A DNA stretch of 64,000 bases from Dillenia suffruticosa (lineage: Eukaryota > Streptophyta > Magnoliopsida > Dilleniales > Dilleniaceae), in assembly GCA_033439265.1 (NCBI GenBank), contig JAVTVX010000010.1, positions 1,240,001 through 1,304,000 of the forward strand, written 5' to 3'. Position numbers and translations under genes: made by a program. The notes under the pieces were generated by a model, which was given only the letters and a program-made list of their open reading frames with translations, was not told the origin of the DNA and ran no database searches. Numbering within the stretch: position 1 is the first letter of the stretch; the number at the start of each line of letters is the position of its first letter. Positions 1-64,000 of this stretch are shown piece after piece.

Positions 1-520
1 GAACAAAGAAATAAAAGAGAAACGTGAGAACAATACTTCCCTAAGATGAAGTGGTGAAAGGATGATCAATTCCAACGAACTCGAAAAAAAAAGGGCTACG
101 ACGTGGGCACGCCTTAAATGTCAATCACTTCTATACATTTTTTAGGCTTAATTGTGGAGAGAAAAACCCTAAAAAAAAAAATGAACCGCAAAATGTGAGA
201 AGTTAAATTCAATTGTTTCTCTCTCTTTTAATTTTTTTTTTTGCCAGAAATGAATTTAGCTTAAGGCGAGAGCACACTTTAAGCAAGCAGCACTTCTGGT
301 TTTCTTTTTTTTTAACACAGAAATGAAATATGTTTAGGGCGTGGACATGCCCTAAACGAAGAGTGTTTCTACCCATCCATGAAACCTTTTTTTTTTTTAA
401 GAAATTCATTTAGTTTAGGGCGTGGGCACGCCCTAAACAAAGGGTAAAGTTGTCTATGTATAAGCTATGAGCACAAATTAAAGTTTGTTAAGACATGGGT
501 ACGCCTTAACCAGAGATCAT
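1..520 (-). repeat. Palindromic array in 3' region of Athila-like element
   Basis: At least five diverged copies of a 24-bp inverted repeat lie at about 94-117, 260-283, 333-356, 414-437 and 486-509. Spacing is 72-83 bp, and the 166-bp gap after the first copy fits one more lost copy near 147-170. The copy at 414-437 is perfect: TTTAGGGCGTG, GG, CACGCCCTAAA. T-rich runs separate the units. The position, downstream of a minus-strand gag relic and pol tail, suggests the 3' untranslated part of the element, which often carries tandem repeats in Athila/Tat-type elements. Function unknown. Confidence 0.6.
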
Positions 521-880
521 TTCTGTTTTTTTTTTCGTTTTATTTTTTAAGGATCAAACATAAATCAAGCCAACATAAATAAAAATAAATAAATAAAAAT
601 AAATCAATCAATCAAAAAGAGAATATTGGATTGCCTCTTAATAAGCGCTTTTGTTTAGTGTGTTTGACTCGATATGATCTCATCGTTTCAACCTCGCTCA
701 AACATCGGTTAAGTCTATTTTGACTTCAACTTATCTTACATGAATTTCAATTTTGAATTGAAGTGAAAAACTTTTTGGCCTTCCATAGAGTGCTTTCGGT
801 ATGAGAATTTGTTTTGAAAAAACTTGTCTCATTGTGTAAAATTATTTGTAAAATTATTCTTAAACATAAAACTCAATTCA
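521..880 (-). pseudogene. Tail of Ty3/gypsy polyprotein, decayed
   Basis: Read on the minus strand, this holds a stretch around 610-670 resembling the terminal codons and post-stop sequence I remember from Athila-type elements (a GCGCTT..GGAGGCAACCC-like motif, here cgcttattaagaggcaatcc on that strand). No long open frame is left. It lies directly downstream of the gag relic, so most of pol must have been deleted. Recognition rests on memory and on the context. I am only moderately sure. Confidence 0.4.
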
Positions 881-1850
881 TTTTACACAAAAGTATCATG
901 TATAATGAATTTCACGTTCTTCTCATCATCTTGTTTCTTAGAACGTGCCAACCTACAAGGAAAAGAAAGAAAAATAATTAGTCTCAAATTTGAATCATTT
1001 GGTACCTCACTTATCTTTCTTGGTGTAGTATCAAGATGCATTGTTTCATTTTCGTTTTCTTCCTCTTTTTGTGTCTCCTTTGACGAAGAATTCTACTCTT
1101 CTTTTCCATCTTTGAGCAGCATAATATTTTCATTCACCCTTGAATGAACTTTCACTTGTGACGATAATTTTTCTTCATTAGTTTCGATTTTTACTTATTG
1201 ACCTCTTCAATTGTGTCATTTGGATATCGAGAATTTAAATATTTGTTCTTGTTTACTGCATAAAACTTTTAAAAAGATACTCAAGATCCTCAAAGGCCAT
1301 TCCTCGGTTTTGTGGAAGTTGTTGCGATTGGAATGGTGGTCTTCCATAAAATTGCTGCGGAGATTTTTATGGACCAACCTCATATCTTAGATTTGAATGA
1401 TCTCCCTAACCTTGATTGTAGGTGTTTGAATAAGTATCGTACGTTCTATTAAGTTGTCCTAAAAATTCACCTACAATATTCAATTATGTGTTAAATTCCT
1501 CTTGAAGGATATGACATATGTCGGTTGGGAACCTATATTCGAGCAAATTCTGCATGCATTAACTTGTTGTACTTGTCTTATAACCAACCTTTTCACCATA
1601 AATGTAAGTTGTGTTCAAGGGAAGAAATACTTATCTTATTGACGTTTCTTAAAACATCGTGTTGTCCCCCAAGTTATTGTGCATCTGTTGTCATATTAAA
1701 AAAATCACTGCAAAAAGAATTTTCATTAAAATCAGAGAATAATAATTCCCTTAAAGTTTTTTGGGTAGCCATATCTTCATGGTTAAAATCCTTCTCTTCT
1801 ATATTCTTGACAATTTTCGGCAAGTTCCCTGTGAAGGGTTAGTTTTGAAA
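880..1850 (-). pseudogene. gag relic of Athila-like Ty3/gypsy element
   Basis: On the minus strand, broken frames carry the gag signature YDTYSNTYNQG followed by a degenerate Trp (TAG), then a Gln/Pro-rich stretch (1270-1450). Upstream of it is a CHILQEEF segment (about 1490-1530) that looks like the end of a zinc knuckle. Downstream is a CRLARSKKQ segment (about 935-960) typical of the gag-protease linker in Athila-type elements. In-frame stops are frequent and several are TGG to TAG or CAG to TAG type. The element is long dead. The deletion joining this to the pol tail lies near 880-900. Confidence 0.65.
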
Positions 1851-1897
1851 ACAAGGAAAAAAGAAAACTTAAAAGAAATAAATCTCTTAACACCGCT

Positions 1898-1914
1898 TCT
1901 CAACAATAGCACCA
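1898..1914 (-). other. Decayed primer binding site (tRNA-Asp type)
   Basis: Minus strand TGGTGCTATTGTTGAGA begins five bases after the LTR end. The canonical plant tRNA-Asp primer site is TGGCGCCGTTGCCGGGG. Every difference is C to T or G to A, as expected from deamination of methylated cytosines. This fixes the element's orientation (minus) and its lineage (Athila/Tat-like). Confidence 0.65.
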
Positions 1915-1919
1915 TAATT

Positions 1920-3365
1920 TGGTGGGTATCAATTTAATCAAAAATAAATTCTTTTACTTCAAACAATATGAGTGTAATGCGAGTAGAGTCATATCCACAT
2001 GGAATAGCGGATCTATTTTTTTTTAAGAAAAACAAAAATAAAAATATAAGGGGTTTATGAAAATTATCTAAAACTAACAAAACAAATAAATCAATGAGAA
2101 TAACTAGAGCAAGACAATAAAATAACATCAATTAAAAGAATTGATATCGATGATAATAAAACATACCCAACGAAATTATTTCTACTTTGATTTCATGTGA
2201 TTGATTATCGATCTATTTAAAAATTTCCATAACTATAGATAAATTAGTTATAGGACTACGAAACAATTCATCTCTCTTTACTTTTTCGGTAATTAAGATA
2301 CCATCGTTAATTATTTTCCTAATCAAAAGATAACCCGAAAGATTCTTGTTAGATTTAATATTTCGACAGCATTAAGATCTAGAGAGACCTAATTCTAAGT
2401 GACGAACATACACCGGGATTGCTGAAATTAGATTATTCAATTCCTTGACATGATGTCATTCACCACTCTATTAAAAACAAATAAATCTTACTATTTTTAA
2501 ATGGATGTAGATTATTTTAGAATTATTAAATATTAGACACTATTCAATAAACCCTAAAAAATCATGATCCATGAAATGTATGAATTAAATAAATACCTAT
2601 AATATGTTGAATTAATATAGCTAGTTGTATCTGACAATCATTAAAAATTAAGATTTTAATAAATATTCGATTAGAAAAAATAAATTAAAAATAAAATATG
2701 AAAAATAAAAACTCATAAAACAATTTTATTGATGTTAGAAAAGAACGTGAAACTACGAGAAAAGCATTGTGTCCTTCCCGACTGCAGCTTCTTGGAGAAA
2801 ATGTGGCTATTGCCCCCTTGGGGTTGCACCCCTCCAAAGTGTCTCAAAGTCAAGAAAATATAGAGAAATATATATAGGCAGCCAGACCCTAGAAGCATTA
2901 GAGTTCCTTTTTCTTTCCAACTTAACAAAATATTCTCATTTTTTTATGGAAGGAAAAACTCTTAAAAGATAATACTCTAAGAATTACCTAAAAGATAAAA
3001 TAACTTAACTATTTCATATTCTTAAATATTAGAAGTGAAATAAAATTTTCAAAAATTTTCAATATTTTCGATTCCATCTCAATTCTCTCTTGACTATGCA
3101 ATTGGAAAGTAAATTTCACTATAGTAAATCTTGCATTGCCTCTTGTAATCAATATACTCACGTGCTAACGAAAGAGTATTAATGTTCAATTTTTCATTAT
3201 TTGTATAATTGCCCCAATTTAATTTATTTTTCTTCACTTTCTTTAATAAATCTCCTCTATCAATCCTAATATGTCAAATGTCATAAAATATAAATATTAG
3301 TATAATATTTATTCAAAATTAATATAAAATCAATCACAAATATTATATTTATTTAACCCCTATCA
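1920..3365 (-). mobile_element. 5' LTR of Athila-like Ty3/gypsy element
   Basis: About 1446 bp. On the minus strand it starts TGATAGGGGTT at 3365 and ends ACCCACCA at 1920, giving TG..CA termini. It contains a TATA box (minus CTATATATATTTC, about 2863-2877) and an AATAAA signal at about 2724-2729, so the transcribed R region would be about 100-140 bp. The adjacent primer site supports the inner edge. The partner LTR would lie left of the window, so the target duplication cannot be checked. A related LTR fragment sits at 9240-9870 on the plus strand. Confidence 0.65.
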
Positions 3366-3424
3366 ATTTCTGATCTAGTTTGAGCATTCAACCTCCTCCT
3401 AACTCTGACCACGGAGATATGATA

Positions 3425-3638
3425 GAATATTTGACCCATTAAATTTAGCATATTGATTGATAAAATATTTGACCCTTATATTTAGTTTACTATTCTATCT
3501 TATATTTAGTCTAATAATCAATCATGTATCTAGTCATGTATTGATTATATGTACACTCTTATAATCTTCTATATATAATGGAATGTAATTGTCCAAAGGC
3601 AAAATAAAATTTATTCTCTCAACAAGCATTCTTCTAAC
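3425..3638 (+). mobile_element. Possible copia-type LTR fragment
   Basis: The 3' half looks like a copia LTR: TATA-like ctatatataatgg (about 3570), then an AATAAA (about 3602) and a terminal ttattctctcaaca ending at 3624 (or ..ctaaca at 3638). The 5' border is not defined and no primer site follows. A PPR-gene fragment begins immediately afterwards. Confidence 0.35.
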
Positions 3639-3641
3639 ATA

Positions 3642-3795
3642 AAGAAATTCATGGGTTCATGTATAGAATTGGACTTGATGATAACCCACGTCTTGGCAGT
3701 GCTCCTATTGACATATACTGAGGATGTCGCTGTGTGAAATGTGCTTGGATGTGGCCTTCTCTTTTAACTACAGACCTGTACAAAGAATATCTTGT
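3642..3795 (+). pseudogene. Fragment of PPR gene (copy of part of 16.2-17.8 kb locus)
   Basis: About 150 bp align with 17114-17262 of the PPR pseudogene. Shared stretches include ttcatgtatagaattg, cttggcagtgct, attgacat and caaagaatatc/caagaatatc. It encodes remnants of one PPR repeat (GSAPIDIY, then a stop). An extra G near 3653 shifts the frame. The fragment has no start, no end and no other PPR units around it. It is a partial duplicate, dead on arrival or since decayed. Confidence 0.7.
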
Positions 3796-4508
3796 CATAC
3801 AAGTCCCTTGGACAATTCAACAGAACCACATGGAAGCTAGAAATTCCAATTCTACAATTCCATATCTCTAGTAATTTACTGCGTGCACCAAAATTACCAT
3901 AGAAATGCTCTCGGAGGATTTACAGAAGTAAATAATGAGCCAGACTTGACTAGAAATTCCAGAGGCACACTTCATCCAGAACTTCCATAGGACCACAACT
4001 ATGCCCTCTATCTAGTACCCACCAACACCATGTGTGAATTCTTTTTGGCGTGTCTAAAACTTTGTTGACGCCGAAAACTTTGATTTCTTCAAACAGAAAT
4101 AGTAACCTTACCATTGGGGTAACGCTTTACCAGACTTAATTATCAATACCGGATTTGAAACCAATAGGGAAAACTCTGATACTTTCATTCCGATCTCTCA
4201 AGTTTCAACTACAAGATCTGAAACCCATATTACAAGTTTGCATGCGTGTTGAACACTTTAGAGTAAAGAAAATCTAAAGATCCGAAAGTTTGAAAAAAAG
4301 ATTTTTGATCTCTAGTACTAAATTAGCTGAAATTTGTTTAATCATAAAAACATAAAAGGATATTTAATCAAAAATCTCATTACTTAAACATTTTTTAATC
4401 AAATTAATTACATGCATGTTAGTTAAATTATTATTTTCATTGAAAAGTATTCAAACTTTTTTTTTTTGGTTGATACAATAACTATAAATTTTTACTTGTA
4501 GCTTCTAC

Positions 4509-4539
<31 letters not shown>

Positions 4540-5420
4540 ATGACCTTGCATTAGCCTACTTTTGAAAATATAACGAACAAGTTATAGATGACAATTAAAC
4601 CATGAACAAAGTTTTCCCTCACTTGATTAGCTTAATTTAACATTCTATCTCAACAAAATTGAATCAAAGCATCAGAATTGGATTCAATTCTTTCAATTCT
4701 CATACAACAATAATAACAATTAAACATTTATCTGGTTAATTATATAAATTTTTTATGTTATTATATTTTATTTCATATTATATATGAATCTATCCATATA
4801 TTCCATGGGGACAAAAAAAAAATCATCTATATGATTTTTTATATATAACAATAATCGTAATTTTATTTTATGTGTAACATGGGGTTTTGCTGACATTCTA
4901 GTGACAGTACTACATGATGAAATAGATGAAAGAGAAGAAGAGGGTAAAGAAGATGGGGTTGGTGTTACAGAGCGGGAGCGCCAACGGCTTCGGTGGCGAG
5001 GAGGCAACCGATAGCCAAAAAAATGGAGAAGTGATACCCGGTTTTTGCTTTAATTTTTTAAATTTTATTATTTTATTCCATTTTAGTTTTAGAAAACTTA
5101 ATTATTTAATTTGTAGCCTTTAATATTATTTATACATGAAATAATAGTGAAAGGAGAGAACATTTTTGCCCCATGTAGGTAACTAATGAATTCTGTGAGT
5201 ACTAAGGTGTTTTGGCTATTGAATAACAAATCCCTTTCATATAAAAAAATAATTATTAATAACAATATAATACCGATATCCTAAAATTAGATTGTAATAG
5301 TCAAATATTAAAAAATCCTTAATTAATTTACGGTTTCAAAATTATACCAAATAGCTAGCGATTCAAATCTTTTTAAAAGATAATTAAATTTTTAAATGGC
5401 AGCAGCAAACCTTTTTTTAC
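3796..5420. other. AT-rich intergenic DNA, no gene seen
   Basis: Contains a (CT)n microsatellite at about 4509-4538 and poly-A/T runs. A short GA- and CG-richer patch at 4920-5030 has no recognisable coding frame. Nothing else could be supported. Confidence 0.5.
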
Positions 5421-5426
5421 GCTTCA

Positions 5427-5469
5427 TTTATAAGTCAATCGTCAAAGTCAAGAAGGACATGATCGTCAA
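5427..5469 (+). promoter_or_regulatory. W-box cluster and TATA-like site before receptor kinase
   Basis: Four GTCAA motifs (TTGAC on the minus strand, the core bound by WRKY factors) occur at 5434-5438, 5441-5445, 5447-5451 and 5465-5469, about 140-175 bp before the start codon. A TATA-like TTTATAAG overlaps the first (about 5427-5434). WRKY control would suit a defence-type receptor kinase, but that is inference from motif density only. Confidence 0.4.
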
Positions 5470-5609
5470 CAACATTTTGTCCTCCTGATACGCAAGGGAC
5501 ATTCATCGCGCCCCGCACAACGTTAAAATTACCTTAGCAGAGCATCTTCCTCTGAACAAAGTCCGAACAAAGTCCTTTTGGATCCAACAAATCAACCTCC
5601 ACTAACCAT

Positions 5610-8030
5610 ATGGATCTTCCACTTCCGTTTCTTCTCTGCCTTATATTTCTAGTATTGCTTCCTTGCTCAGCCGTGTCCCAAAGAAATATCTCTCTTGGCA
5701 AATCAATCACAGCAAGAACCAATGGCTCCATCTGGGAATCTGCTTCAGCCGATTTTGCTTTTGGGTTCAAAGAGATCACACCTGGAAGTTTCCTCCTGTC
5801 AATCTGGTTCAACAAAATACCTGAAAAAACCGAGGTCTGGTGGGCAAACAATGGAAATCTGGTTCAAGATGGATCAAAGATTGAACTTTCCGGGGATGGA
5901 AGATTGGTGCTCAGTGATCCCACCGGCCAAGAAATATGGTCCGCTGGTAACTCCAGTGTTTATTATGCAGCCATGCTTGATACCGGCAACTTTGTGTTGG
6001 CAGATCACGATGCTGTCAATCTGTGGGAGAGTTTCGATCAACCAACTGATACATTTCTTCCAATGCAGCCGTTCATAAAAGGTAGCGGGCTTTTTTCCCG
6101 CTTCTCAGCAGCAAATTATACAAGGGGCAAATTCAAGTTTGTACTACAACCAGATGGAAACGCAGTGCTTTACATTATAGAATACCCCATCGATTTTGTA
6201 AATTCTGTGAAATCGGCTTACTGGGCTAGTAACACCGTTGGCAGTGGCCATCAGTTGATCTTCAACCAGACTGGCAACATCTACCTCATAAATCAGAATA
6301 ATACGGTGCTTGAATCAGTTTTGTCAGATCCAAATTCAACAACAAACTCAACAAACTTCTACCGGAGAGCAGTTCTGGATTTTGATGGTGTCCTCAGGCA
6401 GTATGTGTATCCAAAAGCTGGTGGTTCAAGTTCTGGGGGATCACAAAAGGCCTGGTCTGTGTCAAGACAAATACCTTCAAATATTTGCACCGCAATTAAT
6501 GGATACACAGGCAGTGGGGCTTGTGGATTCAACAGCGTCTGCCAACTAGAAGATGATCAAAGACGAAAGTGTGTGTGTCCACACGGTTACAGCTTCTTTG
6601 ACCCGAATAATGACATGAGTGGATGCAAGCAGGACTTTGATCCACAGAGCTGCCTGGAAGAATTGCAGGATAAAGATCTGTTTGATTTTTGGGAGATGAC
6701 AGACACAAATTGGCCCTTTGGTGACTACGAACAATTTGGTCCGGTTACGGAGGATCAGTGCACAGACGCTTGTTTGGGTGATTGTTTCTGTGCTGTTGCC
6801 ATTTTCAATGATGACAAGATCTGCTTTAAGAAGAAACTCCCCCTTTCTAATGGAAGAATAGACTTCAGTGCAGGAGGAAAAGCCTTTGTTAAGTACAAAG
6901 CAAAGAATAGTACTGCTCCCCGCACGGATGAGAATGGCAGTCCAAAGAAGAAGAATGATGATTCAACCTTGATTCTCCCTGGAGCGGTCCTCTTGGGTGG
7001 CTCAGTGTTCTTGAACTGTCTTTTGCTGCTGGTGACCTTGCTGATCATTTTATACTTCAACAAAAGAAATCCAAAGGCATCACAAGTACGCCCTACTGTT
7101 CTAGCAATGAATCTGCCAAGTTTCACTTACAAAGAGATGGAAGAAGCCACAGACGGCTTCAAGGAAGAAGTTGGCAGAGGTGCTTGTGCAATAGTGTATA
7201 AAGGAATTATACAATATGAGAACAAGAGACTGGTTGCAGTGAAGAAGTTGGACAAAATGGTCGCTGAAGCTGAGAAAGAGTATAAGAATGAAGTGAGCGC
7301 AATCGGCCGCACAAACCACAAGAATTTAGTGCAGCTGCTCGGATTCTGCAATGAAGGTCCACATCATCTTTTGGTGTATGAATTCATGGCCAACGGTTCT
7401 TTGGCGGACTTCCTTTTTGGAAACCCAAGGCCCAGGTGGTATCAAAGGATGCAGATTGCCTTTGGAACAGCAAGAGGACTGTGCTATTTACACGAAGAGT
7501 GCAGCAACCAAATCATACATTGTGACATCAAGCCTCAAAATATACTGATTGATGGAACTTTTACAGCAAAAATTTCTGATTTTGGTTTAGCCAAACTTTT
7601 GAAGACTGATCAAACTCGAACCACGACAAACATTCGAGGTACCAAAGGATATGTTGCCCCAGAATGGTTCAGGAGCATGCCCATCACGGTCAAGGTTGAT
7701 GTTTACAGCTTTGGAGTTGTGCTGCTGGAGCTTATTTGCCGTAGGAAAATTTTCAAACCGGAGGCGGAGGATGATGGCCAAATGATTCTGACTGACTGGG
7801 CATTTGATTGCTATAGATATGGCAATTTGGAATGCCTAGTGGAGGAGGACGAGGAGGCCAAAGATGACATAATGCGGGTGAGAAGGTTTGTGATGACTGC
7901 TATATGGTGCATTCAGGATGATCCATCAATGAGGCCTACCATGAAGAAAGTCATTCAGATGCTAGAAGGAGCGGTTGAAGTTCCTGCCCCTCCAGACCCA
8001 TCTTCGTACATGAGTGCAATTCAACCATAA
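5610..8030 (+). CDS. G-type lectin S-receptor-like Ser/Thr kinase (LECRK/RLK1-like)
   Basis: Intact, intronless, 806 aa, the usual size for the family. It is a single-pass plasma-membrane receptor kinase. The order is: signal peptide (about 1-24); bulb-type lectin domain (about 30-160); a Cys-rich EGF-like segment (about 293-338, CTAINGYTGSGACGFNSVC) and a PAN-like Cys cluster (about 348-407); transmembrane helix (about 454-483); kinase domain (about 517-790). The kinase has the glycine loop GRGACA (522-527), Lys545, HCDIKPQN (637-644) with catalytic Asp639, DFG (657-659) and APE (683-685). Cys instead of Arg before Asp639 makes it a non-RD kinase, common in immune receptors. Many NxS/T sites lie in the ectodomain. 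Start: first ATG, followed at once by the signal peptide. The ligand is unknown. Related proteins act in defence and stress signalling. Confidence 0.96.
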   Translation: MDLPLPFLLCLIFLVLLPCSAVSQRNISLGKSITARTNGSIWESASADFAFGFKEITPGSFLLSIWFNKIPEKTEVWWANNGNLVQDGSKIELSGDGRLVLSDPTGQEIWSAGNSSVYYAAMLDTGNFVLADHDAVNLWESFDQPTDTFLPMQPFIKGSGLFSRFSAANYTRGKFKFVLQPDGNAVLYIIEYPIDFVNSVKSAYWASNTVGSGHQLIFNQTGNIYLINQNNTVLESVLSDPNSTTNSTNFYRRAVLDFDGVLRQYVYPKAGGSSSGGSQKAWSVSRQIPSNICTAINGYTGSGACGFNSVCQLEDDQRRKCVCPHGYSFFDPNNDMSGCKQDFDPQSCLEELQDKDLFDFWEMTDTNWPFGDYEQFGPVTEDQCTDACLGDCFCAVAIFNDDKICFKKKLPLSNGRIDFSAGGKAFVKYKAKNSTAPRTDENGSPKKKNDDSTLILPGAVLLGGSVFLNCLLLLVTLLIILYFNKRNPKASQVRPTVLAMNLPSFTYKEMEEATDGFKEEVGRGACAIVYKGIIQYENKRLVAVKKLDKMVAEAEKEYKNEVSAIGRTNHKNLVQLLGFCNEGPHHLLVYEFMANGSLADFLFGNPRPRWYQRMQIAFGTARGLCYLHEECSNQIIHCDIKPQNILIDGTFTAKISDFGLAKLLKTDQTRTTTNIRGTKGYVAPEWFRSMPITVKVDVYSFGVVLLELICRRKIFKPEAEDDGQMILTDWAFDCYRYGNLECLVEEDEEAKDDIMRVRRFVMTAIWCIQDDPSMRPTMKKVIQMLEGAVEVPAPPDPSSYMSAIQP

Positions 8031-8148
8031 CATGTGAAGTATATTCTGCTGTCAATTGTTACTTTCAGGCAAAGCTTTCTTCCCTGTTTTGTCTTCATTG
8101 TACTCTCACCGGTTGTAAACTAGGACGGTTCTATCCATCTATTACCCA

Positions 8149-8154
8149 AATAAA
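8149..8154 (+). terminator. AATAAA polyadenylation signal of receptor kinase
   Basis: AATAAA 119 bp after the stop codon, just before the MITE. It is the most likely near-upstream element for the 3' end, though plant signals are loose. Confidence 0.45.
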
Positions 8155-8187
8155 TGAAGTTTATTTCTACTACTCACACCTTAAGGA

Positions 8188-8666
8188 CAATGTTATCAGA
8201 ACCGTACCGTGTATTGACCCGTAAAATTCAAAAATATGGTTGAACCGATTAGACCGTGGATCAATATGGTCGAATCGCTGATTTTTTAATAATAATTAAA
8301 TATATATATAATCAATAATTACTTTTAAAACTCATATTGATAATTAAAAACTAAATAATTAAATTATAAAGTCATATAAAATATAAATTAAAATCATAAT
8401 ATCAAAAATTGATAATCTCACATCTCATAGAAATTAAAAAAAATAAAAAAAAATCTTTAAAAAAATATTTTTTTAGGTTTTAACCCTAGACCGCGGTTTT
8501 TTAAAACCGGCGGTTCAACCTCGGTTCACGGTTGAACAGCGGTTGAATCGCCGGTTCAGTCCGATTCAATTGTAAAATGGTATTTTTATTCAACCGAACC
8601 GCGAAATTGTTAAAATAAGGGTTGAACCGGTTGAACCGACGGTTCGATCCGGTTTTAATAACATTG
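8188..8666. mobile_element. hAT-type MITE with 8-bp target duplication
   Basis: 479 bp, non-coding. Terminal inverted repeats: CAATGTTATCAGAACCG at the left and the complement of CGGTTTTAATAACATTG at the right (15 of 17 match). Flanking 8-bp duplications: cttaagga (8180-8187) and cttaaggg (8667-8674), one mismatch; 8 bp is the hAT hallmark. The right half is packed with ccggttcaaccgg-type inverted repeats and can fold back. It sits about 150 bp downstream of the receptor-kinase stop. No transposase is present, so it was mobilised in trans. Confidence 0.75.
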
Positions 8667-8892
8667 CTTAAGGGTACTTGCACGCGTTGCTTCATATTCT
8701 TATCCCACAACAGAGAAAGACCATAGCATTTTGCTCCTTCAAATATACCAAGTTATTGACTTCATTTCATGCCATTGTTATGTGAAGAAATAAGTAGAAA
8801 GAGAGAGAGAAAATGAAAAGGAGGTGAAAGTCTGCATATGTTTAATATATTGTACAAAATGAGGTATTTATAGTCGTTAAAATATGTACGAT

Positions 8893-8970
8893 AAAGGAAG
8901 CAATCCATGCGTAATTTAGTAGTGTTAATAACTGATGGAGAATTAAACCAGCCATGGTCCACCATGAGAG
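8893..8970 (+). repeat. Short dispersed duplicate, copy 1 (partner at 11621-11684)
   Basis: Shares ggaagcaatccatgc, taac.gatggagaat.aaacc and tggtccaccatg with 11621-11684. Copy 1 has about 13 extra bases in the middle. Origin unclear; possibly part of an old transposon. Confidence 0.6.
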
Positions 8971-9239
8971 CTAATAATAAATGGAAATGAATTCACAAAA
9001 TTTGAGTCTGATTTGGAAATATTAAAAATTCAAAACATATTGACTTGTTCATAATATTTAGAAATAGATTTTTAAAAAGTTCAACTTTCATAATATTTTA
9101 TTTTTTTAGAAAGTTTCATTATTTTAAATCAATTAGATTATTTTCTTTTAGTAAGATTTTTCTTTTAGTAGTTATCAAGATTTAAAAAAAAATTCTGAAA
9201 CTCACTCCTATAAAAGAATGATTAAACTCCTCCAAGAAG

Positions 9240-9870
9240 AGAGGTACGTTTGTATTATTTTATGCAAAATTTTATTAATTCTTGTTTTCTTCTTCTTTCA
9301 TGTTTTGTTTCTAATTTTTTTTCTAATTAAAAAGTTACTGAAATCTTAATTCTTAATGATTGTGAGATCTAATTTTGTATATTATATTAACACTTCATAA
9401 ATATTTATTTAATTCCTAAACTCTAGTGTTATAGTTGTTGAGGATTTATTAAATAGTGACTAATATTTGATAATCCTAAACTAATCTACGACCAATTAAA
9501 ACAATAAATTCGTAATTGTTTGTTTATTTTAATATAGTAGTGCATGATATAATTTCAGAACCTAATAAATAGTCTGATCTATATCATAGAATTAAATAAT
9601 CTAATTTAAATGAAACTGTTTGTGTATTTATTAATTAAAATTAGATCTCTCTAAATTTTAATACTATCAAAAACACTAAATCTTACGAATTTTTCTACCA
9701 TTGTTTTTCTATTAGAGAAATAATTAACAATTTTCTCTTAATTATCGATGAAATAAGAAGAAACTGATTGTTTGGCAGTTGTTGAATCATTATAATCAAT
9801 TTATTTATAATTTGTTGAGTTCATTAGATAAATCAATGATTAATCAAACGGAATCAATATGAATATAATT
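9240..9870 (+). mobile_element. Truncated Athila-like LTR (R/U5 part)
   Basis: Aligns, with many gaps and transitions, to the minus strand of the LTR at 1920-3365: for example tttattaaatagtgactaa against tttattgaatagtgtctaa, followed by ttagatctctctaaattttaat and further matching blocks. A TATA-like tcctataaaag lies just upstream (about 9206). No primer site or internal region follows, so it is a fragment. Confidence 0.5.
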
Positions 9871-10059
9871 TTTTTGATTTAAAGTTTATTTTTCATTAAA
9901 TTTTATTCTTTTAAATTTTAAATTATTTATTTTCCTTTAGTCAATTATATTTATTTTTTAAAATCCTCATATTTTTTTTTTAAAAGAAGTGAAACAATCA
10001 TTCTCTAAGAAAACAATTCTATTCACTCTATTCTAGAAGTAAATTAATTTATTTTGATA

Positions 10060-10705
10060 TATTGATGACCCATGAAGCCTTAATCTTTGTTTTGTTGGAG
10101 GAAGATGATAGTTCCGACAATGGCTTTGAATCCCGAGTCGTAACCCCTCATGCTACTATTCCCCAATCAATGTCCAGACGCGCAAATAGACGCTATTTGG
10201 AAAGATATAAGAGCGAAAGATTTCTAAATCAATATAAACTTAAAAAGTCAAGCATTACTACCTACTCAAAGAATGGAAGTCTATAGGAAGATACCCAGAA
10301 ACTAAAAAGTCCTCACAACCAACATGGGTTGAGTTAACTTGATGTAAAGTTGAATTCTGTTAAACATAACTGAGATTTGAATTTCGTTGGGAGTATCGAA
10401 CTTTCATGTGTATGGAACGTTTACCATTGAGAGACCCATTCTCCGAAAGTAGTCACTGCAGCGATCGATCTGGATTAATCAGGATGAAACTATAAATATC
10501 AAAGGGTATTCAAGACATGATAAAAAAAAGAAAAAAAAAAGTCTCCCCAACAAGGGTCAAGACAACTCATGTCCTGAGAGAACCATTGGGGGCAGTGCGT
10601 AAAGTTTGGGGCTGGAAAAAGAGATAATATCAAGAGGTACATACACTTGACTTGGAAAATGTTGCCTCCTTTATCATTCATATCATCACATGCGAGTACT
10701 ACCAA
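10060..10705. other. Intergenic DNA, no gene seen
   Basis: Short open stretches (for example 10062-10286) have no recognisable domain, no splice context and AT-rich composition like their surroundings. I see no supportable feature. Confidence 0.4.
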
Positions 10706-10710
10706 GCAGT

Positions 10711-10976
10711 GGCCCCCAAAGCCTGATTCGGACTCTTCTAGTCACAATTAGACAAATAAATTTTAATGTCACAAAAATCGTAATACTATTCTCTTGTCTC
10801 CACTAAGGGGTTTGGCTCAAAAGTTTAGAATCCCTCCCTATGTTAAAGGTCGAGGATTTGGCCCCAAAGTCTGATTCGTACTCTAATAGTCACAATTAAA
10901 CAAATGAATTTTAATATCGCACAAATCATAATTTACTAGCTGTCTCGTCTTCTCCAAGGGCTTTGGCTCAAAGATG
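10711..10976 (+). repeat. Imperfect tandem duplication, period about 149 bp
   Basis: Copy 1 (10711-10826) and copy 2 (10860-10976) share ccccaaagcctgattcg, tagtcacaatta.acaaat.aattttaat, cacaaa..cgtaat/cataat, and ggg.tttggctcaaa. Divergence is about 15-20% by eye. Not coding. Confidence 0.65.
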
Positions 10977-10979
10977 ATC

Positions 10980-13270
10980 AGAATGACAGAGAACGTTACG
11001 AGATTAAATTCACTATTTTGGTCTTTTACGTTTTCTGGCCGTAAGAAAGAAAAAATAAAAATTTGCATTTTTTGTTTTCTCATAATTCCCGATAAACAAA
11101 ACCTACTCAAAATGAAGATAGGTTTCTAAGTAAACCCTTGGTTTTATCCGGATAAAAATACAAGAAAGGTTGGACATGTAAATAGATATGGCCACATTTT
11201 CGGTGCAGTGCGTCGTTGAGAAGAAAATGCTCCCATGAATTTTTTTAATCTCTCATATTGTTGACAATAGTTTTTATGTTGATCGAGAATCTATCACAAC
11301 TCTTAACTCTTTTTTTTTATTCAAATTTGGGACCGAAAATGTTAAAAGAAAAAAAAAACATGAGAGCGATGTTAAAAAAAAAAATGGTTAGATGAGATGA
11401 GTGCACAAATAATAGAAGACACTCAAATAAGCCTCAGTTTGTCCCGATAGTCTATAATTCTTCAAATAAATATTCTAGAGTAAAAAAAATATAACCCACT
11501 TGCCACGACATTCAACAATATTCTTAATCCTAAGCTTATGCCATTAATCTATTCTAAATATCCACCACTCGGCCGGGAATGGATTTTCTCTGCTCCTTAG
11601 ATTAGTCTTCAACTAAAGGTCAAGGAAGCAATCCATGCATAATAACCGATGGAGAATCAAACCTGCCCTGGTCCACCATGGGGGCCAATCCATTGAAACA
11701 AATATATATATTTAAAATTTAGAGTTTTGCTTTTTGGCCCCTAAACAATCAAATAAAAACTAATTTGACCACACTAGCAGCATATATGATATGTACAGTT
11801 ATATACAGAGGAAGCTTTCATATTTAAATATAACGCGACAAATATCAACAATCATAATTATATTTATTTTAAAATTTAAATTAAATAAGAAATATCAAAT
11901 TTCAATTCTAATTCTGGTTTTGATTTTCGGGTTTGAACCAAAAAACCCATAGATCAACTACTCTTCAAATTAACAAAAATAATAATAATAATAATAATAG
12001 TTTATTTTACCCCAAACAAAAGTCCAAAACAATAAATAGGTCTCTTAAAAATATACTGTGGTGTGCTACACTCTCTTTCTATCCCTGCATGGGGACTCTT
12101 GAATAATTTCTTTTGTCTTCAAGGACTTCCAAGTTTCAAGAATTGTTTCCAACTTTATTTTTTTCATTAATTTTATGATATTGATTATTTTTTGCAATTT
12201 GAATTCATTTTTTCAGGCATCAGTCATGTTTTATTTTTAATAAATTTAAAAGGATAGTTCCCAAATGTCTGTTAAAAAAGGTTGCAAATAATTCAAACAA
12301 AAACATTGTTTTCCCATATAATTTAATTATTTATATTGAAAAAGAAATTACTAATACTTTTACTTTAGAGTTGATTATAGATGGATTTGAAATCAACGAA
12401 AAAAAATGTAAAACAAAACTTTCATAAAAGTTATATATTTATTTTAATATTTTTTAACTAGAATTGTGCAAATTTGTAATATATTTTTATATTTTTGAAT
12501 TGTATTAATTACTTCTTTATGAGCCCCAAGAGGAATTTCCTAACCGCACCCCTTATTTAAGCTCCAAAGAGAGTAGGATCTCAGTGTTTCACTTCGAATA
12601 CTGAATCCTTATTAATTCTTTCAATCTTCTGATATATAGTGACTAAAAATAGAAAGTCAGAAAATCAGAATTAGGAATCAAATCGTGGAAAAACAATGAA
12701 AAACCATAAAAATGACATAAAATTGTACAAAAAAATAGAAAAATATCATAATTGAACTGAAATTCAATCAAAAATAAAACCTTCCAATTATAAAACTAGA
12801 AATGTACCATTATCCTTTGGTTCAAAAACTAAAATCAGAACTATCATACTTCCTATTCCAATTATTTTTCTCACCATTGATTTTGATTCGATTCAAAGCC
12901 CTCGTCGTGTCTAGAATGGATAAACTTTTGCTTACAGATTAGTACAAACACATTTGTTCCCTCTTTCCATATCCCTCAATTCCTTTTAACATGAGGCAAA
13001 ACCTTTCTGATCCTTTTACATGAGACCCACCGAGGAAACATTGTTTATCATAAAAACTTTTTCATTCAAGCAAAAATCGTTCATAATTGGTTATCGAACA
13101 ACGACAAGTTTTTGTGAAGATTTGCGGTGTTGCAGCATTTATAGGTACACAAGGTATAAGTTGATATTCAAACACCAGATCTGAAGTCGCGTGTCACATA
13201 ATTTTTTCTACTTCCTTCTTAATCTCTAGTCACATGCAAAGTTTCAATCCATCATGACGAGCTGCTTCTG
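10980..13270. other. AT-rich intergenic DNA
   Basis: No coding frame or RNA gene seen. It contains an (AAT)n run near 11981-11998 and the second copy of the 8.9-kb duplicate at 11621-11684 (caaggaagcaatccatgc through tggtccaccatg). Confidence 0.5.
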
Positions 13271-13274
13271 AAAA

Positions 13275-13790
13275 ATGTTGGCAAATGTTGGTAAAATTTT
13301 TTACTATCGGTAAAATATTCAAATTTATTTTAAATTTTCAATTAGGGGATAATGGGTGGTTAACCCATTATCCCCACATCTCAAACTTTCAAAGATATCT
13401 CTCCCTTTCTTTCCTATATTGGATGATTAACAAACTTACGTGAGTGAATGTACATTGGGCAATTAAGTATCGTCAAGCGAGAGATTAAGAGATTTGTGAA
13501 AAAAATATATTTTTCTAGAGTTAAAAATCGAGGGATTAAGAAATTTTTAAATAGGAAAATTTTTTCTATCGTTTAAATCTCCGGACTTAGAGTTGAGGTT
13601 GTGATATTATGGTGGTGATTCGATTTCATGACTACTATCTTGATTAAGTTTTAATCGAGAGACTTCGTGGTTCACGATTTTTTGATAGACCTACACATGG
13701 AGATACAAGATGAAAAATTCTAATCTATTTATTTTTTGTGAAAAATTTATATTTACACGCTTCCATATATTGAGAATAAATCTAATATTA
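13275..13790 (+). mobile_element. 5' LTR of short copia-type element
   Basis: About 515 bp, matching 15805-16245: shared blocks include tatctctccctttct, ttggatgattaacaaactta, gagagat.aagaaattt and gtga.aaatttatattt. It is followed at about 13792 by tagtatcaaag, a degenerate initiator-tRNA-Met primer site (canonical tggtatcagag). LTR ends are approximate, and I could not find a convincing target duplication. Confidence 0.65.
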
Positions 13791-14289
13791 GTATCAAAGT
13801 ATGTTTAGATTTATTAATATTTTTTTGAAATTTTTGGGATAAAAATATGTGGGGTAAAATTTAAGATTTAGATTACGAATAAATTTCATAAATCAAAAAA
13901 TATCACAAGATTACTCATGATCCAAGGATCATGAATATGATTTTTATTTAATTTTTGGATCACTCCATCAAACTATAGGTCAAAGATCTTAACCAAAAAC
14001 AGTGACCGACCATATTTAAACTTAGATTTGTTGAATTTAAGAATAAATTAATTGGTGAAAATGATTTACAAATGTTTCTCATATTCTGATTTGCATGTTT
14101 AATGCATTACTTGTGATTTTTAATCACCGGAAACATTATTTCTCAGTCGGCCACGAAGGCAATGATGGATGACATTTGAAACACTATATTGAGAACTTGA
14201 TATTTTCCTAAAATCGAGTTTATGATTAATGGATGATGTTTAATTAATGTTTCCAGTTGAAATCAAAGCTTGAAATGACTAGAAAAAGC

Positions 14290-14530
14290 ATTTTTGGGCA
14301 GCTGACTTGCAGAGAAAAAGACTCAACCTAGACTCATGGGTACATGCACAACATGCACAAAGTTGCTCATGAAGGGCGCAGATGCAGGCGCGAGACTCAT
14401 GCATGCTAAGGCACATGAACCATGGGGTTGAGTTCGACTGGTCGCACGTGTGCAGGCACGTGATAGACACACCACGCGTCTGGCGCATATGCTAGCAACA
14501 GCTAGTGCATGCAGGCGTGTGGGGTCCCTA
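14290..14530. other. GC-richer patch in element leader
   Basis: Between primer site and gag the element has about 1 kb of leader. This part is rich in atgca/gcatg, cacgtg and gcgc words, unlike the AT-rich surroundings. No coding function seen. Confidence 0.4.
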
Positions 14531-14792
14531 ACGGTACGTTAGCTTGTTTCGGATTGAATTTTTCCATTTTTTGAGGGTTTCATTTCATTTATTATAATTG
14601 TTGTGGGTTTTTGTATACTGAATCCAACTATAGATGGTAAGATGTAATCTTGAATTGTGGAGGATGGATCCGTTGATCCATTCATTTGCTTTGGGATTCA
14701 CATTCGAATTATATTGTATTTATTGATTCAGAAAGTGTACAAAATATGTAAACAATAAGTCACTAACATCTATCTTTTAATGCATCAGAGAC

Positions 14793-15150
14793 TATGGCTG
14801 CATTGAATACTATCGTTCTAGATTTTTGTAACGAAAATAAACTGAACTGTGACAATTACGACATTTAGTACAAAAAAATTCAGTTTCTCCTCGAGAAACA
14901 AATTCTTTATGAGATTTTGAGGTACGAGAAGGTGGATCTTGAAGAGGGTATCACATCTTAGGCTAAGCAGGATTACGAGGTTTATCATATGTGGAAAAAG
15001 AAGAATAGTCACATTAGGGCGATCCTAATTAGTAGTACGAACAATGATATGATGCCGATTTATAAACGGTATCCTACGGCTATATCGGTTTGGCTCGCTC
15101 TAAAAAAGTATTATGGTCTCTTTCAACTTCTAAAATGAGGATATTGACTT
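14793..15150 (+). pseudogene. copia-type gag relic
   Basis: From the ATG at 14793 the frame reads MAALNTIVL, then a gag-like stretch with a NYDI stop, KIQFLLEKQILYEIL, and HIRAILISSTNNDM..AISVWLALKKYYG, the classic N-terminal copia gag (DUF4219/UBN2-like) pattern. At least two in-frame stops (Trp to TAG, CAG-type to TAG) occur and the frame dies after about 15130. No protease, integrase or reverse transcriptase follows before the 3' LTR, so the element is non-autonomous or internally deleted. Confidence 0.65.
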
Positions 15151-15804
15151 ATAAATTTATCACTTATAAGAAAAGAGTTGATTATACGATGAAACAACAT
15201 TGATCTCCGTTCATGCTTTTATATAAGACGATAATATGATTTTGATCTCATTCCCACTGTGTAAGACTTGAAATCCATTGGATGGATCCAATAGTACTCT
15301 TATCACTTTCGGTTGTTTCTTGAAGTCTGGATTCAATATATGCTATTTAGGTCCTCTTACCAATGATCTGGAAAATAATAAGGTTTGCATAATAGGTCTA
15401 GAAAAGCGATTGAATTGATATGAATAGTTTCTAATAGGGAAAAGAAAGACTAATCGATATTGCATTTTGTTATATTCACCGATTGAACTGTTATATTTAT
15501 CCATATTTATATTCAAAACATAATAGTGAATACACAGTCAAACAATAATTGGAGATCACTTTTAATAAGAAAAGTGACTCGATAGATATAATGCGGTGAG
15601 TTTGGGATACAACAAGTTTTTTTTGTACTAATGGTGGCTTATTTATCATCATAACAAATATATTGAAAAATCTTTACTTACAGGTATATTTATCGATCAT
15701 ACGATATCTAATCCTGTATAAAAATCTAACAGAATGATATTAAATATCATATGAGTTGTGATCTTGTGATATACGTAAAATGTTTTTATATGCAAGTGCG
15801 AAAT

Positions 15805-16245
15805 ATTAGTAAAATATAATCGTGAAGGGTTTTTTATTATCAGTGAAATATTTGATTTTATTTTAAATTTCAAATTTGGGGATAACGGGTCACATCTCCA
15901 ACTTCTAAATATATCTCTCCCTTTCTCTCCTCTATTGGATGATTAACAAACTTACATGAGTGTACATCGGACGATTGAGTATTCTCATATGAGAGATGAA
16001 GAAATTTTGAAAAACCAGTGAAAAATAGTGGGAACAAGAAATTTTCAAATATAAAAGTTTTTCCGGTCATTTAAATCATTGCATTTACAGTTGAGGTATC
16101 GTGACATTGTAACGATGGTTCAATTTCGTAATTTCAATTGAAAGTTTTGATCGAAAGACATACTAGTTCACAATTTTGAAAAATTTCGGTCTATCTTTTT
16201 TTTGTGAGAAATTTATATTTCCATACTTCCGCATATATTGCAAAG
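15805..16245 (+). mobile_element. 3' LTR of short copia-type element
   Basis: Direct repeat of 13275-13790, slightly shorter. Similarity ends near catatattg at about 16243, exactly where PPR coding sequence starts. The whole element spans about 3 kb (13275-16245). LTR-LTR divergence is high by eye, about 15-20%, so the insertion is old. Confidence 0.65.
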
Positions 16246-17797
16246 ATCACTTGGATTTGTTATTGCAAAGATCCATGAAATTAAAGGCATTGAAACCTGG
16301 GAAGCAAATTCATGCTTTATTGGTTGCATTGGGAATAGACATGAACAAATTGTTCATGACTTCAAAGTTGGTTGGCGTGTACGCAAGTTGTGGGGATTTG
16401 GAAAATGCGAGAAGTGTCTTTGATAATATCCAAACCCCATCAATTTTTGCATTCAACTGGATGATTTGAGTTGTTCATATCATGGGTTTTGTGAGGAGGC
16501 AATTGGGTATTTCACTTTGATTGAGAAAGTTAGAAGTTATCCCAATAAGTTTACGTTTTCCTGTGTTCTCAAACTTGTGTTGGTTTAATGGATTAGTGCA
16601 AAGAGAAAGGAGATTCATGGTGTGATTTATAAAATGGGATTGGAGGATGATGCTTGTGTGGGAAATGCATTGATTGATATGCAAGATGTGGGCAAGTGGG
16701 TATTGCTCGTAAAGTGTTTGATGAAATGATTGTGAGAGATGTCGCTACTTGGACATCCAATGTATGTGGGCATTTGAATTTTGGTATGCTTGAGGAAGCA
16801 ATCAACTTGTTTGAGCGGATGACGATGGAGGGTGTGGAGGGTAGAGTTTACTTGCAATGCTGTGGTAGTGGGTCATGCTCGACGAGGAGATTGTGATGGA
16901 GCTTTTAAGTTCCTAGCTAGAATGAAGAGCGAGGGATTTGTTCCTGGTTTGGTGACTTGGAATGCCACAATTTCGGGCTTTGCTCAAAGTGCAGAAGTAA
17001 AGAAGCTTTGAAGTTGTTCAAGGCAATGTTAAGTGCAGGGGTTGTGCCTAGTAATGTGACGGTCATGGGCTTGCTACCAGCTTTTGGCTCAAAAGGTTCA
17101 ATAGAAAGAAGGAATGAAATTCATGGTTCATGTATAGAATTGTACTTGGTGTTAATCTTCATCTTGGCAGTGCTCTTATTGACATGTACTGTGGAAGTGG
17201 GTGTGTGAACTGTACATGGAATTTGTTTAGTCGCATGCACGTCAAGAATATCACCACTTGGAATGCCATGATTGGATGCTATGAGAAGCATGGTATGGTT
17301 GAGTCCTCTATCAAGTTATTTGAGAGAATGCAAGAAGTGGGAATTTATCCGAATGAAGTTACTTTTATAAGCATTCTTTGAGCTTGCAACCACGGTGGTT
17401 TGGTTGAAGAGGGAATCAAAATTTTCAAAATAATGAAAGAGGACTACACCGTCAAACCATGCAAAGAGCATTATATTTGTGTATCGTTCTGGGATGATGG
17501 ATGAGGCTTATCAACTGTTGAAGGAAAACAACTTGGAACTAAATGACTCCATTGTCGGAGCCTTTCGGAGCCTTTTTAAATGGTTATGAAGTTCATGGAA
17601 GAGGAGATGTAGCTAGATGGATGGCGGACAACTTTCTGAAGTTAAACATGGTTAAACCTGCTAGTTTTGTGACTTTGTCTAATATATATGCTGATGGTGG
17701 AGCGTGGGACGAGGTTGAGTCCAGGACGAATGTAATAAAGAATATGCTTATCAATCGTACATTGATTGTGCAGTCAGCTTTTCATTCTGTAATTTGA
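16246..17797 (+). pseudogene. Pentatricopeptide repeat (PPR) protein, disrupted
   Basis: Conceptual fragments in three frames line up as one plant PPR protein (organellar RNA-binding family). KPGKQIHALLVALGIDM opens it. Next come repeat units such as GVYASCGDLENARSVFDNI, YHGFCEEAIGYFT, VFDEMIVRDVATWTS, LEEAINLFERM, GLVTWNATISGFAQS, KEALKLFKAMLSAGV, LIDMYCGSGC, NITTWNAMIGCYEKHGMV and IKLFERMQEVGIYPNEVTF. An E-motif-like tail (VTLSNIYADGGAWDEVE) ends near 17797. It carries about six frameshifts and several stops (for example TGA at 16467-16469 and 17379-17381). The N-terminus is missing, and the 3' LTR of the copia element abuts it. The closest family I recall is the At5g59600 type. Certainly non-functional. 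Confidence 0.88.
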
Positions 17798-17799
17798 TA

Positions 17800-20180
17800 G
17801 TTGAATCTTATCAATTTTCCACTCGGAACCAGTTTAGCAAGCCATGAGTCCAAAATCCAGAGAGCAAGTAACATCTATAGTTTTTGCATATTTCTTTTCC
17901 TATGTTCACTTTTTCGGCAGTGGTTGAGATGGTGTCATAAGAAAGCAAACTGACGATATCCTAGACGATGAGCAACCTCATTTTCGTCAAATCATTTCAG
18001 AAATTAGTTGGAATCGTTCATAAAAATGATGGTTAATAATGTATGCTAATCTTTCATAGTACGGACTTCGTTCACAAGTTCGGTGGTACTTAGGAGATCA
18101 TTTATATTCAAGCAAGTATACTTGTATAACAATAATTATTTGTACTAACATAGCATTCCTTGCAGACATACCCTAATAAACTATTGTTGCATTTGCATGT
18201 GAGATTCATTATCTATGGTGTCAATTCAAGCCCCCATTGGATATCTCCCTCAAGATCTTGTAAAAAGAAGCAAATTAGAGTTTTATGAATAAAATACAAA
18301 AAGGGACTTGAAAAACTCCAAATTTTTTTTTAGTACGTACGGCCAATTTGCACAAGGCTTTCATGCTGTGTATTGCTTATTGATGCCACCAAATTCTTGA
18401 GAAAAAGATTGAGATGGGCTCCACAAGACTTAAGAAACACACCAGAGATTTGTAGGTGATGCTAATGAAAAATGGGTCCATCACAAAAAGGATGGTGGTT
18501 GCTTTTATCTATCAATGAAAAAGTTCAAACCATAAGCAATTTCCTTTTATGAAATAACGTGACAAACTCTAGACGATTTGTTGTTAGGTTAATGAACTTC
18601 TTCCCAGAATCACATCCTGTTAAAAGGAAAAGTTGGATGGATCTGCTAATCTAACTCTTTTAAATACTTCAAATATGTTGGATATTTTTCATTGTCGTTC
18701 TATCTACTTTCTTGTTTTTTTTATAGTGATCAGAATTACAATTTTGTTTTTATCATTGTAATACTGATAATCTGAAATATAATTATTTGTTGCTAGTTCA
18801 TATCTTTTACCCCTTTTCCGTATCTAGAAATAATATAATAATAACGACCAAATCTTTATCTCTTTAACTGGGGTCGACTGTATGAATCTTTTTATATCAT
18901 TATAATTTATTTCTTATTGTACGTATTATTAGAAATAATATTTTTCTAATTTTTTGTTCAAAATTTTCTCTATTTTTTATCGTATTAAATAACTATAGTA
19001 AAACAAAAAAATTTTTAGGAAAAATTTTTTTTGGCTCTTCTGCCACTCTTCCGTTAAAATTAATATTTTGCACTTTAATTTTTTTTAGGAAAAAATCACT
19101 TTACCCCTCGGTTCTGGTAAAATTGCCAATTTGTAAATTAATAAAAAATAAATAAAATTAAGTTTTCCCTTTTACTATCTATTTTCTCTCCAAATTGTTT
19201 ATTTTCAACAAACCGAGAGATTCTTTCTAACTCATTAAAATTTCTGTTTCGAGGCCAATTTAATCGAACAATGTTTTGACTCTCAGAGCCAAAGTGCAAT
19301 TGAATCGAACAATGGGCAGCAAAGCAATTTTTTTCATAATTTTTCATTTTTACAATTTGCTCTCTTGACCTTTGAATTTTAGCAAATTAATTATTCTGCC
19401 CACTACTCCATAAAAAAACTTATGCGTGACGAACATGATTGCAATAGTGGTAATGTAATAAATGTTGAATATTAAAAATAATATAGTACCAAAAAAAAAA
19501 AGAATATGAAAAATAATAAAACTGAAAATAATTTATGAAAATGTTTTAAATAAGAAAAAGCTAATTATTAGTTAGATTTTTTGAAAGTTGGGTTTAGTTT
19601 TATATCTTTTGAAAAGAAATAGTTAGATTTTTTTTACAGGTATATTTTCTTTTATATATTATCTATATCTGATAATCATTTTGAATCTGATTAAGTTTAG
19701 TTTCATACGGGTTAGAACTTTTAAAAGATAAAACTTACTCGGTGTCTATTTTTTTATACATAAGATTTGAATCTGAAATTTTTCTTAAGAGATATTTGAG
19801 TCCAACTACTAGACCAACTAAATATTAGTTATACATGTATACGTATGTATATATATAACACCTCTCTTTATTCATTCAAGTATATATTTTATTTTTTTAT
19901 ATGTTGAAAGATTTGAATTCGAGATTTTTTAAGAGAAAAATGACAGTATCGGTTAGTTATAACTCATTGACTTTATATTATATATATATATTAAGATTGT
20001 GAGAAAGAGTTTCACCCATCTTTATTTTTACTTTTTGAATACTTTTTATATGACTACATACATTAGTTTTTTATTTAGTGATAGACAAAGCAAATTTGCT
20101 CAAACTCAAAATTTAAAACGAGGAAATTGTAAAACATCAAAATGGAAACCACATTTCAGTGGTCCCAGCATGCATAATAT
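17800..20180. other. AT-rich intergenic DNA, no gene seen
   Basis: Only short noise frames. A 17-bp near-direct repeat (aattTaatcgaacaatg / aattGaatcgaacaatg) occurs at about 19257 and 19298. A SINE-like decayed stretch with a gatttgaattcgagat core occurs near 19900-19930. Confidence 0.45.
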
Positions 20181-20184
20181 AGTC

Positions 20185-20275
20185 TTAACCTTTGGGCTGG
20201 GTCAAAATTAGGCATCAAATATTTCAGTTGGCCCAACTTAAGCCCGGCCCAAAGTCAATGGCCCGCACAGTTCTG
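20185..20275. promoter_or_regulatory. Cluster of GGCCCA / site II-like motifs
   Basis: Within 90 bp: gggctgggtc, ttggcccaac, cccggcccaaa and tggcccgc. TGGGCC/GGCCCA motifs are TCP-binding site II elements of housekeeping plant promoters. The cluster is about 0.9 kb upstream of the AT-hook gene's likely transcription start, so its target is uncertain. Confidence 0.3.
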
Positions 20276-20279
20276 CTTG

Positions 20280-21180
20280 ATCATTTTTTTTTTTTTTTTT
20301 TTTTGGGTGAAGAGTTCAGCTAGATCATGGTGCCCGGTTCCCAGGCTTTTACTCTCATTTTTTGTTTTAAATCCAATTAAGATATAAATGTTGATATACT
20401 ACACCAAGAAGCCTATGAGTGCTTTTTTTTTTTATACTGACCCCTCTTTTTTTAAAAAAAAAAAAAAAGGAAAAGAAATTTCTTTTAGTCAATTACACAT
20501 TTTTATTCTTAGGGGGGAAAAAAGAAAATCTCAATAAATAAATTTTCTAGGGTTACATTGTACTTAATAATATTCCAAGTAAAATAATTTAATATCGTAT
20601 TTGTTGAAAATTAAAAAAAAAAAGTTTTTGAAAAAATTCTGATCATGATGTTAAAATATATAAAATAACTATTTCATAATTATGTCCAGACTAATTCTAT
20701 TCAAAAGAGTTTAACATGTCATACTAACATTATTTCAGTACTAAAATAGCACCCCATCAGCATATTGTTAAACTATTTCTGGTCAAGAAAGTTCGACTGT
20801 ATTATATAGTACTAATATGATGAATTAAACAATATTAAAAATAATTTTAAAAATAACAACAAAATAAAAATTATTTATATATTTAAGATTTTATTGCAAA
20901 AGAACCCCAAACGCCACCTTAATCCTTTTGTCATCAATTCTAATTCATTACTATGTAGTTTAAAAAAAAAAGGGTGAAAAACTTGATATTATTTTCTTCT
21001 CTTGTAGCAAGCTGCACGTACAGCATATGCCAAATTGCCAAAAACAACGATTACAAGTTATTTATCAATTTTCAAAATTTTTTATGTGAAAGAGAGAGAG
21101 ACGGGGGGAGGCTAAACCTATTGGTGCCCTTCCACTTGCACAACACGATGGTATTGACTCTTGGGCTGCTCCTCTATCAA
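20280..21180. other. AT-rich intergenic DNA upstream of AT-hook gene
   Basis: Poly-T (20285-20304) and poly-A (20454-20468) runs and AT-rich DNA, then a short (GA)n at about 21089-21099. No coding sequence. Confidence 0.45.
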
Positions 21181-21189
21181 AACAACCTT

Positions 21190-22589
21190 GCACTACCCAC
21201 AACCAATCAACAAATATCTCGTTGCTCTCTCTTCACCTCTCTCTCCATCTCTCTCTCTCGTTTCATCTTTCCTTCCTACTTCTCTTTGGGGGCCACCACC
21301 ATATTTCTCTCCCTCAGATCATCAAACAATCCTTAATATTTACGAATCTCTGCTCAAACATCAGCTCCCTTGTATTATTCCAGTGATTCCCGATCTGGGT
21401 CTTCTTCAAATCAATGTAAATTGTTTCTTTTCACTATTTTTGTTACAGATTTTAGATAAACCCATCTGCGTTTTGTGGTTTTCTATGTTGTTTTTGTGTT
21501 TTGACAGATTAGGAGTAATGGGTTTTATGTCAGAGATTGAGAGGCGTTCCGTGTTTAAGGTCAGTTTCATTTCTCACATCGTTCTATTGATTTTGTTATA
21601 TTATATTATCGCGTTTTAGTTTCTGTTATGCATATCTATATGTTTTGAGGGTTCAAAATTGATTGTAGGTCCATATCGGTTTAGCTATTTGAAAGTTATA
21701 TTAGTATTGGATCTTAGTCTAGGGGTTTAAGGGCAGGAAAAGCATCTTTGATTTGGGAGTTTTTGCAATCAAATTATGAATCCGCTTATGGGTCTGTTTG
21801 GATTTTAATTTTTCTTGTCCTGGATTTATATGTATGGAAGACTCGGAATTTTGCTTTATATTTTCAATACTGTTCTTCTTGCTCTTAAATGTAAAGACAT
21901 GTATTTCTAAGAGGAATAATATTGTTCTGTTTTCCTGTCGCTAATATATAATAGCGTTTTTAGAAGTTGTGTTATCCTTCAGTATGATGTTTTCTCCCAG
22001 TTGGAGGGCTTTGCTGGATTTTGATTGATTTACTCCGGTTCACGTTTTCTTTTTCCCTCTTTTTTTTGGGGGGGGTGTCTATGGGGTTATATTTGGAGGT
22101 TATGCTAGGGTGTAGTTCATTGTATGACCTGATAGTACTATTTCTTAACATATGCCACAAAAGTCCTTTTTCCTGTGCGTGGAGAGTATTTGTCTGGTTA
22201 TTATTACTCTTTTGTTCTTAAGAAATGCTTTCCAGTTAGATTTGCGCTTCAATCTTTTGATTTTCCAAAAAGGATAAAATGCATTTTCTATTCTGGCTTG
22301 AAGGATAAAATACTTACATAGTTTGGTAACTTTAAATATTTGGTGCCAATTGTCCACAAGTACTCACTCTTTTGAGATGATCTGTTTAAGTTGAGAGTCA
22401 CTAATAAAACAACGGTGGAGTGCTTCTAATCGGTATCATTTGATATGAGTGATTAGTTTCAGGTCTTAGTCTTCTTCTCCTTTTGATTTCGGCAGAATCT
22501 TCTTTAGTTGCGGACTGCAGAACAAGGATTTGAGCTGAGTCTTAAATTTACTTCATCATATGATTTGATTTTTGCCATTTATTGAGAAT
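21190..22589 (+). promoter_or_regulatory. Probable spliced 5' UTR of AT-hook gene, with a uORF
   Basis: A CT-rich, TATA-less start region with accaatcaac near 21201 suggests transcription from about 21190-21240. Likely exon 1 ends at 21415 (tcaat|gtaaa). Exon 2 is 21508-21559 (gacag|att ... taag|gtcag). Exon 3 begins at 22496 (ggcag|aatc) and runs into the coding sequence. Exon 2 holds an ATG (21518) that, after splicing, would give a 17-codon uORF, MGFMSEIERRSVFKNLL, ending at 22507. Exon limits are read from splice consensus only. Confidence 0.45.
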
Positions 22590-23003
22590 ATGGGAAGAGG
22601 TAGAGGAAAGGGGAGGAAGTCAAATGTTGCCAACCATGAGGATACAGGAAGTGGAGATGAAGAGAAGATTCCTGTGCAAAAGAGAAGGGGAAGACCACAA
22701 AAGCCGCTGAAGGATGGTATTGATGAAGAAGAAATTGAAAAGCTAGTAGAGGAAGGGGGTGAGCCTGAAAAAAATGGTATCACCACCAAAGATATGAAAA
22801 GTCCGGTAGCAGCAGAAAATGGCAAGAAGAGAAAGCGATACCCTCAGGTCAAGGATTCTCCAGAGTCCATCAAGGAAGAAAGTGGTATCAGTAACAGATC
22901 AAGCACTGATGACTCGACAAAGTCTAATGGATTTCGCCATAATGGGAGCAGGAGGAAAAATAAGCCTCGTCGAGCTGCTGAAGCTGGCGTGGAATGCAAG
23001 TGA
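22590..23003 (+). CDS. Small AT-hook nuclear protein
   Basis: 137 aa, starting at the first ATG of this frame (MGRGRGKG); the in-frame codons just before it are not ATG. Very basic and Ser/Glu-rich, with no globular domain visible. It has a Gly-Arg patch (1-9), a canonical AT-hook KRRGRPQKP (about 32-40), an acidic stretch (45-60), an NLS-like KKRKRY (about 78-83), a Ser/Asp-rich region, and a basic tail ending RRKNKPRRAAEAGVECK. It matches, from memory, an uncharacterised plant family with the same conserved C-terminus. Likely role: minor-groove DNA or chromatin binding in the nucleus; no partner can be inferred. A GTGAGT donor overlaps the stop codon (23000-23005), so an alternative 3' splice form is possible. 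Confidence 0.82.
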   Translation: MGRGRGKGRKSNVANHEDTGSGDEEKIPVQKRRGRPQKPLKDGIDEEEIEKLVEEGGEPEKNGITTKDMKSPVAAENGKKRKRYPQVKDSPESIKEESGISNRSSTDDSTKSNGFRHNGSRRKNKPRRAAEAGVECK

Positions 23004-25680
23004 GTTTCAAAATGCACAAAAATGACGGGTTTCTTCCCAGTTACATCCACGGCTAGCTATATTATGGATAAGGAGTGAAGTCTAGACTATTGTCATTTTC
23101 ACTGTTCCTTTGCTTAACAGTTTCTTTGTTTTGTTCATTCCCAATTCTTGTTCTTAATGATTTTGATTTTGAGTTTTGCTACAGATACACAGTCTGTAAT
23201 CTCCATAAATGGTGGTACAATCCTTGTTTTCTACTATTTTCTGTACCGTGTATCTGCATGCTTGAGAAATTTCCAGTTCCTCCCCTCGATACTGTAGTAC
23301 TTTTTGATCTCCAAATGGTAGTCCTGTCCAAGTTCATTACTAGTTTTTGCTTCTTTTTTGGAGCTCTTTACCTACGGAAGAAATTGCTACTAGCTTCATT
23401 TGATGCTGTAGAATCATTCTTGGCCTTGTTAACAAGCAGCCACGGAATCCTCACGGTCTGTTGTTCTGGGTAATCTTCTCCTTATGTTATCATCTTGATG
23501 GTAAATTGTTGACAGGACGTAGTGTGAAGAATGTCTGAGGTACCTTGTAATCAATATTTTGCTGCCATTCCGTGTGCATATGTATGCCTTGTCCATTCTT
23601 CTGTATTCTTTGGACTGCAAAGGACCATGCATCTCAGGACTTTATTTTGTCATTTCAGGTTTTGGCAGCTGAATCTTATTTTGTTGTTGAGCTTGATTGG
23701 TATCATATGGGAGAATACTCAAGTGTGTTTATGACACTGCCATTAGCTTGTTCAGGAATATTCTTCTGAGTAGTTCTGCTTGTAGCAAAACTAGGCAAGA
23801 AACATAAGAATGTGTTCGTGATTGCTGAGTGAAAATTTGGGAGGTGGGGTAGGCTTTTTGGGTGAATCCATAGAGGTTATGGCCTTACGACAACGTCTTA
23901 CATGCTTAGTAAGTATATTGCTAACAGTACAGGTATGAGTGCGATTTTCCTATTGCCAGAGCACATTCAGTCGTGTGGACATGTGGTTATAGACAGTGTG
24001 ACTTGAGACGGGTGTTATGCACTGGATCACACTGTCACAGACATGATTGAGATTTTGTCGTGTGTCACGATATCACAGAGAAGACATAATGTCTTTCTTC
24101 ATATGCCAGTGCCACATTTGCTAGCATTTGCCAGCTGAAAGTAATTGACCTTCCCCTGGCCAATCCCTTAAGGTAGAAAATGAGTTGCTTAGCTAATTTG
24201 AAAGAGCATGTCACTAACAATGTTAAATCATAACTCACACTTCAGGATCATTAACCACCTTAATCTTGGCCTTTTCTTAATTTTTGGTGAACTTACCATG
24301 ATTGGGAAACCTAACTTCCTACTTAATTGAACTTTCATACTTTACAAATGAGGTGAAGATGGCCCCCAATCACGACATGACCGAATAGAACAAACATTTT
24401 AGAATCGCAGTAGAAGAAAACCCATTTCAAGCCCAGCCCAATTGTAATACATAACGATAAAAGACTTGACCTAAGAGTCTAAAAAAAACTTGGGATTTCA
24501 AAAATATACATCTCTCAAGTAATGGAAGTAAATAATTATCCTCTAGAAAAATTATTCATGGAAAGTTGATTTCCTATTTTGCTAATTAATATCTCCAAAT
24601 TAAATGTTTTGAAATCTGTTAAAAGATTACCCAATATCTTTTTTTTTATTTGATCACGATATTCAAAAACCCAACTAATCTGATTTAAGTAGTTATAGAA
24701 TCCAATTTAAGAATTAACTCTTCCGGTTCCTGTTTTTTCATACTAGACCATAGGTTGTTGGACCCCTTATCTTCATAAATAATAAGTGTTTTACCGATAT
24801 TTTGTTAGTTTAGTTACAAGAAAACTAGATTCTTTTAATCAAATTTTCAGATTTAAATTTTGAGAATGAAAAAAAAAGAGCACGGGAGAGATCGCCCCTT
24901 AATAAGCTTGATAGCTAACTCAAACTGAATTACTTGAGACTAATAATTAGGTTAGCCAATATCCGCAAATCAAGGAAAAAAAATAATAGGTGTTTTTGCC
25001 GGAACATTTGAAAGTTGTCTTCAATGACTTGAATTTCCATTTCTTATGGTCATGTCTTCGGCTATTAGACTATTGAGATTCATAATTTACAATACTCTGC
25101 AAGAAAAAAATTTTTTTTTTTTGGGAGGATTTTTTTTTTCAATAAATAAGCTCATCGTGAATAGCCTTTTTAGGAGAATCCAAGAAATTTTAACTTGTCT
25201 ATACTTATGTCTATTTTTTGTATTATTTTACTTATAATATTTTTTAATTAAGTTATGTAATTTTCGATAGAAAATATAAGAATTTACAAATAGAAGTCGA
25301 ATTTGTTTGTAAATTAGATTTTAATAAATGATTATAGTAATAATTTTTGCATTGACAAATTCATTTTAAGTTTTTTTTTTTTTTTATTCAATACAACTAT
25401 TAAATAAAATAAAATCATAAATAAGATTCACACCAACTTTTCTGAAAGAAAGTATCAAATGCATCAACATTACATTATATCTACTCACACAAAATTCAGT
25501 TTGATTGAATCATCCAATATCTAATTTAGGACATTTAACAAACTTAAAAAATGAATTAACAAAAATTAAATTAGTTTTAGTGGGGAAATAAATTGTTTAA
25601 GCTTTGAGTTAAACTATCTTGACAAGACTTTTAAGCTCGTGAAAGCCGCAGCTTGACGCGGGCATTTCAAATCTTAAGCA
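23004..25680. other. 3' flank of AT-hook gene and intergenic DNA
   Basis: 23004 to about 23770 is less AT-rich and may be the 3' UTR or a retained intron region of the AT-hook gene. No domain is recognisable in its short frames. From 23800 on I see no gene, only poly-T runs (25110-25119, 25373-25385) and a decayed SINE-like stretch around 24640-24760. Confidence 0.4.
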
Positions 25681-25682
25681 TG

Positions 25683-25887
25683 CCTAGATTGCGACTTTGG
25701 AGGCTTCCTTCTAGCAAGGTAAACCCATTTATGTGGCCGTGGTATATTTCTGAATGGGTCCCTTAACATTGGAGTCCCAAAGTGGACTTGAGGCCCAAAC
25801 AGTGTTCTGGATGAATCCCCTTTGGAGAATTGATTTGAGAGGCCTGCTTTTGAATTTCTGGAATTGGGAATTTGTCTATCCAATGAT
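25683..25887 (+). repeat. Local duplication, copy A left part
   Basis: 25725-25887 matches 27343-27500 (catttatgtgg, aatgggtcccttaacattgg, ttggacttgaggcccaaaca, gtgttctgga, aggcctgcttttgaatt, gggaatttgtctat). 25683-25724 is also repeated at 26184-26225 (cctagattgcga, ttttggaggcttccttctag, caagg). Copy A is interrupted at 25888 by a SINE. Confidence 0.8.
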
Positions 25888-26063
25888 TTTTTTTTTTCAC
25901 TACATGTATCCGGGTTTTACTCGATTAATTCGATTCAAATATTATAAGATCCATTTTAGGAGTTGACTTTCTTAAATACTTTTTCGTCATTTTTAAGATT
26001 CGAACTCAAGATCTCTGATTAAGGGGGGTAGTGTGTCCGACCATTCAAACTAAATAAATTTGG
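25888..26063 (-). mobile_element. SINE insertion with 17-bp target duplication
   Basis: 176 bp between direct repeats tttgtctatccaatgat (25871-25887) and tttgtctacccaatgat (26064-26080), one mismatch. A T11 run at the low end is the poly-A tail of a minus-strand copy. On the minus strand, GAGTTCGAATCTT about 50-70 bp from the 5' end fits a tRNA-type B box, and TAGTTTGAATGG near the start could be the A box. The paralogous copy at 27343-27560 lacks the insertion, which confirms it. Related decayed copies lie at about 34495-34700 and 36370-36520. Confidence 0.75.
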
Positions 26064-26225
26064 TTTGTCTACCCAATGATGTCAAAAAGCAAAAGGTACT
26101 CTCGATGTGAGAGAGAGAGAGAGAGAGAGAGACCAACCGATTATCGACCTAATGGGTGAGGGTCAACCAAGTCTTAGAGACTTCCTAGATTGCGATTTTG
26201 GAGGCTTCCTTCTAGCAAGGCAAAC
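26064..26225 (+). repeat. Local duplication, copy A right part and third unit
   Basis: 26071-26108 continues copy A after the SINE (ccaatgatgtcaaaaag, aaaggtactctcgatgt). It runs into (GA)n at about 26108-26131. 26184-26225 repeats 25683-25724. Confidence 0.7.
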
Positions 26226-26229
26226 TTGA

Positions 26230-27340
26230 ATTTACAATCCATTCAACAAACTGTCAATCACAAGTCTAACTCCGACTTCCTTGAGGCCTTGTGACAAAGG
26301 GAGTCGTCAACCATCAATCCAGTAACCATAGCAATCACTCCTATTTTTCTACTCTTCAATTCTACTAATAGTTATACTTGGTGTCAACAAATTGAACCAA
26401 AACCGGAGAAAACTGCAGAGGTCACACCCAGGCTACACCTCTTTAGCTGGTTTTCTGGCAAAAAATGGTGCAAGTTGAGAAAGCATCTAAGTAACTGTCA
26501 GCCAAGCAATTACAGTTTTGAGTTTCTAAAAATCATTTGTATATGAGCTGACTGCAGGAAACCTAACATTTTAAGGCACGCAAAATGCCACGGTATCCTC
26601 TTATCCAATCAACATCACCTCGTCTCTCAAGAGCCTTAGTCAGTCAAATACAAACTGATACCACAGATAATGAATGAATGAATCCTTGACCCTTAATTTT
26701 GCAAGTTATAACTATTGGAATTTCATTTATCTCGGCCTTTAATTTTTCATAAACTAGCAATGCTAAATCTAACATCATGCAAGTTAACAAAATCCCAGAA
26801 TTATACCGATTGCATGGGGATAGTAGTTTTCAACAAATTCACGAACTTGGACAGCCTGCACTCCTCTTTAAATAAATTAATTAATGGATTAGATTAAACA
26901 GCCAGCACATTTACTGAGGAGCTGGTTTGGATTTTGAAATCAGCGCATACATTTCCTATGCTAAATTTCAAACTTAAGTGTATCATTATCCTTTAATGAG
27001 TAAAATTTTACAGGAAAGACTGTTTTTACATTTCCTATGCAACCATTGTCAATTGGTTCCAGTGGCATGTAACTCGAACCCCAACCTTTATGCTTTGTTA
27101 AGACTACCCAGGGAAGTGAGAGGTAATGACATACCATTCTTTTGTATGATAGTGTTGGAAGGGAAAGGAAGATGGTTTACCCTTCCCTTGTTTGTTTTGA
27201 AGGGAAAAGAGAGGGAACAGGATAAATTTGGAGGGAATGTTTAATTAAAGTCCCATCCCTTTTCCTCCTTCAAAGTTATAATATACAAACTGGCCTGAAG
27301 ACTCACAACAGGAAAACATGATTGAGCTCTATGAGGCAAG
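26230..27340. other. Intergenic DNA, no gene seen
   Basis: No supportable coding frame. Moderately AT-rich single-copy-looking sequence. Confidence 0.45.
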
Positions 27341-27342
27341 GA

Positions 27343-27561
27343 TCATTTATGTGGGCGTGACAGATTTCTTAATGGGTCCCTTAACATTGGCATCCTAAAT
27401 TGGACTTGAGGCCCAAACAGTGTTCTGGATAAATCCACTTTGTAGCATTGACTGGGAGGCCTGCTTTTGAATTCTGGATTTGGGAATTTGTCTATCCCAT
27501 GATGTCAAAAAGTAAAGGTACTCTCGATGTCAAAAGGAGAGAGAGAGAGAGAGAGAGAGAG
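27343..27561 (+). repeat. Local duplication, copy B (uninterrupted)
   Basis: Partner of 25725-25887 plus 26071-26131. It keeps the SINE target site empty (gggaatttgtctatcccatgat at 27481-27502) and ends in its own (GA)n at about 27536-27561. Confidence 0.8.
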
Positions 27562-27569
27562 AATTTTAC

Positions 27570-30500
27570 CAATAACAATCGATCTTATCTCCATACAACT
27601 TGGTTAAGACTATTCATATATGGTGGCATGTAAGATGTGGTTGTCGATAAAAAGATAGGTAGATTAGTGAAAACAACGTTAAGTTTTTTAAATTAAAACT
27701 TGGTTTTGAATATTAGAAACGAAAGAATTTCATAGGAAAAACTACTCTTAAAAAAGTTTCTGATTGTGATTCAAATTGAATTAATCAAAATATTATTCTA
27801 GATAACGATCGATCAAAAAATATTTATGGCAAAAAAAAAAGGAAGTGGTACTCACCAATATGGATTCCTATTGAAACTTAAGTGGAAAGGTACAATTGGT
27901 TGAATTGACTCCCACTATTTTCAAAAAGGACTTGTCATATTTTTACACCAGAAGTTGTCAACAACTCTTAACACTGATAGCTACACATTGTGTAGAAAAT
28001 AGGTTTTGATCCTCGAAAATTTCAGACTTTATCCACTGATTTTGAGCCTTTTGTTCTTATCGTAGTCGAAATAGCGGCATGTGTTGCAACAGCAGCATTG
28101 TTGACCTTATCTGTAGCTTAATTTATGTTGATCTTAAAACATAATATATTTCTTTATTATATCAGAAAATGTATTAAATAGATTTAAAATTGGAAGTAAG
28201 GGCAGTACAAAAGGAGAGGTAAAAAAGAATTACAGAAAAAAAGAAAAAAAAATCAGTGGACAACTTTAGAAGAATATGGACCCCATGGCCTAGTTGATGG
28301 ATGCAAATGTTTTCAGGTCTTGTCTACGTAGAGGGCACAACCTTGTTTGGTCCTTGCTATAGACATAAGCAAACCTTTTTCCTTTTTATTTATTTTTTAT
28401 TGTATACAGGTCCACTTATTAAAGTAAGAGTTGCAAGTAGAAAGACTGGCATCATATCTCTTGGAAGATTTCTCATATGGGTCTGTAGGGAAGCAAAACA
28501 AGAGATTCAAGGCCCCATATTTAAAAGATAGATGTGTTGATGATTTTGGCTTTTGGGATGGAGCTAAAGCCACGGAGTCCAGCATAAAGTGCTGATTTTG
28601 TTGCGAAGGATGCATGCAAGAGCTTTGACGACTTTGGAAAATGGGGGAATCGATGGACATATTTTCATCCTTTTATCAGAAAACACATTGTATGTTTTTT
28701 CTTATATTTAAACGACATCGGTGTTTAATCGTTAGATCAATTACCCGTGAGTAAAAGCATATTATGTCTATGGATGGTGGGGGATCGGAAGGCACGCTAC
28801 CGGGCAATATGAAATTTCAATGACTTATACAATTGGGGATATGAAATTTCAGTAAGGTTGATGTTGGCCAGAGAAAGATACAATTATATAAATAGGTGTA
28901 ATAGAACATAAGCATATTTAATTTTTTCTAAATAATTTTATTATGGAGAAATAGATTTATGGTGCATCAATTGTCATCGCCCTTGCCTTCGAACGTGGGA
29001 ATCCAGTGTCATGTCACAATCATAATAATAATCATTCTTCAGTTTGAGCGGCCATTGGTCAAGTCCAACATCCACTTTTTTGCACACACCTCACACTTGT
29101 CTCTCTAACACCCACGTTTTCTTCAACGCTTTCCCCTTCCCCACGATGGGTGGTGCTTGTTGGGGAAACAAAAGTTAAGAAAAAGAGAATTAATTTTATT
29201 AAAATATTATATTTTTTGTTAATTCTTTTAAAATTAGTCCTTAAATATTATAATTAAATTAAGATAAGATAAAAATTATTATAAAATAATAAAAATAAGA
29301 TAAGTTATTTAATCAGAGCCTTGTTCTCGTAAAAACATCCCATTTTTTAATATTTAAATATAATATCGTTTCATTGATTAAATCCATTAAACTAACAATA
29401 AAAAAACATTATATTATGATATATAAAAAATATATATTTGATAAATTTTTAGAAAAATAGACAAACTAATATAAATTAGATATCTTATCTTATTTCTATC
29501 TAATTTAGTATTTAAATTCAATTTTTTTTTCAATTTTAAAAACTAAACAAAAAAGAATTAATGAAAGATGATTTTTTAACTTTTTTCTATAACATTGCCC
29601 CCAAATAATTTGTGCTTTCATTTTTTTTAATTTAATATTTATTTTTACCTTTGTTCTATTATAAGTAATAATAAAGTTTATAATTATTAAAAAATTATTT
29701 TTTATTTTCATAATTATTTATGATTTATTATATCAGGTTGTTGAGTCGGTCAAATCAGTTGAGCAATGTACTACTCACTTCATCGATTCAAGGACCGATA
29801 CGATATTTAAAACAATTATTTTTTTTTTTTACTTTTAAGTTTTAATTAATTTATTTTTGGATATTTTCATGAATGTCATAGTTTTATATATCTATGTAAA
29901 ATAGACCTAATCTTTTTATATGTTATTTGACTGGTTACGCAAGGAAAGAAAAGTAATTTTTCTAAAATGTTGCCAAACATATCTTAAAGAAAAGAATTGA
30001 GTCTCATTAAATATAATTTGAGTCAAATTAATTTGTTAAAAAATAAAATTTTCTCAATATTTATTTTTATTATATATAAAATTTAAATTTAAAATTTTAT
30101 TTAAAAAGTATCAATACTTACCGACGAATCAAATATTGGGAATGAAAATATACACTATCATGGTACTCGAAAATCCAATTTTTTTTTTTAAGAAAAAAGA
30201 ACTCTAAAATCTTTATTTTACTTTAATTTATTTAATTTATATATTTTATCAATTTGGTGACACGTGGTCAATAAGAAATTTTATAATTATCAAGCTAAAG
30301 TTAAATTTTTTCGTTTTTGAAATTATTGCGATTACCTTTTTGGATTGGAGAGTGGAGGGGGGGGGGGGCAGCCTTTGTCCACCAATGGTGCTACACTTTT
30401 CAAATATGATCAAACGGTCTAAATCCTTTTAACTCTAGAATCATAATGGAACTTAAATCAACAAGGTTTGGAATCCAAAGCAGACCCAGATGAATTATAA

Positions 30501-31800
30501 CTCATTTATGATCATCTTTTCTTCTCTTTATAAAAATTTCAAATTCGAATCTTTTATGTACTTAAAAAAAAGAAAAAAAAAATACCATAATCTAGATTAC
30601 CATTCTGGTTCTTTTCCGTTTCCGATGCAAAATCAAAACGTTCAATTTTGGTTTGATTCGGAAACAATTTAAACTCTTTTCTCAAACCCTATTTTCTTTT
30701 CAAATTTTATCAGATTATCCTTGATGAAGGAAAAGACAAAAGCGTCCTCGATATGAATTTCGTTCTTTCCTATTATACACTTCATGAAATTGCATCTTAA
30801 ATTTATGCAGATGCCTCATTTATTAGACGGATGTTAGAGGAGGTAGATTCGAACATTTGAAAATTCTAAATTGTACTTACCGGTCAAGATTTCGAAGTTG
30901 CTCCAATAGATGCAGTTGTTTTGAGTTTTATATGTATTAAACCTTTAAATAGCAAAAGTAAATATTTCTTTTATTTATTTTTTTTAAATCATTTATATAG
31001 TAAATTGTTTTTTAACTTATTAATCGGTATCCGACACTCAATTTATTAATTTTAATTAATCAAACTTAAATTATTAGCAAACTCGTTAAAAAGCGAACTC
31101 TTCCATGCTACGCCATTAGTAGAATCTTCAAGATCGATGGGACTAATGGAGTACGCAACATTTTCCAAATGTGGAACTCACATCTTCAATTTTAATTACC
31201 TTGAGCTTTGGTGGGGTCGTCCAATATACTTGTATTGTTAGTGATGATTTCTTGGGTGGTAGATAGGACATGCAAAATGAACAAGCCCGGTCACAGAAAT
31301 CTTTCCCGAGGACAAAGTGTCAACATTCAGACTCTATTCCATTATTTAACATGAACAAACATCAATGCTTGGAAAAATGTGCAGAAGCAGCCATTTCTCT
31401 CCGGGAAAAATCAATAGATAGAATTATATGTGATGGCAATTGACATCGACAGCAACATTATTTTCTTTAGTGTTTATCTCTTGTCCAAAAAGACAATGTA
31501 TATATTTGAATTTTTATGGTCGATTTTTAGCAGTTAGATGTTAAGACACTTGTGACCAGATCACTTGAGGAGTCAATAGGTCCAGCGAATGAGACACGTT
31601 TTATTAATAGAACAATAATTAAAATTTTATTATACTAAATGTGTTGTTTATATAATTTTTTTTATATTATTATATTTTATTTTATATGTATGTTTATATA
31701 TATAATTATTTGCGATAAATATAATAATTATATTATTATATTAAATGTGTTGGTTAACTTGAGTAAAGTAATAGAAGTCGAATTTTAATTGCGGTAATTT
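27570..31800. other. AT-rich intergenic DNA, no gene seen
   Basis: Includes a G13 run at about 30356-30368 and long AT-only stretches (29180-29720, 31600-31760). Short frames at 28301-28660 show no domain. Nothing supportable. Confidence 0.45.
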
Positions 31801-31818
31801 TCTTTTCTAATGTCCTTC

Positions 31819-31826
31819 TATATAAG
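31819..31826 (+). promoter_or_regulatory. TATA box of beta-glucosidase gene
   Basis: TATATAAG 42 bp upstream of the ATG. Transcription would start about 30 bp on, near 31850, leaving a 5' UTR of only about 15-20 nt. Confidence 0.55.
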
Positions 31827-31867
31827 GAAGGGTACATGAAAGGGTCAGGGGCACTTAATACTGAGCG

Positions 31868-37965
<6,098 letters not shown>

Positions 37966-37969
37966 AGAA

Positions 37970-40795
37970 AGCACCTATATGTTAAGGACCTCTTCGCTAT
38001 GCATTTTCCATCCTTTATGTTGTAGAAGAAGAAAACACCATGGTATCTAATTATTAATCATTAAGCAGTACAATGAATTATAATTCAACCGAAATCAATA
38101 TTTTTTTTTAAAAGTCTCGAATTCGAATCACTTTCATATATAATAAAAATAATTAAAAAAAATCATTAAGCAGAAGATCAATCACCTCTCTATCAATACT
38201 CTGATCCTGCATTCTATTATTCTTAACGTAGGCATCCCCACCACGTCCCTACTCTCTCTGAGAAGTCTATTGAACAAATTTTCAACTTTGTCATTTTGCT
38301 TTATTTCATAGATGCACCTTCTTCAACAACGAACCGTATACCACTTTCGTAGAAGTGGCCGAATAAAGCCTAAATCTGGAATTTTTTTAATTAGTTTTAT
38401 GCACAAGACAACGATACGTAAAAGTACTGTTGCATGACGAATTTGAATTTGTAATTTTAGAGGTCCAAAAGGTATATGAATTGTTTTAAATAAAATAACA
38501 AATATAATTTTTATGCAAAAAATTGTTAAATCATAAACGGATTAAAATCATTTCTCTCTTTCCGACGTTTGGGTATTTTAAGTAGAGAGAATGTTGCAAA
38601 ATCAAATCACTCTCTATTATTCGTAATCCAAATACGTTTGGATAGAAAATGATCAACAACCTTCAAACTCTTTTTGTTTTTTTAATTCACATCACTTTCT
38701 CCAACCATATGAGAAGAAGTGCTTTTATTTGGAAAATTAGAGAGATGGGAGTTGGGAGGTTGAAGGGTGATTACCAAAAACCACCTCATCATTTTCTTTT
38801 GAATTCAAATTCGTAAAAAGAGATTGTGTCGAGTCTGCCCTCATGAGTAGATCCGTCTCATTTTCCAACATCGTGAGAGCTAGACTCTCACATGCACATG
38901 AGAGCTAGACTCTCACATTGTATGATTGTTACAATCGAATATTACCAATTTCATACAGGCAAGTGGATCATGTGATCCGTGAGAATACCAAAAACTCTAG
39001 AACTATACACCGGTTAAGGATATATAACAGCTCGCTTTTAATGTGATGATTAGGATGCCATTTCTTGCTATATCTCATACTTTTTTTTACTAGATATAGT
39101 CAACGTATCTTTCATCCTCTAAATCGGGCATACACGGTTGCTGTCGTGCACCACGCGGTTGCAACCATACAGGCATAAGGCACTACGCAGGCTACTACAC
39201 AATTGCTACCGTGCAGTAACTGCATGCACTACACGGTTGCAACAGTGCTACCGCGTGGTTGTAACCGCGGGGCAAGGCACTGCGCGGCTGCAGCCATGCA
39301 GTTAAATGCAAAAAATTACATTTTTTAGGAAGAGAAGAAAATACATAAAGCAAAGGTTATTGCAAGCAATAAATCGTGGTGTAGTTGTTGAAGCTTCACA
39401 TGTCATACCCAATGCCTAGGTTCGTGTTCGTGCTCTTGTAACCTTTTCTTTTTTTATTTTCTTCTCTTCCTTCCCCCCTCTCTCTCTCTCTTCAATTTTT
39501 GTCCTATGTCACTCTCACCGATAAAATAAAATAAAATAAAATGAATGAATTATTAGTTATTAATATTATATATTTTAGTAAATATTTATAATGAAATATT
39601 TAAAAATTTTAAATTATTAATATATTATAATTTAAATTAATATTAATAATTATATAGTAATGTATGATTGATATTATTATAATATTGAAAAATAGTGAAT
39701 TTGTATTTCAAAATAATTCTAAATTTTTTGTAATTTTTTTGTATTTTCATTTTACCTCCTTGGATATATCACTTTTTCAAATTAAATGAATATATCATAG
39801 ATGAGCCACTTTCACAAATAAATTTTCAAAATCTTTTTTGTCACGCATTTTTTCATTATACAATTTTTCTGCCCTTTTTCATTACACAAATTTTTCGTCT
39901 CCTTTTCAGACAATCGGTTTTTTCTTTTTCTATTTTTTTTCAAATATACCGGTGCGTGTTTCTTTCTATCTCACTCTCTTTTTTTTTTCTTATCTGCCAC
40001 CTTTTTTTTTTCTTCCTTATCTCACTCTCATTCAACTTTTTTTTTTCTCATTCAACATTTCTTAGGAATTTGAATATAATATATAATTGTTTAGATGAAT
40101 ATATATTTTTGAAGATGATTTTGTAACTTGGTATTAAATATATAAATTTTTTACATTATTATATTATCATTGAAATTTATTTATCATTCCTTCTTGAGTT
40201 GCACAAATAAATTTTATATAAATTTCACAGACGTAATTTTTCATATGAATATCATTTGAAAAACAAAAAATATGAAAAAAAAAACAAATAATAAAGAGAT
40301 ACAATTAAATGGAAATGGAAGTAATGGAAATGAAAAATGGTAAAATATAGTAATTGTATAAAGTAATGTTGAAGTATAAATAAAAATAAATAATTGAGCA
40401 AATTACCATTTATCACGGAGTTAGCATGATAACTAATGTGATAGCGAAGTTACTATGGTAACGTGAACTTACCCTGAAGTTACCACGCGAACTTATCACT
40501 TATCGAATTTACCATTTACCATGAAATTACAATAATAACAACTTACCACGAAATTATTATGTGAACTTACCACTTGCCACGCACAAAGTTAGATAGATCC
40601 GATCTCTGGTAACAACCAAGGTATAACACCAAACCATCTTTCATCCTTCTATAGAATTTATATAGAGGAGGGAGGCCATATTCACTCTCTTGCTCTCCTC
40701 AAATCTTTAACTTTACATTTTCTTTATTTGGTTTTACTATTCTATAATTTATTTTTATTATTTTAGAGCGAAATAAAAAAAACAAAAAGGTAGAT
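37970..40795. other. Intergenic DNA with small repeats
   Basis: No gene seen. Local structure: a doubled palindrome at 38873-38916, a GC-rich degenerate repeat at 39130-39305, and a degenerate TTACCAC/GAACTTACC-rich tract at 40400-40590. The rest is AT-rich. Confidence 0.5.
39130..39305 (+). repeat. Degenerate GC-rich repeat (ACGCGGTTGCAACC-like)
   Basis: Variants of a cacGCGGTTGCAACCgtgca word recur about five times (for example near 39152, 39230, 39258, 39284), with intervening cactacgc/ggcactgcgc words. It forms a GC-rich island in about 30%-GC surroundings. Possibly transposon-derived. Confidence 0.5.
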
Positions 40796-40799
40796 GAGT

Positions 40800-40955
40800 A
40801 AATAAGCTTACAACAAATGATAACCGTTCGTAAAATTTATGCAAATAATATGATTAAGTGTTTTCAATTCATCGCTAAATGAGCTTACAACAAATGATAA
40901 CCGTTCGTAAAATTTATGCAAATGATATGATTAAATGATCTTACAACAATAGACG
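40800..40955 (+). repeat. Two-copy tandem repeat, period 77 bp
   Basis: aagcttacaacaaatgataa and ccgttcgtaaaatttatgca are repeated nearly perfectly at about 40803 and 40880, each followed by aaa(t/a)gatatgattaa-like sequence. A partial third start (gatcttacaacaa) is at about 40938. Confidence 0.8.
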
Positions 40956-41039
40956 TTATTGTTAAGTAGACAGTAAAAAAGAGTTATATAGGAACTATTT
41001 TTAAATCATACAAAAAACTATCATATTTACTGACCACTC

Positions 41040-41242
41040 TAATAACCATTAGAATTAAATATCACTTTTGTAAACAATTGTATTACCTTTACTGATGGTC
41101 GATAAACTTTTCTTGACAGACAATTTATCTCGTTGGATAATGTATACATTTTCCAACGATTTTATCATAAGGCGTCTATATAGGTATAAAAAACCATCAC
41201 TAAAAATCACCACTATTGGCACATGTCTTTAATTTTGTAGTG
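41040..41242 (-). mobile_element. CACTA-type transposon terminus (relic)
   Basis: On the minus strand the sequence begins CACTACAAAATTAAAGAC at 41242. The typical CACTA subterminal pattern follows (AGTGGTGATTTTTAGTGATGG, then TTTTTTATACC, and further in ACCATCAGTAAAGG). The opposite terminus and a transposase were not found; inner limit arbitrary. Confidence 0.5.
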
Positions 41243-41289
41243 CACCTTACTTTAGTTGCCTGTACATTTTTATTCCCATCCAGATTGCT

Positions 41290-41725
41290 TGCCGTATCAA
41301 ATAAATTGTGACTCTCTCCCTGCAATTTCCTGTGCCCCATTTGGGTTCCTTTCATGATTATGCCTCTCAGCATGGTTTGATTTCCTCCGTTCATCTGACC
41401 GAGGAACCTGTTCACACTTCTCACACATTTCTAATTTGCTCGCATCTTTTAATCTTCTCTTGATTTCTTCAAGTTCAAGAGCTTGCTTTAGTCTCTTCTC
41501 ATTTTCTTCTCTCTCATGTGCTTCAATTATTTTCTTCTCACATTCCTTTTTTTCCTGATCCTCCCTTTGCTTTCTTGCATTTTCTTCTTCCTTACATGCC
41601 TCCTTGTGCCTCTTCTCACTTTCTTCCCTTTCATAGGCCTCTCTCAATCTTTTCTCATTCTCTTCCCCGAGCCTCTTTTAGTCTCTTTTCATTTTCTTCC
41701 CTTTCATAGGCCTCTCTTGGATCTT
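41290..41725 (-). pseudogene. Auxilin-like protein fragment (Glu/Arg/Lys repeat region)
   Basis: The minus strand encodes repeated REAYEREENEKRLKEA-type units (also EAHEREENEKRLKQALELEE), the charged coiled-coil repeats typical of plant auxilin-like proteins, which uncoat clathrin vesicles. One frameshift near 41665 splits it (a G-rich slip at gaggctcgggg). No J-domain, start or clathrin-binding part is present, so it is a fragment. Upstream (in its own direction) it joins an LTR end at 41745; downstream lies the CACTA terminus. It may be a captured exon (see findings). Confidence 0.65.
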
Positions 41726-41744
41726 CAGACTCTGATACTAATTT

Positions 41745-42103
41745 TGTTGGACTTGAATTAGATTAGAGAATATCAATATTTTTGGAAATGAAGAGTATAT
41801 GATAAGAATAAGGATATTAACTATATGAATACTCAAGATATATTAGGAAGAGACAAATCTCATTGGATACACATGATGATGACTTCAACTCTCTTCAATG
41901 AATACATAGAGTGACTACTTATTTATAATAGCACTTAGACATACTAAGAGACACTTAATAATCAAACCATGACTCTTTGATATTCTATATTTATTTGACA
42001 TAATAAACTTATGACTCTTTATATGATTTTAGACTCTTTATTTTTCCATACAATAAATACTAAATTAATTATTCTACCATCGCAGACTTATTACAAAAAC
42101 ACA
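41745..42103 (-). mobile_element. Copia-type LTR
   Basis: About 359 bp with TG..CA ends (plus strand tgttggacttg ... aacaca; minus strand ends AAGTCCAACA). The minus strand has a TATA box (ATTATAAATAAG, about 41920-41935). Just past its end, minus-strand TTAGTATCAGAGTC (41727-41740) resembles the initiator-Met primer site TGGTATCAGAGCC with two transitions. It could be a 5' LTR in minus orientation, or a solo LTR (imperfect ATTT duplication at both ends). Confidence 0.5.
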
Positions 42104-42191
42104 ATTTTTGGTCTTCACTCAAGTAAAACTAACATGATCATGACTAGGCTGAAGTCTTTCCCAGTGACACTAGCAGAGGGAAAGTCAGACC

Positions 42192-43507
42192 TCAAATAGA
42201 AATGCTATAGGGTACACCCTTTCCGGTCACACCAGGTTCCGAGAGAGGCTTCAAAAGCTATTAAGGAACAGTTCCAGCCCCATGCCTGTTCCTCAACTCG
42301 GTGTTAGCATTCCTATCATCAATAATCCCTTCCAACTCCTTCAACCTCCCAGTAAACCGCTCGTAATCAGCTTCAATAATTGGGTCGGATGCCCACGATG
42401 GCTCGATCTTCTCCCCTAAATATTCCTCGTCAGGAGAGTGACTAGAGAGCACATTCAAAACAGCCATAACTTTAGTTGCTTGTATTTGAGATGGGTATGT
42501 CATCAGCAAAAACACTTCAGGCTTCTCCAAAAACATTTTCCATCGAGTCTCGGTTGGGCCTCATCGGGCATGTTAACCCGGGCTATAGTGGGCCTGTTCG
42601 GGAAGTAACCCGCATAGTGGTATTGACCAAAGCTGACAAGCTGCATGGTGGCCCCATGGGACCCAAATAATGGCGGTGAGGATCCCAATTAGGTCATCTG
42701 GTGTCTCGAGCTTAGGCCACCACCGTTCATCCTTTTTGTCTGCGTGGCCCTTGGTACGGATCTCCGTCCACCAAGATGGGAGCTCGTGGTCTGATTGAAT
42801 TTGGGCCCGATCCGGGTAGTAGTGGTTGACGTAGTCACTGACCTTGAGACTGTCCCATAATAGTAGACCATCATTAGCAAATGGGTAGTCTTCAATTGCT
42901 AGCTTCAACCCATGTGGTGCTGTTGGATCTTCCACTGCTAACCCTCTATCAGTCATGACCAAATAAAAAATGTTCCTCGTAAGACCATTAAAAAAATTTC
43001 AAAGAAAATACTAGCAATATAATTTGGAAAAAAAAAAAAAAGAAATCAAATGATATAAGTACCTGCTAATAAGGTCTGCTGGTAAAGCCTCTTGATCGAA
43101 CCGCCATGCTTTGTAGGCGACAGAGCTAAGCTCTATAGAATATTTGCCAGATGAGAAAGAGGACTCAATAATACCACCTGCATTGATGAGTGCTATTCTT
43201 GCAAGAGCGCTGATCTCCATTGTGTATCTGAAATGGGGATGCAGCAACCTGTAAATTGGATGCATTGCACTTAATTGCCTATTTGTTGCTATCATGTAGG
43301 GTTCCGTGCAGCAATGAGTTCTTAGCCTGCAAAAGAAAAACCGAACTTATGATTAAAATGCTATATACATTTGCAATGACTAACTCAAAAAATGAGTAAG
43401 GTTTACATACCAATGACTAACAAGTTGGTGAATGCCAGAGTCATGAGCAAGGACATGAATTTTAGCTAGCCTCCAAAGCCAACAAGCTGTGGAACCATGG
43501 TCTGGTG
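42192..43507 (-). pseudogene. Lipoxygenase (13-LOX, chloroplast LOX2-like), 3' half: exons 7b-9
   Basis: Continuation of the gene interrupted at 43507. Exon 7b: 43411 to the insertion, with [12 protein letters not shown] holding two of the iron-ligand His. Exon 8: 43063-43326 ([17 protein letters not shown] .. ALPADLISR). Exon 9: 42945-42192 (AVEDPTAPHGLK .. SSHSPDEEYLGEKIEP .. GVPYSISI, with the terminal Ile ligand). Lesions: a one-base insertion next to the GHHAA iron site, where the Asn ligand codon reads AGC (Ser); a missing Gln-Trp pair after WDSLK; a frameshift after NMPDE; and tandem TAA TAG at about 42266-42271 where Tyr-Glu is expected. Canonical plant LOX oxygenates C18 polyunsaturated fatty acids for jasmonate and volatile synthesis. 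This copy cannot. Confidence 0.93.
43503..43507. other. Target site duplication TGGTG, left copy
   Basis: TGGTG directly before the 5' LTR. An identical TGGTG at 53493-53497 follows the 3' LTR. A 5-bp duplication is standard for Ty3/gypsy integration. Confidence 0.95.
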
Positions 43508-43584
43508 TGTAATACCCAACAAATAAAAAAAAAAAAAAGGGGAAAATTAAAATTAGGGCTTAAAGCCCTAATTCTTCTTCATTT

Positions 43585-43632
<48 letters not shown>

Positions 43633-46531
43633 TCTCTCTCTCTCTCCCTCTCTCTCTCTCCCTCTCTCTCTCTCACTCCGTCTCTTCCTCTCCCGCTGCC
43701 GCCGCCAGCACCGCCGCTCGCCACCATCGCCACCGCACCCAGCCGCCGCCGTTCCTCCCTACTCACGCGAGCGCGCTAGCCGCAGCACCTTCCTCCTCCG
43801 TGCAGCACGATCTCCCGCTGCCATCCTCCGCCAAGCGCGATCGCTGCACCACCGTGAGTGCACCAGTGCACGCGACAACGGCAGCGCGCGCGACAGCACG
43901 CGCGAGCCCAACGCGCGAGCCCAGAGCGAGCCCAGCGCGAGCCCCGCGCGAGCCCCCCGCGAGCCCCGCGCGAGCCCAGCGCGAGCCCCGCGCGAGCCCA
44001 GCGCGAGCCCCGCGCGAGCCCAGCGCGAGCCACCGCGCGAGCCCAGCGCGAGCCCAGCGCGAGCCAGCGCTTGAGCCCAGCGCGAGCCCAGTGTTAGGCC
44101 AGCGCGCGAGCCCAGCGCGAGCCAGCGCGCGAGCCCAGCCCGAGCCAGCGCACGAGCCCAGCGCGAGCAGTGCGCGACCCTCTGCACGAGCCCCTGCGCA
44201 CCTCTGCACGCTTCTGCACTAGCGCCAGCGCGCCCTTGCACGCCTCTGCACGAGCCCCTGCGTGCCCCAGCATGCCCCAGCACGGGCTCCCCTATGCTAG
44301 CGCGCCCTCCAGCACGCCCCAACATGAGCACAGCGCGCTCCAGCGCGCGATCCACTGCTCGAGCGCGCCCCAGCACGAGCGCGAGCGCTCCAGCGCGCGA
44401 CCCACTGCGCGAGCACTTGATCCAGCTCGCGAGCACGAGCCCTAGCCACTGCGGCCTAGTCCGGCACGCGGCCCAGTCCGGCCCGCGGCCCACCAGACCC
44501 ATTAGGCCCGCAGGCCCACCAGGCCGCCAGCCCATCAGCCCGTGAGCCCTCGAGCCCGCAGCCCACGAGCCCGTGACGGCCCGTGACAGTCCGTGAGCCT
44601 CTGCGAAGGTTTTAGACCAAACCGACGGGCGAACGACAGCTAGGTCTGAAACCCGAGAAACCCTAGGTGAGAAAAATATAACCTTTTCAACATTTAAATT
44701 AATTCTATCGAAATTAGGTCGAATTTAGATCGAGAATTATATAATATATTGAAATGTGTGAAATTCAAGGAAAATTAGACAAAAAAATGAGAAATATTAG
44801 AAACTTGACCATTGGTGAGTCAGATGATTCGAATTTGAGGAAACGAGAATCTATAACGAAATTTTGTAAATCAGGTGGTATAAATTTGGAAGGGAAAAAT
44901 TGAAAATCCTTGATTTGGCTTTTATTTGATATTAAATGTTGATAATCTGATTTAGGTTGATCTTTTGGAGAATCGAGCGGTCAGGTCCGATTTGGTTTGT
45001 CAGTAGGGAGTGACTTCTCTCTCGTAAACAGTGAGTGAGACTCTAATCTCTTGCATAAAATAATAAAACTTGTTTTCTGCCGTATTTTCGATAAAACATA
45101 CTTTTGATATGCATTGATCTGACGTATGATATTGAATTTCAAATCCGTTTTGTGATTATTGGAGTGTCTTGATTTATAATTACAATGACTATGCATCCAT
45201 GGTTTGAAATGAAATAATAATTGTGCCATTACTTGAAAATGTATAAATTTCATTTTATACCGTTGCATTGATATGCTGTTTTGAAATGAATCGATGAAAC
45301 ATATTGACACGCAGATTTGAAATGTTTTGATGAACTATGTGGGTTGGATGCCCACTAGTTATGAGATGATGTGATGTTACTTGTGGGACGTTGTGCCCTG
45401 GGACGTTGTGCCCTTGTGATACTATGGGACGTTGTGCCCTTGTGATACTATGATGATTCCGTAGCTACGAAGGGCGTTTGTAGAGGCACGGGTTGCCCGG
45501 ATACGCTTCTGCAGGAGGTATCCGCAAACGTCATTTATTTTAAAGGCTATAGGCGCGGCCGGTTGAACCCACGTAGGGGGAGGACGTGTGTGACGCCACC
45601 GTCTAGCACCGGACGGGGTCCTATACACGTTGATGAGTTGGCCCTAGCGAACTCATGGCCAACGTCGGGGTAGAGAGCGTTTTAAAGTCTATGCATTATA
45701 AAACCCCTGATGCGCCTGTCCTCGGTCACTGTTGACCTTTGCCAGGACCATTTTTGGCTCGCTCTGATGTTACTTGATTTTAAATGGATGCATATATGCT
45801 TGCTATCGTGTGTTTGATTAAATGATTTCAAATTGATAAATATATCATGTTTTGCTGCGAAATGTAAATTTTTGTTTCAAATAATATTATTTGACACTCA
45901 AATTGTTCACCTATACTATTTATGCTTGATATTATCCCCCTCACTCACTGAGTATCTTCCCATGATACTCACCTCTCTCTTTTCTCTCCTCAGACAGGTT
46001 GATTGTGATAGAGCGGCGTTATAGGCTCTAGAGCAGATTTGGTGTTCTGACGGTGAGATTTACTTCTAATTTAGTTTCGACCCTGCGAGATCTTGACATT
46101 GAGGTCCGTAGTTGACCATGTACTTATTTTGGGATGACTGTATAGTTTAACTCTCATATTTCATTTGCATTGAGGCGATTGTACGTATTTGAATGTTACT
46201 TGAGAAATGTGTTATACATTGTATAAATTTAGGTTCGCTCGGTGTGGTGGCTGTTCATGCTCAAATTGGGCATGACAGTAGAGGTCTGTGGCTAGAACTG
46301 ATAGAAACTTATAGCCTTGCATTGTTCTGGATGCTGGCGGTGGTGCGTGTTGATTTTGGAGAGGCCGGGATGGCCATTTATTTAAATTACAGGTTGATTT
46401 TGATTATACAGTTTAATTGTACACGGGAAATCTCCGATTTATGGGGAGGTTCTGTTCGATTTTCTGTAAAAATACAGTTGGCATCCAAGGGCAACGGGCG
46501 GCTGTTCACGATCCCGGTTTGGGGCGTAACA
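43508..46531 (+). mobile_element. 5' LTR of chromovirus 1
   Basis: 3024 bp, TGTAATACCC ... GGCGTAACA. Structures in order: hairpin ATTAGGGCT/AGCCCTAAT (43552-43572), (CT)n tract (43589-43673), a GC-rich 400-bp array of AGCGCGAGCCC-like units (about 43900-44160), a diluted GC-rich zone to about 44600, then AT-richer sequence. gggacgttgtgccct occurs three times (about 45387-45440). Differs from the 3' LTR mainly by transitions (a few percent in stretches I compared) and by array length. Confidence 0.93.
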
Positions 46532-46538
46532 GTTATAT

Positions 46539-46550
46539 TGGTATCAGAGC
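46539..46550 (+). other. Primer binding site (initiator tRNA-Met)
   Basis: TGGTATCAGAGC seven bases after the 5' LTR, a perfect 12-base complement of the initiator tRNA-Met 3' end. Confidence 0.9.
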
Positions 46551-46849
46551 CTCTAGGTTGAGCGCTATATAGGAAGAAAATCTTGAAAATATTCCCGAGT
46601 GTGTTTGCGTTTAAAGTTCTCAATGCATGAGAGTTTCATACAGTCATTTATATCCCTGCATATAGTCTTTGGAATTGAGTTTATCTATTTTAGGGGGTTA
46701 GATACTAATTCTTATCTAACCTAGCATTTCTTCATTTTCAAAGAAGGAACCATTGGAGATGGTTCTTAAATTGATAATTTCATTTATTTTAGGGGGTTAG
46801 TTGAAACTAACCCTAATCCTTGAACAATGCCTAATTAGAATTCTTATAT

Positions 46850-47720
46850 TGCGGAACCATGACGATTACATGGAGCGCTAGATATGTACTCCCTGATTCA
46901 CTTAAAGAGAGCGAGGATACTTCCTCATTTCTGGCGCCCCTTTCGGTGCCGAAGAATACATCCTCAAGGTATGTGTTTTCTCTGGCACCTTTTCAGTCGG
47001 CTATTATACCAACGTCTCCACCATTTACTCTTGATATTTTCGGGTAAGAGTACGAGTGGTACACGGCACATGGGGTCTAGATGTCACCCCATCACCTTTG
47101 ATAGCAATGACGATATCTACGGCTGCGCTTATTTCTCCTACAGTAGTTCTTACTCAAGCGGCACCAAATCGTCCATCGATGGCCGTTCTTCTTACAGTTT
47201 CGAATCTGAGTGATAATAATTGCGCCATACTTAGGTGCATCCCCGAGATGACCCAGCTAGTCATGGTAGCTCGACAGTTGGGATGCACAGATTTTTGGAC
47301 TTGGTGATGCTACGGTAGCAAAGCACTGAGTCAACTGAATCTGACGGATCTTGATAGATCTAGGCTTGCGCGAGGAGTATAGTCTACGAGTAACTAAGAG
47401 ACTATTTGATAGGGAAGCCCTCATGGGAGGCTATTTGCGATGAGGCTATAAACCATTGCGGCAAAGCGATTTCCTAATGGAATTCGACCGCAGATATTTC
47501 ACGGGGTTTTAGCGGGACCATATCCCTGGTGGTTATATCACCAGTCCTAGTGCCATGAGCTAGGCTACTGCTCAGTGACCTTTTCTTTGCCGCATATGTG
47601 ACAAGCACCACGCTCGAATAAATATGTAGAGCACTTATTACATGCTTCCACTATGAGAAGCCGGGATATATCATGAGTTTATGCCCTGATTTGTGACTTG
47701 GAGGTTAGTTGGCTTCGAGT
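46850..47720 (+). pseudogene. Chromovirus 1 gag relic
   Basis: No continuous frame is left. Recognisable parts are a degenerate CX2C-type stretch near 47582-47610 (LCRICDKHHARI) and a decayed zinc knuckle at about 47644-47688, where the expected Cys and His are Tyr (CFHYEKPGYIMSLCP). Frequent stops and frameshifts. The element cannot form particles by itself. Confidence 0.6.
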
Positions 47721-48106
47721 CATCGGAATACACCACATGTAGGACAGCAGGGAATACTTGCGCATTCTAGTAACACTGTTCCACGGACTGTAGCCGGGAG
47801 CAATATAGTATTAGGTTTTCATGAGAGTAGTTGAGGGTGCGGGCCCTTGTGTATGCGATGACTCAGGAGGATGCTCTGGCGAACCTAGATATGATCATGG
47901 GTAATCCTCCTGCGGATCCTTCCGTTTAGAGGTCCTTATGCACTGTTTCTTTTGAAATCGTGTATTTTGTAATGATATGTACAGACATGATTGTTACAGT
48001 ACTAAAGGCTTAACTATTTTGATATACAGGTGTATATCCCTATTCTTTCCGTACTCTTAGTAAATTTTTTTTTATTTTATTTTATTTTATTTTATTTTAT
48101 TTTTTT

Positions 48107-50594
48107 TTGAATCTTGGTGTTATGGAAATACATGGAGTCGACGTTTGTGTTCTTATTGGCACAAGGTCGAACTATTTCTATGTGAGAGTTTCTTTCGCTC
48201 AACAGTCGGATGGGCTTTTATCGTTACTTGATGAGGAGCTATTAGTTGTCGCTCCTCTTGGTGAGCAGTTGGTTAGAGAATTCGTATATAGAGAGTATGA
48301 TGTCATGGCAGGTGGGACAGTGCTGAGAGCAAATCTGATCCCACTGGATATGACAGATTTTGATGCCATCTTAGAGATAGATTAATTGTATACTTATAGA
48401 GTTTCCTTAGACCGTTTTATCAAGAAAGACGATTTATGGAGGCCTGAAGGGCCACCACTGACGTTTGCGAGTGAGAGACGGGTGTTACCCCATGGTATTG
48501 TATTAGTGAGGAAAAACAGACGTAAAATACGTCGGAGATGTATGACAGATCTGACACATATGATCGATACCACCATACAGAATCCGAGACTTGATGAGAT
48601 TCTGGTGGTACAGAAGTTTCCTAAAGTATTTCCCGAGGAGCCACCCAAATTATCATTGATTCGGAAGTTAAATTTTGAGATTGATCTGGCTCTAGGGATT
48701 ACACTTATTTTTATTCCGTCATATAGAATGGTACCATTTGAGCTGAGAGAGCTCAAGATTTAACTACAGAAATTGTTTGATAAATAATTCATCCATCCAA
48801 GCACCACACCTTAGGGTGCTTCGGTATTATTTGTAAAGAAGAAATATAGAACACTTAAACTTGTTATGGATTATTGGCAGTTGACTAAGGTTACTACCAA
48901 GGATTGATATTCATTTTCCCACATCGATGATTTGTTTGATCAGCTTCTCGGTGATAAGGTCTTTTCGAAGATAAATCTTCGATCGCGTTATACTCGGTTA
49001 CGGGTTAGGGTCGAGGATCTGTCCAAAAATCGCATTCCGTATCAGCATGGACACTTTGAGTCCTTGGTCATGCCATTTGGGCTGACCAATGTCTTAGCTG
49101 CATTTATGGACCGAATAGATCGGGTCTTTTATGAATTTCCTAGATCGATTTGTTATCGTTTCCACTGATGACATCCTAGTCAGCTTGCAGAGTGTTGAGG
49201 AGCATGCTCAGTGTCTTCCTCTCAGACGACAGAGAGAGTGCTTACCCCTCTTTATTGGTGGGACTCCGTACCTTAGGAGTCAGTGTGGTTAATGATGTGT
49301 AAGAAGCATCATTAGCCAGGGCAGACCTTGTTCAACCATGTCAGAGACTTCGGATTCCGAGAGAACGGATAGATAGTGTTTGGAGAACGGATTTGTATTT
49401 CAGTTGACATTAATTTCCACAAGGTCATACTTAAGGAGGCACACTCCTCAACGTAAGCATTCATCCGGGTAGTACCAAGATGTATTGGACTATTCGGGAT
49501 AATTATTGGTGGCCTAACATGAAACAAGAAATTGAGGATTTTGTGGCAAGATGTCTAGCTCGCCAACAGGTAAAAGGCCGAGCACTAGCGTTTAGCTGGT
49601 ACTTCACAGCCTTTTTTCCCCATTCTTGAGTGGGAGTGGGAGTATGTCATGATAGACTTCGTAGTAGAGTTGCATCGAACTTTGGCACAGTATGATGCCA
49701 TTTGGGTGATAGCTAATTAATTTACTCGGTTCGTACATTTTCTCCTTAATCACAGCAGAAGCGTGTTGAGCCCAGAATGCAAGAGACTTTAGGCACGCGG
49801 CCTAGTTTTAGTACAGCATATCACCCACAGACAGATGATCAGTCGGAGAGGACCATTTAGACACTCGAGGATTTACTTCGGGTTCGTGTTATGGATTTTC
49901 GGGGTAGTTGGTACAGGCATTTATAGCTGATGGAGTTTGCGTATAATAATAGTTATCAGGCCAGCATCGGCATGCCACCTTATGAGGCACTCTACGGTAG
50001 GAAGTATCGTACCCCGTTGTGCTGGGATGAGGTAGGTGAGAGACGCCTTACCACTGTTGAGCTAGTCGAGGAGACTAAAGAAAAGGTCAGAGTGATCCAC
50101 GAGCGGATGAAAGCAGCCCAAGACAGATAGAGGGCATATGCGGATCGAAGACGCCGACCTTTAGAGTTTGAGGTGGGCGATATGATGTTCTTGAGGATTT
50201 CTCCCTTGAGGGGACTAGTACGACATCGGCAGCGGGGCAAGTTGAGCCCCAGGTACATTGGCTCGTTCCGTATCCTCAGTAGGGTTGGGAGCGTGGCATA
50301 CAGGCTAGAGCTGCCAGATGAACTATCTCGGATCCATAATGTCTTCCATGTATCAGTGTTGAGGAAGTACATCTCAGATCCTTCACACATTTTGGAGCCT
50401 CCGCGATAGAAATGCGAGAGGACTTGAGCTTACCTGTCCAGCCCGTGATTATTTTGGATCGACAGGTCAGAAAGCTACGGAGCAAAGAGATTCCTCTTGT
50501 TAGAGTTTTGTGGAGGAGCAACCAGGTCGAGGAACAGACCTGGGAGCCTGAGGAAGCCATGAGAAGACAACACCCCCAACTTTTCTCTGTATAG
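48107..50594 (+). pseudogene. Chromovirus 1 pol relic: protease, RT, integrase, chromodomain
   Basis: Order seen: retropepsin-like stretch 48107-48385 (active-site DTG degenerate); RT from about 48640 (EIDLALG, YRMVPFELRELK) through VFSKINLRSRYTRLR and VMPFGLTN, with the YxDD box reading STDD near 49165. RNase H is essentially missing (deletion about 49200-49420). A zinc-binding segment (YWWPNMKQEIEDFVARC in shifted frames, 49500-49555) and integrase remnants follow, with MEFAYNNSYQASIGMPPYEALYGRKYRTPL at 49930-50020 and GSVAYRLELP. The chromodomain is 50412-50594 (QVRKLRSKEIPLVRVLW, EEQTWEPEEAM). It is the Tekay-type chromovirus order. Stops are mostly CAG to TAG. Confidence 0.85.
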
Positions 50595-50622
50595 TTTCTT
50601 TTAGTCTCGATGACGAGACTTG

Positions 50623-50641
50623 TTTTTAAGGGGTTAGAAAA
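50623..50641 (+). other. Polypurine tract of chromovirus 1
   Basis: Purine-rich ttaaggggttagaaaa stretch directly before the 3' LTR start at 50642, the expected position for plus-strand priming. Confidence 0.6.
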
Positions 50642-50713
50642 TGTAATACCCAACAAAAAAAAAGGGAAAATTAAAATTAGGGCTGAAAGCCCTAATTCTT
50701 CTTCATTTTCCCC

Positions 50714-50757
<44 letters not shown>

Positions 50758-53492
50758 TCTCTCTTTCCTTCTCTCTCTCTCACTCCGTCTCTTCCTCTCC
50801 CGCTGCCGCCGCCAGCACCGCCGCTCGCCACCATTGCCACCGCACCCAGCCGCCGCCGCTCCTCCCTCCTCACGCGAGCGCACTAGCCGCAGTGCCTTCC
50901 TCCTCCGCGCAGCACGATCTCCCGCTGCCATCCTCCGCCAAGCGCGATCGCTGCACCACCGTGAGTGCACCACCGCACGCGATAGCGGCAGCGAGAGCGA
51001 CAGCACACGCGAGCCCAGAGCGCGAGCCCAGCGCGAGCCAGCGCGTGAGCCCTGCGCGAGCCCAGCGCCAGCCCAGCGTTAGGCCAGCGCGCGAGCCCAG
51101 CGTGAGCCCAGCGCGAGCCCAGCGCGAGCCAGCGCGCGAGCCCAGCACGAGCCAGCGTGCGAGCCGAGCACGAGCTAGCGCACGAGCCCCTGCGCGCCTC
51201 TGCACGCTCCTGCACGAGCGCCAGCGCGCCCTTGCACGCCTCTGCACGAGCCCCTGCGCGCCCCAGCGTGCCGCAGCATGGGCTCCCCTATGCCAGCGCG
51301 CCCTCCAGCACGCCCCAACACGAGCACAGCGCGCTCCAACGCGCGATCCACTGCTCGAGCGCGCCCCAGCACGAGCGCGAGCGCTCCATCGCGCGACCCA
51401 CTGCGCGAGCACTCGATCCAGCTCACGAGCGCGAGCCCTAGTCACTGCGGCCCAGTCCAGCACGCGGGCCAGTCCGGCCCACAGCCTACCAGACCCATCA
51501 GACCCGTAGGCCCACCAGGCCGCCAGCCCATCAGCCCGCGAGCTCGCGGCCCACGAGCCCGCGACGGCCCGTGACAGTCCGTGAGCCTCTGCGAAGGTTT
51601 TAAACCAAACCGACTGGCGAACGACAGCTAGGTCTGAAACCCGAGAAACCCTAGGTGAGAGAAATGCAACCTTTTCAACATTTGAATTAATTCTATCGAA
51701 ATTAGGTCGAATTTAGATCGAGAGTTACATAATATATTGAAATATGTGAAATTCGAGGAAAATTAGACAAACAAATGAGAATATTAGAAACTTGACCATT
51801 GGTGAGTCAGATGATTCGAAATTGAGGAAACGAGAATCTATAACGAAGTTTTGTAAATCAGGTGGTATAAATTTGGAAGGAAAAAATTGAAAATCCCTGA
51901 TTTGGCTTTTATTTGATATTAAATGTTGATAATCTGATTTAGGTTGATCTTTTGGAGACTTGAGCGGTGAGGTCCGATTTGGCTTGTCAGTAAGGAGTGA
52001 CTTCCCTCTCGTAAACAGTGAGTGAGACTCTAATCTCTTGCATAAAATAGTAAAACTTGTTTTCTGCCGTGTTTTCGATAAAACATGCTTTTGATATGCA
52101 TTGATCTGACGTATGATATTGAATTTCAAATCCGTTTTGTGATTATTGGAGTGTCTTGATTTATAATTACGATAACTATGCATCCATGGTTTGAAATGAA
52201 ACAATAATTGTGCCATTACTTGAAAATGTATAAATTTTATTTTATACCGTTGCATTGATATGCTGTTTTGAAATGAATCGATAAAACGTATTGGCACGCA
52301 GATTTGAATGTTTTGATGAACTATGTGGGTTGGATGCCCACTAGTTATGAGATGATATGATGTTACTTGTGGGACGTTGTGCCCTGGGACGTTGTGCCCT
52401 TGTGATACTATGATGATTCCGTAACTACGAAGGGCGTTTGTAGAGACACGGGTTGCCCGGATACGCTTCTGCAGGAGGTATCCGCAAACGTCATTTATTC
52501 TAAAGGCTATAGGCGCGGCCGGTTGAACCCACGTAGGGGGAGGACGTGTGTGACGCCACCGTCTAGCACCGGGCGGGGTCCTATACATGTTGATGAGTTG
52601 GCCCCAGCGAACTCATGGCCAACGTCGGGGTAGAGAGCGTTTTAAAGTCTATGCATAATAAAACCCCAGATGCGCCTGTCCTCGCTCATGGTTGACCTTT
52701 GCCAGGACCATTTTTGGCTCGCTCTGATGTTACTTGATTTTAAATGGATGCATACATGCTTGCTATCGTGTGTTTGATTAAATGATTTCAAATTGATAAA
52801 TATATCTTGTTTTGCTGCGAAATGTAAATTTTTGTTTCAAATGATATTATTTGACACTCAAATTGTTCACCTATACTATTTATGCTTGATATTATCCCCC
52901 TCACTCACTGAGTATCTTCCCATGATACTCACCCCTCTCTTTTCCCTCCTCAGACAGGTTGATTGTGATAGAGCGGCGTTACAGGCTCTAGAGCGGATTT
53001 GGTGTTCTGACGGTGAGATTTACTTCTAATTTAGTTTCGACCCTGCGAGGTCTTGACATTGAGGTCCGTAGTTGGCCATGTACTTATTTTGGGATGACTG
53101 TATAGTTTAACTCTCATATTTCATTTGCATTGAGGCGATTGTACGTATTTGAATGTTACTTGGGAAATGTGTTATACATTGTATAAATTTAGGTCCGCTC
53201 GGTGTGGCAGCTGTTTATGCTCAAATTGGGCATGACAGTAGAGGTCTGTGGCTAGAACTGCTAGAAACTTGTAGCCTTGCGTTGTTCTGGATGCTGGCGG
53301 TGGTGCGTGTTGATTTTGGAGAGGCCGGGATGGTCATTTATTTAAATTACAGGTTGATTTTGATTATACATGTTTAATTGTACACGGGAAACCTCCGATT
53401 TACGGGGAGATTCTGCCCGATTTTCTGTAAAAATACAGTCGGCATCCAAGGGTAACGGGCGGCTATTCACGATCCCGGTTTGAGGCGTGACA
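50642..53492 (+). mobile_element. 3' LTR of chromovirus 1
   Basis: 2851 bp, TGTAATACCC ... GGCGTGACA. Same layout as the 5' LTR: hairpin at 50676-50696, (CT)n at about 50711-50760, GC-rich array to about 51590. It has two, not three, gggacgttgtgccct units (about 52372-52402) and a shorter array, 173 bp less overall. Long open frames through the GC-rich part, on both strands, are by-products of repeats without stops. Confidence 0.93.
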
Positions 53493-53497
53493 TGGTG
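53493..53497. other. Target site duplication TGGTG, right copy
   Basis: Matches 43503-43507. Removing one copy and the element restores continuous lipoxygenase exon 7 reading (..VYTP then DHGST..). Confidence 0.95.
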
Positions 53498-54072
53498 TGT
53501 ACACTTTCCTCCACAAGGGCTTGGTTCCCGAACGTGGCCGTGTAAGTTCGATGGCCAATGGCCTCAATGTGCTTTCTGGGGAGTGTTCTCGATCCATACA
53601 GTGTTGTTCCATTGATCTCACTAACTTTGTTGACATATGGTAAGAGCGTGTCATGGTAGTCTACCACAAACAGCTTCCTTTGCTTCTTTGCCTGCATTCA
53701 TGAAAAGGCAAAAGCTAATGAATAAAGACTCAATCTTAGATATTGTTCACCTATAATCTCTCTCTATTTTCAACTTTTATATTCGAAATTATGTAATTCT
53801 TTGTCCTATTTTTTATTTCGTTTTTTATTAAATTTTTTGATTACCTTTTCGACAGTAAGCACACCTTTGAGCTGACGCTCAACTATTTCGGTGGTGATTG
53901 AAGAATCCTGGAGGCCATAAATTTCAGGGTCTAGTGAACTCTTCAGTGGCCATTCCTGCAACATTTTCAACTTATGTAGTCAAAATGATGAAATTTACAC
54001 TCTTAAACTTACTAACAAGGTAATTAGCGTATCCACATGTACCATATTCATGACAAAGAGTTCTACTATTAG

Positions 54073-54112
<40 letters not shown>
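54073..54112 (+). repeat. (GA)n microsatellite in LOX intron 5
   Basis: Uninterrupted GA run of about 40 bp between exons 5 and 6 of the lipoxygenase pseudogene. A second run (54309-54350) abuts the exon 4 donor site. Confidence 0.9.
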
Positions 54113-54118
<6 letters not shown>

Positions 54119-54300
54119 AAAATGCACAAGTTTGATACCACGACTTACCGTGACCAACTTTAGCGTGCAAGGATTTGTCCCGGCAAGTGTCTGACGAGAA
54201 AACTCTTCATCTCTATCCCATGCAAATTTGTCACCTATGGTATCACATAACTTGTTGATTAAGAGAGACGGTGTGGGTGTGCTAGATAGAGAGAGGGAGG

Positions 54301-54351
<51 letters not shown>

Positions 54352-55519
54352 CGTACGGAGGATTAATTCTGGGGACTCAAAGGCCGAGATATCCCGTTCA
54401 AGGTCTTTGAGAGCCTTAATAAGCCTAGGCAAAATATTCCTTAAGAAGCCCTTTTTGAGATTGACGCCCCCGTTAAACAGCGTGTCTATGGCGGTAAAAG
54501 AGGGAAATCCAAGGCTGGAGTCCAAAATCTCTGTTTCTAGTGACGGGATCACCGCATGCGGAACTGAGGTAGCCATCGTCGCCAAGAACGTCAAATTCTT
54601 TATTTCTGAAAATTGCTCGTTCTTGGCACGTACAGGCTGCTGCTCCTCGACTCCAATGCCGGGTCTAAAAATTCAAAATTTTTCGATCTCAAAAATACAT
54701 AATTTTGCAAAAAAAATAAAAAAATGATTAATCAGTTAAAGTAGGCGTGGATATGCAACAATGCTCAGCACTATCAGAATAATCTCCATATGCCGATTAT
54801 AATTTAATTAATATTATTCACTTTTTCTTAAAAGTTTTAATTTCGAGTTTCTATTATACAATATGAAAAACAATAATCCCCTCCTTATTAAATTGAATCA
54901 TGCTGTAATAATATATTAAAATATAAACAATTAATAATTAATTAATAAAGTCGCTCTTCACTTACTTAAACTTGGGAATTATTTCTTTTTTTTTTTTTTT
55001 TTTTTTTTTTGTAAAATCTAATCCAACATTCAACTTTCCGAAATTTTTCTTTAAATAAAAATTCATTTGAAGTGAGATTATTCATAGCTCCATTGACTTG
55101 GCTGAAATTAACCATATGAATGCAAAAACTTAGATGGGGTGTTGTTTTTTCTTTTTGCAAGAGACATATGGTTGAAGTCTCTGTTATTTACATTTACTCT
55201 AAAACGATGAAATTTTCAAGTGAGAAAAGAAATTACCTGTCTTGCAAGGAGGGCGACCAGTTCTGCAACGCCTTGGATAAGGAAACTCTTTCGTGCCACC
55301 AAGGACGGGCCGCTCCAACTCGGCGCTGCTATCCGGGTCACCAAGATCATTATATGCATCATAGTCATATATTCTGTCCGCTTTTTTTCTCTCTCCTTCA
55401 ACATTTCCTCTTAGACTTTCAAGCTCTTTCTCTCTGTACTTTTTCAATCCACTTGGCGTTTGTGATGGCAAGTATGACTGATTTGAACATCACAACACAA
55501 ATAAAATTGCTGCTATAAA

Positions 55520-57660
55520 TATTAAGGATGAATGCTCAAAACTATTGATGAAATGTAAGTTAATGTTTTGCTTGTTATTTATAGTTTTTATGTATAAAAT
55601 AAAAATGAGTATAAAACTGAAACAAAAAAATTATTTTTCAAGGACTCTTCTCCATTTCTTGCAAGTTTTAAAGCAAAGTTTGGTGCATCATCCAAACTTA
55701 ATTATCGATATCAGCCTTGTTCAATAAATCTTAATTTTTTTTCGATTATCACAACTTATTTCTACTTTATTTTTATTTTATTTATAATATTTTTAATTAA
55801 TATAATATTTTAAGAAAATAAAATTTTATAAATAGAGCTCAATTATTTAAAAAAAATACTATGTCAATAAGGTTGTGGGGATTTTGCCAACCCCACCACA
55901 AAAAAAAATAATAAATAAAAGAAAAGAAAATCATGTTCATCTTTATTAAACTTGCTCAAGGGATATTTGATGACAAGTGATATCTTGAAAATTTAATAAT
56001 CAACAATTCCGAGTCAAATTTGTAATTTATTAAAACTGTTTTGTAATTTGTAATTTGTAATTTAATAAGCAAGTTTCAACCCTCATTTTAAAGACTTAAA
56101 TAATTTTAATTTACTTGGTCTATTTGGCTCTTAGATAGACCTACTTGCAAATTTTGAATTTAGATCGAGTTGAAAGTAGTTTAATGACAATTTAAATTCT
56201 TTTTATGTAAAATTTAACTTCTATTTGTAAAATATAAATTTTTATTTTCCTAAAAACTATTATAAAATAAAATAAAACATATCAAATTATATCCGATAAA
56301 AAGTGAATAGAAATTTTATCTTTTTAATTGATCTTTTAAATAATTATTTTATCTTTTTATCTCATAACAAATTATAATTGCTGAATAGAAATTTAGCAGT
56401 TACAAATTCATAAGTATCGATATTTATGAGAATCAAATTTTGAATAAAACGATGCATATGGTTTGAATAAAAATAAAAAATAAAAAATAAAATCCCCATT
56501 AGAATCATAGCCGAATCAGCCCAGCCACACCCCAGTGATATTTCTCCTGAGATTCTTCACGAAAGAAGACTTAACACATGCATATTGAGTTGAACCCCAC
56601 ATTGACCCCGTGGTCCTAATTTTCTCTGTTTTATCCTCTCGGACCACAATGGTTTTGAAAAGATCCTTTCCTTTTTTTTTTTTTAATTCGGTTTGATTAA
56701 TGGTATTATTTTAGAAAATATTTTTAATTCACTTATTTCCTAATTAATTAAGCCTCTCCCTCTCTCTCTATCTCCACTAATTATTAAAACAAATACACTT
56801 GAAATTTTCTTATAATAATATATATTTTTAATTAAAATATATTAAACTGTATATTAAATCCGACGTTGACTATCTTAATCTTTGGAATGTCACGTAGCTA
56901 CCTTTTTACGATCAAAATTAAATTCCCTCTTAATATCATAAATTCGTTCTATAGTGTTCTAGTTGAGTTAGTCATCTATAAAGAAACCGACTAATAGTCG
57001 ATTTATTGAGATTAATTGTTAGATCCCTTAATTAATTTTAGCGTTTAAAATTTGAGAATAAAAAAAATTATAGTGAAAAAGTCATCCCCTAATAGGATCT
57101 CTCATAGATGTTCGAATTGGATTACTTAAAATTTAATTTTGGACATTGATGGTAAAAAAACAAAAGAGAAACTCATCAGTAAAGGAAAGGAAGATGTTAA
57201 TTCCTAAGTCAACAATCTCAATATGTAGGGGTCCCGACGTAACTGCAGACTTTACGGTCAATTTTCGTTCCTAATATAAGACACTCCTACATCCATAACA
57301 AATTAAGTATGACAACAAAATGGCCCAACCATATCTTATTTTTTATAAGTTGGTCTTAAAAATGATTTTTTTTAAAAGTTAAATTTGAATTATTACAATT
57401 CCAGAATGGATTTGTAAATTTACTAACTATGAACACTTAACAGCCAAAAAATCTTAGATATTGCAAAAACATAAACTTAACTATGAGATTTTTACCTTAA
57501 GATTAAATAGTTCCTTGTGTGTACCCATTTTTTCTCTATCAATCGATATTCAGAATATAATTTTGTTTAAGTATTTGTTAAATCAATTTTGAAAAAACTT
57601 TCTCAATATAAATTTTTTATTATCAAATTTTTAATCCTAAATCAGATTAAATATCTTATC
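55520..57660. other. Lipoxygenase intron 2, AT-rich
   Basis: About 2.2 kb between exons 3 and 2 of the pseudogene, unusually long for this position. AT-rich with no coding sequence and no clear transposon ends. Confidence 0.5.
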
Positions 57661-58690
57661 ATTATTGCTCACTAGAGAGAGAGCCTTGCTAGTAAAGAAG
57701 CCCTTTTCTCGGGATTTTCAAGCTTAGAATGTACCCAAGAGTTGCAAATGACAGTAACAGGACCACCAGGCATGCCATTAAGAACCATATCCTTTAGATA
57801 CATCTCCTTGTGGTGCTCATTCTCCACCAAAACTGCCCCAATATCTCCAAAATCCGCAGGTACTACAATGTCTGCTTCATACTTCACATCATCACCCTCT
57901 TGCTTTACTTTATGGGCATATCCTTTTGCCGCCCGCTTCTCCGACCCTGTGTCTATATCATCTCCAAAAAAAAAAAAAAAAGAGGAGAAATTGTAAATCT
58001 ATGAAATAAAAAGTATAAGTAGTAATTCGAGCAATTAAATCTTCTATTTTCGTGGATAGAAGAGAGAGGTACCACTAAGCGTTGCAGTGAGCCCATCAGA
58101 CTATTTCTATTAAGAAATTGAAAAATTAATAATAAATGATCTCTAAAAGGCCATTGCAGATCAAGTAACAATCGATGACAGTGGCAAACGGTGAACCAGT
58201 TTGGTTGTTTCTAAGCTTGATCACGTTCCCTCCTGGACCCGTTTGAAATACTAATATATTTTAGTTTACCTTAAATCCTCTAATACTAGAACTAATATAT
58301 TTTATAAAATTAGATACCATAGATGCAGTTCAGCATATCTATCATTTTGTTTTTTGAAATCGAATTTAATATCTAAAATAAGCCCCTTTTGTTTCACTAA
58401 CAAAGTATGCTTACGAGTGCCGAGCTCAGCACTAACAAGTTCCAAGAGGAGAGATTTGCCAAGCAAATCCGAGTTATGATTAAGGCCATGGGTTAAGCCG
58501 ATGCTGGCCCCAACCGATAATTGAACAGTTATATCGGCCTTGACTGTCACGCCTTTTTGATCTATGGTTGCAGCAGCTGTGGTTTCAAAGCTTTGGGCTT
58601 CAGTATTATTGAGAAAGATGTTTTGCTTTTTTGGGAAATTGTGCTTTCGACGAAAGCCAAGGGGAGAGGAGGAGCTTCCGCCACCATTTC

Positions 58691-61192
58691 TGTCACGCTC
58701 CGATTCTCGGATCGACCACGCGACAATGGTCGCATTGTCGAGGTACACGGGTAGAATCTTTTCATATATTGAGACTCCGCAAAGCTACAAATCTGTATAT
58801 CGATTTTTCCAATTCACAATCCATCCAAAATAAGAAAACATATAAGCAGTACACATGCAAAGGACCCATCCGGTCCATCCCTATACACACGAACATGCGT
58901 CTACACACAATAGGGCGGGGGTTCCTGTACATGCACGTATGCAAAATTGGCCATCCCAACCATTCCAGAATTTTCAACACAAATAAAGCATTTAAAATAA
59001 AAGAAATCCAAAATCATAATCAGAGGATTTTACTAACATTCACCTGAAGAAACGAGCTAGCGTCAGTAAAATCCAAACGGTATGAGATGTACAGAATTTC
59101 GTAAAATCGAAAGAAAATAACGAATTCCAATATTTCAAATCAAATATCTCATTTAAACAATAAGTATAGCCAAAAATGAAATTTAAGAGAATAAACATGT
59201 TTCGTACAAACTCCAATACAAACTGTGTAAGGATTCCTTCAATACTTGCTCCTATATATGAAATAAATATTAATTAAATCCATACCAAAAGAATTATACA
59301 TGTCTTCCCTTTCATGGATTTCAAAATCAACCAAAATGAACTTGCATCTCTATGTACCTACACAAGTCAGCGGAATAAATCTTCCCAAACTCCAATTTCT
59401 GCCGCAGACCTAAACTTCCTTTGAAAGATGTTAAAGAGAGGGTAAGTATTGGGAAATACTCAGTGAATGGAGTGCAATGATATGATTGCGTAATAAATGA
59501 GGGGTGAATATGGGAGAGTCAAAGTATATCTCAAATAACACTTTATATATACCAAAACATTTTAAATAAATCAAGATAATTCACAAATTATGGATCCACA
59601 TCAAATATTCTTTCCGAAAATCACAAGGGTCTCATCGAAACCACTTCCGTCCTGCGTTTGGCCGAACCAAGACGGAAGCCCGCCAAGGGGTTTTCCATTT
59701 CAGTATTTCAAACACTACCCCCTTCCTTAGCGTTGGCTCGTACCTCACCGGGGTGCAATCCGGATAGTCCGACATGGCAGAGAAGAGGCCGCGTATACCT
59801 CTTTCGCAATAAAATCCTACCCACGTCACCCCGTCGGGTCGCTCCGTGAAGGGAATGACTATAGCAATTACAGTCGTGCGGCATCTTTTCATAATCATTC
59901 AGATTTCAATCAATGTGCCATGTTTCATCCAACAAATTTCAAAATCATGCTACAAGCATTTACATATCAATTATCCAATACAAATGACACAAATTCATTT
60001 AAAATTACATAAGATGCATTCATGATTCAAATTTCTGTTTCAGACAACCCACAATCACAAACAATTTCATATAAAATATGTACAAAATCATTCAAAATCG
60101 TTTATAAAACAATTTTAAAATCATTTTGCTCATTTAACGGACCATCCACTCACTTTCTAGGGAGGGTATCCACTCCCTACAACCTTTCAATACTCAAGAA
60201 ATCTCCTTTCAAGCTCTAATGGATTGTCCTAAATCAACAATAACAATTCTCAAGTCATTTCTCCTCCAAATTCCAGAGTTCACAAACTTTCCTAATTTTA
60301 TTTAAATCCCAAATTTCTAACGTTTTCTTGTTCTTGTCCTCATTTACATCATATACTATTTTACACTCCAATTTCCCTTAAATTTCCATCCTCAACGAAA
60401 CAGGCAACATAAAAAAAATCACAACAAACCTTTATTTTGGCCAACATTCCAATACCAATCATAAACACTAATTTTTATCATGACCCTAGAGCTATTGTCA
60501 CAAATCAGCCCTTAATCTGATCAGTTATTGAATGCATTTAAAAATTTCCTCAACTAGGGTTTTCGCAGCTCGCAGCTCGCAGCTCGTAGCCCTAACGTCC
60601 GTGCACCATTCAATCCATTCCGGGACCTACAATGTTTCCAAATCGAAACAAGATTCAGCGATTAAGTCTAATCACTATGGAATTCAAAACCCTAGAACCA
60701 CAACCAACTCAGCCCTTACTTGCAGTAAAGAAGCTACGACCTAGGGTTTCTGCGGGGATTGCAGGTGAACCGTTTAAGGAGACAACTCATCGCGGGCTTG
60801 CGGGCCGTCGCGGGTTGGCGGGCTGGTGCGCTTGCAGGCTAGCGCGCTCACAGCTGAGGCGCGCGCTCACGAGAAGGACTGCAGTTGCGCGCTCGTACAG
60901 GGGAGGATCGCGCTGCGGTGGTTGGAGTGGCGGAGGGAGAGATAGCGGTGGCAGTGGCGATGGCAATGGTGATGGCGATGGCGATGGCGATGGTGATGGC
61001 GATGGCGATGGCGATGGCGATGGGAGAGAGAGGCAGAGAATCGGGAGAGAGAGAGGAAGAGAGTGAGAGAGATTAGGGCTGAAAGCCCTAATCTAATTGG
61101 GGGAAAAAAAAACGCAGCGTTTTGGGCAAAACGCTGTGTTTTCCTCTTTCTTTTTTTTTTCTTTCTTTTTTTTTTTTAAAGAAGGTATTACA
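58691..61192 (-). mobile_element. 3' LTR of chromovirus 2
   Basis: 2502 bp. On the minus strand it starts TGTAATACC at 61192 and ends GCGTGACA at 58691, the same terminal words as chromovirus 1 but with different internal sequence. It has the hairpin ATTAGGGCT/AGCCCTAAT at 61072-61092, a second hairpin (CAGCGTTTTG/CAAAACGCTG, 61112-61139), CT-rich DNA, a (GATGGC)n array (about 60955-61022), and a GC-rich zone (60770-60910). Its flank at 58686-58690 is ATTTC; the partner flank is outside the window. Confidence 0.88.
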
Positions 61193-61215
61193 ACATTTAA
61201 TCCCCTAAAAACAAA
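61193..61215 (-). other. Polypurine tract of chromovirus 2
   Basis: Minus-strand TTTTTAGGGGATTAAA just before the LTR start at 61192, like the TTTTTAAGGGGTTAGAAAA of chromovirus 1. Preceded by a remnant of the ttcg(a/g)ggacgaaattt motif common just after pol in Tekay-type elements. Confidence 0.6.
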
Positions 61216-61242
61216 TTTCGTCCCCGAAATTCCGAGATACAA

Positions 61243-64000
61243 TTATATATCAAAAAGTTGCGGGTGTTGCTTCTGTATTAATTCTTCAGTCTCCCAAGTC
61301 TATTCTTCAACTTGATTGTTTCTCCATAGCACCTTAACTATAGGAATCAGTTTATTCCTCAACTGTTTGGTTTGTCGATCAATGATCTTCACCGGTTGTA
61401 TCCTGAAACTCAAATTCTCATTCTATTCTATTGGAGGTACTTCCAATATGTGTGAAGGATCCGGTAAATACTTCTTCAACATGGAAACGTTAAAAACGTC
61501 ATGGATTCTCTGCAACTCCGGCGGCAATTCTAGCCGGTATGCCACGTGTCCAATCCTTTCAGGAATACTAAAGGGACCGATATAACGAGAATTTAGCTTT
61601 CCCTGTTTCTGAAAACGGATTACGCCCTTCCAAGGAGATATATTCAAAAACACCATATCTTTTTCTTCAAATTCCAAGGGTCTTCTTCTCTTGTCGGCAT
61701 AGCTCTTTTGTCGATCTTGAGCCGCCTTCATTTTTTCCCGAATCAGCTTCACTTTCTCTTTAGTGGCCTCGATTATTTCTATACTTTCAATCTTTCTCTC
61801 CCCAACTTTATCCCAACACAAGAGAATACGACACTTCCTTCCATAAAGGGCTTCATATGGAGGCATCTCTATGCTTACTTGATAACTGTTGTTGTAGGCG
61901 AATTCAACCAACGGAAGGTGCCTATCCCAACTACCTTGAAATTCCATAACACATGCCCTAAGCATGTCCTCCAATGTTTGGATGGTGCGCTCCGATTGTC
62001 TATTGGTTTGGGGATGAAAAGCAGTGCTGAATTTCAATTTAGTTCTTAAGGACTTTTGCAACTTTGGCCAGAATCTAGAAGTGAATCGAGGATCACGGTC
62101 CGATACAATAGATACCGGTACTCCGTGAAGTCTTACGATCTCATCAATGTACAACTTTGCCAATCTTTCTAAGGAATAGGTGTTCTAAATCTGCAAGAAG
62201 TGAGCCGATTTGGTGAGACGGTCTACAATCAACCATATGGCATCGTGATGGCTCGGAGTACGTGGCAATCCCACCACGAAATCCATAGTGATATGTTCCT
62301 ATTTCCATTTGGGAATTGGTAGTGGTTGAAGTGTATCTGTCGGTTTCTGATGTTCAGCCTTGATCTACTGGCATACAAGACACCTCGCCACAAATTTGGC
62401 TATCTCTCTCTTCATCCCAAACCACCAATATGATTCTTTGATGGTTCGGTACATTTTGGTACTCCCCAGATGTATAACATAGGTCGAGGAATACGCCTCT
62501 TCAAGTATAGCCTTCCGGAGATCTTCATTTTTCGGAATACATGTGCGTTTCCCATACACTACAATTCCATCATCCCGAATCCAGAATTTACCACCTTCCC
62601 CTTTTTGAATTTTCTCAACAATGCCTTTCAATTCATCATCGGTAGCCTGAAACTCCCAAATGCGATCCGCCAATGTGGGTCTTACCACAAATTTGGCTAA
62701 TAAAACACCTTGATCATCCTTAACCAACTCGATTCCAAGGGCTCGGAGTCCAACTAAACAAGAGAGGTAAGAACTCCATTAGGATGCCATAGATGAGGAT
62801 TTGCGGCTTAAAGCATTAGCAACAACATTCGTCTTCCTGGGGTGGTAATCAATCACCAAATCATAGTTCTTGATCAGCTCTAACCACATTTTTTGTCTCA
62901 AATTGAGCTCCTTCTGAGTGAGCAAGTATTTGAGACTCTTATGGTCGGTAAAGACCTTGCAAGTATCCCCATACCAATAATGCCGCCAAATCTTTAAGGC
63001 AAACACAATGGCAACTAGCTCCAAATCATGAGTAGGATAGTTCACTTCGTGCTTCTTTAGTCAGCGAGAAGCATAAGCAATCACCTTATCAGCTTGCATC
63101 AGCATGCACCTAATCCTTGCTTGCTAGCATTACTGTGCACCATATAATCACCACCGCCACTAATAGGGAGAGCAAGGATGGGAGCGGAGGTCAACCTTTG
63201 CTTCAACTCTTGAAAACTATCCTCGCACTTTTCGTCCCACTCTAACTTGATTCTCTTTCGAGTCAAACTTGTCATCGGAGCTGCTATTTTCGAGAATCCT
63301 TCTACGAATCTCCGATAATACCCTGTTAATCCGAGAAAACTTCATACCTTGGTGACATTTTTAGGCTGCTCCCACTTCAAAATGACTCCTACCTTCTTTG
63401 GATCCACAAAAATCCCGTCTCTAGAAACCATATGTCCCAAAAATCCAATCTCTCTTAGCCAAAACTCGCATTTTTGAGAATTTGGTATACAACTCCTTCT
63501 CCTTAAGAGTTTGCAAAATGATTCAGAGATGTTTGGAATGTTCTTCATCACTTTTGGAATACACCAAAATATCGTCGATGAAAACTATGATAAATTTATC
63601 AAGATAAGGATCGAACACTCGATTCATGAGATCTATGCAGGCCGTAGGAGCATTCGTCAACTCAAAGGGCATTACTAGGAATTCGTAGTATCCATACCGC
63701 ATTCTAAACGTGGTCTTATGAACATCACCACCCTTGATCTTCAACTGATGATAATCAGATCTCAAGTCGATCTTTGAAAAGACACTTGTACCTTGAAGTT
63801 GATCAAACAGATCATCAATTCTCGGAAGAGGATACTTATTCTTGATCGTTGCCTTGTTGAGTTGTCGGTAGTCAATACATAATCGGAGGGTTCCGTCCTT
63901 TTTCTTCACAACCTAGACCGGAGCTCCCCAAGGCGAAGTGTTTGGTCGGATAAACCCTTTCTCCAACAACTCTTGGAGCTGAACCTTCAGCTCTTTCAAC
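61243..64000 (-). pseudogene. Chromovirus 2 pol (RT, RNase H, integrase, chromodomain), partial
   Basis: Reads from the right edge leftwards. RT: 63909-63523 ([21 protein letters not shown] start, [16 protein letters not shown], catalytic box FIDD). RT connection: 63551-63342. RNase H: 63045-62779 ([23 protein letters not shown]). Zinc-binding domain: 62560-62365 (HLGSTKMYRTIKESYWW, CLVC). Integrase: about 62330-61600 ([38 protein letters not shown]). Chromodomain: about 61410-61243 (QLRNKLIPIVKVLWRNN). Far better preserved than chromovirus 1 but not intact: stops at Gln or Trp codons (near 62363, 62300, 62188, 61425 and 61310) and frameshifts near 63540 and 63110. Gag, protease and the other LTR lie beyond the window. 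Confidence 0.9.

Follow-up and report, generated by a model that had tools for sequence, protein, structure and literature searches.

Structure of the LOX-A locus

The 64,000-nucleotide stretch of Dillenia suffruticosa DNA analysed here (the window; contig JAVTVX010000010.1, positions 1,240,001 to 1,304,000) carries a nine-exon plant lipoxygenase gene, LOX-A, which lies on the minus strand and is the first of five copies (LOX-A to LOX-E) forming a loose row at 1.28–1.55 Mb of the contig. Exon 7 is split by one LTR retrotransposon (E1) and exon 1 by another (E2) in the opposite orientation (Table 1). Pfam matches on nine of the ten exon pieces scanned cover the PLAT and lipoxygenase domains over the full length of the gene, including the two exon 7 pieces to the left (E=3.7e-10) and right (E=1.9e-11) of E1, and the LOX-A read-through matches the solved chain 8qdq across 839 residues (1229 bits). 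By analogy with LOX2-like proteins, LOX-A is putatively of the 13-LOX type, and its exon 1 is predicted to encode a transit peptide.

LOX-A also bears smaller lesions. Exon 9 has two single-base frameshifts, a 6-base in-frame loss and two adjacent stops near the C-terminus, the upstream part of exon 7 has lost 11 bases, the downstream part of exon 1 has a 9-base in-frame gap relative to LOX-E, and the intron-2 donor is GC where LOX-B and LOX-E have GT.

Table 1. Features of LOX-A and of the two elements that interrupt it. L009 is the contig stretch past the window end, with L009:2364-4958 equal to C10:1306364-1308958.
Feature	Position	Strand	Remarks
LOX-A exon 9	42192..42945	-	Pfam Lipoxygenase in both frames; compared with LOX-B and LOX-E
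LOX-A exon 8	43063..43326	-	Frame containing the exon: Pfam Lipoxygenase, E=1.7e-47
LOX-A exon 7, downstream part	43411..43507	-	Includes TGGTG 43503-43507
E1, LTR retrotransposon of chromovirus type	43508..53492	+	9985 bp; termini and target duplication; coding-defective
E1 5' LTR	43508..46531	+	3024 bp
E1 junction without RNase H	49150..49420	+	Between RT and integrase zinc finger
E1 chromodomain frame	50340..50591	+	Pfam Chromo PF00385, E=3.4e-6
E1 3' LTR	50642..53492	+	2851 bp
LOX-A exon 7, upstream part	53493..53691	-	Includes TGGTG 53493-53497
LOX-A exon 6	53845..53955	-	Paralog comparison
LOX-A exon 5	54149..54234	-	Pfam scan and paralog comparison
LOX-A exon 4	54357..54664	-	Single-base loss; 15-base in-frame gap relative to LOX-E
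LOX-A exon 3	55237..55477	-	Pfam scan and paralog comparison
LOX-A exon 2	57685..57952	-	Pfam PLAT, E=2.4e-8; single-base loss
LOX-A exon 1, downstream part	58415..58690	-	ATTTC 58686-58690; matches 8qdr, a lipoxygenase chain, at E=2.1e-8
E2, portion within the window	58691..64000	-	3' LTR and pol; runs on to L009:4958 (C10:1308958)
E2 3' LTR	58691..61192	-	2502 bp
E2 RT, RNase H, integrase zinc finger and integrase frames	61426..63912	-	Broken at several places
E2 5' LTR	L009:2364-4958 (C10:1306364-1308958)		Beyond the window

Architecture of the two elements

E1 starts with TG, ends with CA and is flanked by perfect 5-bp TGGTG duplications; both LTRs and a PBS-like site are present, and the reading frames are broken. 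Pfam matches above cut-off comprise RVP_2, SH3_Tf2-1 (E=6.7e-26) and Chromo, the integrase zinc finger is recognized as H2C2 (E=1.7e-13), and the RVT_1 match is weak and below cut-off. The defining chromovirus order, a Ty3/gypsy integrase followed by a chromodomain, is thus found in E1 by Pfam. We found no RNase H match in E1 and no Pfam family in the one piece of its gag region that was scanned, so that the set expected of an autonomous element (gag, PR, RT, RH, IN) is incomplete at RNase H. The RNase-H-less junction is common to 39 of 39 other scored copies, with 94–95% identity across it. The initial annotation had described a complete 10-kb chromovirus in exon 7; its outline and TGGTG duplications stand, whereas the broken frames and the missing RNase H match speak against completeness. 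Inverted repeats between the E1 LTR and LOX-A were judged from their letters to be CT-rich simple repeats and set aside.

E2 breaks exon 1 after codon 28, in the putative transit-peptide region. Past the window end, the following 8 kb of contig contain what the initial annotation had proposed to seek there, namely the E2 5' LTR, the second ATTTC (L009:4959-4963) and the missing LOX N-terminus, with its ATG at L009:5042. Pfam matches above cut-off are RVT_1, RT_RNaseH, Integrase_H2C2 and SH3_Tf2-1, and rve falls below cut-off; the integrase is 66% identical to that of E1 across 214 aa. A 40-aa piece at the integrase end matches no Pfam family; by eye it resembles the corresponding piece of E1, and it is cut by an in-frame stop. 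We consider E2, earlier assigned to the chromoviruses, likely to be of that type. Judging by their long LTRs, both elements are presumably Tekay/Del-like.

The LTRs of E1 and E2 have the same termini and different sequences, as had been claimed: they start with TGTAATACC and end with GTGACA, except that the E1 5' LTR ends with GTAACA, and their interiors share short patches (67–95% identity among the ten matches listed). The strike on one lipoxygenase gene in exons 1 and 7 by two families on opposite strands is real: both integrations have 5-bp duplications (TGGTG twice for E1, ATTTC twice for E2), their orientations are opposite, their LTR families differ, and the paralogous sites are empty.

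Relative age of E1 and E2

The two E1 LTRs diverge by a K2P distance of 0.052 (109 transitions and 32 transversions over 2850 sites), the two E2 LTRs by 0.084 (153 and 42 over 2473 sites), which gives the dating of both elements that had been suggested. E2 divergence exceeds that of E1 with p=2e-5 for all changes and p=0.08 for transversions, and E2 is probably the older element, integrated first. Three assumed rates would translate these distances into 2.0–6.5 million years for E1 and 3.3–10.6 million years for E2, estimates on which we do not rely and which are inflated because the LTRs are enriched in transitions (ts/tv 3.5 versus 1.2, p=5e-6).

The K2P distance of E2 also exceeds that of the introns and upstream flank of LOX-A and its paralogs (0.067–0.076) and would place E2 before the duplication, although LOX-B and LOX-E lack it. 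We infer that this conflict stems from the LTR transition excess, which may reflect methylated cytosines; alternatively, the LOX copies may have undergone gene conversion. In transversions, E2 (0.017 per site) reaches about half of the divergence between LOX-A and its paralogs (0.029–0.036 per site).

Selection and the lipoxygenase row

Across exons 7–9, the changes private to LOX-A number 6 synonymous, 20 nonsynonymous and 1 stop (N:S 21:6, omega ~0.99) and look neutral. The corresponding counts (synonymous/nonsynonymous/stop) are 7/10/0 for LOX-B, 9/9/0 for LOX-E, 1/8/1 for LOX-C and 1/2/1 for LOX-D, and the N:S contrast of LOX-A with LOX-B and LOX-E gives p=0.066. Gene-wide pairwise dN/dS does not single out LOX-A, being 0.48–0.49 for all three pairs among LOX-A, LOX-B and LOX-E; because exon 4 of LOX-A aligned poorly to LOX-B (K2P 0.217), rates were also computed without exon 4, giving 0.38–0.43. 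The earlier statement that the gene is dead is thus supported in part, by the additional frameshifts, the stops and the private N:S ratio.

LOX-B, 89 kb from LOX-A, is uninterrupted at both insertion points, and LOX-B and LOX-E are open over 880 and 906 aa. LOX-A, LOX-C and LOX-D are dead copies, all three disrupted by element-like DNA. Searches confined to the E1 and E2 LTRs found neither at LOX-B nor within 8 kb of LOX-E, and among 12 LOX loci (12 of 22 exon-8 matches, ~3.26 kb each) these LTRs occur at LOX-A only. At LOX-C a related LTR, a possible third insertion, lies near the break, with a minisatellite between the gene end and the LTR. The LOX-D insert looks Ty1/copia-like by motif, but two pieces of it matched no Pfam family and it is called an insert only.

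Origin of the double insertion

By inspection, related LTRs occupy 8 or 9 places in the surrounding 270 kb, E1 and E2 counted. In a rough local model, the chance of at least two insertions is 0.02–0.10 for the 6.6-kb LOX-A gene and 0.003–0.02 for its 2.7 kb of exons, neither figure being a test because LOX-A was picked after the fact. With related LTRs at this density, the proposal that two exon insertions point to silent chromatin or to a hotspot was not borne out. We think it highly probable that E2 and E1 integrated independently, without aim, and were kept in a spare LOX-A freed from selection. A spare copy, putatively of 13-LOX type, would have lost its function within the duplicated row, either through E2 or before it; E2 entered exon 1, probably before E1 entered exon 7, and both would have been retained since selection no longer acted on LOX-A. 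The pattern in the row, element-like DNA in the three dead copies and no E1 or E2 LTR at the two open ones, favours this account. The low exon figure counts against unaimed integration and weakens this account, and the N:S contrast of LOX-A with LOX-B and LOX-E, the undistinguished gene-wide dN/dS and the K2P conflict over the age of E2 also speak against it. It is, on the other hand, quite unlikely that related chromovirus families prefer exons and that the row is a recurrent landing zone whose open copies have been cleaned by selection, a reading in keeping with two strikes on LOX-A and perhaps one on LOX-C.

A finer version of the preferred account, compatible with it, makes the E2 insertion the lesion that killed LOX-A, followed by the other lesions and E1. 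The break so early in exon 1 agrees with this order, as does an E2 LTR age per lineage (K2P 0.042) above the LOX-A private branch (0.029, exons 7–9). The transversion age of E2, however, is only about half of the paralog divergence while the private branch looks neutral throughout, which on small counts hints at relaxation before E2; we regard this version as possible but somewhat doubtful. LOX-A might instead have first become silent heterochromatin, to which chromodomains then drew the elements. The neutral-looking exons, the Chromo match in E1 and a transition excess that may indicate methylated DNA at present would fit, as would the reported localization of group II chromodomain fusions to plant heterochromatin, though not by binding methyl-H3K9 (PMC2832683), and of banana Reina and Tekay elements to pericentromeric heterochromatin (PMC3605345). 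Methylation of the elements after insertion accounts equally for the transition excess, however, and the window up to 42 kb has lectin-kinase, PPR and GH1 matches but none to an E1 or E2 LTR or to chromovirus pol. New LORE1 insertions, moreover, are described in PMC2832683 as having no strong preference for heterochromatin, and we consider this order of events unlikely. The premise that chromoviruses usually settle in heterochromatin finds mixed support: the banana elements agree with it, the genic and exonic insertions of LORE1 do not. A sequence hotspot in the row would explain two exonic hits and the related LTR near the LOX-C break, yet TGGTG and ATTTC have no evident motif in common, LOX-B and LOX-E, with near-identical targets, carry neither LTR, no other of the LOX loci compared carries these LTRs, and the minisatellite separates the LOX-C gene end from its LTR; such a hotspot is very improbable. 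The truncation of E2 by the window end had raised the prospect of a mis-assembly or rearrangement, which is scarcely credible given that the contig crosses all of E2 and reaches the LOX N-terminus, preceded by the expected ATTTC.

Comparison with known systems

LOX-A offers a clean and relatively datable case in which a duplicated lipoxygenase decays while burdened with retrotransposons and an intact paralogous sequence shows both empty sites. It also counsels caution: before exon insertions are read as targeting, one should ask whether selection had already ceased to act on the gene. The group of E1 copies, many of which share the RNase-H-less junction, may serve specialists more than the double insertion itself. 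Within the terms searched (chromovirus targeting, LOX pseudogenes, exon-hit arrays), we recognized no precedent for the LOX-A locus in the literature.

Insertion of a chromovirus into exons has a precedent in LORE1 of Lotus japonicus (Reina clade), for which PMC2832683 gives 43 genic and 31 exonic sites among 97 new insertions; LORE1 was surveyed in number and when new, whereas E1 and E2 are an old pair within a single dead gene. Like plant chromoviruses of the Ty3/gypsy group with an integrase chromodomain, E1 and E2 have the pol domains, 5-bp duplications and TGGTATCAGAGCC after both 5' LTRs, with Chromo in E1, and they differ in their broken frames and, for E1, in the missing RNase H. Among plant lipoxygenases the closest solved chains are 8qdq and 8qdr, which LOX-A resembles over the matched 839 residues, but as a pseudogene.

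A dead lipoxygenase gene interrupted twice

LOX-A, a nine-exon gene in an assembly of 37 contigs (596 Mb; window, C10:1240001-1304000 of contig JAVTVX010000010.1, C10), shows Pfam PLAT or Lipoxygenase matches in nine of ten pieces, exon 6 being outside the scan. For the piece from exon 1, the sole Pfam hit was to an unrelated family and fell short of the cut-off, but exon 1 matches the solved lipoxygenase chain 8qdr (E=2.1e-8); the read-through of the gene, with X at most breaks, aligns to chain 8qdq with 1229 bits over 839 residues. Exons 2 and 4 have each lost a single base, exon 7 has lost 11 bases, and exon 9 lacks 6 bases and has its frame shifted twice, each time by one base. Codon 8 is a stop, two stops lie side by side close to the end, the intron 2 donor is GC, and in-frame gaps distinguish exons 1 and 4 from those of LOX-E, another copy in the same loose row (LOX-A to LOX-E).

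Features of the lipoxygenase row and its insertions (window positions unless prefixed; L009 adjoins the window's right end, and L034, L044 and L045 are other C10 stretches)
Feature	Position	Strand	Remarks
B_lectin-kinase open frame	5556-8027		single frame, 824 aa
LOX-A	right third of window	minus	lipoxygenase gene
Element 1	43508 to 53492	plus	within LOX-A exon 7; TGGTG at either side
Element 1 LTR repeats	43935-44386 and 50974-51382		GC-rich short tandem repeats, GCGCGAGCCCA-like
Element 1 junction	49150-49420		lacks RNase H
Element 2	end at 58691	minus	ATTTC adjoining; 10,268 bp by coordinates
Element 2 5' LTR	L009:2364-4958		runs directly into ATTTC and the LOX start that the window lacks
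LOX-B exon 8	C10:1372275
LOX-C minisatellite	L044:1585-2693 (C10:1447185-1448293)		units of roughly 100 bp
LOX-D intron 6 insert	L034:2515 onward and L045		PBS-like site
LOX-E exon 8	C10:1550044

The initial annotation predicted that sequence to the right of Element 2, the likely chromovirus in exon 1, would continue into the LOX N-terminus flanked by ATTTC, and the adjoining stretch bears this out. Element 2 matches gag, zinc knuckle, protease, RT, RNase H and integrase families, the integrase core (rve) only under the cut-off. Its coding region carries breaks, and a Pfam search of its chromodomain region returned zero matches.

Element 1, of chromovirus type, has LTRs of 3024 and 2851 bp, a TGGTATCAGAGCC site after the first, and broken reading frames. 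RVP_2, SH3_Tf2-1 and Chromo exceed the Pfam cut-offs, RVT_1 is a weak match under its cut-off, and RNase H was sought in the element and not found. Judged by eye from its letters, the chromodomain resembles the type without a full aromatic cage, at what we take to be the cage positions. Among 40 places scored out of 701 candidates, all 39 other copies share the RNase-H-less junction (94-95% identity; 265-271 of 271 bases aligned), indicating that the loss was copied; Element 1 is thus one of a sizeable defective subfamily, whose copies presumably moved in trans. Both its LTRs contain tandem repeats, and the long open frames arising from these are probably meaningless.

Order and age of the insertions

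LOX-B is uninterrupted at both insertion points, with the duplicated bases in single copy at each. The K2P distance between LTRs is 0.084 for Element 2 and 0.052 for Element 1, the alignment of the latter extending two bases too far. Counting all changes, the two pairs differ clearly (p=2e-5); on transversions alone, a difference is suggested (p=0.08). Divergence over introns and 600 bp upstream (1632 columns retained after removal of poorly aligned ones) is 0.067 between LOX-A and LOX-E and 0.076 between LOX-A and LOX-B. The LTR distance of Element 2 exceeds these values, yet LOX-B and LOX-E lack the element. Since the LTR pairs show a strong transition excess (ts/tv 3.5, versus 1.2 in LOX introns), LTR dating is inflated and ages were compared by transversions. 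These amount to 0.029-0.036 per site between paralogs, 0.017 for Element 2 and 0.011 for Element 1, which would place the insertions at about half and about a third of paralog divergence, respectively.

Fate of the lipoxygenase copies

Genome-wide, 22 LOX exon-8 matches were found, fragments counted, five of them at 1283-1551 kb of C10. LOX-B and LOX-E have open frames (880 and 906 aa) and GT-AG at 8/8 introns; LOX-B shows in-frame losses relative to LOX-E in exons 1, 3 and 4. LOX-C and LOX-D each carry one stop in exons 7-9. LOX-C ends abruptly in intron 2, its exon 2 was sought and not found, and a minisatellite follows, beyond which a chromovirus-related LTR starts. LOX-D holds a foreign stretch in intron 6, copia-like as judged by eye, two pieces of which matched no Pfam family; its assigned exon 2 to exon 8 spans 11.5 kb, versus 4.2-4.5 kb in LOX-B and LOX-E. 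Element-like DNA thus disrupts all three dead copies, and both open copies are free of Element 1 and Element 2 LTRs, the kind of element searched for there; across five genes this split is a pattern and does not amount to a test.

Compared with six relatives, exons 7-9 of LOX-A have 20 nonsynonymous and 6 synonymous private changes and one stop. Omega of private changes is 0.99 for LOX-A, 0.40 for LOX-B and 0.28 for LOX-E (LOX-A versus B+E, p=0.066), and the all-exon pairwise comparison showed no contrast for LOX-A. In the exons 7-9 tree, its attachment is unresolved (49% support).

Proposed explanations: survival in a spare copy, silent chromatin or a hotspot

Integration without targeting, followed by survival in a spare LOX copy, explains the observations. 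Its least comfortable part is the double exon insertion: the probability of at least two insertions is 0.02-0.10 for the 6588 bases of LOX-A and 0.003-0.02 for its 2678 exon bases, under a crude model (8-12 insertions over 144-240 kb of usable DNA) in which selection against insertions elsewhere enters only via the smaller area, and for a gene picked for being striking. As to a region that attracts such elements, C10:1140001-1410000 has 8 or 9 places with an LTR of either family or of a relative, Elements 1 and 2 counted, and four further places with pol-like matches but no such LTR. Neither related LTRs nor pol-like matches were found in the window's first 42 kb, where lectin-kinase, PPR and GH1 matches lie.

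Attraction to a dead gene already in silent chromatin would agree with the pericentromeric heterochromatin reported for banana Tekay and Reina copies (PMC3605345). Seed-plant chromodomains are described as lacking the full aromatic cage (PMC6317226); group II chromodomain fusions nonetheless reach heterochromatin (PMC2832683). Untargeted integration and survival has its own parallels: in beet, Tekay and Reina copies are reported within or close to genes (PMC3605345), and of 97 LORE1 insertions reported, 43 were genic and 31 exonic, so a chromovirus is free to land in exons (PMC2832683).
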